Assembly (NCBI GenBank): GCA_004297335.1
Contig: SCUD01000010.1
Location: 1-64,000 of the forward strand
Length of the DNA: 64,000 bases
Origin: Gammaproteobacteria bacterium
GTDB taxonomy: Bacteria; Pseudomonadota; Gammaproteobacteria; Steroidobacterales; Steroidobacteraceae
Direction: 5' to 3'
This document shows, one piece after another, positions 1 through 64,000 of the stretch (position 1 is the stretch's first letter; every line of letters starts with the position of its first letter). The translations under genes and the position numbers were made by a program. Below the pieces are notes generated by a model. It did no database searches. It saw only the letters and a list, made by a program, of their open reading frames with translations, and was not told where the DNA came from.

Positions 1-69
1 GGCGGCACGAGCGCGCGGGCCCCCGGCTGCCTCGCCTGCTCCGGCTGCGGCCCGCGCCGGCAACGCCGC

Positions 70-2121
70 TCAGCCGAGGACGACGTCCTCCGGGGCGTTG
101 ACGAAGTAGCCCTGGACGAACTCGACGCCGAGCTGCCACAGCACAGCCATCGTGTTGGCGTCCTGGACCCGCTCGCCGATCGTGATCGCCTTGCGGGCAT
201 GCGCCAGCTCGACCAGCGCCTTGACGCGATGCTGCTTCTCCTGGTCGGCCGCCAGGCCCTGCAGCAGCGCGCCGTTGATCTTCACGAAATCCGGACTCAG
301 GTGCCGGAGCAGCTGGTCGGAATCATGGCCGAGACCGAAACCCTCGAGCGCGAGGCGGCAACCGAGACTGTGCAGCGCATCCTGCAGTGCGACTGTCTCG
401 CGCAGCTGCTGGCCGACCGCTTCCTCCCGGATCTGGAATACCAGTCGTCGGGGCTCCACCTTCACCGCCTGCAGGCGCTCGCCAATCCAGGCCGGCAGCG
501 TGGCATCGGCAAGCGAGTCCCGGGAGAGGCGCACGAACAGCGCGCCGGACTCCTGTCCGGCGGCGAGCGTGAGCACGGCATCGATGACCCAGCGGTCGAT
601 GCCGCGCATCAGGTCGTTGCGTTCCGCGGCCGGCATGAACTCCGATGGCAGGACCTCGTGGCCGTCCTCATCGAGCAGGCGCACCACGGTATCGACCATG
701 CCGGCGTCGTCCCCGACCAGGCTCGCAATCGGCTGCTGCACCAGGCGCAAGCGCCCATCGCGCAGTGCGCTGCGGATGCGGCCGACCCACAACTGGTCCT
801 GGTCCTGCAGGCGCAGCATCGCGCCGGTCTGCTCCAGCAACTGCACTCGATTACCGCCCAGCCCGCGGCCCTGCCGGTTGGCCTTGAAGGCATCAGCCGC
901 CGGACCCTCCGGCTCCCGGACACCGCCCGGTACCGGGCCGAGCCCGACGGTACAGGTCGTCGACAGCGATTTCGTGCCGACCTGGAATACACCGGCGGCC
1001 ACCTTGTGGACGACATGCTCGGCCCAGGCACCGACGTCGCGGTGGTTGCCGCGCTCGAGCAGCACCATGAAACCGTTCCCGCCGAGGCGCCCGGCCAGGT
1101 CGCCGGGTTGCAGCTGGTCGCGCAGCAGCGCCGCAAAGGCGGTCAGGAAGTCCTCGCCCGCCATGACCCCGAGGTCCTCCAGCGCCAGCTCGTAGCGGTC
1201 GGGCTCGACGTAGGCGAGTGCGCGCACGCCGCCGCGTCCCGGGGTCTCGAGATGCTCGCGCAATTCCGTGAAGAAATAGCGGTGATGCAGGAAGCCGGTC
1301 GCCGGGTCGCAGCGCATGGCCTCGGCGAGGCGCCGCTCGAGCTCGCCTTCGTTGCCGGCGCGCGCCGGCACGCAGACCTGCACGCAGGGTTCACCGTCGA
1401 ACTCGGCACGCCGGAGCTGGAATTCGAGGGACGGCGTGTGGCCGCTGACCAGCAGCGCCGAGGCCCGCAGGGCGTGGTCGGCCCACTTGCCCTGCACGCA
1501 GGCCACCAGTGCGCCCTTGATCGCCGCATGATCGTCGGCATCGAAGGCGTCCATCAGCGGCGTGCCGACCACCTGGTCGGCACCGCTGTAGCCGAACAGT
1601 TCCACCCAGGCCGGGTTGGCGTCGACGACAATGCCCTCCTGGACATGGGCGATGGCATCGGTCGAGCCCTCGACGACGTGCTCCAGCTGGCGCTTGTATT
1701 CGCGCGCATTGTTCAGGGTCGCCGCCAGCGCACGGTCAAGGCGGCAGGTGCGCAGCTCGCGCCCGACGATCCGCTGCAGGCGGTCGAGATTGTGCATCGT
1801 GACCGCATCCTGGGCACCCATGGCGAGTGCCTGGGCGATGGCGGCCTCGTCGAGCTGCTCGCGAACCAGCAGCACCGGCACATCGGGCGCGAAACGGGCC
1901 CGGAAGTCCATGGCGCTGGCAACGTCGACGATGCCCTCGTCAGCGAACAGCAGCAGCATTTCGACCGAGGCCTGCGTCAGGACGTCGCCCAGGTCACGGG
2001 CATCCGGCAGCCAGGTCAGGTGGACCGGATGACCGGCATTGCGCAGTGTCTTGTTGATCGCCTCGACATGGTCCTGGCTGCGTGTCAGCACGATCATCGG
2101 AACGGCAGCGGGTTGCTTCAA
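70..2121 (-). CDS. fimX: FimX-like REC-PAS-GGDEF-EAL protein, degenerate catalytic motifs
   Basis: The protein has 683 aa. The domain order fits FimX: a receiver-like N-terminus (about 8-120), a PAS domain (about 140-250, with [13 protein letters not shown]), a GGDEF domain (about 265-430) and a C-terminal EAL domain (about 440-680). Both catalytic signatures are broken. The GGDEF site reads [12 protein letters not shown] and the EAL site reads DTVVRLL. It is therefore probably neither a cyclase nor a phosphodiesterase but a c-di-GMP receptor. Pseudomonas FimX (about 690 aa, same layout, same kind of decay) binds c-di-GMP through EAL and promotes type IV pilus assembly at the pole. The ending [16 protein letters not shown] resembles that subfamily. 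It is divergent from efp. The fimX assignment rests on architecture, length and motif loss, so another inactive dual-domain protein remains possible. Confidence 0.75.
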
Positions 2122-2255
2122 GTAGTTCCCTCCCGCAGGGGCCTGCTGGCCGCGGCGGAGCAGATACTAGCATCGACGGGGTGCCCCATTTCGCGACCGG
2201 GTTCCGGAAACGGGCGGCCGGCGGCGGCCGGGTAGTCGGGCGCGCGGCTTGCAGC

Positions 2256-2261
2256 TATGAT
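2256..2261 (+). promoter_or_regulatory. Candidate -10 box for efp
   Basis: TATGAT lies 54 nt upstream of the efp ATG, which would give a leader of about 48 nt. No good -35 match sits 16-18 nt upstream, so this is only a candidate. The 194-bp gap between fimX and efp must hold promoters for both divergent genes. Confidence 0.35.
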
Positions 2262-2315
2262 ACGCGGCCTTTTACCAGGTGGGACCGGAGCAGCCGGTCC
2301 CCGGTGGCACTCTCC

Positions 2316-2882
2316 ATGGCGAGCTACAGCACCAGCGAATTGCGTTCCGGCGTGAAGATCCTGCTGGACGGGGATCCGTGCACGATCGTCGAGAACGAGC
2401 TGGTGAAGCCCGGCAAGGGCCAGGCCTTCAGCCGGGTGCGCATCCGCAACCTGAGGACGGGCCGCGTGATCGAGCGCACCTTCAAGTCCGGGGAGTCGGT
2501 CGAGGCGGCCGACGTCGTGGACGTGGACATGCAGTACCTGTACTCCGATGGCGACTTCTGGCACTTCATGGAGCCGGAGTCCTTCGAGCAATACGCCGCC
2601 GGCCAGGCTGCGGTTGGCGAAGCGGCGCAGTGGCTGAAGGATGGCACGGTCTGCATCGTCACCCTGTGGAATGGCCAGCCGCTGACGGTGACGCCGCCGG
2701 CGCACGTGGAACTGGTGATCGTCGAGACCGATCCCGGCATGCGCGGTGACACGGTCACCGGTGGTACCAAGCTGGCCAAGCTCGATACCGGCGCGGTCGT
2801 CAAGGTGCCGCTGTTCGTCAACCAGGGCGAAGTGATCCGGGTCGACACCCGCACCGGCGCCTACATCGCGCGCGTCCGGTAG
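2316..2882 (+). CDS. efp: Elongation factor P
   Basis: The protein has 188 aa, the same as E. coli EF-P, with the KOW-like N-terminal domain followed by two OB-fold domains. EF-P enters the E site of ribosomes stalled on polyproline stretches and restores peptide bond formation. The tip loop reads VKPGKGQAF with lysine at position 34, the residue that is beta-lysylated in the E. coli pathway. The lysylating enzyme EpmA is encoded next door in convergent orientation. EpmB, which makes beta-lysine, is not in the window. The ATG at this position gives the canonical [10 protein letters not shown] start; the reading frame continues upstream, but that extension is not EF-P-like. Confidence 0.97.
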
Positions 2883-2908
2883 GCCTGCGCCCGGCGTACG
2901 CGCTGCGC

Positions 2909-3886
2909 TCAGGCGCGGTCGAGCGGGAAGGCCAGCGCGTCGGCGAGCGCCGGCAGGCGCAGAGCGACCATCACCAGCCGGTCGAAACCGAGCGCGACCC
3001 CGGCACAGTCCGGCAGGCCGGCCGCGAGCGCCGCGAGCAGGCGCTCGTCCAGCGGCGGCAACGGTGCGCCGCGCTGCTGCCGCTGCTGCAGATCGCGCTC
3101 GAAGCGCTCACGCTGTTCGACCGGGTCGCAGAGTTCGTGAAAGCCATTGGCGAGCTCGATGCCATCGACATACAGCTCGAAGCGCTCGCCGACCGGCCAG
3201 CCGTCGCCGTCGTCCCGAAGCCGTGCGAGGGCTGCCTGGCTCGCCGGGTAGTCCCGCACGAAGGTTGGCGCGTCGTGCCCGAGGCGCGGCCCGACGACCG
3301 CCCCCATCAGCAGGTCGAGCCAGGTGTCCCGGTCCCAGTCCGCAGCGCCGCCCGGCGTGATGCCGTGTGCAGCGAGCACCGCTGCGATCGCCGCGCCGTC
3401 CGCGCCGCGCCAGTCGAGGCCGCAGGTCGCCAGCAGCGCCTCGCGGTAGCTCAGGCAGCGAGCGGGCGCCAGCTCGCGCAGGCCCGCCAGTGCCGCGCGC
3501 AGCAGCCGGTCCACATCCTGCTGCAGCTTCGTCACGTCGAAGCCGGTGCGATACCACTCGATCATCGTGAATTCCGGATTGTGCAGGCGCCCGGACTCGC
3601 CATCGCGGAATACCGGGCCGACCTGCCAGCAGTCGCCCACGCCGGCAGCCAGCAGCCGCTTCATCGCATATTCGGGCGAGGTATGCAGGAACAGCGGCGG
3701 TCCGCTGGCCGGCTGCGCGCGGATCGATTCCAGCGCCGGGTCGCTGACCGCCGCGTGCGAGAGCACCGGTGTCTGCACCTCGAGCAGACCTTCGCGGGCG
3801 AACCAGGCGCGCACCCGGGCCAGCATTCCGGCGCGCTCACGCAGCACGGCGAGCGAGGCCGCCGGCTGCCACGGCCAGTCCGTCAT
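2909..3886 (-). CDS. epmA: EF-P--(R)-beta-lysine ligase EpmA (GenX/PoxA)
   Basis: The protein has 325 aa, the exact E. coli length. It is a class II lysyl-tRNA synthetase paralogue that lacks the anticodon-binding domain and attaches (R)-beta-lysine to Lys34 of EF-P. Class II motifs are visible: FLHTSPEYAMKRLLAAG and VFRDGESGRLHNPEFTMIEWY in the first half, and VALGFDRLVM (motif 3) at the C-terminus. The ATG overlaps the psd stop codon by the ATGA arrangement, so translation is probably coupled in a sco1-psd-epmA operon. It is convergent with efp, 26 nt from its stop. Confidence 0.95.
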   Translation of the reverse strand: MTDWPWQPAASLAVLRERAGMLARVRAWFAREGLLEVQTPVLSHAAVSDPALESIRAQPASGPPLFLHTSPEYAMKRLLAAGVGDCWQVGPVFRDGESGRLHNPEFTMIEWYRTGFDVTKLQQDVDRLLRAALAGLRELAPARCLSYREALLATCGLDWRGADGAAIAAVLAAHGITPGGAADWDRDTWLDLLMGAVVGPRLGHDAPTFVRDYPASQAALARLRDDGDGWPVGERFELYVDGIELANGFHELCDPVEQRERFERDLQQRQQRGAPLPPLDERLLAALAAGLPDCAGVALGFDRLVMVALRLPALADALAFPLDRA

Positions 3887-4749
3887 ACCAGGGTGGCGAG
3901 CCGTTCGCCCATGCGCAGCCGGCGGCCGGGGGCGAGCCCGGTTTCCAGCCGGGCGCGACCGGCCGGCAGCAGCAGGATCACCGTGGAACCCATGTTGAAG
4001 CGGCCGAGCTCGGCTCCCTTGTCCAGCACGACGGGTGGATCCGGGGTCGGGAGCTCGCAGATATGCCGCGGACGCCGGGCATTGATCTCGCCGGCCCAGG
4101 CGAGGCCGAGGCTGCCGACGAACAGGGCGCCAACCAGAACAAGCACGCAAGCGCCGGCCGCCGTATCGAACACGCAGATGACGCGCTCGTTGCGCGAGAA
4201 CAGGCCCGGCACGCCGGCCGCCGTGGCGGCGTTGACGCTGAACAGGTCCCCCGGCACCAGGCGCGCGCAGCGCAGCCGTCCGGCGATCGGCATGTGGATG
4301 CGGTGATAGTCCGCTGGGGCCAGGTAGATCGTCACGAACACCCCGTCCGCAAACTCGCGTGCCAGCGCGGCATCGCCGCCAAGCAGCGCCGGGGCGCTGT
4401 AGTCGAGCCCCTTGGCCTGCAGCAGCACCTCACCCCGCAGCTGGCCGGCCTGGCTCACGACGCCATCGGTCGGGCTGACCACGGCAGCCACGTCCCGATC
4501 CACCGGCCGTGCGCCGCTGCGCAACCGGCGGGTGAAGAACTCGTTGAACGAACCCCAGGCCTGGATCGCGTCATGTTCGGCCTCGGCCAGGTTCACGGGA
4601 TGCAGCCGCAGGAAGCCGCGGATCAGCGCGCTGCGAACCCAGCCAATGCGACAGCGGGTCAGCGCACGGACCAGGCGCGACAACGCGTGCTGCGGCAGCA
4701 GGTGCTGCAAGCCGATGAACAGCCGGTCACGATTGTTGCGTCCGCTCAC
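3883..4749 (-). CDS. psd: Phosphatidylserine decarboxylase proenzyme
   Basis: The enzyme converts phosphatidylserine to phosphatidylethanolamine at the inner membrane. The 288-aa reading from a GTG start contains the self-cleavage motif as FNMGSTVI, with cleavage between Gly254 and Ser255 creating the pyruvoyl cofactor. The probable catalytic residues Asp95 (SPTDG) and His152 (DYHRIHMP) are present. I chose the GTG start because an upstream ATG at 4797 would overlap the sco1 coding end by 35 nt and add a poorly conserved leader. The MGST form, instead of LGST, is a common variant. psd lies between sco1 and epmA. Confidence 0.93.
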   Translation of the reverse strand: MSGRNNRDRLFIGLQHLLPQHALSRLVRALTRCRIGWVRSALIRGFLRLHPVNLAEAEHDAIQAWGSFNEFFTRRLRSGARPVDRDVAAVVSPTDGVVSQAGQLRGEVLLQAKGLDYSAPALLGGDAALAREFADGVFVTIYLAPADYHRIHMPIAGRLRCARLVPGDLFSVNAATAAGVPGLFSRNERVICVFDTAAGACVLVLVGALFVGSLGLAWAGEINARRPRHICELPTPDPPVVLDKGAELGRFNMGSTVILLLPAGRARLETGLAPGRRLRMGERLATLV

Positions 4750-4762
4750 GGTGGCGGGCTCG

Positions 4763-5419
4763 TCAACGCCGGGCGGCGATGATGCGCCGGTAATCACGAG
4801 CGATGAGCCCGGCCTCGTGCGGGCTGCCGAACACCGCGCGCATCGCTGCGTCCGGATCGATCAGGAAGATCGCCGCCGTATGGTCGACCGTGTAGCTCCC
4901 GTCCGCATTGGCTGGCTGCGCCTGCATGACGGCGCCGAGCCCGCGGGCCAGTTCCTCGACGGCCTCCTGGCTGCCGGTCAGGCCGACGAAGGCCGGGTCG
5001 AAATGCCCCAGGTAAGCCGCGAGGGCCGCCGGTGTATCGCGTGCGGGATCCACGGTCACGAGCACGATGCGCGGCCGGGCGGCGGCGGGCAACTCAGCCA
5101 GCTGCCGGCTCGACGCGGCCAGGGTGGCGAGAGTGGTCGGGCAGATGTCCGGACAATGCGTGAAGCCGAAGAACAGCAGCGTCCACTGTCCCGCGAGGCC
5201 CGCGGTCCCGAATGCGGCTCCGCGGTGATCGGCAAGAGCCACCGCTGGCAGCGGGCGTGGTGTGTGCAGCAGCGTCGCGCGCTCGAGTACCGGCGGTGCC
5301 GGTGACCGCGTCAGCAGGAGCGCGGCCAGGACCCCCGCCGTCGCTGCACCAGCCAACAGCAGTGGCAGCCACCGGCGGCGGGAAACCGGCGAGTTGGCTG
5401 GCGCGGGTTCAGTGTTCAT
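4763..5419 (-). CDS. SCO1/SenC family copper chaperone
   Basis: The protein has 218 aa: an N-terminal membrane anchor (about 16-40, WLPLLLAGAATAGVLAALLL) and a periplasmic thioredoxin-like domain. The copper site is complete, with FTHCPDICPTTLA giving the CxxxC pair and the distal His in YTVDHTAAIFLIDPD. Proteins of this family deliver copper to, or reduce, the CuA site of cytochrome c oxidase. No oxidase genes are nearby. It is first in a minus-strand run with psd and epmA and divergent from prmB. Confidence 0.9.
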   Translation of the reverse strand: MNTEPAPANSPVSRRRWLPLLLAGAATAGVLAALLLTRSPAPPVLERATLLHTPRPLPAVALADHRGAAFGTAGLAGQWTLLFFGFTHCPDICPTTLATLAASSRQLAELPAAARPRIVLVTVDPARDTPAALAAYLGHFDPAFVGLTGSQEAVEELARGLGAVMQAQPANADGSYTVDHTAAIFLIDPDAAMRAVFGSPHEAGLIARDYRRIIAARR

Positions 5420-5506
5420 GGATCCGGCATTATTCCACAGGGCGTCGCCCCCCGCGGTGCGGTGACCGGTTAGACTCCCGCAGGATCCGCAGGGGCGGGA
5501 GGGCTG

Positions 5507-6406
5507 GTGGCGCAACGTGCAGTCAGGAAGGCCGTCGCCGGGCGGGTGGGCGATCTGCTGGATCAAGTAGCCGCAGAGCTGGAACAGGCGAATCTGCATT
5601 ATGGCCACGGCACGGCCGACGCGCGCGACGATGCGGCCGCGCTCGTGTTTCACGCGCTGCGGCTGCGGCACGACCAGGTGCCCGCCGCCTACCGCCGCGC
5701 AGTGACTCCGGCCGGTCGCGAACGGGTTCGCGGCCTCGTCCGCCGACGCATCGAGGAACGGCTGCCGTCGGCGTACCTGACCGGCATCACCTGGTTCGCC
5801 GGCCATCCGATCCGCGTGACCCCGGATGTGCTGGTACCGCGCTCGCCGCTCGCCGAGCTGTGTGAACGCGGTTTCGAGCCCTGGATCGATGCCGCCCGGG
5901 TGCAGAGCGTGCTCGACCTCGGTACGGGCTCCGGCTGCATTGCGATCGCGGCGGCACATGCATTGCCGCGCGCACAGGTCGATGCCGCTGACCTTTCGCC
6001 AGCGGCACTGGCGGTTGCCCGCGACAACATCCGCCGGCATCGCCTGCAGCGGCGCGTTCGCGCGGTGCTGTCCGATGTCTATGGCGGGCTCGCTGGCCGG
6101 CGCTACGATGTCATCGTGAGCAATCCGCCCTACGTCTCGTCGGCCGAGTACCGTGGCCTGCCGGCCGAGTACCGCGCCGAGCCGGCCCTCGGGCTGAAGG
6201 CGGCCGCGGGCGGCCTCGCCATCGTGGCCCGGATCCTGTCCGGCGCCCGCGCGCACCTGCAGCCCGGTGGCATCCTGGTCGTCGAGGTCGGCGACACGGA
6301 GGCGGCGGTTCGTCGCCGCTGGCCGCGACTGCCATTCATCTGGCTCGAGTTCGAACGCGGCGGTGGTGGCGTATTTCTGCTCGGCGCAGCCGACCTCGCC
6401 AGCTGA
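5507..6406 (+). CDS. prmB: 50S ribosomal protein L3 glutamine methyltransferase PrmB
   Basis: The protein has 299 aa and belongs to the HemK/PrmC-PrmB class of glutamine N5-methyltransferases. An N-terminal helical domain is followed by a Rossmann SAM-binding domain with [16 protein letters not shown] and the catalytic VSNPPYVSS motif (NPPY). Placement directly upstream of aroC is the conserved prmB context and separates it from prmC, which neighbours prfA. The GTG start follows the Shine-Dalgarno-like GGGAGGG closely. Confidence 0.93.
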
Positions 6407-6416
6407 AGGAGCGAAA

Positions 6417-7514
6417 ATGTCCGGCAACACTTTCGGCACCCTGTTCACCGTAACCACCTTTGGCGAGAGCCACGGGCCAGCGCTCGGCGCCATCGTCGAT
6501 GGCTGCCCCCCGGGACTGGATCTCGCCGAGGAGGACCTGCAGGCCGACCTCGAACTGCGCCGCACCGGTACCTCGCGGTATACGAGCCAGCGCCGCGAGC
6601 CCGATCGGGCACGGATCCTGTCGGGCGTATTCGAGGGCCGCACGACGGGGACCCCGATTGCGCTCCTGGTCGAGAACACCGATGCGCGTTCGCGTGACTA
6701 CGAGGCGATCCGCGATCGGTTCCGACCCGGACACGCGGACTACACCTATCAGCAGAAGTACGGCCTGCGCGACTATCGTGGCGGTGGCCGGTCTTCGTCG
6801 CGCATTACGGTCGCAACCGTGGCCGCCGGTGCCATCGCGCGCAAGTACCTGCGCCAGCGGCTCGGCGTCGAAGTTGCTGGCTACGTATCACGCATCGGGC
6901 CGCATGAACTCGACTGTGTGGATCTGCCAGCGGCGCGCACGAATCCGTTGTTCTGCCCGGATCCAGGCCGGCTGCCCGAGCTCGAGCGGTACCTGGACCA
7001 GCTGCGCCGGGATGGTGACTCGATTGGCGCACGGGTCACAGCGATCGGGCGCCGTGTACCGCCCGGCCTCGGCGAGCCGATGTTCGACCGGCTGGATGCC
7101 GACATCGCCTTTGCCATGATGGGAATCAACGCGGCCCGCGCGATCGAGATCGGCGACGGCGTGGCCGTCGCCGGACAGCGCGGATCGGAACATCGCGATG
7201 AGCTCTCGCCGGATGGTTTTCTCAGCAACCATTCCGGGGGCACGCTCGGTGGCATCAGTACCGGGCAGGATCTGATCGTACACGTCGCGTTCAAGCCGGC
7301 CTCGAGCATCCGGATCCCTGGCCGGACCATCGATGTAACGGGGGCGCCGACCACGATCGTCACGACCGGGCGGCATGATCCCTGTGTCGGGTTGCGGGCG
7401 GTACCGATCGTCGAAGCCATGCTGCTGCTGGTCCTGATGGACCACTGGTTGCGACACCGGGCCCAGTGCGGGGACGTGGTCTCAGCGACCCCGGACATCA
7501 CCCGCCGGCGCTGA
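6417..7514 (+). CDS. aroC: Chorismate synthase
   Basis: The protein has 365 aa, normal for the family. It carries out the FMN-dependent 1,4-elimination of phosphate from EPSP to give chorismate, the last shikimate step. Family signatures are [18 protein letters not shown] near the N-terminus, [13 protein letters not shown] in the middle, and the C-terminal block around [18 protein letters not shown]. The ATG is preceded by GAAGGAG at good spacing, 10 nt after the prmB stop, so the two are probably one transcript. Confidence 0.97.
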
Positions 7515-7558
7515 GCCAGGCCCGATCGGCGAGCGAATGCGTGACGCAGCACGGGATT

Positions 7559-7586
7559 TTGGTAAATCGCGGGTGTAAGCTATACA
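7559..7586 (+). promoter_or_regulatory. Candidate sigma-70 promoter upstream of fimV
   Basis: TTGGTA (7559-7564) and TATACA (7581-7586) are separated by 16 nt. This would start transcription near 7593, about 85 nt before the fimV ATG. It is a reasonable but unproven match. Confidence 0.4.
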
Positions 7587-7603
7587 TCGTGCGATCAGGG
7601 ACT

Positions 7604-7619
7604 TGTGACCAATATCACG
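7604..7619 (+). promoter_or_regulatory. CRP/Vfr-like site in the fimV leader
   Basis: TGTGA-N6-TCACG matches the CRP consensus (TGTGA-N6-TCACA) at nine of ten fixed positions. It lies just downstream of the candidate fimV promoter, so on that promoter it would act as a repressor site, or it serves another start. Vfr/CRP proteins control type IV pilus functions in related bacteria. One isolated match can occur by chance. Confidence 0.35.
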
Positions 7620-7677
7620 CCGGCACGGCGTCCTGGTCACCAGCTTTCCGTCCGTTGCCGCAGCCTTGGGAGTTACG

Positions 7678-10323
7678 ATGAGCTGGAAACTGCGTGTCCT
7701 CATACCGGCACTGCTGCTCGCGCCACAGGCTGCCTTCGGGCTTGGGCTGGGCGAGATCCGGCTGTCCTCATCCCTGAATGAACCGCTGACAGCGGAGATC
7801 GACCTCGTGGCGGCCACGCCGGAAGAGCTGTCCACGCTGCAGGCGAAGCTGGCGGCGCGGGAACTCTTCCAGCGCTACGGCCTCGATCGTCCGGCCTGGC
7901 TCGATTCGCTGGAGTTCCGGGTCGGACATGGGCGGGACGGCCAGGGAGTCCTGCTGGTCCGGTCGCGAGATCCGATCGCCGAGCCTTTCGTGACCTTCCT
8001 GGTCGACGTGAGCTGGCCGCGCGGCCACCTGCTGCGGGAATACACGGTCCTGCTGGACCCGCCGGTATTCGCACCGCCCTCAGCGGCGGTCGCGGCGGCA
8101 CCGGTGGTCGCACCGCGCAGCGAGGCGCCCGCCCCGCAACAGCCCGAAACCAGTGAGCCACCGCCGGCCGCTGAAGCCCGACCGGCGGCTGCCGCCGAGG
8201 ATTCATCGGTCTATCGCGTGCAGCGTGGCGATACGCTGTACGGGATCGCCGGCACGCTTTCCGGAGGTGGTCGGGCCGCGACCCAGCAGATGGCCATCGC
8301 CCTGTTCCAATCCAATCCCGCGGCTTTCAACGGCAACATCAACCTGTTGCGCGCCGGTTCGATCCTGAGGGTCCCGGCGGCCGACGACGTGGCCGCGGTG
8401 GGGCCGGCGGATGCCGCGGCCGAGATCAGCCGCCAGACAGCCGCCTGGCGTGATCAGTCCGCGGTGCCAGAGGAGGGCCGCCTCCGCCTGGTGACCCCGC
8501 CGGAGGAAGCGGCGGCGACGGCCCCCGGCGCTCCGGCAACCCAGGCGGATGCCGAAGGGCGGGTCGGAGAGCTGCAGCGTGAGGTGGACGAGCAGCGTCG
8601 CCTGCTGGAAGTCCGGAACCAGGAGCTTGCGGACCTGCAGCGACAACTGGCCGAAGCGCGGGCCGGACGCACGGGCGAGGGTGAGGCCCCAGCGGAACCG
8701 GAACCGGCGGCGGAGGCCCTGACTCCGGCGACGGAGGCACAGGTCGCTCCCGAGGACGATGCGGGCGCACCGGCGCCGGCACCGGCAGCTCCCGCGGGGC
8801 CGAAGGACAAGCCAGCGGCTGTACCGCCTGCCGCGGAAAAGCCCTCGTTCTTCGCCCGGCTGACCGAGAACTGGCTGATCGTGCTCGGCGCGGCGGCACT
8901 GCTGCTCGGTGGCCTGCTGGGCTATGGCTACGTCCGCCGGCGGCGCGAGGAGGATCTGGACGAGGCGCTCAAGGGTTTCGATGTGCCGGCTACCGCGCCG
9001 GTACCGAGCGAGACGATGCGCCTGCGAGCCCTGGCCACGGGTGCGGGCGCCGCAGCCGCCACTCCCGAGGTGGGCCAGGACATCGTGGTCGAGGAGCGCG
9101 TCCCGGCCGGGCGCCAGCCTGAGTCCGAGCGCCCGCGCCCGGCGGTCCACGACGAGACCATCAGCGCGGAGGCCGCGCTGGACCTGGACCAGGCCGATCC
9201 GCTGGCTGAGGCCGATTTCCACATGGCCTATGGCCTGTACGACCAGGCCGCGGACCTGATCCGGCTGGCGCTGCGCAACGAACCGGACCGCACGGACCTG
9301 AAACTGAAGCTCGCCGAGGTGCATTTCGTGGCTGGCGATGCCAGCCAGTTCCTGCAGGTTGCGCGTGATCTGCACAAGTCGATCGATGCGAGTGCGGATT
9401 GGGACCGCATCGTGATCATGGGGCGCCAGATCGCTCCGGACGATCCGCTGTTCGAGGGCGCCATGTCTGGCGGGGGCGGAGTCGATCTCAGCCTGGAGGG
9501 TGGTGAGAACCGGGTCGACCTCGAGCTCCTCTCCGCTCCGGACGGGGACGGCGGCCTCGATATCGATTTTGGCGAGGCGCTGGCCCACGACGATTCCAGC
9601 ACCCCGACCGGTGAAGTCGAGGAGATCCATCTGGATCTGGGTGATGCGACGATGCCGCCGGGCGCGATCACCAAGGAAATACCGCGGGCTGCGAGCCCCG
9701 GTACCGTCGAGATGCCGACCATCGAGATGCCGATTGCGGATTCGACGACAGTCGAGTCGCGCATACCGGGGTTGTCGATCGATGACACCCTGCAGGAGCG
9801 CTTCCGGCAGCCTGAACCGGGACGGGCGCAGACGGGCACGGATGCGACGGCGGAGATGGCCATCGACGACCTCGGCCTCGACCTCAGTGAGCTGCCGGAT
9901 GCGCTCGATGACGACCGGACCCGGATCACGCGGGGCAGTGATGCCACCCGCCAGACACCGGTCCCCGACCCGGAGCACACCTCGCTGCTGCCGGAGATGG
10001 ACTTCGAGGGAACCGCGATGCTGCCGGCGCTGGATGGCGGCAGCCAGCCGGATGTCGACTTCGATGTCGGGGCCGATCTGACCCGCCCGGCATCCGACGC
10101 CACGGCGACCGAGCGCATGGCGTTCGAGGACCTGCCGGGGCTCGGTGATCTGGATCCGGTGACGATGAGCGAGGTGGGCACCAAGCTCGATCTCGCGCGG
10201 GCCTACATGGACATGGGTGATCCGGAAGGGGCCCGCAGCATCCTGCAGGAAGTGCTGGCCGAGGGCAGCGTCTCGCAGAAGACGGAGGCACGGCGGCTGA
10301 TCGATTCGCTTCCTGGCGCGTGA
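7678..10323 (+). CDS. fimV: FimV-type polar peptidoglycan-binding hub protein
   Basis: The protein has 881 aa. Order of parts: signal peptide (ALLLAPQAAFGLGLGE), the FimV N-terminal domain (about 20-125), a Pro/Ala linker, a periplasmic LysM domain (about 177-235, YRVQRGDTLYGIAG), a coiled coil (about 285-330), one transmembrane helix near 400 (WLIVLGAAALLLGGLLGYGY), then a long acidic cytoplasmic region with TPR-like repeats. It closes with the conserved FimV C-terminal motif (KLDLARAYMDMGDPEGARSIL). FimV organises the cell pole and supports type IV pili and type II secretion. It sits in the classical aroC-fimV-truA-accD block, and its stop overlaps the truA GTG. Its function probably links with the FimX-like gene at the window start. 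Confidence 0.93.
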   Translation: MSWKLRVLIPALLLAPQAAFGLGLGEIRLSSSLNEPLTAEIDLVAATPEELSTLQAKLAARELFQRYGLDRPAWLDSLEFRVGHGRDGQGVLLVRSRDPIAEPFVTFLVDVSWPRGHLLREYTVLLDPPVFAPPSAAVAAAPVVAPRSEAPAPQQPETSEPPPAAEARPAAAAEDSSVYRVQRGDTLYGIAGTLSGGGRAATQQMAIALFQSNPAAFNGNINLLRAGSILRVPAADDVAAVGPADAAAEISRQTAAWRDQSAVPEEGRLRLVTPPEEAAATAPGAPATQADAEGRVGELQREVDEQRRLLEVRNQELADLQRQLAEARAGRTGEGEAPAEPEPAAEALTPATEAQVAPEDDAGAPAPAPAAPAGPKDKPAAVPPAAEKPSFFARLTENWLIVLGAAALLLGGLLGYGYVRRRREEDLDEALKGFDVPATAPVPSETMRLRALATGAGAAAATPEVGQDIVVEERVPAGRQPESERPRPAVHDETISAEAALDLDQADPLAEADFHMAYGLYDQAADLIRLALRNEPDRTDLKLKLAEVHFVAGDASQFLQVARDLHKSIDASADWDRIVIMGRQIAPDDPLFEGAMSGGGGVDLSLEGGENRVDLELLSAPDGDGGLDIDFGEALAHDDSSTPTGEVEEIHLDLGDATMPPGAITKEIPRAASPGTVEMPTIEMPIADSTTVESRIPGLSIDDTLQERFRQPEPGRAQTGTDATAEMAIDDLGLDLSELPDALDDDRTRITRGSDATRQTPVPDPEHTSLLPEMDFEGTAMLPALDGGSQPDVDFDVGADLTRPASDATATERMAFEDLPGLGDLDPVTMSEVGTKLDLARAYMDMGDPEGARSILQEVLAEGSVSQKTEARRLIDSLPGA

Positions 10324-11147
10324 GCGGGGCGTCGCGGCGCATTGCCGTAGGCGTCGAGTACGACGGCACGCGCTACGCCGGGTGGCAGGCCCAGCGCGAG
10401 CGCCTGACCGTGCAGGCGGAGGTCGAGCGCGCGCTGGGAGCCGTGGCAGCACACCCGGTCACCGTCGTCTGCGCCGGCCGCACGGACGCCGGTGTCCATG
10501 CGAGCGGACAGGTCGCTCATTTCGATACCAGCGCCGTGCGCCCGCTGCACGGCTGGGTACTGGGTGCCAACCGCCATCTGCCGACGGACGTTGCCCTGCG
10601 CTGGGCCGCGTCCGTCGCCGATGATTTCCACGCGCGCTACAGTGCCATCGCCCGCACCTATCGTTACCTGATCCTGCACAGCCGTACCCGGCCGGTGCTG
10701 CTGCACGCACGGGTCTGCCACGTGCGCGCGCCGCTCGATGCTCCCCGCATGCACGAGGCCGCGCAGGCCCTCGTGGGCGAACACGATTTCTCGGCGTTTC
10801 GCAGCGCCGATTGCCAGGCACCGAGCGCCGTGCGGCGGCTGGAGGCGATCCAGGTGCTCGCGCACGGACCGTTCGTCACGATCGAAGTGACGGCCAACGC
10901 CTTCCTGCACCACATGGTGCGCAACATCGCCGGAGCCCTGCTCGCCGTCGGTGCCGGTGACCGGCCGCCGGCCTGGGTTGCCACGGTGCTGGCCGGGCGG
11001 GATCGCGGCCACGGCGGCATCACAGCGCCGGCGGCCGGCCTGTATCTGGTTGACGTACGCTACCCGGACAACGTGCGCCTGCCCGACCTTGCCGGGCTGC
11101 AGCCATCGGCTATGATCGCTGGACTGATCGCAGGGTGGACGCAGTGA
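10320..11147 (+). CDS. truA: tRNA pseudouridine(38-40) synthase TruA
   Basis: The protein has 275 aa and isomerises uridines 38-40 in the anticodon arm of many tRNAs. The catalytic aspartate is Asp56 in [18 protein letters not shown]. Other family motifs are [14 protein letters not shown] and [20 protein letters not shown]. The GTG start overlaps the fimV TGA by 4 nt (GTGA), and its own stop overlaps the accD start the same way, so fimV-truA-accD look translationally coupled. Confidence 0.96.
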
Positions 11148-12004
11148 CCTGGTTCGAGAAGATCATCCCGTCGCGTATCACCACGGAGCGCCGCACGCGC
11201 TCCGTGCCGCAGGGCCTGTGGATGAAGTGCCCGGCCTGTGACTCGGTGCTGTATCGCCCGGAAGTCGAGCGCAACCTGCAGGTGTGCCCGAAGTGCTCGC
11301 ATCACCTGCGGATCGGCGCCCGGGAGCGACTGGCGCGTTTTCTGGACGCCGACGACGCGACCGAAATCGCCGCCGGGATCAACCCCGGCGATCCGCTGCG
11401 GTTTCGCGACAGCCGGCGCTACAGCGATCGGCTGGTCGCTGCGCAGAAGGCCGTGGGCGAGCACGACGCCTTCATCGTGATCGCTGGCCGGGTCGAGGGC
11501 ATCGAGGTCGTCGCCGGCGCCTTCGAATTCGCCTTCATGGGTGGATCCATGGGTTCGGCCGTCGGTGAGCGCTTCGTGCTCGGTGTCGAGCGTGCGCTCG
11601 CGGAACGCCGACCGGTCATCTGCTTTGCCGCCAGTGGCGGTGCGCGGATGCAGGAGGGCCTGCTGTCGCTGCTGCAGATGGCGAAGACCAGCGCAGCGCT
11701 GGCCGAACTCGCGCGCGCACGCCTGCCGTTCGTGTCCGTGCTCACCGACCCGACGACCGGTGGCGTCTCGGCCAGTATTGCGATGCTGGGCGACGTCAAT
11801 ATCGCCGAGCCACGCGCACTGATCGGATTTGCCGGCCCCCGCGTGATCCAGCAGACCGTGCGGGAAACATTGCCGGAGGGCTTCCAGCGCAGCGAATTCC
11901 TGCTCGAGCACGGCGCGCTCGACCTGATCGTCGACCGACGCGATCTGCGCGTGCGGATCGCCGCCTTGCTGCGTTTGCTGCTCCGGCTGCCGGCCGCCAG
12001 CTGA
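11144..12004 (+). CDS. accD: Acetyl-CoA carboxylase carboxyltransferase subunit beta
   Basis: The protein has 286 aa. With AccA it transfers CO2 from carboxybiotin to acetyl-CoA, giving malonyl-CoA. The N-terminal four-cysteine zinc ribbon is intact (Cys29, Cys32, Cys48, Cys51 in CPACD and CPKC), followed by the crotonase-fold carboxyltransferase domain with [12 protein letters not shown] and TTGGVSAS. I chose the GTG at 11144 (TWFEKIIPS), which overlaps the truA stop; a GTG at 11135 would add three residues. It is followed by folC, the usual accD-folC pair. Confidence 0.96.
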
Positions 12005-12041
12005 CGACGATGGCCTGGCCGGCCTGCTCCCGCGGGGTTCC

Positions 12042-13313
12042 GTGAGATTCCCGACGCTGCCTGCCTGGCTCGCGTGGCAGGAAGCCGGGTACCCGCTCCA
12101 GATGGACCTCGGGCTCGAGCGCATTGCTGCCGTCCACCGGAGGCTCGGACTGGCGCGCCCACCGGTGGTCCTGACCATTGGCGGCACCAACGGCAAGGGC
12201 TCCGTCGTGGCGACTATCGAGGCCATGCTGTTGGCCGGTGGCTATGAGACCGGCCTGTTCACGTCGCCGCACCTGCGGCGCTACAACGAGCGCATCCGGG
12301 TGCGTGGCCGGGCAGTGGATGACCTGCTGCTGGTCGAGGCTTTCGCGCGCATCGACGCTGCGCGCGGCGACCTGGCCCTGACCTTCTTCGAGTGGAACAC
12401 GCTGGCGGCACTCGTCTGTTTCGCCTGGGAGCGGGTCGAGGTGGCGGTGCTCGAGGTGGGCCTGGGCGGGCGCCTCGATGCCGTCAATGTCCTCGATGCG
12501 GACGTCGCGGCCGTGGTTTCGGTCGGCCTCGATCACCAGGAGTGGCTCGGCCACAGCCTCGATGAAATCGGCGCCGAGAAGGCCGGCATCTTCCGGCGCG
12601 ACCGGCCGGCGATCTTCGGTGCCCGGAGCCTGTCCCCCGGTCTCGTCCGGGCCGCCGATGCGCGCGGTGCGCGCCTGCGACGGCTCGGTGTCGATTTCGA
12701 CTTCGTCGAGCGACCTGACGGCTGGGACTACGTGGGACTTGGCTCGCGCCGCCGGGAATTGCCGCTGCCGACACTCGCTGGTGCACACCAGCTTGGCAAT
12801 GCGGCCACCGCGCTCGCAGTGCTCGAGGCGGTGGAGCCGACTTTACTGGTTCCAGACGCTGCGGTGCGAGCGGGACTCACCGGCGTGCGCCTCGCCGGGC
12901 GCTTCCAGTGCCTGCGGGCGCACGATCGGGACTGGATCCTCGACGTGGCGCACAACCCGGATGCCGCGCAAGCCCTCACCGCCAGCCTCGCCGCGCGCCC
13001 GGTCGCCGGACGTACGCTGGCGGTGTGCGGAATCCTTGCGGACAAGGACATGGATGGCATCGTCGCCGCGGTTGCACCACAGGTCCAGGACTGGACAGTG
13101 GTCACTCCCGACAGCCCGCGCGCGCGGGCCGCTCCTGAACTCGCGGCCCGGGTCGCGGCCCTGTGCCCAGGGGCGGCCGTGGGCGTGGCCGCGAGCGTAT
13201 CGGCGGGCTGTATGCGGGCGCTGTCGCGGACCGCGGGCAGCGACCGGATCCTGGTCTTCGGATCGTTTCACACCGTGGGACCGGCACTCGATTGGCTGGG
13301 TTGCGAGCCTTGA
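12042..13313 (+). CDS. folC: Bifunctional dihydrofolate synthase / folylpolyglutamate synthase
   Basis: The protein has 423 aa and belongs to the Mur ligase superfamily. It joins glutamate to dihydropteroate and extends the gamma-glutamyl tail of folates. The ATP loop reads IGGTNGKGSVVATIEAML; GLGGRLDAVN and the C-terminal ligase domain (WILDVAHNPDAAQAL) are clear. The GTG start follows accD by 37 nt. The order accD-folC-dedD-cvpA-purF is the standard gammaproteobacterial block. Confidence 0.95.
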   Translation: MRFPTLPAWLAWQEAGYPLQMDLGLERIAAVHRRLGLARPPVVLTIGGTNGKGSVVATIEAMLLAGGYETGLFTSPHLRRYNERIRVRGRAVDDLLLVEAFARIDAARGDLALTFFEWNTLAALVCFAWERVEVAVLEVGLGGRLDAVNVLDADVAAVVSVGLDHQEWLGHSLDEIGAEKAGIFRRDRPAIFGARSLSPGLVRAADARGARLRRLGVDFDFVERPDGWDYVGLGSRRRELPLPTLAGAHQLGNAATALAVLEAVEPTLLVPDAAVRAGLTGVRLAGRFQCLRAHDRDWILDVAHNPDAAQALTASLAARPVAGRTLAVCGILADKDMDGIVAAVAPQVQDWTVVTPDSPRARAAPELAARVAALCPGAAVGVAASVSAGCMRALSRTAGSDRILVFGSFHTVGPALDWLGCEP

Positions 13314-13327
13314 GCGCGCCGCGCGTT

Positions 13328-13333
13328 TAGAAT
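13328..13333 (+). promoter_or_regulatory. -10-like TAGAAT directly before dedD
   Basis: TAGAAT ends 6 nt before the dedD GTG, so transcription would start at or next to the start codon. There is no convincing -35. The same 6-nt arrangement recurs at 15979-15984 and 47029-47034. Confidence 0.35.
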
Positions 13334-13339
13334 GCCCCC

Positions 13340-13867
13340 GTGGATATCCGTCTGCGCGAGCGCCTGATCGGCGCGCTGGTTCTGGTCGTCGTGGTCGTGC
13401 TGCTGGTGCCAGCGGTGCTGACCGGGCGCGCCCCCGTGCCGGAGACTGCCCCGGAGCCGGAGCCAGCCGGCATCGAGATCGTGCTCGATGCGACGCCGGC
13501 GCCGGCCCTGGAACAGCCGGTACCGGAACCAGAGCTGCCGGCCGCACCCGAACCTTCGCCGACGCCCGCCGAGGTGCCGGCCGTCCCCCCGTCGTTGCCG
13601 GCCGAGCCGGAGGCCGAAGCGCCCGCGGCGCCGCCGCCGGCCTACGCCGTGCAGCTCGGTGCATTCAAGACGCGGGGCCGGGCGGATGAGTGGGTCAGCG
13701 AGCTGCGCGACCAGGGCTATTCCGCGTTTGTATTCGAATATCGGGCCGGTGGCCAGGTCCTCTACCGCGTACGCGTCGGGCCGGAGAGCGACCGGAGTCG
13801 CGCGCAGGCCCTGGCCGAACGCCTGCGCAAGGCCGGTCACACCGCAGTCGTCGCACCGCATCCGTGA
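13340..13867 (+). CDS. dedD: SPOR domain cell-division protein (DedD-like)
   Basis: The protein has 175 aa. A short cytoplasmic start is followed by a transmembrane helix (about 12-28, ALVLVVVVVLLVPAVL), a Pro/Ala/Glu-rich periplasmic linker (about 30-97) and a C-terminal SPOR domain (about 100-173, AYAVQLGAFKTRGRADEWV). SPOR domains bind denuded glycan at the septum, and E. coli DedD has this layout and this position between folC and cvpA. The GTG start lies 6 nt after a TAGAAT box, leaving no room for a Shine-Dalgarno sequence if that box is the promoter. Confidence 0.88.
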   Translation: MDIRLRERLIGALVLVVVVVLLVPAVLTGRAPVPETAPEPEPAGIEIVLDATPAPALEQPVPEPELPAAPEPSPTPAEVPAVPPSLPAEPEAEAPAAPPPAYAVQLGAFKTRGRADEWVSELRDQGYSAFVFEYRAGGQVLYRVRVGPESDRSRAQALAERLRKAGHTAVVAPHP

Positions 13868-13933
13868 CCGGCGGCGCGGCGAGGCCAGTCGCGATCGGCT
13901 AGAATGCGGGCGCCGCAGTGGGAGCCTGAGCTG

Positions 13934-14443
13934 ATGTACGGCGCCGATTACCTGTTCACGATCATCCTGCTGGTGTCCCTGGTCCTGGGAGCGCTGCGGG
14001 GTTTCATCCGCGAGTCCATCTCGCTGCTGACCTGGCTCGTGGGCCTGTGGCTGGCCTGGCGTTTCAGCTACCTGCTGCATCCGTGGCTGGGCGGCACGCT
14101 GGCCGAGCCAGGCGTGCGCGAATGGGCCGGGCGCATCGCCGTGCTGTTCCTGGTCCTGCTGGTGGGTACCGCGATCGGGGTCATCGCCGCTCATTATGCG
14201 AAGCGCGCGGCCGGGCTGCGCGCGATCGACCGCGTGCTTGGCAGCCTGTTCGGCCTGCTGCGCGGCGTGATCGTGATCGGCCTGCTGGTGGTCGCCGGCC
14301 GGGCAGTGAATCTCGACGGCGAGGAGTGGTGGAGCCGCACGCGCTCGATGCCGGTGGCCGAGACGGTGGCGAACTGGCTCGAACGCTACGCCGAGCCATC
14401 GGCGCGGGAACTCCTGGAACAGGTCCGGGACGACGGGCGCTGA
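13934..14443 (+). CDS. cvpA: CvpA family inner-membrane protein
   Basis: The protein has 169 aa with four hydrophobic helices, typical of CvpA. The family is needed for colicin V production and for envelope stress tolerance, but its molecular role is uncertain. The conserved core [25 protein letters not shown] is split across the first two helices. I chose the ATG giving [11 protein letters not shown]; the frame extends ten codons upstream without family likeness. It precedes purF by 4 nt, as in E. coli, and the two are surely co-transcribed. Confidence 0.92.
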
Positions 14444-14447
14444 GCCG

Positions 14448-15956
14448 ATGTGTGGCATCGTCGGCATCGTCGGAACCGCGCCGGTCAACCAGCGGATCTA
14501 TGATGCATTGACCGTGCTGCAGCACCGCGGCCAGGACGCCGCGGGCATCATGACCCTGGACGGTGGTGCGCTGCACGTGCGCAAGGATGCGGGCCTGGTG
14601 CAGGACGTCTTCCAGCGGCGCCACATGCTGCAGCTCGAGGGCAATGCGGGCATCGGTCACGTGCGCTACCCGACGGCCGGCAGCGATTCCGTCGACGAGG
14701 CGCAGCCGTTCTACGTGAATGCGCCCTTCGGCATCGGACTGGGCCACAACGGCAACCTGACCAACGCCGGTGAGCTGGCCCATGCGCTCACAGCCGAGGA
14801 ACATCGCCACCTGAACACGCGCTCCGACTCCGAGGTGCTGCTGAACGTGTTCGCGAGCGAGCTGCAGCGTGCCAGCGTCGCCCGGCCCGCGGCGGCGGAC
14901 CTGTTCCGGGCGCTCGAGGCCGTGTTCCGCCGTTGCCGCGGCGGTTATGCGGTCGTGGCCCTCGTGGTCGGGCAGGGTATCGTCGGGTTTCGCGACCCGA
15001 ACGGCATCCGCCCGCTGGTGCTCGGCCGCCGCGACTCCCCGCGCGGCCCCGAGTGGATGCTGGCCTCGGAAAGCGTCGCCCTCGACATGCTGGGCTTCAG
15101 GCGGGTCCGTGACGTGGCGCCGGGGGAGGCGATCTTCGTGGACCTGCAGGGCCGGCTGCAGTCGCGCCAGTGCGTACCGAGCCCGCGCCACGCGCCGTGC
15201 ATCTTCGAGTACGTGTATTTTGCGCGGCCGGACTCGATCATCGACAACATCTCGGTGCACAAGGCCCGGATGCGCATGGGCGAGAAGCTGGCCGAGAAGA
15301 TTGCCCGGCTGCACCCGGAGCCCGACATCGACGTCGTGATCCCGATCCCCGACACGAGCCGCACCAGCGCGCTGCAGCTCGCGCTGGCGCTCGGCCTCAA
15401 GTACCGCGAGGGCTTTGTCAAGAACCGCTATATCGGGCGCACCTTCATCATGCCCGGGCAAGCCGAGCGCCGGCGCTCGGTGCGCGGCAAGCTGAATGCG
15501 ATCGACCTCGAATTCCGCGGCCGCAGCGTCCTGCTGGTGGACGACTCGATCGTCCGCGGCACGACCTCGGCGCAGATCATCGAGCTGGCGCGCGAGGCCG
15601 GGGCGCGCAAGGTCGGCTTTGCCTCGGCAGCCCCGCCGGTACGCTTCCCGAACGTGTACGGCATCGACATGCCGGTGGCCAGCGAGCTGATCGCCGCGGG
15701 CCACAGCGAGGACGAGATCGCCGGGATCATCGGCGCTGACTGGCTGGTCTACCAGGATCTCGGTGACCTGGTCGCCGCCTGCCGGCATGACGATGCGCAC
15801 ATCGTCGAGTTCGATACTTCGTGTTTTTCCGGGCAGTACGTCACCGGGGACGTCACCCCGGAGTACCTGGCCAGGCTCGAACTCGAGCGCTCCGACGGAG
15901 TGCGCGCGCAGCGGCTGCTCGACCTGCAGGGCGGCCGCACCGCCCGCGCCGGATGA
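14448..15956 (+). CDS. purF: Amidophosphoribosyltransferase
   Basis: The protein has 502 aa, close to the E. coli length of 505. It catalyses the committed purine step, PRPP plus glutamine giving 5-phosphoribosylamine. The N-terminal nucleophile Cys2 (MCGIVGIVG) marks the glutaminase domain (1 to about 230). The PRTase domain has the PRPP loop [18 protein letters not shown]. The start must be this ATG because Cys2 has to become N-terminal. It follows cvpA closely. Confidence 0.97.
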
Positions 15957-15978
15957 CGGAAACCGGGGCTCGCCGGGT

Positions 15979-15984
15979 TAGAAT
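15979..15984 (+). promoter_or_regulatory. -10-like TAGAAT directly before the receiver-kinase gene
   Basis: TAGAAT ends 6 nt before the ATG at 15991, predicting a leaderless transcript. No convincing -35 is seen at 16-18 nt. Confidence 0.35.
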
Positions 15985-15990
15985 CAACGC

Positions 15991-17259
15991 ATGAGCGTCC
16001 GGGTACTGATCATCGATGACCAGGAGCCGTACCGGCGGTTGCTGGCCCAGCATGTGAGCACTGGGTTCGAGGGGCCGACGATCGTTGAATACGATCCGGT
16101 CGCCCGCGGGCCGCTGCCGGCTGATTTCGCCGGCAGCGCCTACGATGCGGTGCTGCTCGACGATTCGCCGGGCGGCGGCAGCGGCCTGGACTGGCTGCGC
16201 GACCTCTGCCGGCGTCACGATTTTCCGCCGGTCATCTACCTGCTGTCGGAGCCGACCCCGGCAGCGTGCGACGCGGCGCTCGCGGCCGGGGCGATGGCCT
16301 GCCTGTCGAAGCGCAAGATCGACCACGGCGAGCTGATTGCCGCGCTGCGCGCCGCTCCGGCTCGCCGCGGCCAGGCGGTGCCGCCGGCGGTGCGCCCGGA
16401 AGAACCCCGGCGCGACGCGCGCTTCGGCGACCTGGTGGTCCGTGGCTATCGCTGTGTCAACCTGCTCGTGGAGACACCGGCCTCCTCGGTGTATCTCGCG
16501 ATCAACGAGCGCGACGGCTCGCAGGTCGTGCTCAAGGTGCTGCGCCAGCCGCCGGAGAGTGCCGCGGGTGCCGCCACTTTTGACCGGTTCCTGCGCGAAT
16601 ACCAGATCGCCGCAGCGATCGTGCACCCGAATGTCGTGCGCATCCATGACTTCGGCGTCAGCGACGACCAGGCCTTCATCGTGATGGAGTACTTCCCGCT
16701 GGGTGACCTGCGGGCACAGATCAAGGCCGGAATCACGCCGCTGCAGGCGCTGCGCTACCTGCGCCAGATGGCCGAGGCGCTGAAGGTGCTGCATTCGGCT
16801 GGCGTGCTGCATCGCGATCTCAAGCCGGGCAACGTGATGCTGCGCGACGAGTCCTCGGTCGTATTGATCGACTATGGCCTGTCCAAGCAGCTCGAGCTGG
16901 ATGCCGCGATCACCGACAGTGGCGCGATCTTCGGTACGCCGTATTACATGAGCCCGGAGCAGGGCCATGGCCGCGAGACCGACGAACGCAGCGATATCTA
17001 CAGCCTCGGGGTCATCTTCTACGAGATGCTGATGCGCCGTAAGCCGTATGTCGCCGGCACCTCGATGCAGGTCATCTACAAGCACGCGAACTCGCCCCTG
17101 CCGGAGCTGCCCGCCGAGCTCAAGCGCTTCGAGCCGATCCTGTACAACTGCATCGCCAAGGATCCGCAGCGCCGCTACGCGAGCGCGGACCGGCTGGTCG
17201 ATGCCGTCCGGGAGCTGGAGCGCGACGAGACCGAGCGCGCGGCGAACCGGCGCGGCTGA
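15991..17259 (+). CDS. Receiver-domain Ser/Thr protein kinase fusion
   Basis: The protein has 422 aa. Residues 1 to about 122 form a two-component receiver domain with acidic pair Asp9-Asp10, phospho-acceptor Asp57 (VLLDDSP) and Lys107 (CLSKRK). Residues about 145-415 form a Hanks-type kinase: Lys182 (VVLKVL), HRDLKPGN (Asp276), DYG in place of DFG (Asp294) and SPE in place of APE. The glycine-rich loop is poor (VETPASSVYLA), with no GxGxxG. There is no transmembrane segment, so the kinase is cytosolic, unlike most bacterial PASTA-type kinases. Activity is likely gated by phosphorelay to Asp57, but this is inference. No partner histidine kinase or phosphatase lies nearby. Confidence 0.85.
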   Translation: MSVRVLIIDDQEPYRRLLAQHVSTGFEGPTIVEYDPVARGPLPADFAGSAYDAVLLDDSPGGGSGLDWLRDLCRRHDFPPVIYLLSEPTPAACDAALAAGAMACLSKRKIDHGELIAALRAAPARRGQAVPPAVRPEEPRRDARFGDLVVRGYRCVNLLVETPASSVYLAINERDGSQVVLKVLRQPPESAAGAATFDRFLREYQIAAAIVHPNVVRIHDFGVSDDQAFIVMEYFPLGDLRAQIKAGITPLQALRYLRQMAEALKVLHSAGVLHRDLKPGNVMLRDESSVVLIDYGLSKQLELDAAITDSGAIFGTPYYMSPEQGHGRETDERSDIYSLGVIFYEMLMRRKPYVAGTSMQVIYKHANSPLPELPAELKRFEPILYNCIAKDPQRRYASADRLVDAVRELERDETERAANRRG

Positions 17260-17267
17260 GGGTCCGG

Positions 17268-17990
17268 TCACTCCAGGGCCGGCTGCAGGCGGTACTTCCC
17301 GCCGACCCAGTGCAGCACGGCCGCGCCGTGGTGCCAGTCGCCGAGCGTGATCCGGGTGCACGGCCGGCCGTCCAGGTCGAAATGGTGGATCGCCGGCCGG
17401 TGGGTGTGGCCGTGAATCAGCGTTGCGGCGCCGGCGGCGCGCAGCAGCGACTCGACCGCGGCCTGGTTGACGTCGGTAATGTACGGGTCGGCCACGGCGA
17501 GATGCGCGCGACTGCCGGACCGAGCCTGTTTGGCCAGCCGCCTCCGGCTGCCGAGCGGCAGCGCCGCGCAGCTGCTGCGGATGCGGGCGTCCCGGACCAG
17601 GGACCGCAGCCGCTGGTAACCCGGGTCATCGACGCAGAGTCCATCGCCGTGGCTCAGCAGCACGCGCTCACCGCCGATCTCGAGCAGCGAGGGATCCTCG
17701 ATCAGCACGGCGCCCGCTGCAGCGCAGAAGCCAGTATCGAGCAGGAAGTCGCGATTGCCCGGCATCACGGCGACCAGCGTGCCGCGCCGGGCGAGTGCGG
17801 CGAGGGCCGTGCTGACCTGCCGGTGGGCCGGTTCCGGATCGTCGTCGCCGAGCCAGGCCTCGAACAGGTCGCCGAGCAGGTACAGCGCGCGGGCTCCCCG
17901 CGCCGGTCCGGCGAGGAATCGCAGGAAGCGGGCGGCAATCTCCGGCACCCGCGGGTCGAGGTGCAGGTCGGAGACGAACCAGGTGCTCAC
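17268..17990 (-). CDS. lpxH: UDP-2,3-diacylglucosamine diphosphatase
   Basis: The protein has 240 aa and is a calcineurin-like metallophosphoesterase that cleaves UDP-2,3-diacylglucosamine to lipid X in lipid A synthesis, at the membrane face. All metal motifs are present in order: SDLHLD, GDLFEAWLGDD, PGNRDF, LSHGDGLCVDD and HGHTHRP. The GTG start overlaps the ppiA stop by 4 nt, giving a coupled ppiA-lpxH pair as in other gammaproteobacteria. It is convergent with the kinase gene, 8 nt apart. Confidence 0.95.
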   Translation of the reverse strand: MSTWFVSDLHLDPRVPEIAARFLRFLAGPARGARALYLLGDLFEAWLGDDDPEPAHRQVSTALAALARRGTLVAVMPGNRDFLLDTGFCAAAGAVLIEDPSLLEIGGERVLLSHGDGLCVDDPGYQRLRSLVRDARIRSSCAALPLGSRRRLAKQARSGSRAHLAVADPYITDVNQAAVESLLRAAGAATLIHGHTHRPAIHHFDLDGRPCTRITLGDWHHGAAVLHWVGGKYRLQPALE

Positions 17991-18622
17991 TCTGGGCTGT
18001 CCGGCTCCGCCGGCGGTGCGACCGGGGCTGCAGCCGCCGGCGGCGTGGTGACCCCATCCAGCACGAATGCGCGCAGCAGCACTACGGGCTCGAGCGGAAC
18101 ATCCGGGCCGATGGCCGGCAGCGTGCCGGTCGGCAGGTAGGCGATCCGGTCCAGCGTGTCCATGCCGGCGACGATGCGGCCGAACACGGCGAAGCCCCAG
18201 CGCGACGGCAGCGGGTCGAGGCCGGCGTTGTCCGCGAGGTTGACATAGAACTGTGCCGCACCCGAGTGCGGGCTGTCGGTGCGCGCGAGGCCGAGTGTGC
18301 CGCGCCGGTTCGACAGGCCGTTGCCGCTCTCGTTGGGGATCGGGGCGCGGGGCTCGCGCGGCGCGAAATCGGTGCCGAAGCCGCCGCCCTGGACGACGAA
18401 GCCGGGAATCACACGATGGAACACCGTGCCGTCGTAGTGACGGTCCCGCACATAGCGCAGGAAGTTCTCGGCCGAGAGCGGCGCGCGCACCGTGTCCAGC
18501 TCGACGACGAAGCTGCCGTGGCTGGTCTCGATCTGCACCTGCGGAGTCAGCGACGAGACCGGCTGCGGCGTCGCGGCCCAGGGGACGAGGATGGCCAATG
18601 CGGCGATCAGCAGGCGTGCCAT
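17987..18622 (-). CDS. ppiA: Periplasmic cyclophilin-type peptidyl-prolyl isomerase
   Basis: The protein has 211 aa. It starts with a signal peptide (MARLLIAALAILVPWAATPQP), followed by a cyclophilin domain with the catalytic FHRVIPGFVVQGGGF segment and GAAQFYVNLADN. The C-terminus is a short Pro/Ala tail. It catalyses proline isomerisation in the periplasm during protein folding. It is divergent from gltX and coupled to lpxH. A cytoplasmic PpiB type is less likely because of the signal peptide. Confidence 0.9.
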   Translation of the reverse strand: MARLLIAALAILVPWAATPQPVSSLTPQVQIETSHGSFVVELDTVRAPLSAENFLRYVRDRHYDGTVFHRVIPGFVVQGGGFGTDFAPREPRAPIPNESGNGLSNRRGTLGLARTDSPHSGAAQFYVNLADNAGLDPLPSRWGFAVFGRIVAGMDTLDRIAYLPTGTLPAIGPDVPLEPVVLLRAFVLDGVTTPPAAAAPVAPPAEPDSPE

Positions 18623-18686
18623 GCGCAGATCTTAGCGCATTGCGGCGCGTGAGACCCCGGGTGCGATCCCGTAGACTGGGCACCCG

Positions 18687-20075
18687 ATGAACGCCGCCCC
18701 CGTCACCCGCTTTGCCCCCAGCCCGACCGGTGCGCTGCATCTCGGTAACGCCCGGACTGCGCTGTTTGCCTTCCTGTATGCGCGCGCCCGGGGTGGGCGC
18801 TTCCTGCTGCGCGTCGAGGACACTGATCGCGGGCGCGACGCCGATCCCTACGTGGCCGGGCAGATGGACGACCTCCGCTGGCTGGGCATTGGCTGGGACG
18901 CCGGTCCCGACCGCGAGGACGAGCGCGGGCCCTACCGGCAGTCACAGCGCGGGGAGATCTATTCCGGACTCTACCAGCGGCTGTTCGATGCGGGGCACAC
19001 CTATCCCTGCTACTGCACGCCCGCGGAACTCGAGGTTTCCCGCCGCACGCGCCTCGCGGCGGGTCTGCCACCGCGCTACGCCGGCACCTGCCGCAATGCC
19101 GCTCCCCGGGATACGGTACCGGTCCTGCGGTTCCGGGTGCCGGACGACCGCATCGTGAGCTTCGATGACCTGGTGCGCGGGCCGCAGGCCATTGCGGCGT
19201 CCGAACTCGGCGACTTCGTGATCCGCCGCGCCGATGGTGGCCCGATGTTCTTCTTCTGCAATGCCGTGGACGATGCGCTGATGGGTGTGACCCAGGTGCT
19301 GCGCGGCGAGGATCACCTGAGCAACACGCCGCGCCAGTTGCTGCTGCTCGATGCGCTCGGCCTGCCCCCACCGCAGTACGGGCACCTGCCACTGCTGGTC
19401 GACTCCGGCGGCGCACCGCTGTCGAAGCGACGCGGCAGCGTCACGCTGGCAGAGCTGCGTGCGCGGGGCTACCTGCCCGGTGCGGTCAGTAACTACCTGC
19501 TGCGACTGGGGCACACGGGGGCGCCCGATGCCTGGGTGGAACCCGGCGATTTCCCGCAGTGCTTCGCTGCCGGGCGCCTCGGGCGCGCCCCGGCGCACTA
19601 CGATCCGGCACAGCTCGATCACTGGCAGCGCGAGGCCGTGAAGCGCCTGTCGCCCGCAGCGGCGGCATCCTGGCTGGCTCCGGGGCTGCCGGTCGACTGC
19701 ACGGCCGGCGAGCGCGCGACGCTCGCGGCACTGCTCGTCCGCAACGTGCGCTTCCCGGCCGAGGCGGCTCCCTGGCTCGCCGTGCTGCGGGGCCAGCCGG
19801 AGCCACCGACGGACGAGGCGCGGCAGGCGCTCGTTGCGGCCGGGGCGGAGTTCTTCGCCGCGGCGGCGGAGGTCTTTGCAGAGACCGGCCCGGATCTCAA
19901 GCGGCTGGCAGCGGCACTGCAGGCCCGGACCGGGCACCGCGGCGCGGCGCTGTTCCGGCCGCTGCGCGCTGCGTTGACCGGCCGTCTGGACGGACCAGAA
20001 CTCGGGCCCCTGCTCGCGGCGATCCCGGTCCCGCTGGTACAGGAGCGCCTGGCACAACTCGCCCGCTCACGCTGA
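18687..20075 (+). CDS. gltX: Glutamate--tRNA ligase
   Basis: The enzyme has 462 aa and charges tRNA-Glu. It is a class I synthetase with the HIGH motif as [13 protein letters not shown] and the KMSKS equivalent as PLSKRRGSV. The C-terminal anticodon-binding domain is present. The TAGACT box 9 nt before the ATG would give a leader of only a few bases, and no Shine-Dalgarno sequence is visible. cysS follows 10 nt after the stop. Confidence 0.95.
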
Positions 20076-20085
20076 AGGAATCCCG

Positions 20086-21495
20086 ATGCTGCTGATCTTC
20101 AATTCGCTGACCGGGCGCAAGGAGGAGTTCCGGCCGCTGGTGCCGGGCCAGGTGCGCATGTACGTCTGCGGCATGACCGTCTATGACTACTGCCACGTCG
20201 GTCACGCCCGTTCGCAGATCGCCTTCGATGTCGTGCGCCGCTGGCTGCAGGCGAGCGGCTATCGGGTTACTTTTGTCCGCAACATCACCGATATTGACGA
20301 CAACATCATCCAGCGCGCGCGCGAGCAGGGCGAGGACTACCGGGTCCTGACGGAGCGCTATATCCGGGCGGCGGACGCGGACTTCGCCGCGCTCGGCATC
20401 CTGCTGCCGGACCACGAGCCGCGCGCGACTGCCTACATGCCGCAGATGATCGCGATGATCGGGACGCTGATCGGGCGCGGCCACGCCTATGTCAGCGACA
20501 GCGGCGACGTTCTGTACTCCGTGTCCAGCTTCGCCGGCTACGGCCGCCTGTCCGGCAAGAAGCTCGAGGATCTGCGCGCCGGCGCGCGGGTCGAGGTCGA
20601 TGCGCACAAGCGCGATCCGCTGGATTTCGTGTTATGGAAGCGCGCCAAGCCTGGCGAGCCCGCGTGGGACTCGCCGTGGGGGCCGGGCCGGCCGGGCTGG
20701 CACATCGAGTGCTCGGCGATGTCGGTTGCGCTGCTCGGGGTGCACTTCGATATCCATGGCGGCGGCGCCGACCTGCGCTTCCCGCACCACGAGAACGAGA
20801 TTGCGCAGACCTGCGCGGCCTGCGACAGCCCGTTCGTCAATGTCTGGATGCACAACGGCTTCGTGCGCCTGAATGACGAGAAGATGTCGAAGTCGCTCGG
20901 CAACTTCTTCACCGTGCGTGAGGTGCTGCCGCGCCTGCGTCCGGAAGTGCTGCGCGCGTTCCTGCTCGCGAGCCACTATCGCGGTCCGATCAACTACACC
21001 GAGGACAACGTGCGCCAGGCGGATGCCGCGCTGCAGCGGCTCTACCTGGCGCTGCGCGGCGTGAACCCGGCCGCGGCGTACGAGCCCGGCGCGGCGACGG
21101 CGGCGTTCCGCGCGGCCATGGACGATGATTTCAACACGCCGGAGGCGCTCGCCGCGCTGCAGTCGGGTGCGCGCGCGCTGAACATCGCGCGGGCCGCCGG
21201 CGATGCCGCGCGGGCGGGCCCGCTCGCCGCCGAGCTGCGGGCGCTCGGAGCCGTCCTCGGCCTGCTCCAGCACGACCCTGAGGGCTGGCTCGCCACCCGC
21301 TCGGAGCTGATGGCGGCGGCCGGCAGCGAGCCACAGCGGCTCGAACCGGCGGCGATCGACGCGCTGGTTGCGCGGCGCAGCGCGGCACGCAAGTCCCGCG
21401 ACTTTGCCGGTTCGGACCGGATCCGCGATGAGCTGGCTGCGCACGGCGTCGTACTCGAGGACGGGCCCGCTGGCACGAGCTGGCGCTGGCGCTGA
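20086..21495 (+). CDS. cysS: Cysteine--tRNA ligase
   Basis: The enzyme has 469 aa and is a class I synthetase for cysteine. Motifs are HVGHARS (HIGH), [10 protein letters not shown] and the zinc-site residues in [22 protein letters not shown] and HHENEIAQ. It follows gltX closely and the pair probably forms one transcript. The ATG is preceded by GAAGGAATC at suitable spacing. Confidence 0.97.
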
Positions 21496-21569
21496 ATAGT
21501 CCTCGTGGACGATGCAGCGCCGGTGCGCCCCGGCTAGCTTCGGTCCTCCCTGCCGCTGGAGAATCCACC

Positions 21570-22640
21570 ATGGCCCTGCGCGTCGAAGCGACCCTCTTCG
21601 GTCCCGATACCCAGCAATACGCCGCCGCGGGCCAGGCCAGCGTCACGCTGCAGGACATCGCCGCGCGCGCCGCGCTGCTCGAGGAGCTCGGCTTCGACGG
21701 CATCACCACCGCCGAGGCCGGACACGACGCCTTCCTGCCGTGCATGATCGCGGCGGCGAACACCCGGCACCTGACGATGGGGACCAATGTCGCGATCGCC
21801 TTCCCGCGGAGCCCATTGGTCACGGCGCAGATGGCCTGGGACCTGCAGCATTTCTCCGGCGGCCGGTTCAATCTCGGTCTCGGCACGCAGGTCAAGGGGC
21901 ACGTCGAGCGGCGCTATTCGACCGCGTGGACCGGGCCGCCAGGGCCGCGCCTGCGCGAGTACCTGCTGTGCCTGCAGGCGATCTTCCGGACGTTCCAGAA
22001 TCCCCGCTCGCCGAGCTGGTTCGAGGGCGAGCATTACCGCTTCACGCTGATGTCGCCGTTCTTCAATCCGGGCCCGATCGCCCATCCGCAGCTGCCGCTG
22101 TACATCGCGGCGGTCAACACCTACATGGCGAGACTCTCCGGCGAACTGTGCGATGGCCTGCGCCTGCATCCGATCGCGACCTTCCGCTTCACGCGCGAGG
22201 TGCTGCTGCCAGCCATCACCGCCGGCCTCGCGGCGTCCGGGCGACCCCGGAGTGCACTGGACCTGGTCGGTGCGCCGTTCATGGCGCTCGGGCGCAACGA
22301 GGCCGAGGTCGAGCTGGCGCGCCAGGCGCTGCGCAGGCAGATCTCCTTCTATGCCTCTTCGCGGACCTATCACGCGGTGCTCGTGCACCATGGCTGGGAG
22401 GAGACCGGCGCCAGGCTGCACGAGCTTTCGGTGGCCGGCCGCTGGGCCGAGATGCCGGCGCTGATCACCGACGAAATGCTCGAGGAGTGGGCGATCAGCT
22501 CCACCTACGACCGGCTGGCAGAGGCGATCCGCGCCCGGGCCGACGGCCTGTTCGACACGATCACACTGGTGCTGGTGGACGAGGCGCGCCAGGATCCGGA
22601 GCGCATGCGCGACACGGTCCGGCGCCTGCACCAGCCGTGA
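21570..22640 (+). CDS. LLM-class (luciferase-like) flavin-dependent oxidoreductase
   Basis: The protein has 356 aa with the TIM-barrel bacterial luciferase fold typical of FMN/F420-dependent monooxygenases: LLEELGFDGITTAEAGHDAF near the N-terminus, NTRHLTMGTNVAIAFPRSP, and the GRFNLGLGTQVKGHVERRY strand-loop. The substrate is unknown. It heads a same-strand cluster with an enoyl-CoA hydratase, two class III CoA-transferases and a TonB receptor, so a monooxygenation step in catabolism of an imported hydrophobic compound is likely. F420 rather than FMN use cannot be decided from sequence. Confidence 0.8.
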   Translation: MALRVEATLFGPDTQQYAAAGQASVTLQDIAARAALLEELGFDGITTAEAGHDAFLPCMIAAANTRHLTMGTNVAIAFPRSPLVTAQMAWDLQHFSGGRFNLGLGTQVKGHVERRYSTAWTGPPGPRLREYLLCLQAIFRTFQNPRSPSWFEGEHYRFTLMSPFFNPGPIAHPQLPLYIAAVNTYMARLSGELCDGLRLHPIATFRFTREVLLPAITAGLAASGRPRSALDLVGAPFMALGRNEAEVELARQALRRQISFYASSRTYHAVLVHHGWEETGARLHELSVAGRWAEMPALITDEMLEEWAISSTYDRLAEAIRARADGLFDTITLVLVDEARQDPERMRDTVRRLHQP

Positions 22641-22667
22641 CCACCGCGCGCAATGGAGGGGGATGCG

Positions 22668-23456
22668 ATGACTGATGTCCTGAGCGAGCGCGACGGCGCC
22701 ATCCTGACGCTGACGCTGAACCGTCCCGAACGCATGAACACGATCTCGCAGTCGATGCTGGCGGCGCTATCGGCGGCGCTGCTCGAGGCGGGTAGTGACC
22801 CCGCGGTGCGCGTGGTCGTGCTGACCGGTGCCGGGCGGGCCTTCTGCGCCGGGCTCGACCTCGAGGACGCGGCGAGCGAGGAGGGGGTCGCGAAGAGCGG
22901 CTTCCAGCTCACCGCGACGCTGGTCGAGCGCGACTTCGCGCCGCTGGTGCTGCACCGGCTGGACAAGCCGGTGATCTGCGCGATCAATGGTGGCACGGCC
23001 GGCTTCGGCCTCGATCTCGCGCTCGGTTGCGACATCCGCTTCGCGGCCAGTCACGCGCGGCTGGCGGCCGCGTTCACGCGCCGCGGCATCCTGCCGGAGA
23101 CCGGCGGCACCTGGTACCTGCCGCGATTGCTCGGGTGGTCGAAGGCTGCGGAGCTCGTATTTGCCGGTCGCACGCTGACGGCACCACAGGCGCTGGAGCT
23201 GGGGATCGTCGATCACGTGGTCGAGGCCGAGGCACTGCCAGGGGCTGCGCGCGCATTGGCCGAAGAGATCGCCGGCTGCGCGCCGCTGGCCGTACAGGCG
23301 GCGAAGCGCCTGTTTCGCGCCGGGCTCAACGAGGACCTCGGCGCCCATATCGACCGGGCCTACCTGCAGATGCTGCCGCTGATGCGCTCTGAGGACTTCC
23401 GCGAGGGCTTCAACGCCTATCTGCAGAAGCGCCCGCCGGACTTCCGGGGGCGCTGA
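22668..23456 (+). CDS. Enoyl-CoA hydratase/isomerase family protein
   Basis: The protein has 262 aa with the crotonase fold. LTLNRPERMNTIS and AFCAGLDLED form the CoA/oxyanion region, and GGTAGFGLDLALGCDIRFA is the second oxyanion-hole segment. ILPETGGTWYLPRLLG carries a Glu at one of the usual catalytic positions, so hydratase or isomerase activity is plausible. The ATG at 22668 follows the ribosome-binding GGAGGGGG closely; an in-frame ATG at 22653 lacks one. The role is probably beta-oxidation-like processing of the CoA ester made by the neighbouring CoA-transferases. Confidence 0.85.
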   Translation: MTDVLSERDGAILTLTLNRPERMNTISQSMLAALSAALLEAGSDPAVRVVVLTGAGRAFCAGLDLEDAASEEGVAKSGFQLTATLVERDFAPLVLHRLDKPVICAINGGTAGFGLDLALGCDIRFAASHARLAAAFTRRGILPETGGTWYLPRLLGWSKAAELVFAGRTLTAPQALELGIVDHVVEAEALPGAARALAEEIAGCAPLAVQAAKRLFRAGLNEDLGAHIDRAYLQMLPLMRSEDFREGFNAYLQKRPPDFRGR

Positions 23457-23472
23457 ACGTGACGGGTCGCCG

Positions 23473-24687
23473 GTGACCAGCGGAGCGCTCGGCGGGTTCA
23501 AGGTCATCGACCTGGGGCAGGCGGTCTCGGCGCCCTGGTGCGCCCGGTTGTTTGCCGACCAGGGTGCCGACGTCATCAAGGTCGAGCCGCCGCGGACCGG
23601 AGATGTAGCCCGCCAGTGGGGACCGTTCCCTGGCGATGTGCCCGACCCGGAGAAGAGCGGCCTGTACTTCTTCCTGAATACCGGCAAGCGCGGCGTCACG
23701 CTCGACTGGGCGCGGGCCGCCGGTCGCGAGCTGCTGCTCGAGCTGGCGAGCCGCGCCGATGTCCTCATCGATAACCACCTGCCGCCGCAGCTGCGCGACC
23801 TGGGGCTCGACTACGCGACGCTGGCACAGCGCAATCCGGACCTGGTGATGATCTCCATCACGCCGTTCGGGCAGACCGGGCCGTACCGCGACTGGAACGG
23901 CTGCGACCTCAACGCGTTCCACCTGACCGCCGCGGGCAGCCGTTACTGCGGACGGCCCGGCGAGGCGCCACTCGAGCACGGCACCTTCGCCGCGGATTTC
24001 TTCGGCGGCGCCGCCGGCGCCGCCTGGGGTCTCGCGGCGCTGCTCGGCCGCCGCGCGGCCGGCGGCGGACAGCAGCTCGACGTCGCCTGCGCCGAGGTGA
24101 TCGCCGCGACCTTCACCGGCAGCCAGAACATCGGGGCAGTGGCGCTCTCCGGCACCTTCGACCGGCGCACCGGCGTCGGCATGTCGCTGCGGGCGCCGGC
24201 GACGATCCTGCCGTGCCGCGACGGTCACGCCTGGATCCTCGCGATCGAGGATGCGCAGTGGCAGAGCCTGGTGCGCGCGATGGGCAGTCCGGCGTGGGCC
24301 GAAGCGGAACCGTTCCGCGACCTGCAGATGCGCGCGCAGAATGCCGATGCGATGTACCCGTTGCTCGCCGAATGGACCCGCGCGCACAGCAAGTGGGAGA
24401 TCATGGAACGCTGCCAGGCCGAGGGCGTGCCGGTGACGGCGGTGTTCACGGTGGCCGAGGTGGCCGGTCACCCGCACCTGCGCGAGCGCGGCTGCATCGT
24501 TGAACTGGAACACCCCGCGCTCGGCCGGGTGCGCACCCTCGGCGCTCCGTTCCGGCTGCAGGGCAGCGAACTGCAGCCCGGCCGGCCGGCGCCGCTGCTT
24601 GGCGAGCACAACGGCGAGGTATACCGCGATTGGCTCGGGCTCGATGACGGCGAGCTCGAGCGCCTGCGCGCCGCGGGGGTCCTGTGA
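23473..24687 (+). CDS. Class III (CaiB/BaiF) CoA-transferase, first copy
   Basis: The protein has 404 aa. Class III CoA-transferases move CoA between carboxylic acids through an aspartyl-CoA intermediate. Asp175 in EHGTFAADFFGGAAG is the probable catalytic residue. N-terminal features are KVIDLGQAVSAPWCARLFADQGADVIKVE, split by variable residues. The GTG start lies 16 nt after the hydratase gene, and the stop overlaps the next CoA-transferase by 4 nt. Two adjacent divergent copies recall heteromeric enzymes such as benzylsuccinate CoA-transferase BbsEF, but the substrate here is unknown. Confidence 0.87.
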   Translation: MTSGALGGFKVIDLGQAVSAPWCARLFADQGADVIKVEPPRTGDVARQWGPFPGDVPDPEKSGLYFFLNTGKRGVTLDWARAAGRELLLELASRADVLIDNHLPPQLRDLGLDYATLAQRNPDLVMISITPFGQTGPYRDWNGCDLNAFHLTAAGSRYCGRPGEAPLEHGTFAADFFGGAAGAAWGLAALLGRRAAGGGQQLDVACAEVIAATFTGSQNIGAVALSGTFDRRTGVGMSLRAPATILPCRDGHAWILAIEDAQWQSLVRAMGSPAWAEAEPFRDLQMRAQNADAMYPLLAEWTRAHSKWEIMERCQAEGVPVTAVFTVAEVAGHPHLRERGCIVELEHPALGRVRTLGAPFRLQGSELQPGRPAPLLGEHNGEVYRDWLGLDDGELERLRAAGVL

Positions 24688-25928
24688 CGACGCCGGCGCC
24701 GGATGGGAGCGGCCGCGCTTTACCGCTCGCGGGGCTGCGGGTCGCGAACTTCGGCTGGGTCTGGGCCGGGCCGGTGGTCGGCCAGACGCTCGGCTTCCTC
24801 GGCGCCGAGGTCTTGAAGATCGAATCGCGGGCCCGCGTCGACCTGCTGCGCATGCTGCCGCCGTTCGCCGGCGGCGTGCGCGACCCGGACCGCAGCCTGT
24901 CGAATCATGCCGGCTGGGCCGGCAACGGCAGCGTCACGCTGAACCTGAAGACACCCGAGGCACGCGATCTCGCGCTCCGGCTGGTCGCGGTCTGTGATGT
25001 CGTCGTCGAGAACTTCGGTCCCGGAGCGATGACGGCGCTCGGCCTCGACTATGCGGCGCTGTGCCAGGTGCGACCGGGCCTCGTCATGCTGTCGATGCCG
25101 GCGGCGGGCCTGAACGGTCCGCTGCAGTCGGTGCGGACCTACGGCCTGAGCCTCAGCAGCCTGACCGGTCTCGACAGCATCACCGGCTACGCCGGCGGAC
25201 CGCCGGTCCCGTTCGAGAACGCCTTCGCCGATCCGTTCAACGGCATCATGGGTGCCTTCGCCGTGCTCGCCGCGCTGGCAGGACGGGAGCGCACGGGCCA
25301 GGGCCAGCATATCGACTTCTCGCAGCAGGAAGCGGTGATGCAGATGGTCGGGCCGGCCTTCATGGACTACTTCCTGAACAACCGGGTCGCGGGGCCGCGC
25401 GGCAACCGCCACCCGCTCGACGCCGCCGCGCCGCATGGCGTGTTCCCGTGTGCCGGGGAAGACCGCTGGATCAGCATCGCGGTCGCGAGCGATCGGGAGT
25501 GGCAGGCCCTGCGGGGCGCAATGGGTGACCCGCCGTGGGCTGCCAGCGGCGAACTGGCCGGGCTGGCCGGCCGCCTGCGGCATCTCGACTCCCTGCACGA
25601 GCAGCTTGCGGCGTGGACCCGGAATTTTGACGACTACGAGCTGGCCGGGCGGCTGCAGCAACAGGGCATCGCTGCGGCACCGGTGCTGAACGTCGGCGAC
25701 CTGTTGCGCGATCCGCACTACCGCGCGCGCGGCACCTTCATCGAGGTACAGCACCCGCTCGGTTTCCAGGAGACGATCTACGGCGCCTATGTGAAATGCA
25801 GTCGCACCGAGCCCGTGGTCGAGCCGGGTCCGCGCATGGGCCGCGACAACGAGCGGGTCTTCCGGGAACTGCTCGGCCTGGGCGCGGCCGACTACCAGCG
25901 GCTGATCGAAGCGCGGGTGATCTGGTGA
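24684..25928 (+). CDS. Class III (CaiB/BaiF) CoA-transferase, second copy
   Basis: The protein has 414 aa and is a diverged paralogue of the preceding gene. The probable catalytic aspartate is Asp183 in ENAFADPFNGIMGAFAVL. Both copies keep this residue, so either could act alone, or they form a hetero-oligomer. The GTG start overlaps the upstream TGA (GTGA), a sign of coupled translation and perhaps of fixed stoichiometry. Confidence 0.87.
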   Translation: MTTPAPDGSGRALPLAGLRVANFGWVWAGPVVGQTLGFLGAEVLKIESRARVDLLRMLPPFAGGVRDPDRSLSNHAGWAGNGSVTLNLKTPEARDLALRLVAVCDVVVENFGPGAMTALGLDYAALCQVRPGLVMLSMPAAGLNGPLQSVRTYGLSLSSLTGLDSITGYAGGPPVPFENAFADPFNGIMGAFAVLAALAGRERTGQGQHIDFSQQEAVMQMVGPAFMDYFLNNRVAGPRGNRHPLDAAAPHGVFPCAGEDRWISIAVASDREWQALRGAMGDPPWAASGELAGLAGRLRHLDSLHEQLAAWTRNFDDYELAGRLQQQGIAAAPVLNVGDLLRDPHYRARGTFIEVQHPLGFQETIYGAYVKCSRTEPVVEPGPRMGRDNERVFRELLGLGAADYQRLIEARVIW

Positions 25929-26060
25929 GCGCGCCGGGCAGTTCGCAAGAAGTAGTCCAAATGTGGGATGGCCGGGCGCTCGCGGATTGCGATGATCAGG
26001 CCGTCGGCTGATCGAGCCGGAGTTGCGTTTGCACCACACCAGCCGCAGGGGACTCTGTAC

Positions 26061-28214
26061 ATGAACCAGCAGCATCGGAACACCGGAATGAATTCGTCTT
26101 TGAGAATGGTCGTGGCTTCCATCCTGGCGCTGGGCACCGGGCAGGCGGCGCTGGCCCAGACTGAGGCCCTGACGCTGGAGGAAGTCGTCGTCACCGCGCA
26201 GAAGCGCGAGGAGTTGCTGCAGGAGACCCCGATCGCGATCAGCGCGATGTCCACGCGCGAGCTCGAGACCAAGCGCATCAGCAGCGTGATGGACCTGATG
26301 AACCAGGCCCCGTCGCTCACGATCGCGCCGTTCGCCGGCACCCGCGTCGCCCCGAACCTGTTCATCCGCGGCATGGGCAACCTGAACGCGCAGTCGACCA
26401 ATGACATGGCGACCAGCGTCTATGTGGACGGTGTGCCGGTCGGGCGCGGCATTGGCATGGCGCTCGACATCGCCGACCTGGAGCGGGTCGAACTGCTGCG
26501 CGGCCCGCAGGGAACTCTGTACGGGCGCAACACGACCGCCGGGGCGATCAACTTCATCACGCGCAAGCCGGACCAGGAGTTCGGGCTGCGCGCGCAGCTC
26601 ACGGCCGGGAGCTGGGACCTGCGCGCCGGCCGCTTGAGCGTCAACGTACCGTTCGGTGAGAAGCTGGCCGCACGACTTTCCTACATGCGCAGCGAGAACA
26701 ACGGCTGGATCGACAATCTTTCGACGCTGCCGAACCAGATCAATTTCAACGAGGACCGCAAGAAGGAGGCCATGAAGGCCTCGATCCGCTTCCTGCCAAC
26801 CGACAGCGTCACCGTGGATTACAGCTACGACCAGTCGGAGATGGTCTACGGCAATCATTTCTATCAGCGCGTCGCCGGGGCGACTGCGGTTTCCGGCCGG
26901 CAGGAATCGGTGGTGTCGGCCCGCGGCATGAGCCCGAGCGAGACCAGGGTCACCGGCCACATGCTCGCGATCGAGTGGGACGCCGGGCCGATGACGCTGC
27001 GCTCGATCACCGGCTACCGCGACCTCGACAACGATGTGCACATGAACTTCGCCGACCTGTTCCTGCAGGATCGCACGATGCAGCAGGACCAGTTCACGCA
27101 CGAGTTCCAGCTGCTCGGCGAGGCGGCCAGCGGCCGCGTCAAGTACGTCACCGGATTGTTCTATGCCGATGAGGACACCGAGGAGACGCTGAACTCCTTC
27201 GGTGGATTCGACGTCTGGGCAGCGGAGGGCGAGGCGCGTTCCGCCGCGATCTTCAGCCAGCTGACCTGGACGCCGGCGGCGCTCGACGACCGGCTCGATG
27301 TGACGCTGGGCCTGCGCTATACGGAGGATTCACGCCGCGTGCAGAAGACCTTCATCCGGCCGATGCCGCCGGGCGCCGGGGCGGTGGCGGGGCAGGTCGC
27401 GATCGGCGACCGGGACTTCAGCTCGTTCACGCCGGCGCTGACGCTGGCTTGGCAGTTCACCGACACGATCAACGGCTACGCCAAGTTCTCGACCGGCTAC
27501 CGGGCCGGTGGCTTCAATCCGCAGAGCTCGGCTGCCAACGTGGAGCAGGGCTTCGAGGAGGAGAACGTCGATGCCTGGGAAGTCGGCCTGAAGTCGGAGC
27601 TGTTCGACCGCCGGCTGCGGGCCAACCTGGCGCTGTTCCACAACAAGTACAAGGACCTGCAGGTCGACTCAGCGCGGACGCCGCCGATCTTCGTCGACAC
27701 GGTCAACGCCGGCAGCGCGACGATCGAGGGCGCAGAGCTCGAGCTGCACGCGCGGATTACGCAGGGGCTGAGCGCGAACCTGTACTTCACCTACCTGAAC
27801 GCCGATTACGGCTCCTACATGGAGATCGACAACGTCACCAACCAGCTGGTCGAGCGCGCGCACGAGCGCTTCATGCCGAACGCGCCGGACTGGCAGATCG
27901 GTGGCGGCGTGCGTTACGAGACCGCGCTTGGCAACCTCGGCGACCTGAGCTTCGACGTCGATTTCCGCGCCATTGACGACTTCACTGCCGGGCCGAAGCC
28001 GGACACGCTCACGGACGGCTACGGGATCTGGAACGCGCGCGTGCAGCTCGCCAATATCGCCGGCTCGTCGGACAACAGTGAGTTCCGCGTGGCGGTGTGG
28101 GGCAAGAACCTGTCCGACAAGATCTACCGGCTGTCGACCACCAACCTCGGGATCCTCTGCGCGCAGTTCGGGCCCCCGCGCTCCTATGGCGTCGACCTGA
28201 TCTACGAGTTCTAA
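26061..28214 (+). CDS. TonB-dependent outer-membrane receptor
   Basis: The protein has 717 aa. A signal peptide (MVVASILALGTGQAALAQ) leads to a TonB-box-like stretch (LEEVVVTAQKREE), the plug domain with NLFIRGMGN and VYVDGVPVGRG (about 40-150), and a 22-strand barrel ending in GVDLIYEF with the terminal aromatic residue expected for BAM recognition. It imports a substrate across the outer membrane using TonB energy. The barrel is of the short catabolic type often found next to degradation genes in Nevskiales and sphingomonads, rather than a siderophore receptor, although the ligand cannot be read from sequence. It lies 132 nt after the CoA-transferase pair, same strand. Confidence 0.92.
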   Translation: MNQQHRNTGMNSSLRMVVASILALGTGQAALAQTEALTLEEVVVTAQKREELLQETPIAISAMSTRELETKRISSVMDLMNQAPSLTIAPFAGTRVAPNLFIRGMGNLNAQSTNDMATSVYVDGVPVGRGIGMALDIADLERVELLRGPQGTLYGRNTTAGAINFITRKPDQEFGLRAQLTAGSWDLRAGRLSVNVPFGEKLAARLSYMRSENNGWIDNLSTLPNQINFNEDRKKEAMKASIRFLPTDSVTVDYSYDQSEMVYGNHFYQRVAGATAVSGRQESVVSARGMSPSETRVTGHMLAIEWDAGPMTLRSITGYRDLDNDVHMNFADLFLQDRTMQQDQFTHEFQLLGEAASGRVKYVTGLFYADEDTEETLNSFGGFDVWAAEGEARSAAIFSQLTWTPAALDDRLDVTLGLRYTEDSRRVQKTFIRPMPPGAGAVAGQVAIGDRDFSSFTPALTLAWQFTDTINGYAKFSTGYRAGGFNPQSSAANVEQGFEEENVDAWEVGLKSELFDRRLRANLALFHNKYKDLQVDSARTPPIFVDTVNAGSATIEGAELELHARITQGLSANLYFTYLNADYGSYMEIDNVTNQLVERAHERFMPNAPDWQIGGGVRYETALGNLGDLSFDVDFRAIDDFTAGPKPDTLTDGYGIWNARVQLANIAGSSDNSEFRVAVWGKNLSDKIYRLSTTNLGILCAQFGPPRSYGVDLIYEF

Positions 28215-28233
28215 GCAACACGCCGCCGGCAAA

Positions 28234-28262
28234 TTGACGCAGCCAGGGTGCGCCCGTACACT
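28234..28262 (+). promoter_or_regulatory. Sigma-70 promoter of the Pro-Arg-His-Lys tRNA operon
   Basis: TTGACG (28234-28239) and TACACT (28257-28262) are separated by the ideal 17 nt. Transcription would begin near 28269, about 50 nt before tRNA-Pro. This is one of the best promoter matches in the window. Confidence 0.75.
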
Positions 28263-28317
28263 GCGCCCGCGCGCGGTGTCCGGGAGCCGGTGCGCGCGCA
28301 ACCGGCAGGTCGTCTGG

Positions 28318-28394
28318 CGGGGCATGGCGCAGTCTGGTAGCGCATCTGCTTTGGGAGCAGAGGGTCGGGGGTTCAAATCCCTCTGCCCCGACCA
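28318..28394 (+). tRNA. tRNA-Pro (anticodon TGG)
   Basis: The 77-nt tRNA has acceptor CGGGGCA paired with TGCCCCG, a D-arm, the anticodon loop TTTGGGA (TGG) and an encoded CCA end. It is first in a cluster of four tRNAs. Confidence 0.97.
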
Positions 28395-28425
28395 CTGAAC
28401 TGGCGGCGCCGCGGGCGGAGTGCAG

Positions 28426-28502
28426 GCGCCCGTAGCTCAAACGGATAGAGCACCGGCCTTCTAAGCCGGTGGTTGCAGGTTCGAATCCTGCCGGGCGCGC
28501 CA
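28426..28502 (+). tRNA. tRNA-Arg (anticodon TCT)
   Basis: The 77-nt tRNA has acceptor GCGCCCG paired with CGGGCGC, an anticodon stem CCGGC/GCCGG with loop CTTCTAA (TCT), a TTCGAAT T-loop and an encoded CCA. Confidence 0.97.
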
Positions 28503-28541
28503 GTGGCAGGGGCCGCCGGCGATGAGTTGAGTGAAGATGAT

Positions 28542-28618
28542 GGCGGGCGTAGCTCAGCTGGTAGAGCCCCGGATTGTGATTCCGGCCGTCGCGGGTTCGA
28601 ATCCCGTCGCTCGCCCCA
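28542..28618 (+). tRNA. tRNA-His (anticodon GTG)
   Basis: The 77-nt gene includes the extra 5' G(-1) opposite C73 that defines tRNA-His. The acceptor GCGGGCG pairs with CGCTCGC (one G-T pair), the anticodon is GTG and CCA is encoded. Confidence 0.96.
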
Positions 28619-28625
28619 GTTACAC

Positions 28626-28701
28626 GGGCCATTAGCTCAATTGGTAGAGCTGCGGACTCTTAATCCGTAGGTTGTAGGTTCGAGTCCTACATGGCCCACC
28701 A
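28626..28701 (+). tRNA. tRNA-Lys (anticodon CTT)
   Basis: The 76-nt tRNA has acceptor GGGCCAT paired with ATGGCCC, loop CTCTTAA with anticodon CTT, and an encoded CCA. It starts only 7 nt after tRNA-His. Confidence 0.96.
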
Positions 28702-28736
28702 CACCCCGCGGCTGTCGCCGCGGAGCCGGGACGACC

Positions 28737-29033
28737 ATGCCGCGACCCCCTGAGCTACCCGATCCCACCAGCCGCTGGCCCGGTGGCCCGGGTCCCGGCG
28801 ACGACCCGACGCCGCTCGAGGCCGCGGTCGCGGCCTTGAAGTTCGGTGCGATCCTCGCCGCGGCGCTGACCATCACGCTGATCTACCTCGGTACCTATGC
28901 CGGCATCGGGGCTGAACGCAGGCCGGTCAGCCTCGCAGTCGTCGTTGCCTTCGCCGGTCCGAGCCTGCTGGCCGGGCTGCGTGCGGCCTGGCGCCGACGG
29001 CGGCAGCGCCGAACGAAAGACGCCAATCCATAG
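28737..29033 (+). CDS. Small predicted membrane protein between tRNA genes
   Basis: The protein has 98 aa. A Pro/Gly-rich N-terminus is followed by two hydrophobic segments (about 36-60, FGAILAAALTITLIYLG; and about 66-85, SLAVVVAFAGPSLLAG) and a very basic tail (WRRRRQRR). It looks like a two-helix inner-membrane protein. I do not recognise a family. It sits between tRNA-Lys and tRNA-Leu on the same strand and may be read from the tRNA operon promoter. A bounded, membrane-like composition supports it as a real gene, but not strongly. Confidence 0.55.
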   Translation: MPRPPELPDPTSRWPGGPGPGDDPTPLEAAVAALKFGAILAAALTITLIYLGTYAGIGAERRPVSLAVVVAFAGPSLLAGLRAAWRRRRQRRTKDANP

Positions 29034-29035
29034 GC

Positions 29036-29041
29036 TATAAT
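29036..29041 (+). promoter_or_regulatory. -10 box for tRNA-Leu
   Basis: A perfect TATAAT lies 51 nt before tRNA-Leu, overlapping the end of the small membrane gene region. The -35 region is weak. Confidence 0.5.
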
Positions 29042-29092
29042 CAGCGGTCGGCCCACGGAGAGTGGTGCCGCGTGGTCGGGCCGGTTCCAGAG

Positions 29093-29177
29093 GCGAAAGT
29101 GGCGGAATTGGCAGACGCGCCGGATTTAGGTTCCGGTGGGGTAACCCGTGAGAGTTCGAGTCTCTCCTTTCGCACCA
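29093..29177 (+). tRNA. tRNA-Leu (anticodon TAG)
   Basis: The 85-nt tRNA has a long variable arm. The acceptor GCGAAAG pairs with CTTTCGC, the anticodon stem CCGGA/TCCGG encloses TTTAGGT (TAG), and CCA is encoded. It lies directly upstream of tig, as in pseudomonads. Confidence 0.96.
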
Positions 29178-29196
29178 TGAGGTGGCAGGACAAATG

Positions 29197-30507
29197 ATGG
29201 TTTCGGTGGAATCGCTGGCCGGCCTCGAGCGCCGGATGCAGGTATCAGTGCCCGCGAGCCGGGTGCGCCAGCAGGTCGATGCACGCCTGCTGAAGGTCAG
29301 CCGTACGGCCCGGATCAAGGGCTTCCGGCCGGGCAAGGCGCCGATTCACGTGGTGCGCCGGCATTACGGACCGCAGGTCGAGGAGGAGGTCGTCTCCGAC
29401 CTGATCCGCGAGACTTTCGCCGAGGCGGTGCAGCGCGAGAAGCTGGCTCCCGCCGGTGGGCCGCGCATCGAGCCGGTGCGGGGCGAGCCGAGCGGCGACC
29501 TGCGCTATACGGCGGTGTTCGAGGTCTATCCGCAGTTCCAGCTCGGCGGAATCGAGGCCCTGCGCCTGGTCCGCCCGCAGGCGGCCGTGACCGAGAGCGA
29601 TGTCGACGCGATGATCGAGAGCCTGCGCCAGCAGCGGCCGAACTGGGTCGCGGCGGAGCGCGGTTGCCAGGACGGTGACCGGATCGCGGTCGATTTTGAA
29701 GGTCGCATCGACGGCGAGCTGTTCGATGGTGGCAGCGGGCAGGGCATCGAGGTCGTACTTGGTGCCGGGCGCCTGCTGCGGCAGTTCGAGGATGGCGTGC
29801 GCGGCGCGGCGGCCGGGGAGACGCGTGAGTTCGATCTGCACTTCCCGGAGGACTATCAGAACCGTACGCTCGCCGGGCGCACCGCGCAGTTCCGTGCCAC
29901 GGTGCACCGGGTCGAGCGGCCGGAACTGCCGGAAGTCGACGACGCCTTCTGCGCGCTGTTCGGCGTTGCCGAGGGTGGCATCGACAAGCTCCGCACCGAG
30001 GTGCGCGAGAACATGGAGCGTGAGCTGGCTGGCGCGATCCGCGCGCGGCTCAAGGCGCAGGTCATGGACCAGCTGGTCGCCGCGAATCCGATGGACCTGC
30101 CCCGCTCGCTGGTCGAGGCCGAAGTGAGGGAATTGCAGGCGGAGATGCTGCGCCGCGCCGGATCTCGTGATGCCCGCCAGCTGCCGCCGCGCGAGGCCTT
30201 CGAGGCCCCGGCCCGCCGGCGCGTGGCGCTGGCGCTGATCCTCAATGAGCTGGTACGCAATGCCGGGATCCAGTCCGACACTGCCCGGGTCCAGGCCCGG
30301 CTTGCGGAGATTGCGGCCGGCTACGACGATCCGGAGGCCGCCCGGCGGCAGTACCTGGAGAACGAGGGCGCGATGCGCGGGCTGCAGATGGCCGTGCTCG
30401 AGGACCAGGTCGTCGAGCACGTGATTGCGGCGGCGCAGGTCTCGGACCAGCCGGCCACGTTCAAGGACATCATGAACTTCGGCGCCGGCGCGGCGTCGGA
30501 AGGATGA
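29197..30507 (+). CDS. tig: Trigger factor
   Basis: The protein has 436 aa (E. coli 432). It is a ribosome-bound chaperone and prolyl isomerase. The N-terminal domain carries the L23-docking signature as KGFRPGKAP. The central FKBP-like PPIase domain spans about 150-245 ([20 protein letters not shown]), and the remainder is the helical chaperone body. The double ATG and a GTG at 29182 make the start uncertain; AGGA at 29187-29190 gives the best 6-nt spacing to the ATG used here. Its stop overlaps an ATG of the clpP frame. Confidence 0.95.
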
Positions 30508-30518
30508 AAGGAGACGAC

Positions 30519-31154
30519 GTGACAGGCCAGTCCACTACCCGGGCGCTCAACCTCGTGCCGATGGTCGTCGAGCAGACGGCGCGCGGCGAGCGCGCCTACG
30601 ACATCTATTCACGGCTGCTGAAGGAGCGGGTCGTGTTCATCGTCGGCGGCATCGAGGACCAGGTCGCCAATCTGGTGGTCGCCCAGCTGCTGTTCCTCGA
30701 GTCCGAGAACCCGGACAAGGACATACACCTGTACATCAATTCCCCGGGCGGCGCCGTGTCCGCCGGGCTTGCCATCTACGACACGATGCAGTTCATCAAG
30801 CCGGAGATCAGCACCATCTGCATCGGCCAGGCCGCGAGCATGGGTGCGGTGCTGCTCGCCGCCGGGGCCCGGGGCAAGCGCTTCGTGCTGCCGAACTCGC
30901 GGGTGATGATCCACCAGCCGCTCGGCGGCTTCCAGGGCCAGGCGACCGACATCGAGATCCACACGCGTGAGATCCTCGACGCCCGGGACCGGCTGAACGG
31001 CATCCTGGCGCAGCATACCGGCCAGCCCATCGACAAGATCCGCCAGGACACCGACCGGGACAATTTCATGAGCGGCGACCAGGCCCGTGCTTATGGAATT
31101 GTGGACGGGGTCCTCGAAAAACGTGCCGCGGTGGCGACGATAGGCAAGAGCTGA
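30519..31154 (+). CDS. clpP: ATP-dependent Clp protease proteolytic subunit
   Basis: The protein has 211 aa. The catalytic triad is Ser107 ([11 protein letters not shown]), His132 ([10 protein letters not shown]) and Asp181 (TDRDNFMS). It forms the tetradecameric serine protease chamber fed by ClpX. I chose the GTG at 30519 because AAAGGAG sits 5 nt upstream of it; an in-frame ATG at 30504 overlaps the tig stop but would lie upstream of that ribosome-binding site. It belongs to the tig-clpP-clpX-lon series. Confidence 0.96.
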
Positions 31155-31273
31155 GGTGGGCCTGGTGCGGCGGGTCGGCAACCGGTTGAAGGTTCAGGGA
31201 ATTTACCCGGCTGAAGCCGGCGTGCTATAAGACGGACGAGAGCCCCGGGGCACGGCGGCGAGGACGACGACGA

Positions 31274-32581
31274 ATGGTGAACGACACGCGCGGCAAGCAC
31301 GATGACGGCAAGCTGCTGTACTGCTCCTTCTGCGGCAAGAGCCAGCACGAGGTCCGCAAGCTGATTGCCGGCCCGCAGGTCTTCGTCTGCGACGAGTGCG
31401 TGGAACTGTGCAACGACATCATCCGCGAGGAACTCGAGGAGAAGCAGGAGCGCGCCCGTGACCGGCTGCCGAAGCCGCACGAGATCCGCAAGGTCCTCGA
31501 CGAGTACGTGATCGGCCAGGATCGCGCGAAGAAGATCCTCGCGGTCGCGGTGTACAACCATTACAAGCGCCTGCAGGCCCGGCCGGGCGACCGCCGCCAC
31601 CGCGGCGACCGTGACGAGGTCGAGCTGGCCAAGAGCAACATCCTGCTGATCGGCCCGACCGGCTGCGGCAAGACCCTGCTGGCCGAGACCCTGGCCCGGT
31701 TGCTGAACGTCCCGTTCACGATCGCGGATGCCACCACGCTGACCGAGGCGGGGTACGTCGGCGAGGACGTCGAGAACATCATCCAGAAGCTGCTGCAGAA
31801 GTGCGACTACGACGTCGAGAAGGCGCAGACCGGCATTGTCTACATCGACGAGATCGACAAGATCTCGCGCAAGTCGGACAACCCGTCGATCACCCGCGAC
31901 GTCTCCGGCGAGGGCGTGCAGCAGGCGCTGCTGAAGCTGATCGAGGGCACGATCGCCTCGGTGCCGCCCCAGGGCGGGCGCAAGCACCCGCAGCAGGAGT
32001 TCCTGCAGGTGGATACGGGCAATATCCTGTTCATCTGCGGCGGCGCCTTCGCGGGCCTCGAGAAGATCATCGAGAAGCGCAGCAGTCGCGGCGGCATCGG
32101 CTTTGCGGCCGAGGTGCGCGCACCCTCTGAGCGTCCGCAGGGCGCCGACCTGTTCCGCGACGTGGAGCCGGAGGACCTGATCCGCTTCGGCCTGATTCCG
32201 GAGTTCGTCGGCCGGCTGCCGGTCGTGGCGACGCTCGAGGAACTCGACGAAAGCGCCCTGGTCACGATCCTGACGCAGCCGCGCAACGCGCTGTCGAAGC
32301 AATACGCGCGGCTGTTCGACATGGAGGGTGTCGAGCTCGAACTGCGCGAGGACGGGCTGCGGGCAGTGGCCCGCAAGGCGATGGAACGCAAGACGGGTGC
32401 CCGTGGCCTGCGCACGATCCTTGAAAACGTCCTGCTCGACATCATGTATGACCTGCCATCGCTGAAGAACGTGGCGCGGGTGATCGTTGACGAGACCGTG
32501 ATCACGGGCGACAGCAAGCCTTACCTGGTCTATCGTACCGACGAGCCCGAGGTGGCTGCCCCCGAAGTGCGCCGCGCCTGA
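31274..32581 (+). CDS. clpX: ATP-dependent Clp protease ATP-binding subunit ClpX
   Basis: The protein has 435 aa. It is an AAA+ unfoldase that delivers tagged proteins to ClpP. The N-terminal zinc-binding domain has YCSFCGKS and VFVCDEC. Walker A is GPTGCGKT, Walker B is IVYIDEIDK, and the ClpP-docking loop region and sensor 2 ([10 protein letters not shown]) follow. The 119-bp gap after clpP contains TATAAG at 31226-31231, a possible -10 for separate clpX transcription. I could not find a convincing heat-shock (sigma-32) promoter there. Confidence 0.97.
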
Positions 32582-32629
32582 GACGGCCGGCCCGTACCGG
32601 CGCCTGGTGGCGCCAGTGAGGACTGCTCC

Positions 32630-35056
<2,427 letters not shown>

Positions 35057-35072
35057 TCAGGCCCGAGTGCGC

Positions 35073-35101
35073 TTGGCACCCGCGAGGCGATGGCTTATAG
35101 T
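35073..35101 (+). promoter_or_regulatory. Sigma-70 promoter of tRNA-Val-Asp
   Basis: TTGGCA (35073-35078) and TATAGT (35096-35101) are separated by 17 nt, with transcription predicted near 35108, about 30 nt before tRNA-Val. It starts 16 nt after the lon stop. Confidence 0.7.
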
Positions 35102-35136
35102 TGCGCGCCTCCCAGGGGGCGGGGTGTGCATCCGGA

Positions 35137-35212
35137 GGGTGCTTAGCTCAGCCGGGAGAGCGTCGCCTTTACACGGCGAAGGTCGCAGGTTCGAAACCTG
35201 CAGCACCCACCA
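35137..35212 (+). tRNA. tRNA-Val (anticodon TAC)
   Basis: The 76-nt tRNA has acceptor GGGTGCT paired with AGCACCC, anticodon stem TCGCC/GGCGA with loop TTTACAC (TAC), and an encoded CCA. Confidence 0.97.
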
Positions 35213-35221
35213 TACAGATCT

Positions 35222-35298
35222 GGAGCGGTAGTTCAGCTGGTTAGAATACCGGCCTGTCACGCCGGGGGTCGCGGGTTCGAGTCCCGTCCGCTCCGCCA
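35222..35298 (+). tRNA. tRNA-Asp (anticodon GTC)
   Basis: The 77-nt tRNA has acceptor GGAGCGG paired with CCGCTCC, anticodon GTC and an encoded CCA. Its last 23 nt are repeated exactly at 35852-35874, the mark of an integration event at this gene. Confidence 0.97.
35276..35298 (+). repeat. Attachment-site repeat, left copy (tRNA-Asp 3' end)
   Basis: The 23-nt segment from the T-loop to the CCA end of tRNA-Asp is identical to 35852-35874. Flanking bases differ on both sides, so the repeat is exactly 23 nt. This is the typical core length and position for tyrosine-integrase attachment in tRNA genes. Confidence 0.85.
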
Positions 35299-35324
35299 AC
35301 TCAGGCGGCCCCACTGCTGAACGG

Positions 35325-35355
35325 GGGTCGCCGATCCCTCGACTGGTGGCAAGTC
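35325..35355 (+). repeat. Imperfect direct repeat inside the mini-element, copy A
   Basis: This 31-nt segment matches 35814-35844 at 24 positions. Two exact 10-nt blocks (GGGTCGCCGA and CTGGTGGCAA) have the same spacing in each copy. In a circularised element the two copies would flank the core, as arm-type integrase sites do. Confidence 0.55.
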
Positions 35356-35422
35356 CAGGGCACTCCAGGAAGTCTCTGGAGGCCGTGCGCTACAATCGCC
35401 GCGTATTGAGGAGATTCGAGTC

Positions 35423-35647
35423 GTGACCCTGCAAACCGTCGAGTTGCCCGATGAAGTCATCCAGCGCGCAAAGGCGTTGACCGGCAAACGGACGGCGCGC
35501 GCGGCGTTGACTGCGCTCGCGGCGGCGGGCGGGCGCAGTGCCGGCAGGCTTGCCCGGGCGTACCGGGGCAAGGTCGAGCCGAATGGCGATATCCTTTTCG
35601 CCAGTGGCAAGGATGCTGCGCGCTTCATGCGCGAATTCCTGAAGTGA
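35423..35647 (+). CDS. Small hypothetical protein, antitoxin-like N-terminus
   Basis: The protein has 74 aa from a GTG with GAGGAG 9 nt upstream and a TACAAT box at 35391-35396. The first half (VELPDEVIQRAKALTGKRT) resembles short VapB/ribbon-helix-helix antitoxins. The second half is unrecognised. It is the main gene of a 576-bp segment bounded by tRNA-Asp repeats. Its stop overlaps the start of another small frame by 4 nt (GTGA), a layout common in toxin-antitoxin pairs. The antitoxin reading is inference only. Confidence 0.5.
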   Translation: MTLQTVELPDEVIQRAKALTGKRTARAALTALAAAGGRSAGRLARAYRGKVEPNGDILFASGKDAARFMREFLK

Positions 35648-35799
35648 CGGTACTCCGGTTCCGGAAGAAGTTTCTCGTCGAAATTCGCGAGCTCCGCGAT
35701 CTGCGCGGAAAGAGCTTCGATCTGGCGGCCTGGCTCTGGGCGATCGAATTGCTCGGCTCGGGGGTTTCGGCGGATGACAGCCCGCGCTGCTGCCAGTAG
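35644..35799 (+). CDS. Tiny hypothetical protein overlapping the antitoxin-like gene
   Basis: The 51-aa frame opens with a GTG overlapping the upstream TGA and begins MTVLRFRKKFLVEIRELRD, basic and helical. It ends in DDSPRCCQ. It could be a small partner of the preceding gene, a truncated toxin or chance. I recognise no family. The GTGA coupling and its position inside the same att-bounded element are the only support. Confidence 0.35.
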   Translation: MTVLRFRKKFLVEIRELRDLRGKSFDLAAWLWAIELLGSGVSADDSPRCCQ

Positions 35800-35813
35800 A
35801 CTTCTCACCCCTC

Positions 35814-35844
35814 GGGTCGCCGACTCTGCCGCTGGTGGCAAATC
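35814..35844 (+). repeat. Imperfect direct repeat inside the mini-element, copy B
   Basis: This is the partner of 35325-35355, 489 nt downstream. It ends 7 nt before the right attachment repeat, whereas copy A begins 26 nt after the left one. Confidence 0.55.
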
Positions 35845-35851
35845 TGGCCGT

Positions 35852-35874
35852 TTCGAGTCCCGTCCGCTCCGCCA
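35852..35874 (+). repeat. Attachment-site repeat, right copy
   Basis: This is an exact 23-nt copy of the tRNA-Asp 3' end, 25 nt before the ppiD start. No other part of a tRNA precedes it, so it is not a second tRNA gene. With 35276-35298 it bounds an insert of 553 nt (576-nt repeat unit) that has no integrase. Confidence 0.85.
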
Positions 35875-35898
35875 TTTTTCAGGGGATTTGGCCCTTCC

Positions 35899-37788
35899 GT
35901 GCTGCAGAAGATCCACGACCGGCTGACCGGCATTTTCGCGATCGGGATCCTGGTCGTGCTCGGCATCGTGTTCGTGTTCTGGGGTGTCGATGCCAGTGTC
36001 GGCACCTTCACGCGCGCCAGCGGTGTCGAGGTCAACGGCGAGGAGATCGGCGCCGACCGCGTCCGGCGCTCCTGGCAGGACGAGCTGTCCCGCTACCAGC
36101 AGATGTTCGGCGCCGCGGAGATTCCGGAGGATTTTCGCGAGCGGCTGCGCAAGGACGTGCTCGACCAGGAAATCCGCGCCGAGCTGGTCCGCCAGCGCAC
36201 CCGCGAGCGGCACTATGCGATCAGCGACGCCCAGCTGCTCGAATCCCTGCACCAGATCCCGGCCTTCCAGGTGGCCGGGAAGTTCTCGGCTGACGCCTAC
36301 CACGCTGCGCTGCAGTCCGCCGGCATCCCGGCCGACCGGTTCGAGGCGGAGCAGCGCGAACTGGGACTGGCCCGCCAGCTCGATCGCGGTATCCAGGTCT
36401 CCGCCTTCGTGCTGCCCGGTGAGTACGAGCGCCGGGTTGCGCTGCTGCACGAGGCGCGCGAGCTGGCCTGGGTGACGATCCCTGCGGCGGCTTTCCAGCA
36501 GTCCGTCAGCCTCAGTGATGCGGAACTGGAGAGCTGGTACGAAGCTCATCGCCAGCAGTACCTGACCAATGAAGCGGCGCGCGTCGAGTACCTCGAGCTG
36601 AATATCGCGGAGCTGGCCGCTGCTGGAGCGGTCGACGAGGCCCGGCTCCAGGAGTTCTACGACAACAATAACGAGCGCTACTCGACACCGGAGAAGCGGC
36701 GGGCGCGGCATGTGCTGATCGAGAACCAGCCGGACGCCGCGGCCGGAGAGGCCAGGGCGCGCGCCGTGCTGGAACGGGCCCGGGCTGGCGAGGATTTCGC
36801 CGCGCTCGCCCGCGAGTCCTCGGCGGATTCCGTCTCGGCCGCCGAGGGCGGGGATCTCGACTGGGCCGAGCGGAGTGCCTTTGTCGGACCCTTTGCCGAC
36901 GCGGTCTGGGCGATGCAGCCCGGCGAGATCCGCGGGCCGGTGTCGAGCGAGTTCGGCTGGCATGTGATCCGGCTCGACGGCATCCAGCCCGGCACCGTGC
37001 GGCCGTTCGCCGATGTCCGCGCGGAGATCGAGGCGGAGCTGCGGCGCGAGGAGGTCGAGCGGCGGTTCAACGATCTGCAGGAACAACTGGAGACTGAGGC
37101 TTTCGAGGCCGGCGGCGACCTCGCGCGGGTGGCGGGGCGGTTGCAGCTCGGGCTGCGGACCGTCGAGCGTTTCACCCGCAGTGATGGTGGCGCGCTGGGC
37201 CCGAGCGCGGGCCTGGTCGAGGCGGTCTTTGCGCCGGACATGCTGGCGGGCCAGGAGCTGCGCACGATCGAGCTCGCCCCGGGCCGCGTGGTGGCACTGC
37301 GCGTCGCTGCGCACGAGCCAGCGCGTGAGCGTCCGTTCGCCGAGGTCCGGGACCAGGTGCAGGTCGATGCAGGGCTCGACCGGGCCCGGAAGCTGGCGAC
37401 GGAGCGCGCCGCGGCTCTCCAGGCGGAGCTGGCCGCCGGGGGCGACTGGCAGGCACTGACGCTCCCATGGGCCGCTGCCTCGGCGCAGCCGCGCCTGCTG
37501 CGGCGTGATGAGGAGGGGGTGCCGGCGGAGGTTCTCACCGCCGCATTCCGGGCGGCAACTCCGGAAGGCCGCCCGCGCTACGGTACGGCGCAGCTCGAAG
37601 GCGGCGACAGTGTGGTCTGGCAGGTGAGTGCGGTCCGCGGTGGGACGCTCGCGGCGCTGTCGCCCGACGAGCGCAGTCGCGAGGCAGAGCAGGCGCGCCA
37701 GCGCAGCGGCGGCGCCGATTCAGCTTTGTATGTCGCGGCGTTGCAGGCCGGCGCCAAGGTCAAGGTCAACCCGCAGCTCTTCGACTGA
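35899..37788 (+). CDS. ppiD: Membrane-anchored periplasmic chaperone PpiD
   Basis: The protein has 629 aa. It begins with the typical MLQKIHDRLTG, then a transmembrane helix (about 13-30), a SurA-like N-terminal chaperone region, a parvulin domain (about 265-365, RARHVLIENQPD to FGWHVIRLDGIQPG) and a second degenerate C-terminal parvulin-like region. PpiD sits at the SecYEG exit and helps newly exported proteins fold. The GTG start gives the family N-terminus. Only 24 nt separate it from the att repeat, so its promoter lies inside the inserted segment or it is read from the tRNA promoter. Confidence 0.94.
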   Translation: MLQKIHDRLTGIFAIGILVVLGIVFVFWGVDASVGTFTRASGVEVNGEEIGADRVRRSWQDELSRYQQMFGAAEIPEDFRERLRKDVLDQEIRAELVRQRTRERHYAISDAQLLESLHQIPAFQVAGKFSADAYHAALQSAGIPADRFEAEQRELGLARQLDRGIQVSAFVLPGEYERRVALLHEARELAWVTIPAAAFQQSVSLSDAELESWYEAHRQQYLTNEAARVEYLELNIAELAAAGAVDEARLQEFYDNNNERYSTPEKRRARHVLIENQPDAAAGEARARAVLERARAGEDFAALARESSADSVSAAEGGDLDWAERSAFVGPFADAVWAMQPGEIRGPVSSEFGWHVIRLDGIQPGTVRPFADVRAEIEAELRREEVERRFNDLQEQLETEAFEAGGDLARVAGRLQLGLRTVERFTRSDGGALGPSAGLVEAVFAPDMLAGQELRTIELAPGRVVALRVAAHEPARERPFAEVRDQVQVDAGLDRARKLATERAAALQAELAAGGDWQALTLPWAAASAQPRLLRRDEEGVPAEVLTAAFRAATPEGRPRYGTAQLEGGDSVVWQVSAVRGGTLAALSPDERSREAEQARQRSGGADSALYVAALQAGAKVKVNPQLFD

Positions 37789-37824
37789 GGCGCGGCCGCG
37801 GCCCCCCGGCGTCGGCTCGGCCGC

Positions 37825-37879
37825 CGGGATCCCGCTCGCAAACTCCGCCCGAACTTACGAGTTTGCTCGCGGGATCCCG
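37825..37879. repeat. Inverted repeat 1 in the ppiD-fabI gap
   Basis: Arms of 21 nt (37825-37845 and 37859-37879) match at 19 positions around a 13-nt loop. It lies 36 nt after the ppiD stop between two converging genes. It may act as a bidirectional terminator, although there is no T-tract, or it may be a mobile REP-like repeat. Confidence 0.7.
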
Positions 37880-37930
37880 CCAGCCAAGCCGGCGCCGTGT
37901 GAGGTTGTCGGCATAGCCGCAGCAATGCGG

Positions 37931-38015
37931 GCGGGACGGGGCGGTGGGAACGTCGCGAGCGAGCGCGTCAGTTCCGGCGGCGCGAGCGAGTGATGTTCCC
38001 ACCGCCCCGTCCCGC
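37931..38015. repeat. Inverted repeat 2 in the ppiD-fabI gap
   Basis: Arms of 21 nt (37931-37951 and 37995-38015) are perfectly complementary around a 43-nt loop. The loop holds two direct copies of GCGAGCGAG. It ends 30 nt before the fabI stop. With inverted repeat 1 it fills almost the whole 257-bp gap, which has no gene. Confidence 0.75.
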
Positions 38016-38045
38016 CGGCCGCCTCGGGCCGCAGCGCCGCAAGGC

Positions 38046-38831
38046 TTATTCGGGGAAGGCCATCCCGACGTGGCTGTAGCCAGAGTCCACGTACACGACC
38101 TCGCCGGTGATGCCCGCCGCCAGGTCCGAGCACAGGAACGCCGCCGCGTTGCCGACATCGTCAGTCGTCACGTTGCGCCGCAGCGGCGCTGCCTGCTCGA
38201 CGTGGTGCAGCATCTTGCGCATGCCGGCGATGCCCGCGGAGGCGAGGGTCTTGATCGGCCCCGCCGAGATCGCATTCACCCGGATGCCGCGCGGGCCGAG
38301 GTCCGCCGCCAGGAATCGCACATTGGCCTCGAGGCTCGCCTTGGCGAGGCCCATCACGTTGTACGAGGGGATCGAGCGCACCGCGCCGAGGTACGAGAGC
38401 GTCAGCAACGCGCCGGCACGACCCTGCATCAGCGGCAGACCGGCGCGGGCGAGGGCAGTGAGGCTGTAGCTCGAGATATCGTGCGCCACCGCGAAGGCCT
38501 CGCGGGTCGTCGCTTCGACGAAGCCGCCGGCGAGCGCCTCCCGCGGCGCATAGGCGACCGAATGCACGATCACGTCGAGCGCGCCCCACTCGGCTCCGAT
38601 GCGAGAGAAGCCCGCGTCGATCTCGGCGTCATTGCCTACGTCCATCGGCAGTACCAGCGGTGAATCGAGCCGCTGGGCCAGCTCGATGACCCGCTCGCCG
38701 AGGCGCTCGTTCTGGTAACTGAAGGCCAGCTCCGCGCCCTCGCGGCGCATGGCCTGCGCGATGCCCCAGGCAATCGAGCGCTCGGTGGCGAGTCCCACGA
38801 TCAGTACCTTCCGGCCGGCCAGAAATCCCAT
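38046..38831 (-). CDS. fabI: Enoyl-[acyl-carrier-protein] reductase (NADH) FabI
   Basis: The protein has 261 aa and belongs to the short-chain dehydrogenase family. It reduces enoyl-ACP in the last step of each fatty-acid elongation round. The FabI form of the nucleotide site is clear ([19 protein letters not shown]), as is the Tyr-x6-Lys catalytic pair in [18 protein letters not shown]. The chosen ATG gives MGFLAGRK. It is convergent with ppiD and lies downstream of mltD on the same strand. Confidence 0.95.
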
Positions 38832-38853
38832 GTGTGCTCCCGTTCTTGTGGTA

Positions 38854-40437
38854 TCAGCCGCCGAGGTTGCGGCGGCCATCCAGGTGGATGGTCAGGCGCT
38901 GGCCGGCCTGCAGCATGGTCCGGCCGCCCATGTTGTTCCAGGCCTGCAGCTGCCGGACGGTGACCGCGTAGCGGCGGGCGATCAGCGACAGGGTGTCGCC
39001 ACGCCGCACCGTATAACGCAGGCTCTCGCCGGCTGGTGCGGCGGCCTGTGCGGCTGCAGCGGTGCCGGAGACAACGAGTCGCTGCCCCAGCTGCAAGGTG
39101 GCCGTCGGCGCGAGTCGGTTCAGCCGGGCCAGCTGCGCGACGGTCATGCCATGGCGCCGCGAGATACTCCACAGCGACTCACCGGCCAGGACGCGGTGCG
39201 TGCGCCGCTCGAATTCGACACCGAGGCCGGCGCGCAGCTGCGAGACGTCGCCGGCCGGAACCATCAAGGTCGTCCCGGCTGCCGGTTCCGCGCCGCCGGT
39301 GCCGTTGATCTGATGCAGGAAGGACTCCGGCACCTTGAAATGGCCGGCGACCGAGGCGACGGACTCCCCGGGCGAGATGGTATGCGCGCCGAGGCGCGCG
39401 CGTGCAACATCATCGAGCCCGGCGAGCTGCGTCGTGAAATGATCGGCGACGACCTCCGGAACCAGCAGCCGGTGCGGCCCCTGTGGATCCGTCAGCCAGC
39501 GGTTCCAGGCAGGGTTCAGCGCATGCAGTTCCTCGGCAGTGACGCCGGCGAGTTCGGCCATCAGGCGCAGGTCGACCGGGCCCGCGGTCGGCACGATGCG
39601 GAAATACGGCGCATCGGGGATCGCCGCCAGCGCCAGGCCGTGGGCGGCCGGATCCCGCACGATGCTCGCAAGCGCCAGCAGCTTCGGGACATACGCGCGG
39701 GTTTCCGCCGGCATCGACAGCGAGAAGAAGTCCGTGGACCGGCCGAGCGCATAGTTGCGCGCCATCGATCGCTGCACGTTGCCCGAGCCCCAGTTGTAGG
39801 ACGCGATGGCGAGCAGCCAGTCGCCGCTGAAGCGCCGGTTCAGCAGCTGCAGGTAATCGAGGGCGGCGCGGGTCGACTCCGGCACGTCGCGGCGCTGATC
39901 CTGCCAGTAGTTGCGCTGCAGGCCGAAGCGCTCGCCGGTGGGGGCGATGAACTGCCAGAGTCCGGAGGCATGGCTGCGCGAGTAGGCGAACGGATTGAAG
40001 GCACTCTCGACGACCGGCAGCAGTGCGATCTCGCCCGGCAGGCCGCGGGCCTCCACTTCGTTGGCGATGTAGTGCAGGTAGCGCAGGCTGCGGCCCAGGG
40101 TCCGTTCCAGGTAATCGGGGTTGCGCACGAGCCAGGCGATCTCGGCGCGCACCCACGGATGTTCGACCTCGGGCAGCGAAAGGCGGCTGCGGATCCGCGC
40201 GAGCACGTCGCCATGGACCGGCTCGGGGGGCAGCTCGTCGTGCATCCGCGCCGTCAGCTCGGGGACCTCCAGGGCTGGCGTCTCGCCGGCCGCGCGACCG
40301 GCCTGTGGGTCATTGACGATGGTCTCATCGGGAAGAGTCGTCGCCCCGGTTCCCGCGACGCCCGCGCAGCCGGCGACAGCCAGGATCGCGGCGGTGGTGA
40401 CGATGGAGCGCAGCAGCAGGGTCCTGATGCCCATCAT
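38854..40437 (-). CDS. mltD: Membrane-bound lytic murein transglycosylase D
   Basis: The protein has 527 aa. It is a lipoprotein (lipobox LAVAGC near 20-25). The SLT domain (about 125-270) has the catalytic Glu in [20 protein letters not shown] and [12 protein letters not shown]. The C-terminus has LysM repeats: two clear ones ([18 protein letters not shown] and [18 protein letters not shown]) and a weaker one before them ([16 protein letters not shown]). It cleaves peptidoglycan glycan strands and is anchored in the outer membrane. Its ATG overlaps the gloB stop, the conserved gloB-mltD pair. Confidence 0.94.
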
Positions 40438-41216
40438 TGGAACCCGTCCTTCCAGCCTCGGACCGCAGCAAACACGGCGGCGGGCGTCGGCAGGGACCGA
40501 CCGGCGTGTCGCTCGGCGGCTTCGCGCACATCGTCCACCCGACAGCGCAGGAAAGGGTTGATGCGCTTCTCGGTTCCGATCGTCGAGGGCAAAGTGGGCT
40601 CGCCGGCCTGGCGCAGTGCAGCGGCGTGGCGGGCATAGGCCGCGAGATCCTCATTGCCGGGCTCGACGGCCTGGGCAAAGCGCAGGTTGGCCAGCGTGTA
40701 TTCGTGTGCCGGGAACACGCGCGTGGCCTCCGGCAGCGCGGCCAGCGCATCGAGCGAGGCCAGCATCTGCTCCGGGGTGCCCTCGAACAGGCGGCCGCAG
40801 CCCCCGCTGAACAGGGTGTCGCCCGGGAACACCACGCCATGCCCGTGGTAGGCGATATGGCCGGCGGTGTGGCCGGGCACGTCGAGCACGGCGAAGTCGA
40901 GCCCCAGCGCCGGCAGCGAGAGGCGGTCGCCGCCTCCATGCGCCTCGACGGGGACTGGCATGCGCTCGTGCCTCGGACCATGCACCGGCGCCGCGGTGGC
41001 CGCGACGAGGTCGGGGACTCCGCCCACATGGTCGGGATGGTAATGCGTGATGAGGATCGCCCCGAGCTGCAGGCCGCCGGAATCGAGCGCCTGCAGCACC
41101 GGTGCCGCATCGCCAGGATCGACGACGGTTGCGACGCCAGGGTCTCCGGGGCTCCGGATCAGCCAGATGTAGTTGTCCTGGAAGGCCCGGATTGGCCTGA
41201 CGTCGAGCTGGGTCAA
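40434..41216 (-). CDS. gloB: Hydroxyacylglutathione hydrolase (glyoxalase II)
   Basis: The protein has 260 aa with the metallo-beta-lactamase fold. The metal motif is [12 protein letters not shown], with further His/Asp ligands in [12 protein letters not shown] and [14 protein letters not shown]. It hydrolyses S-lactoylglutathione to lactate and glutathione, the second step of methylglyoxal detoxification. It is coupled to mltD downstream and divergent from the methyltransferase gene. Confidence 0.94.
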
Positions 41217-41275
41217 GGGCGGGCCCCGCAGCCGTTGCCGATACCGCGCGTATTAGACCGCCCGCCGCCAGCAAA

Positions 41276-41298
41276 GAAAAGGGGACAGTCCCCTTTTC
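41276..41298. repeat. Perfect 23-nt palindrome in the gloB-methyltransferase gap
   Basis: Perfect 11-nt arms (GAAAAGGGGAC and its complement) surround a single A. It lies between divergent genes, 10 nt before the methyltransferase start at 41309. Similar GGGGAC-GTCCCC palindromes occur as dispersed repeats in many proteobacteria, so a REP-type element is likely; an operator is the alternative. Confidence 0.65.
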
Positions 41299-41308
41299 CG
41301 CCTCGGTT

Positions 41309-42025
41309 ATGCTGCCGGCTGTGAACGGCTGGCTCGACACGACACTGGGGCAGACGCTGCTGGCGCAGGAGCGCGCGATCGTCGCGGCGGCGCTCGAATG
41401 CGCCTTCGGACTGTACTGCGTGCAGGTCGGGGACTGGGGCGGTCCCGGGATCTTCCTGGACTCCGCGCGGACCCGCCGCCGCGCTCTGGTCACCGGCGCG
41501 CCCGCACCCGGCGCCACGCTCATCAGCGAGCTGCCGGCGCTCGCGCTGCTGGCCGACAGCGTGGACGTACTGCTGCTGCCGCACACGCTCGAGTTCGTCG
41601 ACGATCCGCACGAGCTGCTGCGCGAGGCGGGTCGCGTGCTGACTGGTGAGGGCGAGCTGATCGTGCTCGGCTTCGAGCCGCTCGGCAGCTGGTCGCTGCG
41701 CCATGCACTGACGCGTGGCGGCCATCCGCCGGGGCTGCGGCGCACGCTTTCCGGGCGCCGGCTCACCGACTGGCTGCGCCTGGTCGGTTTCGAGGTGGGC
41801 CCGGCCGGGCGCTACCTGTACGCACCGCCATTCGCCGGCCTGCAGTCCGGGCGCACCGGCGCACTGATCGAGCGGCTCGGACGTGCCGTGTGGCCACGGT
41901 TCTCGGGCGCCTATGTCCTGCGCGCCCGCAAGCGTGTCTACACAATGACGCCGGTTCGCCAGCGCCAGCGGCTACGCGCCGCCGTGATCGGCGGGCTGGT
42001 CGAGCCGGCGCGCCGCGCCTCATGA
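41309..42025 (+). CDS. SAM-dependent methyltransferase-like protein (YafS-type)
   Basis: The protein has 238 aa. The region around [28 protein letters not shown] has the class I methyltransferase post-III pattern, but the glycine-rich SAM motif at the N-terminus is not clear ([12 protein letters not shown] is the closest). It sits between gloB and rnhA, the place of yafS in E. coli (gloB-yafS-rnhA-dnaQ). The substrate is unknown. The stop overlaps the rnhA ATG. Confidence 0.75.
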
Positions 42026-42456
42026 CCGAAGTCGAGATCTACACCGACGGTGCCTGCCGCGGCAACCCCGGGCCCGGCGGCTGGGGCGTGCTGCTGCGCT
42101 CCAACGGGCGCGAGCGCGAGCTCTGCGGCGGCGAACCGATGACCACCAACAACCGCATGGAGCTGACCGCCGCGATTCGTGCGCTGGAGGCGCTGCGCCG
42201 GCGCTGCCGCGTGGCGCTCTACACCGACTCCACCTACGTCCGGCATGGCATTACCCAGTGGCTGGCCGACTGGCAGCGCCGCGGCTGGCGCACCGCCGAC
42301 CGCAAGCCGGTCAAGAACCAGGACCTGTGGCAGCGCCTCGCCGCGCTCGCTGCGGAGCATGAGATCGAGTGGCACTGGGTCCGCGGTCACTCCGGCCACC
42401 CGGAGAACGAGCGCGCCGATCAGCTCGCCAACCGGGGCATCGACTCGCTGACTTGA
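42022..42456 (+). CDS. rnhA: Ribonuclease HI
   Basis: The protein has 144 aa and degrades the RNA strand of RNA:DNA hybrids. The four acidic active-site residues are in the expected places: [31 protein letters not shown] and NERADQLAN. The basic handle region ([16 protein letters not shown]) is present. The ATG overlaps the methyltransferase TGA. It is followed by dnaQ on the same strand, whereas in E. coli the pair is divergent. Confidence 0.96.
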
Positions 42457-42535
42457 GTCCAGGCCGACAGGGCTGCGGCGCCGGGCTCTGCTATCCTTGC
42501 GCCGCATTACCACCGGCAGCGGAGCCCGTCGCAGC

Positions 42536-43258
42536 GTGCGCCAGATCGTTCTCGACACCGAAACTACCGGCCTCGAGGTCGGCGACGGCCACCGGATCAT
42601 CGAAATCGGCTGCGTCGAGCTGCATAATCGCCGCGCGACCGGCCGGACCTGGCATCGCTACCTGCAGCCGGATCGCCAGGTGGATGCTGGTGCGCTGGCC
42701 GTCCACGGCATCACCAGTGATTTCCTGGCCGCGCAGCCGCGCTTCGCCGACGTGGCCGCCGAACTCATCGAGTTCATCCGTGGCGCCGAACTCGTGATCC
42801 ACAACGCGCCCTTCGACGTCGGCTTCCTCGATGCCGAGCTGGCGCGCCTGCCCGCGGCCACGACGGTCACGGCACTGTGCGGCGTGGTCGACACACTCGC
42901 ACTGGCGCGGCGCATGCATCCCGGGCAGCGCAACAGCCTCGATGCGCTGTGCCGCCGCTACCGCGTCGATGCTTCGGGCCGCGACCTGCACGGTGCGCTG
43001 CTCGATGCCCGCCTGCTCGCGGAGGTCTACCTGACGATGACCGGCGGCCAGGCTGCGCTCGGACTCGAGGCGGAGCCAGCGGGCGGAACCGCAATCGGCA
43101 GGCGGCGCCGCCAGGCGCGCGGCAAGGTCGCGATCCCGGTCATCGCGCCGGACGCTGCCGAGCTTGCGGCCCATGAAGCCGTGCTCGCCGCGATCGAGCG
43201 CAAGGCCGGAGCCCCGGCACTGTTCCGACGGTTGCTGCCCGATACCGGCGGCAGCTGA
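42536..43258 (+). CDS. dnaQ: DNA polymerase III epsilon subunit (3'-5' exonuclease)
   Basis: The protein has 240 aa and provides proofreading in DNA polymerase III. DEDDh motifs: VLDTETTGLE (ExoI), HNAPFDVGFLDAEL (ExoII) and HGALLDARLLAEVY (ExoIII). The GTG start is preceded by GGAGCCC; the frame extends upstream without likeness to DnaQ. The C-terminal tail (about 185-240) should hold the segment that binds the alpha subunit. Confidence 0.94.
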   Translation: MRQIVLDTETTGLEVGDGHRIIEIGCVELHNRRATGRTWHRYLQPDRQVDAGALAVHGITSDFLAAQPRFADVAAELIEFIRGAELVIHNAPFDVGFLDAELARLPAATTVTALCGVVDTLALARRMHPGQRNSLDALCRRYRVDASGRDLHGALLDARLLAEVYLTMTGGQAALGLEAEPAGGTAIGRRRRQARGKVAIPVIAPDAAELAAHEAVLAAIERKAGAPALFRRLLPDTGGS

Positions 43259-43288
43259 GCTTTTTCGCCGCATTTCCAGGGAGTCCGT

Positions 43289-44587
43289 ATGCCCGCTTCG
43301 TCCAGCCCCCCGGTCCGACTCGGTCGTTGCCGCATCGGCGTCGTCGGCCTTGGCTACGTCGGGCTGCCGCTCGCCGTCGAGTTCGGCCGGCACTACGACA
43401 CCGTCGGCTTCGACGTGCGTGCCGGGCGCATCGCCGAGCTGGCGCGCGGCCGCGACCGTACGCTTGAGGTCACCACGCGCGAGCTGCGCGCGGCGAAGCG
43501 CCTGAGTTTCACGGCCGAGCTGCGCGGGCTGCGGCGCTGCCGGGTGTTCATCGTCACGGTGCCGACGCCGATCGACGACTACAAGCGCCCCGACCTCGGA
43601 CCGCTTGAGCGCGCGAGCGAATCGGTCGGCCGCGTGCTGCGCCGCGGTGCCGTCGTGATCTACGAATCCACGGTCTATCCCGGCTGCACCGAGGAAATCT
43701 GCGTGCCGATCCTGGAGCGTGTCTCCGGGCTGCGCTGCAACCAGGACTTCTTCGTCGGCTACAGTCCGGAACGCATCAATCCCGGCGACCGCGAGCACCG
43801 GCTGACGACGATCCGCAAGGTCACCGCCGGCTCGACGCCAGAGGCCGCGCGCTTCGTGGATGCGCTGTACGCCTCGATCGTCACCGCCGGCACGCACCCG
43901 GCCTCGAGCATCCGTGTGGCCGAGGCCGCCAAGGTCATCGAGAATACCCAGCGCGACGTCAACATCGCGTTGATCAACGAACTGGCGATGATCTTCAACC
44001 GGCTCGGCATCGACACCGGCGAAGTGCTGGCCGCGGCCGGCAGCAAGTGGAACTTCCTGCCGTTCCGGCCCGGGCTGGTCGGCGGGCACTGCATCGGCGT
44101 CGATCCCTACTACCTGACCCACAAGGCCCAGCAGATCGGTTATCACCCCGAGATGATCCTGGCCGGCCGGCGCATCAACGACAACATGGCGCTCTACGTC
44201 GCCGGCGAGATCGTCCGGCTGATGACCGGTAAGCGCATCCACGTGAACGGCGCGCGCGTGCTGGTGATGGGCCTCACCTTCAAGGAGGACTGCCCGGACC
44301 TGCGCAATTCCAAGGTCGCTGACGTGATCCACGAACTCGAGGGCTACGGCGCCCGGGTGGATGTCTGGGACCCGTGGGTCAATCCGCGCGAGGCCCGGGC
44401 CGAGTACGGCGTGCGCATCATCGGCAAGCCGGCGCGCGGTCATTACGATGCCATCGTCGTCGCCGTCGCGCACCGGCAGTTCCGCGCGCTCGACATCGCC
44501 GCCGTGCGCCGGCTGGCGCGCCGCAACCACGTGCTCTACGACATCAAGCACGTCTATCCGCAGGAGGCCACCGATGGCCGGCTCTGA
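43289..44587 (+). CDS. tviB: UDP-N-acetylhexosamine 6-dehydrogenase (TviB/WbpO type)
   Basis: The protein has 432 aa and belongs to the UDP-glucose/GDP-mannose dehydrogenase family. The NAD site is [18 protein letters not shown] and the catalytic cysteine is in [18 protein letters not shown]. The TviB/WbpO subgroup oxidises UDP-GlcNAc or UDP-GalNAc to the uronic acid; UDP-glucose as substrate cannot be excluded. It opens the polysaccharide region, and its end overlaps the next epimerase by 14 nt, so the two act in one pathway. Confidence 0.85.
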
Positions 44588-45641
44588 GCGCGGCATGCGC
44601 CCGATCCTCGTCACCGGCGCGGCCGGCTTCATCGGCTACCACACCGCGCGCGCGCTGCTCGAGCGCGGTGATGCGGTGATCGGCCTGGATAACCTCAACG
44701 ACTACTACGACCCGCGGCTCAAGCAGGCCCGCCTGGAACGGCTGCTCGGGTTCCCGGGTTTCCGCTTCGAGCGGCTGGATCTCGTCGACCGCGCCGGCAT
44801 GGAGGCGCTGTTCGCGCGCGAGCGCCCGCGGCGCGTCGTGCACCTCGCGGCGCAGGCAGGCGTGCGTTACTCGATCCAGAATCCGCATGCCTACGTGGAC
44901 AGCAACGTCACCGGCACGCTGCACGTGCTGGAGGGCTGCCGCCACCACGGGGTCGAGCACCTCGTCTTCGCCTCGACCAGCTCCGTCTACGGGGCGAACA
45001 CGCGGATGCCGTTCTCGGTGCACCAGAACGTGGACCACCCGCTGTCCTTCTACGCGGCGACCAAGAAGGCCAACGAGCTGATGGCGCACACCTACGCGTC
45101 GCTCTACGGGCTGCCGGTGACGGGATTGCGCTTCTTCACCGTCTACGGCCCCTGGGGCCGGCCGGACATGGCGCTGTTCCTGTTCACCCGCAACATCCTC
45201 GCCGGACAGCCGATCGACGTGTTCAACTATGGCCATCACCGCCGCGATTTCACCTATGTGGGCGACATCGTCGGCGGCGTCATCGCTGCACTCGATCACG
45301 TCGCGGCGCCGAATCCGGACTGGAGCGGCGATGCGCCGGACCCGGCAACCAGCCGCGCGCCCTACCGGCTCTACAACATCGGCAACAACCGTCCGGTCGA
45401 GCTGATGCACTACATCGCCGTGCTCGAGGATTGCCTCGGCCGCAAGGCGGAGAAGAACCTGCTGCCGCTGCAGACCGGGGACGTGCCGGACACCTGGGCC
45501 GATGCCGAGGACCTCGTCCGCGATGTCGGCTACCGGCCGGCGACGCCGGTCGAGGAGGGCGTGCGCCGCTTCGTCGACTGGTACCTCGAGTACTACCGGG
45601 ACGAGGCGCCGCCGGAGCCGCGGGTGACGAACCTGGGGTAG
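44574..45641 (+). CDS. NAD-dependent epimerase, UDP-glucuronate 4-epimerase type
   Basis: The protein has 355 aa with the extended SDR fold: [26 protein letters not shown] and [13 protein letters not shown] (Tyr-x3-Lys). The blocks [33 protein letters not shown] and [15 protein letters not shown] are typical of CapI-like UDP-glucuronate 4-epimerases, which make UDP-galacturonate. Together with the dehydrogenase it supplies a galacto-configured uronic acid. If the dehydrogenase acts on UDP-HexNAc, the natural substrate here may be N-acetylated. Confidence 0.87.
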
Positions 45642-45642
45642 G

Positions 45643-45960
45643 CTAGATCCCGGTGATCAGCAGGTCGAGCGCGGCGACGATCTCGCCACGGCATTCGGCG
45701 AGGTTGGTGACCACGTTACCGAGCCGCCCGGTTGCTACACCGGCGAGTTGTGGGGTCAGCATCGCGTACGGTTGACCCTCCACTTGCAATACCGGCGTCA
45801 GGGTCCGGATCAGGCGGCCCTGCATGGTGGACGCTGGACAGAGTGGGACGACCACTCGAGTTCCGAGGTCGGCGGTCAGATCACTCTGCACATCGAGAAG
45901 CAGCGGATAGGCTCCCCGCGATGCGGGGTTGGTGTTGCGATACACCGAAAACTGAGCCAT
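45643..45960 (-). CDS. ccdB: CcdB-family toxin
   Basis: The protein has 105 aa. The core matches CcdB: a short N-terminal strand (MAQFSVYRN), LLLDVQSDLTADLGTRVVVPL, and PYAMLTPQLAGV. Plasmid CcdB traps DNA gyrase, and its C-terminal Trp-Gly-Ile is needed for this. Here the end is Thr-Gly-Ile, so the tryptophan is missing. Poisoning may be weaker or directed elsewhere. The start overlaps the ccdA stop by one base. Convergent with the epimerase gene, 1 nt apart. Confidence 0.88.
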   Translation of the reverse strand: MAQFSVYRNTNPASRGAYPLLLDVQSDLTADLGTRVVVPLCPASTMQGRLIRTLTPVLQVEGQPYAMLTPQLAGVATGRLGNVVTNLAECRGEIVAALDLLITGI

Positions 45961-46205
45961 CAGAAGGTTCCGAGCTCGTCACTGAAGACGCCTTCCTGCT
46001 CGATCAGGCGGTTATAGGCCTGAATGGCCTCGCGGTTCTCGTCGAGCCAAAGGTCGCGTCGTCGCTGCCTGACAGCCGCTTCCAGGGCATCTTCGAGGGT
46101 GGCCGATAGGTTGATTCGGACCTCCCGAGCTGCCTGGAGCAATTTCCTGTCGATGGCCAGGTTAACTGCCTGCTTGCGCGGGGAAGAGTCGGCTGGTCTG
46201 GACAT
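45960..46205 (-). CDS. ccdA: CcdA-family antitoxin
   Basis: The protein has 81 aa. The N-terminal ribbon-helix-helix (about 12-45, KQAVNLAIDRKLLQAAREV) binds DNA, and the C-terminal part (DENREAIQAYNRLIEQEG) matches the CcdB-binding tail of CcdA, including the characteristic ENxxAIxxYN pattern. It neutralises CcdB and should autorepress the operon. The likely -10 is the minus-strand TATACT at 46239-46244, inside a 14-nt repeat shared with the next module. Confidence 0.88.
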   Translation of the reverse strand: MSRPADSSPRKQAVNLAIDRKLLQAAREVRINLSATLEDALEAAVRQRRRDLWLDENREAIQAYNRLIEQEGVFSDELGTF

Positions 46206-46239
46206 AGGTCGTCGCCTGGTCAGTAATGATGCGCATGGA

Positions 46240-46253
46240 GTATACGCATCAAT
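46240..46253 (+). repeat. Operator-like repeat, copy on the ccdAB promoter
   Basis: This 14-nt motif (GTATACGCATCAAT) recurs with one mismatch at 46295-46308, 55 nt away in the same orientation. It overlaps the minus-strand TATACT that should drive ccdAB. Confidence 0.6.
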
Positions 46254-46271
46254 CGTGCGTGTGTCGTCTGG

Positions 46272-46301
46272 TTGACGACTGGGCTCATTCAGGCGTATAA
46301 G
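46272..46301 (+). promoter_or_regulatory. Promoter of the RHH-PIN module
   Basis: TTGACG (46272-46277) and TATAAG (46296-46301) are separated by 18 nt. Transcription would start near 46308, 24 nt before the antitoxin ATG. GCGTAT and ATACGC (46293-46298, 46307-46312) form an inverted repeat around the start site. Confidence 0.65.
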
Positions 46302-46308
46302 CATCAAT
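46295..46308 (+). repeat. Operator-like repeat, copy on the RHH-PIN promoter
   Basis: GTATAAGCATCAAT has one mismatch to 46240-46253. It covers the TATAAG -10 box of the plus-strand promoter. Confidence 0.6.
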
Positions 46309-46331
46309 ACGCATAAGCGTACAGGTGCCCA

Positions 46332-46595
46332 ATGGAAGATACGTTCAAGGTCCGCTGGACAGTCTCGGTTCCCAAGGAGACTGATACGTCCCTGCGGACC
46401 TACCTGGCCCAGTCCGGTGTCAGGAAGGGGGACTTCTCGGAATTCGTAGCGGATGCCGTGCGCTGGCGGTTGTTCGATCTGAATGTTACGGCCGCACGCG
46501 CCAGGAGCGCCGGGCTGCCGCCTGAGGCCATCGAGGACGCGATCGAGCAGGCGCTCGGGGAGGTTCGAGCCGAGCGATTCAGGAAACCGATCTGA
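46332..46595 (+). CDS. Ribbon-helix-helix-type antitoxin (partner of PIN toxin)
   Basis: The protein has 87 aa. The N-terminal part (RWTVSVPKETDTSLRTYLAQ) looks like a ribbon-helix-helix strand-helix unit, and GDFSEFVADAVRWRLFD is typical of antitoxins paired with PIN toxins. The C-terminus (about 55-87) should wrap the toxin. Its stop codon overlaps the toxin ATG (TGATG). It lies back-to-back with ccdA, sharing a 126-bp promoter region. Confidence 0.8.
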   Translation: MEDTFKVRWTVSVPKETDTSLRTYLAQSGVRKGDFSEFVADAVRWRLFDLNVTAARARSAGLPPEAIEDAIEQALGEVRAERFRKPI

Positions 46596-47008
46596 TGCGG
46601 GTAATCGTTGATACGAATATCCTGCTCTCAGCACTGATCAACCCGCATGGCGCGCCCGCTCTGCTCCTGGATGCCTGGCGAGCCGGCTATTTCGCGCTGG
46701 TCACGTCCCGAGACCAGCTGCTGGAATTTGGTGATGTCGCGCGGCGGCCGGCGATGCGCAGTTATCTCGTCCCAGCGCAGGTGGGTCGGTTCATCAACGA
46801 CCTGCGCCAGTTGGCCGAGGTACTCAGCAACCTGCCACAGATTGAGCGCAGCCCGGACCCGGCCGATGATTTCCTGCTGGCGATGGCCGAGGCCGGTGCC
46901 GCTGATTATCTGGTCACGGGTGACAGGCATGGTCTGCTCGTGCTCGGCTCACATCGTCGGACACAGATCGTCAGCGCCCGCCAGCTGGCGACGCTGCTCA
47001 ATCTGTAG
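46595..47008 (+). CDS. PIN-domain toxin, family of putative TA toxins (TIGR00305-like)
   Basis: The protein has 137 aa. PIN domains are Mg-dependent RNases. Asp6 (VIVDTNILLSAL) and the later acidic cluster (SPDPADDFLLAMAEAGAADYLVTGD) provide the active site and appear complete. Targets in this family are usually tRNA or mRNA. It is coupled to the upstream antitoxin by an overlapping start. Confidence 0.85.
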   Translation: MRVIVDTNILLSALINPHGAPALLLDAWRAGYFALVTSRDQLLEFGDVARRPAMRSYLVPAQVGRFINDLRQLAEVLSNLPQIERSPDPADDFLLAMAEAGAADYLVTGDRHGLLVLGSHRRTQIVSARQLATLLNL

Positions 47009-47021
47009 TTGAGGCGGACCG

Positions 47022-47042
47022 ATCTGGCTATAATAGCCAGAT
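47022..47042. promoter_or_regulatory. Palindromic operator over the -10 box and start of the Phd antitoxin
   Basis: A perfect 21-nt palindrome contains TATAAT (47029-47034) and runs into the ATG at 47041. The -10 box ends 6 nt before the start codon, so the transcript should begin at the ATG. A Phd-family repressor binding here would block its own promoter completely. A TTGAGG lies upstream but at poor spacing (14 nt). Confidence 0.7.
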
Positions 47043-47328
47043 GGAACAGGTCAGCATTTCCAGGCTGAAAGACCAGTTAAGCGCCTATCTTCGCAAGGTC
47101 CGGGCGGGCGAAACTGTGCTTGTCCTGGACAGGGGTAAGCCAGTGGCCAGGCTGGAGCGTGTGGCGCCTCCGCTGGACGACGATGCCCGGTATCAGCGGC
47201 TGGTCGCTGCCGGGCTGATCCGTCCGCCCCTGCGGGCGCTCCGTGGCGAGCAGCTACGGCCGGTTGATCTCGGGCCAGATGCTGGCGTGTTGCAGGCGCT
47301 TCTCGACGATCGCCGCGAGGGGCGATGA
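47041..47328 (+). CDS. Phd/YefM-type antitoxin
   Basis: The protein has 95 aa. The N-terminus (VSISRLKDQLSAYLRKVRAGETVLVLDRGKPVARLE, broken here by variable residues) is the classical prevent-host-death fold, which dimerises and binds palindromic operators. The C-terminal part (about 55-95) should neutralise the toxin. Its stop overlaps the PIN toxin start by 4 nt. A perfect palindrome covers its promoter and start. Confidence 0.88.
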   Translation: MEQVSISRLKDQLSAYLRKVRAGETVLVLDRGKPVARLERVAPPLDDDARYQRLVAAGLIRPPLRALRGEQLRPVDLGPDAGVLQALLDDRREGR

Positions 47329-47750
47329 GATTCTGGGACAGTTCCGCGATCGTGCCGTTGATCGTCGCGGAACCGGACTCCGCGGCCTTGCTGGAGCTGG
47401 GACCGGAGCCGCAGGCCATGTACGTCTGGTGGGGCACGCGCATCGAGGTTGCCGCTGCGTTGTCCCGGCGGGCCCGCGCGGACCGGCGCGCGGGTCAGGA
47501 CTGGCAGCGCTGTCACCAGGCATTGACCGGTTTCGCCGAGAGCTGGCGCGAGGTCCTGCCGGCTGAACTTGTGCGCGACACGGCGGTGCGCCTGTTGCGG
47601 CGGCATGATCTGCGTGCAGCGGACAGCCTGCAGCTGGCAGCGGCACTCGTCGCCAGTGGGGATCAGCCGGGCGGTGCGGAATTCGTGGCTCTGGATGAGC
47701 GCCTGCGGCGCGCCGCCGGCAACGAGGGCTTCGACCTGCTGCCCCGCTGA
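47325..47750 (+). CDS. VapC-like PIN-domain toxin
   Basis: The protein has 141 aa. Acidic residues of the PIN site are visible: Asp5 (MRFWDSSAIVPL), Glu in RIEVAAAL, Asp in LRAADSLQLAAAL and Asp in VALDERL. It is a likely RNase toxin neutralised by the overlapping Phd-type antitoxin. Phd-PIN pairing is common in chromosomes. It is the third toxin-antitoxin module in 2.1 kb. Confidence 0.87.
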   Translation: MRFWDSSAIVPLIVAEPDSAALLELGPEPQAMYVWWGTRIEVAAALSRRARADRRAGQDWQRCHQALTGFAESWREVLPAELVRDTAVRLLRRHDLRAADSLQLAAALVASGDQPGGAEFVALDERLRRAAGNEGFDLLPR

Positions 47751-47805
47751 TTGCGCCCGCTGGTATGGCTGGCCATCCAGCGCCCGAACGGGCAGACTTT
47801 CGCCC

Positions 47806-49431
47806 GTGAACAACACCACCCCGTCCGTGCAGCAGTGGCTCGAATCCCACGCTGCCAGGCTCAAGAGCCGTCCCGTCCCTGAACTCTTCGCCACCGACCC
47901 CGAGCGTTTCGCGCGGTATTCGCGGGAATTCGGCGGAATCCTGCTGGATTTCAGCCGGCAGCGCCTCGACGACGGCGCACTCGCCGCGCTGCTGGATCTT
48001 GCTGGTCATGCGGGCCTGCGTGCGCGCATTACCGCGCTCCTCGACGGCGCGCTGGTCAACGACAGCGAGCGCCGGGCCGCGCTGCACACGCTGCTGCGCG
48101 TGCCGGGGGCGACCCCGGTGACCGGCCCACTCGCACCGCTGCACATGGAGGTCCTCGCAGTGCGCGCGCGCCTCGCGGCGTTCGTGCGCGAGATTCACGA
48201 CGGCACCCGCCATGGCGCTACCGGCGAGCGCTTTACCGATGTCATCAACATCGGCATCGGCGGCAGCGACCTCGGCCCGGCGATGGCCGTTGCGGCACTG
48301 CACCCGTTCCACACCGGGCACCTGCGCTGCCATTTCGTCTCCAACGTGGACGGACTGCAGCTCGCCGATCTCGCCGCCGAGCTCGACCCGGCGCACACGC
48401 TGGTGATCGTCTGCTCGAAGACCTTCACGACCCAGGAGACACTGGCGAATGCACACCGCGCCCGGGCCTGGATCGCCGCGCGGCTCGGCGAGGCAGCCGT
48501 GCCGGCGCATTTCGCCGCGGTGTCGACCAACACGCTGGCCATGGACCAGTTCGGCGTCGGCGCCGACGCGCGCTTTGAAATGTGGGACTGGGTCGGCGGG
48601 CGCTATTCGGTCTGGTCGGCTGTCGGGCTCGCGCTCGAGCTGGCCATCGGCACGGCGCACTTCGAGAACTTCCTCGCCGGCGCGCGGCAGATGGACCTGC
48701 ACTTCCGCAGTGCCGCGTGGCGCGACAACCTGCCGGTGCTGCTCGGCCTGCTCGCGGTGTGGAACCGCAACGGGCTCGGCTGCCCGAGCCACGCCGTGCT
48801 GCCTTACCACCAGCGACTGGCGCGGTTGCCGGCCTACCTGCAGCAGCTCGAGATGGAAAGCCTCGGCAAGCGCGTGACCCGCACCGGGCAAGCGGTCGCG
48901 GCCGACACCGGCGCCGTGATCTGGGGCGAACCGGCCTCCAATGCCCAGCATTCGTTCTTCCAGCTGCTGCATCAGGGTACCGCAGCGGTCAGCATGGATT
49001 TCCTGCTGCCCCTGCAGGGTGCCGCCGACAACAGCGCGGATGAGCTCGTGATCGGCAACTGCCTGGCGCAGCTGCAGGCATTGATGGCCGGGCATCAGGC
49101 CGAGGACCCGCAGCGCCGGCATCCCGGCAGCCGGCCGGCGACACTGATCGCGTTCGCGCGCCTCGATCCGGCGATGCTCGGGCGGCTGATCGCGCTCTAT
49201 GAGCACAAGGTGTTCGTCGAGTCGGTGCTCTGGGACATCAATCCCTTCGACCAGTGGGGCGTGGAGCTTGGCAAGCGTTTGTGCGGGCCGATACTCGATG
49301 CGCTCGACGGGCACGCACCGCCGGAGGCGGGACCCGTCGAATCGCGACCGCTGCTTGCATGGATCCGCCGATGCCGGCAGGATACCGGCGGCGCTGCCGC
49401 CGGCAGCCGGTCGACCGAGGGGATATCGTGA
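47806..49431 (+). CDS. pgi: Glucose-6-phosphate isomerase
   Basis: The protein has 541 aa and interconverts glucose-6-phosphate and fructose-6-phosphate, linking central carbon to nucleotide-sugar supply. Motifs: NIGIGGSDLGPAMA, WVGGRYSVWSAVGL, and the C-terminal signature GVELGKRLCGPILDAL. The GTG start fits the family N-terminus; the frame extends upstream through the end of the PIN gene without likeness. The C-terminal tail after about 505 is unusually Gly/Ala/Arg-rich. Its stop overlaps the start of the wzi remnant. Confidence 0.94.
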   Translation: MNNTTPSVQQWLESHAARLKSRPVPELFATDPERFARYSREFGGILLDFSRQRLDDGALAALLDLAGHAGLRARITALLDGALVNDSERRAALHTLLRVPGATPVTGPLAPLHMEVLAVRARLAAFVREIHDGTRHGATGERFTDVINIGIGGSDLGPAMAVAALHPFHTGHLRCHFVSNVDGLQLADLAAELDPAHTLVIVCSKTFTTQETLANAHRARAWIAARLGEAAVPAHFAAVSTNTLAMDQFGVGADARFEMWDWVGGRYSVWSAVGLALELAIGTAHFENFLAGARQMDLHFRSAAWRDNLPVLLGLLAVWNRNGLGCPSHAVLPYHQRLARLPAYLQQLEMESLGKRVTRTGQAVAADTGAVIWGEPASNAQHSFFQLLHQGTAAVSMDFLLPLQGAADNSADELVIGNCLAQLQALMAGHQAEDPQRRHPGSRPATLIAFARLDPAMLGRLIALYEHKVFVESVLWDINPFDQWGVELGKRLCGPILDALDGHAPPEAGPVESRPLLAWIRRCRQDTGGAAAGSRSTEGIS

Positions 49432-49655
49432 CCAGAGGTCCGGGTTTCGCTGCGGTTCTCCTCGTCCTCGCGCTGGCATCCCCGGCAGTCTCCGCCACCG
49501 ATCCCTGGGCCCCACCGGGCGATGCGCGTCTGCGGCATGACCTGCAGAGCGCCAGCAATGATCAAGACCTGCCCACACACTTGGAGGCTGCGCTGGCGCG
49601 CGTGCCGAGGCTGCTGCGGGCGCGCCAGCACCGCCCATGCCCGACTGACTCGTGA
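49428..49655 (+). pseudogene. Truncated wzi remnant
   Basis: A 75-codon frame encodes a signal peptide (GFAAVLLVLALASPAVSA) followed by DPWAPPGDARLRHDLQ, which matches DPWAAPGDARLRHDLE of the intact Wzi gene at 53177-54655. It then jumps to HLEAALARVPRL, which aligns with HIDAALARVRAA about 45 residues further on in Wzi, and ends. So an internal stretch and about 400 C-terminal residues are lost. Synonymous positions differ strongly from the intact copy, so this is not a recent duplication but an older, diverged wzi. It is coupled to pgi by GTGA and ends 2 nt before the rmlA ATG. Confidence 0.75.
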
Positions 49656-49657
49656 CA

Positions 49658-50554
49658 ATGAAACGGACCACGGACCGCAAGGGCATCATCCTTGCCGGAG
49701 GCGCGGGGACGCGCCTGCATCCGGTCACGCTTGCGCTGAGCAAGCAAATGGTCCCCGTGTACGACAAGCCGATGATCTATTACCCGCTGTCGACACTGAT
49801 GTTGTCGGGGATCCGTGAGTACCTCGTTATTACGACTCCGCGCGATCAGGCGGCGTTCCGTGAACTGCTGGGCGACGGAAAGAAATGGGGGTTGTCCATC
49901 GATTACGCGGTCCAGCCGGTTCCGGGGGGAATTGCCCAGGCGTTCCTTATCGGAGCTGATTTCGTTAATCGGAGTACTGTTTCATTGATACTCGGTGACA
50001 ACATCTTCCATGGTCACCAACTGTCTGAGACGCTTCAGGAATGCTCGAGGCGCCGGAGCGGTGCGACGATCTTCGGCTACTATGTGCATGATCCTGAGCG
50101 ATACGGTGTTGCGAAGTTCGACAGGGCGGGCCGTGTCATCGACCTTGTCGAGAAGCCCAAGATCGCCCCATCCAACTACGCGGTAACGGGCCTCTATTTC
50201 TACGACCCGGAGGTCGTTGATATCGCAAGGGGGCTATGCCCGTCTGGTCGTGGCGAACTTGAAATCACGGACGTCAACCGGGAGTACTTGCGGCTGGGGC
50301 GGCTGAAGCTTCAGAAGCTGGGGCGCGGCACCGCGTGGCTCGATACGGGGACGCACAGCTCGTTGCTCGACGCCTGCAACTTCGTCCGCATCATCGAGGA
50401 ACGTCAGGGCCTCAAGATTGCCTGCGTCGAGGAGGTGGCGTACCGCATGGGATTCATCACTGGCCGCCAGCTCGAGCGACTGGCGCAGCCTCTCCTCAAG
50501 AGTGGCTACGGCGAGTATCTCTTGCGTGTGCAGCAGGACGGTGACCTGCCGTGA
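49658..50554 (+). CDS. rmlA: Glucose-1-phosphate thymidylyltransferase
   Basis: The protein has 298 aa. It makes dTDP-glucose, the first step of dTDP-L-rhamnose synthesis. Motifs: [20 protein letters not shown], the metal-site [28 protein letters not shown] and [15 protein letters not shown] chose the ATG at 49658; a GTG at 49652 is in frame. No ribosome-binding site stands out. This gene marks a change to lower GC and more A/T-ending codons. It is coupled to rmlC by a 4-nt overlap. Confidence 0.96.
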
Positions 50555-51099
50555 ATTTCTTGCGCTTGGCGATTCCTGATGTGATTCTCGTAGAGCCGCA
50601 GGTCTTCGGCGACGACCGTGGCTATTTCATGGAGACCTGGCAGGCCGCAAAGTTCGCTGCTGCCGGGATCGACGCCAGCTTCGTGCAGGACAATCACAGT
50701 CGATCCTGTCGTGGAACATTGCGTGGATTGCATTACCAGCTGGTCCGGCCACAGGGCAAGCTGGTGCGGGTGATTGCGGGCGAGGTCTTCGATGTGGCGG
50801 TGGACCTGCGCCGTGGATCTCCTACCTTTGGTCACTGGGTGGGCGAAACGCTGTCGGTAGCGAACAAGCGGCAGGTTTGGCTGCCGCCCGGATTCGCTCA
50901 CGGCTTCTACGTTATCAGCGAATTTGCGGAATTCACCTACAAGTGCACGGATTACTACCATCCGCAGTCTGAGCGCAGCCTGCTGTGGAGCGACCCGGCT
51001 CTCGCGATCTCGTGGCCGGTTCCATCAGGCAGCGAGCCGATCCTTTCTGCCAAGGATCGCGCGGGGGTGCCACTGCAGTCGGCGGAGTGTTACGAATGA
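50551..51099 (+). CDS. rmlC: dTDP-4-dehydrorhamnose 3,5-epimerase
   Basis: The protein has 182 aa, a cupin epimerase. Motifs: [30 protein letters not shown] (with the catalytic His) and [25 protein letters not shown], split by variable positions. The GTG start overlaps the rmlA stop and its stop overlaps the rmlD ATG. It epimerises C3 and C5 of the 4-keto-6-deoxy sugar. Confidence 0.96.
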
Positions 51100-51965
51100 A
51101 GTCGCTCGTTCTTGGGGCGACCGGACAAGTTGGATTCGAATTGTGTCGAATGCAGCCGGTACGGACCGAACTGGTTGCTCTTAGTCGGGATCAGCTGGAC
51201 ATCTGTGATGGCATTGCCGTTGCCGCGGCACTTCGCAGATTCAAGCCGACAGTGGTGATTAACGCGGCGGCCTACACGCAGGTAGATAGGGCTGAGTCGG
51301 AACCGGAGCGCGCGTTCGACGTGAATGGAATGGCACCGGGGCACGTAGCCAGCGCCACGCGGGCCATCGGCGCTCGCCTCATTCACCTGTCCACGGACTT
51401 CATCTTCGACGGTGGTCAGCCACGCCCATGGGCACCAGGCGACCCGGGCAGGCCTCTGAACGCCTACGGGCGCAGCAAGCTGGCAGGGGAGGGGGCGGTC
51501 CAGCGCGAGTCGCACGGCGAGGCAGTGATTGTGCGAACTGCCTGGCTGTATTCAACGCACGGAACCAATTTTGTGAAGACCATGTTGCGACTGATGGGCG
51601 CGCGCGATGTCTTGGACGTGGTCGTCGATCAGGTGGGGTCGCCAACCTGGGCGCGGAGTCTGGCGCGGGCGTTGTGGATGTTCGCGATTCGTCCCGACTT
51701 GCGCGGGACGTATCACTGGACGGACGCTGGGGTCGCGAGCTGGTACGATTTTGCCGTGGCAATCCAGGAGGAAGCACTGTCGCGGAACTTGCTCACGCGC
51801 CAAATAGCAATTCGCGCCATTCGGTCGGCGGAGTATCCGACCGCAGCGCAGCGCCCTCCCTTCAGCGTGCTCGACACACGGTCGACAGCCCAGGATCTGG
51901 GCTTGCAGCCTGAACACTGGCGGCGGAACCTAAGGTTGATGTTGGATGAAGTCGCAGCGACGTAG
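51096..51965 (+). CDS. rmlD: dTDP-4-dehydrorhamnose reductase
   Basis: The protein has 289 aa, an SDR enzyme that reduces the 4-keto group to give dTDP-L-rhamnose. The NADPH site is VLGATGQVGFELC, and the catalytic STDFIFDG and AYGRSKLAGE (Tyr-x3-Lys) are present. ATGA overlap with rmlC; the 3' end overlaps rmlB by 20 nt, so the genes are tightly packed. Confidence 0.95.
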   Translation: MKSLVLGATGQVGFELCRMQPVRTELVALSRDQLDICDGIAVAAALRRFKPTVVINAAAYTQVDRAESEPERAFDVNGMAPGHVASATRAIGARLIHLSTDFIFDGGQPRPWAPGDPGRPLNAYGRSKLAGEGAVQRESHGEAVIVRTAWLYSTHGTNFVKTMLRLMGARDVLDVVVDQVGSPTWARSLARALWMFAIRPDLRGTYHWTDAGVASWYDFAVAIQEEALSRNLLTRQIAIRAIRSAEYPTAAQRPPFSVLDTRSTAQDLGLQPEHWRRNLRLMLDEVAAT

Positions 51966-53061
51966 GCTACTTGTTACGGGTGGTGCAGGCTTCATCGGCG
52001 CCAACTTCGTTCACTACTGGCGGCACCATCATCCGACGGACGAGCTGGTGGTGCTCGATGCGCTGACCTATGCCGGAAATCGCATGAACCTAGCTGATCT
52101 GGAAAGTGCACAGGGCCTCGAATTCATTCACGGCGACATCGTTGATCAGCCGCTGGCCGAGCGGCTGATCCGCGAACGGGAGATCGACACTGTTGCTCAT
52201 TTCGCTGCTGAATCACACGTCGATCGTTCGATCGTCGGACCAGATCAGTTCATCACAACGAATGTGCTGGGAACGCACTCACTACTGAAGGCGTGCCGCA
52301 AAGTATGGATCGAAGAAAAGAAGCAGCATGGTCATCGTTTCCATCACATTTCGACCGACGAGGTATATGGATCCCTGGAGCCGGATCAGCCGGCGTTTAC
52401 GGAAGACAGTCCGTATGCGCCGAACTCGCCGTATTCTGCCAGTAAAGCCGCCTCGGATCATCTTGTTCGGGCGTACTTTCATACCTACGGCCTCCAGGTC
52501 ACGACGACCAATTGCTCCAACAACTACGGGCCATATCATTTCCCGGAGAAGCTCATACCGCTGATGATCGTCAATGCCCTGCACGGGAAGCCGCTGCCCG
52601 TATATGGCGACGGGCGCAATGTCCGCGATTGGCTCTACGTTACGGACCATTGCGCGGCGATCGACCTCGTGCTGTCAGCCGGCACACCAGGGACGACCTA
52701 TAACGTAGGCGGTGACTGCGAACGAGACAATCTGACGCTGATTGGCCTGCTATGCGATCTGCTGGACGACGCTTTCGTACGGCGGAGGGACCTGTGTCGA
52801 CGATTCCGGGACGCACCAGCTGCCTGCGGTGGCAAGTCCGCTGATCTCATTGCGTTTGTGAAGGACCGGCCAGGACACGATCGCCGATACGCAATAGATT
52901 CGTCACTCATCCGCGATGAGCTGGGCTTCGTTCCAAAGGTCGACCTGGAACGAGGGCTCCGCTCGACAATCGAGTGGTATCTTGCCAATGAAGCATGGTG
53001 GCGGGCAGTCATGAGCGGTGCGTACCGGGACTGGGTCGCACGCAACTACGCCGCCCGATGA
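51946..53061 (+). CDS. rmlB: dTDP-glucose 4,6-dehydratase
   Basis: The protein has 371 aa, an extended SDR. Motifs: LVTGGAGFIGANFVHY, HFAAESHVDRSI, HISTDEVYGSL, SPYSASKAASDHL (Tyr-x3-Lys) and TNCSNNYGPYHFPEK. It catalyses the second rhamnose step, so placing it last gives the order A-C-D-B, unlike the frequent B-D-A-C. The start lies inside rmlD. Confidence 0.96.
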   Translation: MKSQRRRLLVTGGAGFIGANFVHYWRHHHPTDELVVLDALTYAGNRMNLADLESAQGLEFIHGDIVDQPLAERLIREREIDTVAHFAAESHVDRSIVGPDQFITTNVLGTHSLLKACRKVWIEEKKQHGHRFHHISTDEVYGSLEPDQPAFTEDSPYAPNSPYSASKAASDHLVRAYFHTYGLQVTTTNCSNNYGPYHFPEKLIPLMIVNALHGKPLPVYGDGRNVRDWLYVTDHCAAIDLVLSAGTPGTTYNVGGDCERDNLTLIGLLCDLLDDAFVRRRDLCRRFRDAPAACGGKSADLIAFVKDRPGHDRRYAIDSSLIRDELGFVPKVDLERGLRSTIEWYLANEAWWRAVMSGAYRDWVARNYAAR

Positions 53062-53116
53062 CCCTTGCTTCCCCATCTTGTTGTCACTCTTCAGTCAAGA
53101 AGGAAGAGGTTAGCGA

Positions 53117-53145
53117 TTGCCGCCGATATTCTTTCAAACTACAAT
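53117..53145 (+). promoter_or_regulatory. Promoter of the wzi-led export/assembly operon
   Basis: TTGCCG (53117-53122) and TACAAT (53140-53145) are separated by 17 nt. Transcription would start near 53152, 25 nt before the chosen wzi GTG. It is the only strong promoter seen after rmlB; all later genes are tightly spaced on the same strand. Confidence 0.65.
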
Positions 53146-53176
53146 CCGAACCCCGCGCCCGGCCCGAGGCTTGAAC

Positions 53177-54655
53177 GTGATCCGTGATCGGCGCAGACCG
53201 TTCGAGACCCTGACCGTGCTGGTCCTGCTTCTTTTCCCGCTGTCCGCGGCCCTGGCCGACCCTTGGGCGGCGCCGGGCGATGCCCGGCTGCGCCACGATC
53301 TGGAGCTGCTCTCTGACACGGGACTCGTCAAGGCGCCGCTGACGAGCTGGCCGGTGTCCTGGGCGGAGGTGGGCCGCGATCTGTCGGCGGTCACGGCCGA
53401 TATCGCCCACCCGGCCCACATCGATGCCGCGCTGGCCCGGGTACGAGCGGCCGTCTCCGATGCGGGACGGGCCGGCGAGTGGGTGCGCGACGTGGGCGTG
53501 GCCGGGTCGGTCGAGCCGATGACTCTTCGTCGCTTCGCCGACGTACCGCGTGGGACTGGGGAACTCGTAGCGTCGGCGCAATACACCGGGGCGCGTTTTG
53601 CGCTGCGGCTGCAGGCATCCGCGGTCGGCGACCCCTCCGACGACCAGGACGTGCGGTTCGACGGAAGCTACGCCAGCGTAGTTCTCGGCAACTGGATGCT
53701 GTCGACTGGCTTCGTCGACCGCTGGTGGGGGCCTGGCTGGGAGGGCAGCCTCATCTACGGCACCAACCAGCGCCCGATCCCATCGATCACAGTCGAACGC
53801 AACTATTCGGACCCGTTCGACGCGAGATGGCTCGCCTGGGTCGGCCAGTGGAGGCTGGCCTTCACGCTCGGGCAGCTGGAAGGGGATCGCGGCGATGCGC
53901 CGCACGCGCAGTTTCTTGGCATGCGCGTTACTTGGAAGCCCCACGCGCGGGTCGAGGTCGGGATTTCACGTAGCGCCCAATGGTGCGGTCGCGGCCGGCC
54001 CTGCAGCTTCGGCACTCTCTGGGACCTGCTGGCGGGCAACGACAACGATCAGCCACTGGCGGCACAGCCTGGCAACCAGCTCGCGGGCTTCGACATTCGC
54101 TGGTCGGTTCCTTGGATTCCGCTGGCGGTGTATGGGCAGGCCATTGGCGAGGACGAAGCGGGCGGCCTCCCGAGCAAGTACTTGGGCCTCGTGGGCGCCG
54201 AGAGCTGGGGTGGTTGGGGGGCGAGATCCTGGCGCGTGCACGCCGAGTATGCCGACACGGCTTGCATCTTCAATGGCAGCCAACCGGAGTTCGGCTGCGC
54301 CTATCGCAACATTATCTACTCCGACGGCTATCAGTTCCGGGAGCAGTCCGTCGGGCATGCGATCGACGGCGACAGTAGGCAGCTCGCTTTCGGCGTAATG
54401 CTGGTTGAGGCAGACGGCAGCAGTTGGCAGCTCGCCGCGCAGAATGCGAAGATCAACCGTGCCGGAGCGAACCCCGTGCAGTCCGTTTCGGTTGTTCCGG
54501 CTCGGGTCCGGTCGGCGGACCTGTACCATCGGCGAGGGCTGTTCGGTGGCGACGTCAAGTTCGGCGTCGGGTATGAGGAATTCGACTCAACCGAGGCCGG
54601 CGACAGCGATAATTGTTTTCGGGGATTCGCGCAATGGACAAGAGCGGTCCAATGA
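53177..54655 (+). CDS. wzi: Wzi-family outer-membrane capsule assembly protein
   Basis: The protein has 492 aa. A signal peptide (TLTVLVLLLFPLSAALA) is followed by a helical segment and then a beta-barrel: many alternating strands such as FALRLQASAVGD, DGSYASVVLGNWML and GFVDRWWGPGWEGSLIYG. Wzi proteins are outer-membrane lectins that hold capsular polysaccharide at the surface. The GTG start is favoured by GAGG 8 nt upstream and by the promoter, which ends at 53145; a TTG at 53117 lies in the -35 box. Its stop overlaps the start of the SLBB exporter gene. A decayed second copy lies at 49428. Confidence 0.88.
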   Translation: MIRDRRRPFETLTVLVLLLFPLSAALADPWAAPGDARLRHDLELLSDTGLVKAPLTSWPVSWAEVGRDLSAVTADIAHPAHIDAALARVRAAVSDAGRAGEWVRDVGVAGSVEPMTLRRFADVPRGTGELVASAQYTGARFALRLQASAVGDPSDDQDVRFDGSYASVVLGNWMLSTGFVDRWWGPGWEGSLIYGTNQRPIPSITVERNYSDPFDARWLAWVGQWRLAFTLGQLEGDRGDAPHAQFLGMRVTWKPHARVEVGISRSAQWCGRGRPCSFGTLWDLLAGNDNDQPLAAQPGNQLAGFDIRWSVPWIPLAVYGQAIGEDEAGGLPSKYLGLVGAESWGGWGARSWRVHAEYADTACIFNGSQPEFGCAYRNIIYSDGYQFREQSVGHAIDGDSRQLAFGVMLVEADGSSWQLAAQNAKINRAGANPVQSVSVVPARVRSADLYHRRGLFGGDVKFGVGYEEFDSTEAGDSDNCFRGFAQWTRAVQ

Positions 54656-57423
54656 TCTCCCAGGGGGCAGGAAGTGTGCGGCTGAGCCTGGCCGATGCTG
54701 CGAGAGTCCTTGGCGTGCCGTCCCTCGTGGCGGCGCTTTTGTTGGCGGCCGCTACGACTGTCGCAGCACAGACGCCGGAACAGATCGAGATCTTCCGGAA
54801 TTTGCCGCCCGAGCAGCAGCGACAGGTTCTAAGCCAGATTGGCCAGACGAGCGTCGCCGAGACGGGGACCAGCAAGCCCGTCGAACTACCCGCGATCAGT
54901 GAGTCACGCCTCACCGTCGACGAGTACACAGCCTTGTTGGCCGGCAAGGAGCAGCGGTTTCGTGCCGGTGACACCCTGATCCTCAGCATCGAGGCGCGGC
55001 AGCCAGAACAGGGCGCCGCATCGTCGGACCCCGGTGCCGTACGCGCAGCGGCCGACATGCGCGCCCGCGTGCTGGCGGGGAACCCCTATCGTCTGGATAG
55101 TACCGGCGTACTGCAGATTCCGGGTGCGCCTCCGATTCCGTTGGCCGGCCTGACGGCGGCGCAGTCCGGTGCGCGACTCAACACGGAGCCGGCGCTTAGC
55201 GCATTCAAGCTGGAGGTCGCGGCCCTGCCGGTCGAGCCGGAACTCAAGCCCTTTGGCTACGACGTCTTCCGAAACGTGCCGACGACGTTTGCGCCGGCGA
55301 CGGACATCCCGGTGCCAGCGGATTATGTTCTCGGTCCGGGCGACACGATGGAGGTGCTGCTGATAGGAGAGAAGGGTGGGCGCTACACGCTCACTGTCGG
55401 ACGCGACGGCGTAGTGGACTTTCCGGAGCTCGGCCCGATCGCGGTGGCCGGCATGCGCTTTCCCGCGGCTAAGGATCTGCTCGAAGGAAGGGTGACCGAG
55501 CAGATGATCGGCCTGCGCGCGAGCGTGTCGATGGGACCGCTGCGCTCGATCCAGGTGTTCGTGCTGGGCGAGGCGGAACGGCCGGGGTCTTACACCGTCA
55601 GCGGCCTGTCGACGGTGACTAATGCGCTGCTTGCGAGCGGTGGGGTCAAGCCCATCGGGTCGCTCCGCGACATCCAGGTCAAGCGCGACGGGCAGGTTGT
55701 TGCGCACATCGATCTCTATGACCTGCTGCTCAACGGCGACACTGGTGATGACGTACGACTGCTGCCCGGGGACGTCATCTTCATCCCGCCGATTGGAACA
55801 ACTGTCGCCATCGCTGGGGAGGTCCAGCGCCCGGCAATCTATGAAGTCCTGGAGCGCACGCCCGTCTCGCAGCTCCTCTACCTGACGGGCGGCCTGACGC
55901 CGCTGGCCGATCCGCGTACCGCACGGCTTAACCGAGTGGATGATCGGCGCAACCGCACGATCCTCGACATCGACCTGACGACCGCGCAGGGCCGAGGCAC
56001 GCTGCTACAGAGCGGCGACATCGTCCGCATCCAGCCGATCCGAAACAGCCTCGAGGGCGCCGTGCAGCTCGACGGCCATGTATACCGTACGCGGGCCGAG
56101 CAATTCCGGCCAGGCATGCGCCTGACCGCGCTGCTGCAGAGCCTGGATGAGGTCCGCCCGCTCGCCGACCTGCACTATGTGCTGGTGCGCCGCGAGACGG
56201 GCCCAGACCGGCGCGTCTCGGTGGTCTCCGCCGATCTGGCGGCAGCCTTTGCCAATCCGGTGTCGGAGGCCAACATCGCCTTGCAGGCGCGGGACCGCGT
56301 GCACGTGTTTGATTTAGCGACAAGCCGAGACGAGGTCGTGAGGCCGATCATCGACGACCTGCGCCGCCAGAGCCTGCGCGGCGAGCCGGCTCAGGTCGTG
56401 GGTGTGGGCGGCCACGTAAAGGTGCCCGGCCGTTATCCGCTCGAGGCCGGTATGACTGTAGGTGATCTGATCCGCGCCGGTGGCGGCTTGGACCAGGCGT
56501 CCTACGGGGCTGAAGCGGAGCTGACGCGCTATGAGGTAGTGGATGGGGAACGTCGACAGACAGACCTGATTGAGGTCGACCTCGACCGATTGCTTGCGGG
56601 CGACGCAACCGCGGATCTTGCGCTGCGGCCATTCGATTACCTCGTCATCAAGGAAATGCCACTCTGGGGTGAGCAGGAGAGTGTGACACTGGCGGGTGAG
56701 GTGCGCTTCCCAGGTACCTATCCGATAAGGCGCGGCGAGACACTGCGTTCAGTGGTCGATCGCGCCGGCGGGCTTACTGACCTCGCGTTCGTCGAGGGCA
56801 GCGCATTCACGCGCCGGGAGCTGAAAGCGCGTGAGCAGCGGCAGATCAGCGCACTCGTAGAGCGCCTGCAGCGTGAATTGGCGTCGCTGTCGTTGCAACA
56901 GGCGCAGTCCACAGAAGTTGCAACCACCTCTCAGGCGCTGGCGGTTGGGCAGGCGCTGCTCGCTGAGCTCAAACAAACCGAGGCGGCTGGCCGTCTGGTC
57001 ATTGATCTTGACGCCGCCATGAGGTCTGCGCCGGGGGCGCCCGGAGAAATCGTAATGAAGGACGGCGACTTCCTGGCGGTGCCGCGACGGACGCAGGAAG
57101 TGACCGTGATCGGCGAAGTCCAGAATCCGACCTCACACCTGCACCAGGTCGGATTGTTGAGGGATGACTACATTGCGAGCAGTGGCGGCACGACACAACG
57201 GGCTGACGAACGGCGGACGTACATTGTGCGCGCGAATGGCAGAGTCCTGGCAGGATCTGAGTCGCGCTGGTTTGGACGCGGCGGATCGAAGGAGATCCGG
57301 CCGGGTGACACGATCGTCGTGCCGGTCGACGTCGAGCAGGTTCGGCCGCTGACGCTTTGGGGCAGCGTGACCCAAATTCTGTACAACATTGCCGTGGCCG
57401 TCGCGGCAGTGAACTCCTTCTAG
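54652..57423 (+). CDS. Multi-SLBB polysaccharide export protein (Wza-related)
   Basis: The protein has 923 aa, far longer than E. coli Wza (379). A signal peptide (LVAALLLAAATTVAAQ) leads to a poly_export domain (about 205-290, ADYVLGPGDTMEVLLIGEKGG) and about five or six SLBB units, seen from repeated patterns such as VLGEAERPGSYTV, IAGEVQRPAIYEV, VGGHVKVPGRYPL, LAGEVRFPGTYPI and VIGEVQNPTSHLH. A helical insertion lies near 720-800 and a hydrophobic end (ILYNIAVAVAAVNSF) may be a membrane helix. It probably forms the periplasm-spanning or outer-membrane export channel. There is no lipobox. The start chosen overlaps the wzi stop (ATGA); a TTG at 54613 and ATG at 54634 are alternatives. Confidence 0.87.
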   Translation: MISQGAGSVRLSLADAARVLGVPSLVAALLLAAATTVAAQTPEQIEIFRNLPPEQQRQVLSQIGQTSVAETGTSKPVELPAISESRLTVDEYTALLAGKEQRFRAGDTLILSIEARQPEQGAASSDPGAVRAAADMRARVLAGNPYRLDSTGVLQIPGAPPIPLAGLTAAQSGARLNTEPALSAFKLEVAALPVEPELKPFGYDVFRNVPTTFAPATDIPVPADYVLGPGDTMEVLLIGEKGGRYTLTVGRDGVVDFPELGPIAVAGMRFPAAKDLLEGRVTEQMIGLRASVSMGPLRSIQVFVLGEAERPGSYTVSGLSTVTNALLASGGVKPIGSLRDIQVKRDGQVVAHIDLYDLLLNGDTGDDVRLLPGDVIFIPPIGTTVAIAGEVQRPAIYEVLERTPVSQLLYLTGGLTPLADPRTARLNRVDDRRNRTILDIDLTTAQGRGTLLQSGDIVRIQPIRNSLEGAVQLDGHVYRTRAEQFRPGMRLTALLQSLDEVRPLADLHYVLVRRETGPDRRVSVVSADLAAAFANPVSEANIALQARDRVHVFDLATSRDEVVRPIIDDLRRQSLRGEPAQVVGVGGHVKVPGRYPLEAGMTVGDLIRAGGGLDQASYGAEAELTRYEVVDGERRQTDLIEVDLDRLLAGDATADLALRPFDYLVIKEMPLWGEQESVTLAGEVRFPGTYPIRRGETLRSVVDRAGGLTDLAFVEGSAFTRRELKAREQRQISALVERLQRELASLSLQQAQSTEVATTSQALAVGQALLAELKQTEAAGRLVIDLDAAMRSAPGAPGEIVMKDGDFLAVPRRTQEVTVIGEVQNPTSHLHQVGLLRDDYIASSGGTTQRADERRTYIVRANGRVLAGSESRWFGRGGSKEIRPGDTIVVPVDVEQVRPLTLWGSVTQILYNIAVAVAAVNSF

Positions 57424-57433
57424 GAGTGACTCG

Positions 57434-58312
57434 ATGACCCTTCTGGTCGACAGTGATGGGCATCGTAACGAAGAGCTCCTCGAGTTTATTGTTGGACGTT
57501 GGAAAATGCTGCTGGCTGGTGCGTTGACGGGTACCATCCTCGGGTTAGCCGTGTGGGCGCTATCGACGCCTATCTATCGAGCCGAGATCATCCTTGCCCC
57601 AGCAATGGATGACACAGGCGGCATGCTTGGTTCGCTCATGGCTGACTATGGAGCACTTGCCAACCTGGCTGGAATCAACGTTTCCGCACCGCAGGACGGA
57701 CGCCAGGAATCGCTCGCGGTGCTTCGTTCGCGCGCACTGGCCGAAGCTTTCATCAAAGAGCAGGAGCTGATGAAGGTGTTCTTTGCCGAGGACTGGGACA
57801 AGAGTTCTGGCCGATGGATGGATCCTGATCCGGACGAGCACCCGTCGATGTGGGATGCGTTCGAGCTCTTTGATGAGGACATCCGTTCTGTCAGCGAGGA
57901 TCGACGTACCGGGATGATTACGTTGTCGATGGAGTGGTCTGATCCAGAATTGGCTGCAGGATGGGCTAATTCGTTTGTTGCGCGAGCCAACGAGCAGATT
58001 CGCCAGCGCACGATTCAGGAGGCGAGTCGGACAATTGACTATCTGCGAAAGGAGTTGGCCAAGTCGGATCTTGTCGAGGTGCGACAGGCCATATCAAAGA
58101 TCATCGAGGGTCAGGTCAAGACCGTCGCCATCGCAAGAGTTCGCGAGCAATACGCATTTCGAGTTGTTGATCAGGCCGTCCCTGCCGACCGCGATCGTCC
58201 CGTCCGACCGAGCCTTGTCTTGACGGCTGCAGTCGGATTGCTTGTCGGGCTGGCTGTGACGGCAATTGCCGTTATGTTGCGGCATCGAGCAGGCGTTCGT
58301 CGCGCTGTCTGA
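57434..58312 (+). CDS. wzz: Wzz-type polysaccharide chain-length determinant
   Basis: The protein has 292 aa with two transmembrane helices (about 26-44, LLAGALTGTILGLAVWALS; and about 262-284, VLTAAVGLLVGLAVTAIAV) flanking a periplasmic helical domain. This is the PCP layout. There is no C-terminal tyrosine kinase, so it resembles class 1 Wzz rather than Wzc. It would set polymer length with the Wzy-like protein downstream. A good Shine-Dalgarno (TAGGAG) precedes the ATG. Confidence 0.88.
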   Translation: MTLLVDSDGHRNEELLEFIVGRWKMLLAGALTGTILGLAVWALSTPIYRAEIILAPAMDDTGGMLGSLMADYGALANLAGINVSAPQDGRQESLAVLRSRALAEAFIKEQELMKVFFAEDWDKSSGRWMDPDPDEHPSMWDAFELFDEDIRSVSEDRRTGMITLSMEWSDPELAAGWANSFVARANEQIRQRTIQEASRTIDYLRKELAKSDLVEVRQAISKIIEGQVKTVAIARVREQYAFRVVDQAVPADRDRPVRPSLVLTAAVGLLVGLAVTAIAVMLRHRAGVRRAV

Positions 58313-58399
58313 TCGCGGCGACTCACAGGTATTGGTGTCAAGCAGTTGGACGTCGGCTCGTCACGGCAAGCAGACACGGCAGGTCCCGGCGGAAAGCAA

Positions 58400-59686
58400 A
58401 TGCGATGGGGCGTGGTCGGTTCGGGGGCCACTCGCGTCGGGGGTGCAGTAATTGCCTTTGCCGTGCAATTAGGCATTGCGCGCGCACTTGGGCCGTCCCA
58501 CTTTGGAGTGTACTCATACCTGGTAGCCTGGATTGTTACCTTGTCGGCGATTAGCACTCTAGGCATGGATTCGGCAGCAGTTCGACTGGTGGCGCGGTAC
58601 TCGGTCCAGCCCGATGGCAATAGCGCCAGGGCCTTTGTGTGGTATGCGCTGCGGTCCGTCTTCATAGCGGGACTGGTTGCCGGGGCACTGCTCTACTTCG
58701 TCGTGCCGGTCGCTTCGGGCTTCATAGCGCTTCCAAGTGATCGTACATTGCTCCTGATTGCGGCGTTCGCTGTTCCGGGCGTTGCGCTGTTGAACGTCTT
58801 GTGTAGCGCCATACAGGGTGCCGGCTGGCCGATCATAGGCCAGACTCCATTGCTAGTCATTCGGCCGGTCTTCCTGGGAACAACATTCTTTGTTCTTGCA
58901 GCTGCGATGTGGAGGGTATCGGGGCCGCTATTGGCAATTACAGCGGAGGGGTTGTCCATTATCTTGGGCGTGGCCTTTGCAAGCATGCTTGCGCTGTGGT
59001 TGCTGCCTCGTGCCAATCAGCAGTCCAGCGCGGCGGACGATCCTCGGCGATTGTGGCAAATGATTGCCGGGTTGTTTGCTGTTGGCGTTCTCCAGATCGT
59101 ACTGACTCAGTCGGCGGTTCTGATACTTGGTTGGAATGCGGCACCGGACGAGGCCGGCCGTTATGCTGCCGCGGCTCGCATTACGACGGTCATCTCCATC
59201 GCCCTAGGCTCGATCAATGCACTCGCGGCTCCACGCATAGCGCAGCTGCATGCAATTGATGCCCAGGGCGATCTGGCGAGACTTGCGCGGTGGGTCGCGC
59301 AGGCATCATTTGGTATTGGGTTGCCCATAGCGGTACTACTTCTGCTGTTCGGACGGAGAATCCTTGATTTGCTGGGGCATGGATTCGGAGAGTCGTATTG
59401 GGTGCTCTGCATTCTGACGCTCGGGCAGATTGTCAACGCCGGTGCTGGCTGCGTACTGCAGATCATGATGATGACCGGGCACCAGAGCGTGGCCGTCCGC
59501 ACTCTCGGAGTAGTAGCAGTGGCAAATGTGCTTGCCCTGGTTCTCTTTGTGCCGGCCAGCGGCGCAATGGCGGCTGCTTGGGTCAGCGCTTGCACTGTAA
59601 TTACGTGGAACGTGGTTCTCGTACGCTGGATTCGCCGAAATCTCGGCCTCGATCCGTCAATACTGCCGATGAGGCCTGTCCGGTGA
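58400..59686 (+). CDS. wzx: Wzx-type lipid-linked oligosaccharide flippase
   Basis: The protein has 428 aa and about 12 hydrophobic helices, of the MATE/MOP polysaccharide transporter type (RVGGAVIAFAVQLGIARALGP is the N-terminal hallmark, split here by variable residues). It flips undecaprenyl-linked repeat units to the periplasm. The ATG follows GGAAAG; a TTG at 58346 is a less likely start. Its stop overlaps the GTG of the sulfotransferase. GC is visibly lower than in the housekeeping genes. Confidence 0.87.
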   Translation: MRWGVVGSGATRVGGAVIAFAVQLGIARALGPSHFGVYSYLVAWIVTLSAISTLGMDSAAVRLVARYSVQPDGNSARAFVWYALRSVFIAGLVAGALLYFVVPVASGFIALPSDRTLLLIAAFAVPGVALLNVLCSAIQGAGWPIIGQTPLLVIRPVFLGTTFFVLAAAMWRVSGPLLAITAEGLSIILGVAFASMLALWLLPRANQQSSAADDPRRLWQMIAGLFAVGVLQIVLTQSAVLILGWNAAPDEAGRYAAAARITTVISIALGSINALAAPRIAQLHAIDAQGDLARLARWVAQASFGIGLPIAVLLLLFGRRILDLLGHGFGESYWVLCILTLGQIVNAGAGCVLQIMMMTGHQSVAVRTLGVVAVANVLALVLFVPASGAMAAAWVSACTVITWNVVLVRWIRRNLGLDPSILPMRPVR

Positions 59687-60639
59687 GTGGAGAGGCGAGC
59701 AAGGGGGAGGGGGAGCGGAGGAGCGTTGGCTTCTTTGTCGTCGGGGCCCAAAAGTGTGGCACGACGTCACTGCACATGTACCTGTCGCAGCACCCAAACC
59801 TCTTCCTGCCGGCTCAAAAGGAAACGGAGTTCTTCTATCGCGATGATCGCTTTCAGCGAGGCGGAGACTGGTACCTGGAGACATACTTTTCGTCGGCAAA
59901 GGAGAGTCAAATTCTCGGGGAGGTCTGCCCACAGTACATGTTCTCTGAGGCTGTGCCGGAGCGAATCCATCGAATATTCCCATGCACGAAGATTGTTTTC
60001 ATATTGCGCGACCCGGTAAGCCGAGCGTACTCGCACTACCGGATGAGCGTGCGCCGTGGACGGGAAACGCGTTCGTTTGAGCGGGTACTGGACGACGAAT
60101 TGAAGGTGGGAGCAGTTTGTGACAGGAGCAGGGAGCCGGACTACGGCTACGTGCATTTTGGGGAGTACGGCCGGATAGTTGGCGCGTACATGAAGGTGTT
60201 TCCCAGTCATCAGATGAGAGTAGTGTTCACGGAGGATTTCGTTCTGGATCAGAGAGCGGTCACTCTGGACATGATCGCATGGCTGGGCGCCGATCCTGGG
60301 TTACTTCCCGATCGGGCTTTGGAGAAGACGTACAACGTGGGCGGCGAACGGCGATTCCGAGCGGTCGACAGGCTCATTCGCGGAGGAAGGTTCGTGAAGC
60401 GCACCGCGCGTGCGGTTCTTGGGGAATCGAAATACAACAGGTTATGGCTGTGGTGGGAACTGGAGGCAACGGTGGCGCGGTCGCGCGGTGCAGGAATTGA
60501 CCCGGCCCAGTCGGACCGGCTGCAGCGACACTACTCCCGGGATGTGGCGTGTCTGGAGCAGCTCCTGGGTCGACGCACGCCGTGGGCACGATTTCACGGG
60601 GGCGAATTATCCGGACAGTCTGAGGGTCGATCCCGGTGA
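59683..60639 (+). CDS. PAPS-dependent sulfotransferase
   Basis: The protein has 318 aa. The 5'-phosphosulfate-binding loop is VVGAQKCGTTSLHMYLS near residue 20, and the 3'-phosphate motif is FILRDPVSRAYSHYRM near 105, both hallmark sequences. An acidic/histidine segment YVHFGEYGRIVGAYMKVFP resembles heparan-sulfate-type sulfotransferases. It probably adds sulfate to a polysaccharide repeat unit. It overlaps wzx upstream and the polymerase gene downstream by 4 nt each (GTGA), so it is an integral part of the operon. PAPS synthesis genes are not in the window. Confidence 0.88.
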   Translation: MSGEASKGEGERRSVGFFVVGAQKCGTTSLHMYLSQHPNLFLPAQKETEFFYRDDRFQRGGDWYLETYFSSAKESQILGEVCPQYMFSEAVPERIHRIFPCTKIVFILRDPVSRAYSHYRMSVRRGRETRSFERVLDDELKVGAVCDRSREPDYGYVHFGEYGRIVGAYMKVFPSHQMRVVFTEDFVLDQRAVTLDMIAWLGADPGLLPDRALEKTYNVGGERRFRAVDRLIRGGRFVKRTARAVLGESKYNRLWLWWELEATVARSRGAGIDPAQSDRLQRHYSRDVACLEQLLGRRTPWARFHGGELSGQSEGRSR

Positions 60640-61997
60640 GTTGGGTCCTGGCGCACCTGACCGTGATCGGCGTCGGCGCAGCGTTTCTCGTGTCATTGAT
60701 TCTCATCGTGGCGTGTACCGCTTCGATGACATTCGTGTCGCCAGTTCATTTGTATTTCTACTTCTACTCCTTCTATGTCCTGATCTGGGTCGTCTTGTTG
60801 CATGCCAGTGGTGAACCTACCTACGTGGGCTCGGCCAGCGTCGACACAACAAGTCCAGTCACGGCATGGTTGGTGGGCATCGGCCTGCTATGTTTCAGCC
60901 TGGGTGCGGTCGCAGTTGCAGTTGGTTCCGGATTTAGGCCGACTGAGGCATTGGCATCATACCGCGCGAGGGCCCTCGTCTCGGACGTCAATGATGATGC
61001 ATCGGTAGTCGCGCTGATGATCATCTTTGCGCTTGGGGCGGGTCTCGCGGTCTCATTTTTCGTGATGAAGGGCATTCCACTTGCCGCGTACCTGGAGGCA
61101 GGTTCAGATAGCCACTTCTTCCGCGCGATGAGTGAAGCCCGCGCAGAGTCGCTGGTCGGGAGCGGCTATCTGATGCAGGGCATCACCACGATCTTGCCCA
61201 TCGGAATTCTACTGCTGAGCGCACACGCCGCAACGGTGCAGCGATGGCCGCTGACAGCTCTTGCATTGCTGTGCGTGGTAGGAGTTATAGCGGCGATGTT
61301 TTCTTTGACGTCACGCGGTCACTTTGTAATGTTCTTGGTTCTGCTTTTCGTCGTTAACCAGACGGTTCGAGGTGGCGTGAAGTGGAAACGGATGGTGACC
61401 TGGATTATTGTGTCGTTCTTGCTGTTCTCCATTTCGTCACTCGTGAAGTTCGGCCTGATTGAGCAGTGGACGGGTCTCGGTCCCGCAATGGCCGCGTCAG
61501 TAACAATCCTGGCGGATCGGCTGGCGTTGGGCGTGCGGCAGTTGTACGCGCTGGTCAGCATCTTTCCGCGCGAGCACGACTTCTTGCTGGGTCGAGGCTT
61601 GTTCTGGGATGTAAGGGCGCTTTTGCCGGGCGCCGACATTGGGTTCAATCGCTGGGCATTCGACTTGCTGTATCCTGCAAGTGCTGTTCCTGCGAACATT
61701 ACGCCGACAAGTGTCGGTGAGTGGTACGCAAACTTCGGCGTGGCGGGAGTTGTGATGGGTAGCGCCATGTTGGGGGCGATTCTTCAGTTCACGCATCAAT
61801 GTCTCCTGAAGCCAGGGCTGTGGCTCTCGGCGAGGGTCTCGCTCGTGTTCCTGGCAGCATACGAAGCAAAGAGCGCCATCAACGGCCAGGGCGCGGTAGC
61901 CGAGCCATTAATATCGGGCATCATGACGATTCTGCTGTTTTTTCTCATACGCTGGTTCCTGCGTGGTGGGGTCAAAGGCGCCAGATCGTGGCCATAA
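60636..61997 (+). CDS. Wzy-like oligosaccharide repeat-unit polymerase
   Basis: The protein has 453 aa and is very hydrophobic, with about 11-12 transmembrane helices and a larger periplasmic loop around 285-350 (QLYALVSIFPREHDFLLGRG to PTSVGEWYANFG). This is the plan of Wzy/OafB-type polymerases, which have low sequence conservation. Position between the flippase/sulfotransferase and glycosyltransferases supports the role. O-antigen ligase is the alternative. Confidence 0.75.
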   Translation: MSWVLAHLTVIGVGAAFLVSLILIVACTASMTFVSPVHLYFYFYSFYVLIWVVLLHASGEPTYVGSASVDTTSPVTAWLVGIGLLCFSLGAVAVAVGSGFRPTEALASYRARALVSDVNDDASVVALMIIFALGAGLAVSFFVMKGIPLAAYLEAGSDSHFFRAMSEARAESLVGSGYLMQGITTILPIGILLLSAHAATVQRWPLTALALLCVVGVIAAMFSLTSRGHFVMFLVLLFVVNQTVRGGVKWKRMVTWIIVSFLLFSISSLVKFGLIEQWTGLGPAMAASVTILADRLALGVRQLYALVSIFPREHDFLLGRGLFWDVRALLPGADIGFNRWAFDLLYPASAVPANITPTSVGEWYANFGVAGVVMGSAMLGAILQFTHQCLLKPGLWLSARVSLVFLAAYEAKSAINGQGAVAEPLISGIMTILLFFLIRWFLRGGVKGARSWP

Positions 61998-62135
61998 TTC
62001 GAAATCGGAATGCCACTGTGCGGAGCAGCGTCTTTTTTTCGTGCGGACACGAGCCAGGCAGGCATGCTGTCAGGCAATGCATGTGGTTGTCGATCGGGGT
62101 CCCGCAGTTGCGGGCCAAGCGCGGTGTTTGACCCG

Positions 62136-63041
62136 ATGACAGTACTTGTTGTGGCCGTCAATTACCGGACGCCCCACCATGCGGCCCGACTGGTTGGGTC
62201 GCTGTTAAGGGCCGCGGACGGTGACTCGCTGCACGTTGCGCTCGTGGACAACACGGAAGACGATGTAGGGTGCATCCGCGAGGAGGATGTGCCGATCGGA
62301 AACCCAGATCTCACCTTCGTACGGGCACCATTGAACCTCGGCTATTTTGGTGGGGCGAATCTTGGATTGCAGCGCTATCTTCTGACGCATGCGATGCCGG
62401 ACTGGGTTGTCGTCAGCAATGTAGATATATCTATCAATGATCCCGTGGATTTCGTGCGGCAGCTGAGCGTGTTTAGCGACCCAGGGGTAGGAGTGGTTGC
62501 TCCGAGCATAGTGCGCGAAGACACTGGTCGAGATCTCAACCCGTTCATGCGCAGCCGGCCGTCCGCATGGAGGATGCGCGCTTACAGTCTTCTCTTCAGG
62601 CAATATATCGGCCTTGCGGTCTATGATGTACTTGCGACTATGAAGCGACGAGCAATGCGGCGCAAGGAGTTGGTCCGCGCAGACAACCTGCCGTGCGGGA
62701 GTCGGCCCGGCGAGCAAATATATGCTCCGCATGGCAGCCTGATCTGTCTGTCGCGACAGTTTTTCGAGCGAGGAGGGTCGCTCAAGTATCAGCCGTTCCT
62801 GTTTGGTGAGGAAGTCTTTGTTGCCGAGCAGGCTAGGCAGTTGTCGCTTCGCGTATTGTATGCGCCCATGATGGTCGTGCAGCACTCATCCAGCGCGAGT
62901 ATCAGCCTGATAAGGAGTCGCGTGATTCATCGTTATGTGAGGGAATCGTCACGATATCTGGCCGAGCATTACTTTGGTAAGCGGCTGACGGATCGGCCGG
63001 TAACCACTGTTGGCAGCGATCGCGACGGCGCAGGCAACTGA
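62136..63041 (+). CDS. Family 2 glycosyltransferase (rhamnosyltransferase-like)
   Basis: The protein has 301 aa with the GT-A fold: TVLVVAVNYRTPHHAARLV, the NLGYFGGANLGLQRY block and the metal-site WVVVSNVDISIND. GGANLGL with a neighbouring aspartate recalls WbbL-type rhamnosyltransferases, which would fit the rml genes, but the acceptor is unknown. I used the ATG at 62136; the upstream frame is rich in Cys and unlike the family. The 138-nt gap before it holds only a small CCCGCA/TGCGGG hairpin (62101-62114). Confidence 0.82.
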   Translation: MTVLVVAVNYRTPHHAARLVGSLLRAADGDSLHVALVDNTEDDVGCIREEDVPIGNPDLTFVRAPLNLGYFGGANLGLQRYLLTHAMPDWVVVSNVDISINDPVDFVRQLSVFSDPGVGVVAPSIVREDTGRDLNPFMRSRPSAWRMRAYSLLFRQYIGLAVYDVLATMKRRAMRRKELVRADNLPCGSRPGEQIYAPHGSLICLSRQFFERGGSLKYQPFLFGEEVFVAEQARQLSLRVLYAPMMVVQHSSSASISLIRSRVIHRYVRESSRYLAEHYFGKRLTDRPVTTVGSDRDGAGN

Positions 63042-64000
63042 ATGGAGCGATCCGACGAGCCACTGTGTGTCAGCCGAGATGCCGCAGCGGGTGGAAGTGA
63101 GCCATTTGTCTCCGTGATCGCGCCGTGTCGGAGAGAGGTGCGTTTTGTTGAGGCGTTTGTCCGTTCGCTGCAGCAGCAGAGCTATCGATGTGACCGGCTT
63201 GAATTCCTCGTGGCCGATGGCATGAGCGATGACGGGACCCGTGAGGTTCTCGATCGGATGGCGCTCTCGGATGCACGACTGGTGGTCATCGACAATCCAC
63301 GTCGCTACGTGTCGGCGGGCCTCAACCTCGCAATACAGCGGGCTAAGGGTGACATAGTTGTTCGAATGGATGTGCATACGGTGTATGCGCAAGACTATGT
63401 CTCGCGCTGTGTGGAAGCACTGCAGTCGACAGGCATGGGCTGTGTTGGAGGACCATGGCGGGCGGTGGGGCACGGCTACTGGGAGCGCGCGATCGCGGCC
63501 GGGTTTAGATCGCCGTTTGGGTCGGGTGGCGCCCGCTCTCACCTCGAAGGCTATGAAGGTGAGGTTGACAGTGTCTATCTCGGCTGCTGGCATCGGCAGA
63601 GGTTGATCGAGTACGGTATGTTCGACGAGGATCTGGTGCGTAATCAGGACGATGAACTCTGCCTGCGGATCAGACGCCAGGGTGGGCACATCTGGCAGTC
63701 GCCGAAGATTCGTTCTGAGTACAGGCCACGGGGTTCGATGCTCGCACTCGGGCGGCAGTATTACCAGTACGGTTACTGGAAGGTCCGAGTGATCAAGAAG
63801 CATGGCCAGGCGGCGGCGGTCCGTCATTTCGTGCCTGCCGCCGCAATTGCGATTGGCGCAATTCTCGCTGGCTTGTCGGTCGCCGTTCCCGTGGCATCGA
63901 CGGTCTTGATGTGGCTTGCCGCGGCATATGCCGCCTGCGTCGCCGGGTCTTCGGCGGTGAGCTGTGCGGCCGATGGAGATTGGGCACTGCTTCCTGCGCT
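63042..64000 (+). CDS. ExoA-like family 2 glycosyltransferase (partial, runs off the window)
   Basis: The open frame covers at least 319 codons with no stop before the window end. GT2 features: FVSVIAPCRRE at the start, LVADGMSDDGTREVLD, the metal motif VVRMDVHTVYAQDY and the acceptor motif NQDDELCLRIRRQGG. Hydrophobic helices near the end (AIAIGAILAGLSVAVPVAST) match the ExoA subgroup, membrane-anchored enzymes of succinoglycan-like synthesis. The ATG overlaps the preceding TGA by one base. The polysaccharide operon therefore continues beyond the window. Confidence 0.85.
   Translation, partial: MERSDEPLCVSRDAAAGGSEPFVSVIAPCRREVRFVEAFVRSLQQQSYRCDRLEFLVADGMSDDGTREVLDRMALSDARLVVIDNPRRYVSAGLNLAIQRAKGDIVVRMDVHTVYAQDYVSRCVEALQSTGMGCVGGPWRAVGHGYWERAIAAGFRSPFGSGGARSHLEGYEGEVDSVYLGCWHRQRLIEYGMFDEDLVRNQDDELCLRIRRQGGHIWQSPKIRSEYRPRGSMLALGRQYYQYGYWKVRVIKKHGQAAAVRHFVPAAAIAIGAILAGLSVAVPVASTVLMWLAAAYAACVAGSSAVSCAADGDWALLPA

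Follow-up and report, generated by a model that had tools for sequence, protein, structure and literature searches.

Sulfotransferase genes within Wzx/Wzy clusters are in print for Synechocystis (PMC8205485) and, by prediction, for Actinoplanes (PMC13390465), and in A. missouriensis, according to the sections cited, normal sporangia require wpsB and wpsH. Among Gammaproteobacteria, two sulfated capsules had their structures solved by NMR, that of Vibrio sp. KMM 8419 (PMC11641403) and that of Cobetia marina KMM 1449 (PMC11766843). The first-pass annotation of the DNA described here was fair in calling sulfated polymers rarely described for gammaproteobacterial Wzx/Wzy systems, but these two capsules, with their gene clusters, are in print. 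The presence of a sulfotransferase and PAPS synthesis genes in one cluster is named in PMC11641403 as a hallmark of sulfated-polysaccharide clusters, and this combination was found in the present locus. Systems of this kind are already on record for a few other bacteria, and the locus adds another case: the surface of the bacterium probably bears a coat of sulfated polysaccharide.

Gene order and overlaps around the sulfotransferase gene

The window, i.e. the whole 64,000-nt stretch of DNA that was analysed, contains a locus with the gene order rml-wzi-wza-wzz-wzx-ST-wzy-GT-GT (ST, sulfotransferase; GT, glycosyltransferase; Table 1), in which wzx, the PAPS-type ST gene and a Wzy-like gene are tied together by two 4-nt GTGA overlaps. 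The genes, coordinates and overlaps first reported for this unit are exact in the sequence. The wzx start proposed at 58400 is an ATG internal to the ORF, but the longest form of the ORF begins with a TTG at 58346. The flippase and export proteins of a Wzx/Wzy-dependent system are represented by matches above the respective cut-offs (PF01943, PF02563 and PF14052).

Table 1. Features of the window, with the evidence for each assignment
Feature	Position	Strand	Evidence
TviB-type UDP-N-acetylglucosamine C-6 dehydrogenase	43289..44587	+	NF011729, 611 bits (cut-off 592)
Sugar nucleotide epimerase/dehydratase family protein	44439..45641	+	best NCBIfam match galE, below cut-off
Presumed dTDP-rhamnose genes, order rmlA, rmlC, rmlD, rmlB	49652..53061	+	assigned from translations
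Wzi capsule assembly protein	53117..54655	+	PF14052, 8.3e-74
Wza-like outer membrane export protein, SLBB domains	54613..57423	+	PF02563, 3.4e-16; PF10531, 1.5e-42
Wzz-like chain length protein	57434..58312	+	PF02706, 23.3 bits, below cut-off (25.5)
Wzx-type flippase	58346..59686	+	PF01943, 8.3e-15; ATG start possible at 58400
GTGA overlap wzx/ST	59683..59686	+	wzx stop / ST GTG start, sequence
ST, 318 aa, GTG start, heparan sulfate 3-OST/NDST type	59683..60639	+	PF13469, 2.3e-15, and PF00685, 4.7e-10, above cut-off; PDB profile and fold
GTGA overlap ST/wzy	60636..60639	+	ST stop / wzy GTG start, sequence
Wzy-like polymerase candidate	60636..61997	+	TIGR04370, 33.4 bits (cut-off 40), and PF01901, 19.9 bits (cut-off 24.2), both below cut-off; 10 hydrophobic segments (crude count)
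GT2-like glycosyltransferase	62010..63041	+	PF00535, 22.2 bits, below cut-off (23.3)
GT2 glycosyltransferase	63042..64000, ends at 64121 beyond the window	+	PF00535, 75 bits

Beyond the window the same contig encodes, up to 78158, a methyltransferase, an aminotransferase, a sugar-phosphate transferase, a CapD-like protein, Ugd, a DASS-type permease, CysD, CysNC and ManC. The sugar-phosphate transferase candidate for initiation (C119:65988-66602) scored 212 bits with TIGR03025 against a cut-off of 295.6, covering the C-terminal half of the model. Rhamnose and a uronic acid had been predicted in the polymer, and what stands of this is genetic capacity, with the dehydrogenase of the window above the TviB cut-off and ugd outside the window; manC adds capacity for GDP-mannose. 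The same genome carries further loci (C27 and C78) with ST-like genes near wzx and glycosyltransferase genes.

Family and predicted fold of the sulfotransferase

Both PAPS motifs noted earlier (GAQKCGTTSLH and FILRDPVSRAYSHY), corresponding to the 5' and 3' phosphate-binding motifs of the PAPS-dependent sulfotransferase superfamily, are present in the ST, and two alignments, one of 45 homologues and one of 9, show their core positions to be conserved. Among the 45 aligned sequences residues G21, T27, K46, R109 and P111 are invariant, and K24, E47, R114 and S117 are kept in at least 90 %. The K46-E47 pair is conserved in both alignments and is presumably the counterpart of the catalytic Glu that follows a Lys in heparan sulfate (HS)-type enzymes. 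The Glu aligns with that of 3-OST5, which has no preceding Lys there.

In the profile comparison with the PDB, HS 3-OST and NDST enzymes were the best named relatives (1.7e-39 to 2.2e-36). The AlphaFold model gave Z scores of 23.7-25.9 with HS 3-O- and N-sulfotransferases, 16.1-16.7 with natural-product sulfotransferases, 14.1-14.7 with tyrosyl-protein sulfotransferases (TPSTs) and at most 13 with cytosolic ones. By sequence and fold the ST is therefore nearer to the HS enzymes than to SULT or TPST, and the modelling proposed as a check on enzyme class places it with polysaccharide sulfotransferases instead of the cytosolic small-molecule group. Lipids, small molecules or tyrosines in peptides as acceptors, in the manner of RaxST or SULT, are very improbable: the PAPS fold is common to all these enzymes, and natural-product sulfotransferases and TPSTs are recovered by the model, but HS-type enzymes lie far ahead by both fold and profile. 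The predicted fold common to the ST and the HS enzymes does not itself show the acceptor.

The highest 19-residue Kyte-Doolittle mean in the ST is 0.87. Since the protein has no strongly hydrophobic stretch, it is predicted to be cytoplasmic, like PAPS. This bears on the stage of sulfation, which could in principle follow polymerisation or concern a nucleotide sugar instead of the lipid-linked repeat unit. HS enzymes act on the polymer, which speaks for late sulfation, but PAPS is cytoplasmic whereas polymerisation by Wzy is periplasmic, and with the lack of a strongly hydrophobic stretch in the ST this leaves the two alternatives together only a slight chance. Also on their side is the proposal by the authors of the Vibrio KMM 8419 study, in the part cited, that residues enter already sulfated (PMC11641403).

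PAPS supply and wzx neighbourhoods in other genomes

The search for PAPS synthesis genes suggested with the initial annotation gave a positive answer: cysD and cysNC, both passing their cut-offs, lie on the contig of the ST, about 13 kb downstream of it. Neither this search nor the structural modelling thus spoke against the original reading. The genome has one strong APS kinase place (PF01583, in cysDNC; the other match reached 24 bits over 51 positions), and the PF01507 places include one CysD and one CysH, the latter looking PAPS-type. A second, dedicated copy of PAPS genes as in KMM 8419 was sought with PF01583 and PF01507 and none was found, so that a single strong set stands against the second copies of cys genes described for that strain (PMC11641403). 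The cysDNC genes also serve assimilation, feeding the CysH. The ugd-permease-cysD-cysNC block is kept in three genus-mates (G001, G004 and G006, in the last of which the contig stops inside the permease), together with manC in two of them. The ST of the window was absent at E 1e-10 from all six genus-mates, these three included. A relative, G021, has cysDNC in the same kind of locus and gave no match to PF13469 or PF00685, the two ST families searched. Proximity of cysDNC was therefore rejected as proof of polymer sulfation; the surroundings of cysNC were examined at 20 places in 19 of the 50 genomes with a match (own included).

Because the ST gene shares overlaps with wzx on one side and the Wzy-like gene on the other, inside a wzi-wza-wzz locus, a sulfated repeat unit is predicted. 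It is likely that a soluble PAPS-dependent ST of the HS 3-OST/NDST type acts, before flipping, on a sugar residue within the repeat unit of a Wzx/Wzy capsule or exopolysaccharide. PAPS would be made by the CysD and CysNC encoded downstream; the ST would add sulfate to one sugar of the lipid-linked unit, most likely in the cytoplasm and ahead of flipping by Wzx. Polymerisation of the sulfated units would then fall to the Wzy-like protein, and control of length, export and retention of the polymer to the Wzz-, Wza- and Wzi-like proteins. Gene order, overlaps, enzyme family, predicted fold and the PAPS genes are directly observed; from the activity and substrate of the ST to the sulfate position and sulfation ahead of flipping, we infer.

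In 18 of 80 named loci with ST homologues, the matched ST had wzx directly beside it on the same strand. When all genes called in these loci by a home-made ORF and HMM procedure were counted, 30/176 ST genes touched wzx, compared with 0/127 glycosyltransferase genes and 24/494 unlabelled ORFs, a control that includes spurious ORFs. Since the query STs had been picked as centres of the loci, they were removed, leaving by subtraction 12/97 (Fisher p 0.009 against unlabelled ORFs and 3e-5 against glycosyltransferases, the loci not being independent). Adjacency of wzx and ST thus exceeds chance. The count covers 37 class-level places, contigs ending near an ST stay in its denominators, the query ORF of L203 was miscalled, and at 1e-3 Pfam recognised neither the 'wzx' of L170 nor the Wzy candidate of L165. 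Of 30 stretches around wza, one (L270) contained an ST, and L115, from outside this set, also has STs near wza.

Together with the overlaps, the PAPS genes and the HS-type profile and fold, the 18 loci support the original assignment of the ST to repeat-unit assembly. The ST might instead sulfate another glycan or glycolipid, for instance O-antigen or whatever a different locus makes, its gene being placed here since surface-glycan genes cluster. The ST-like genes of C27 and C78 speak for this, but the overlaps with both neighbours and the recurrence of ST beside wzx elsewhere make it improbable.

A quick tree built from 67 wzx rows needed 12 changes for the label 'ST next door', against a shuffled mean of 22.6 (0/500 as low). 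This clustering is inflated by related loci, and the 13 rows lacking a nearby ST are all from the family and order. The wzx of the window fell in a 6-row set with loci other than those closest to the window ST, and strict co-inheritance of the two genes is consequently not supported. The ST tree comprised the first 58 rows in BLAST order, cut to at least 220 aa, of 184 hits, plus XssA, XssE and four own-genome STs, duplicates L122 and L124 being left out.

A broader and rather doubtful proposal is that Wzx is repeatedly partnered by heparan-type STs in different phyla and that the coupled gene makes sulfation an export licence, with the flippase passing only sulfated repeat units. If so, a wzx-ST pair in an uncultured bacterium, even one far removed from cyanobacteria, would point to a sulfated surface polysaccharide. 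The wzx-ST-wzy unit is a signature usable in genome searches. Sulfation of surface polymers changes their charge, the way they bind metals and the way they are recognised, and there is a demand for heparin-like polymers of microbial origin. The order wza-wzz-wzx-ST in a named gammaproteobacterial isolate, Alteromonas lipolytica (L167), opens sulfation in such a Wzx/Wzy pathway to direct testing.

Comparison with known sulfated-polysaccharide systems

The ST has in common with the HS 3-O-sulfotransferases, the NDST sulfotransferase domain and 3rnl of Alicyclobacillus acidocaldarius, whose title names no substrate, the fold over most of the chain, the PAPS motifs and the aligned Lys-Glu pair; identity to the human HS enzymes in the structural alignment is 22-25 %.

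As in the present locus, the capsule clusters of the gammaproteobacteria KMM 8419 (PMC11641403) and KMM 1449 (PMC11766843) contain ST, rml and cysDNC genes, whereas export is assigned in these papers to ABC transporters, not to Wzx/Wzy. The xss cluster of Synechocystis PCC 6803 likewise directs a Wzx/Wzy polymer, synechan, with ST genes in the cluster, and sulfate was measured there (PMC8205485), while sulfate in the polymer of the window is predicted from genes. XssA and XssE group apart from the window ST (quick tree, long branches) and, by the sequence record, the xss ST genes do not adjoin the flippase gene, unlike here. The wps-1 cluster of Actinoplanes missouriensis resembles the window in that a Wzx/Wzy system is predicted, its heparan-sulfate-type ST (WpsH) directly follows Wzx (WpsG) in the naming, and a methyltransferase is present (PMC13390465). 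It differs in belonging to an actinomycete, in a second ST and in a kinase-like WpsI placed by letter order between ST and Wzy, and its product is, in the sections cited, sulfated by prediction only (PMC13390465).

The sulfotransferase gene and its protein

The first-pass annotation had placed a sulfotransferase (ST) gene between wzx and a Wzy-like gene, with 4-nt GTGA overlaps on both sides, and the positions of the three genes and both overlaps were confirmed in the sequence. The gene order in the locus is rmlACDB - wzi - wza - wzz - wzx - ST - wzy - GT - GT. The ST matched PF13469 and PF00685 above the Pfam cut-off, Wzx matched PF01943, and the family matches of the Wza-like and Wzi proteins were clear. 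For the Wzy-like protein, the Wzz-like protein and the first GT2-like protein, family matches stayed below cut-off.

Coordinates of the genes and stretches discussed
Feature	Contig	Position	Remark
wzx	C119 (window)	58346-59686	start TTG 58346, or ATG 58400 as chosen in the first-pass annotation
ST	C119 (window)	59683-60639 (+)	
Wzy-like gene	C119 (window)	60636-61997	
Small gene pairs, from translations presumably toxin-antitoxin modules	C119 (window)	45643-47750	scattered among polysaccharide genes
Small gene pairs, presumably of the same type	C119	70568-72034; 78106-78794	amid polysaccharide genes
ST-like genes, stretch L143	C27, same genome	1-19900	near flippase gene and glycosyltransferases
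ST-like genes, stretch L144	C78, same genome	12000-31900	near flippase gene and glycosyltransferases
ORF matching Sulfotransfer_4 (PF17784) and Inositol_P (PF00459)	L162, Methylomicrobium sp. wino1	12122-13492	possibly an ST fused to a PAP phosphatase-like domain

In a phmmer search the top PDB matches of the ST were 3rnl from Alicyclobacillus acidocaldarius (2.1e-31) and heparan sulfate 3-OST5 (4.9e-17). A profile built from 45 sequences and run against PDB separates the ST families: 3rnl scored 3.5e-95, heparan sulfate 3-OST and NDST 1.7e-39 to 2.2e-36, cytosolic SULTs 2.2e-9 or weaker and TPST 2.3e-3 or weaker. The AlphaFold model (pLDDT 89.2, pTM 0.83) aligned best with 3rnl (Z 27.5, 2.3 Å over 231 residues), followed by 3-OSTs (Z 24.9-25.9), NDST (23.7-25.5), natural-product STs (16.1-16.7), TPST (14.1-14.7) and SULTs (13.1 at most). 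No strongly hydrophobic stretch was found in the ST sequence. The best guess for the acceptor is a carbohydrate; fold likeness alone does not establish acceptor identity.

PF13469 matched 15 stretches of the genome, two of them being the window ST. The C78 match and one C27 match in the stretches tabulated fell below the Pfam cut-off. The remaining STs are numerous and mostly long frames of about 380-770 aa, which we take to resemble TPR-sulfotransferases. The genus-mates and genome G028 likewise carry many PF13469-type STs.

Sulfate-donor genes

The window covers the initial 64000 of the 80167 bases of the contig; a search of the genome for 16S gave no match. The remainder encodes a methyltransferase, an aminotransferase, an initiating-type sugar-phosphate transferase, a CapD-like protein, ugd, a DASS-type permease with TrkA_C domains (PF03600 and PF00939 above cut-off), cysD, cysNC and manC. 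The genes for synthesis of the sulfate donor PAPS, proposed earlier as a check, are thus present on the contig of the ST, cysD starting about 13 kb downstream of the end of the ST gene, and both products pass the NCBIfam cut-offs (CysD 522 against 397 bits, CysNC 947 against 715 bits).

PAPS genes alone prove little about polymer sulfation. Of the 59 genomes searched, 50 (this one included) had an APS kinase, and cysDNC would be required for assimilation regardless, because the genome encodes one strong APS kinase and a CysH which, from its motifs, we take to be a PAPS reductase. The cysNC surroundings were read in 19 relatives, and in five of them (genus-mates G001, G004 and G006, family members G021 and G022) cysDNC had ugd, manC or the permease, or more than one of these, as a neighbour; in G028 a wza is about 9 kb from cysDNC. 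The window ST was found in none of six genus-mates at E 1e-10. In G006 a MurJ-type flippase and then a gene that matches Wzy_C below cut-off come after wzi-wza-wzz, no ST intervening, and in G021, where neither PF13469 nor PF00685 was matched, one contig carries cysDNC, manC, ugd and a wzx locus. The linkage of cysDNC to such polysaccharide loci thus does not require an ST; genome G082, with both ST and cysDNC within a wzi-wza-wzz locus, is a contrary case. On contig C10 of G021 (stretches L051, L110 and L111) cysDNC was seen inside a complete polysaccharide locus.

Sulfotransferase genes beside exporters

A class-level search (E 1e-15) found ST homologues in 48 of 369 genomes, this one included. 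A named-genome scan confirmed 393 relatives, and the best 80 of their loci were counted. Among these 80, wzx was the immediate same-strand neighbour of the matched ST in 18, next in line with intervening STs allowed in 23, and within 6 kb in 37; glycosyltransferases lay within 6 kb in 50 and cysD inside the fetched stretch in six. As a control in the same loci, wzx was touched by 30 of 176 ST genes but by none of 127 glycosyltransferases; of the unlabelled ORFs, 24 of 494 touched it. At class level wzx adjoined the ST in 7 of 37 places. In all 14 cases listed with wzx before the matched ST, the ST ORF, taken from its first start codon, overlapped wzx by at most 14 nt or began at most 2 nt after it.

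Complete wzx-(ST)n-polytopic triplets were rarer (5 of the best 80 loci, 1 of 37 class-level places), and the lone class-level triplet is on the same contig as one of the five (L172 = L124); the third gene of L172 scores slightly under the Wzy_C cut-off (30.0 against 31.7 bits). In a quick tree the window ST fell in a 14-row group (SH-aLRT 92, the tool's mark being 95), and 7 of the 13 other rows are wzx-adjacent. The closest homologue among the best 80 loci, from Methylomicrobium sp. wino1, stands behind a Wzt-type ABC ATPase and not Wzx, so the association is with export, not with Wzx alone.

Comparison with known systems

The prediction of a sulfated surface polysaccharide is well supported, and the system is a further example of an already known kind. 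The Wzx/Wzy cluster for synechan of Synechocystis contains two STs, and the sulfate of this polymer was measured (PMC8205485); the predicted Wzx/Wzy cluster wps-1 of Actinoplanes includes a heparan-type ST required for normal sporangia (PMC13390465). No gammaproteobacterial sulfated Wzx/Wzy polymer with an ST gene was found in the literature searched, which lay outside most subscription journals. The sulfated EPS GY785 from Alteromonas infernus is mentioned in a review (PMC4189415). The gammaproteobacterial sulfated capsules of Vibrio sp. KMM 8419 (PMC11641403) and Cobetia marina KMM 1449 (PMC11766843) have gene clusters that contain an ST and cysDNC, and their export is assigned to ABC transporters. 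The novelty here is modest and lies in two points: in this gammaproteobacterium a heparan-type ST gene overlaps wzx on one side and a Wzy-like gene on the other, and by the counts above such ST genes tend to adjoin wzx.
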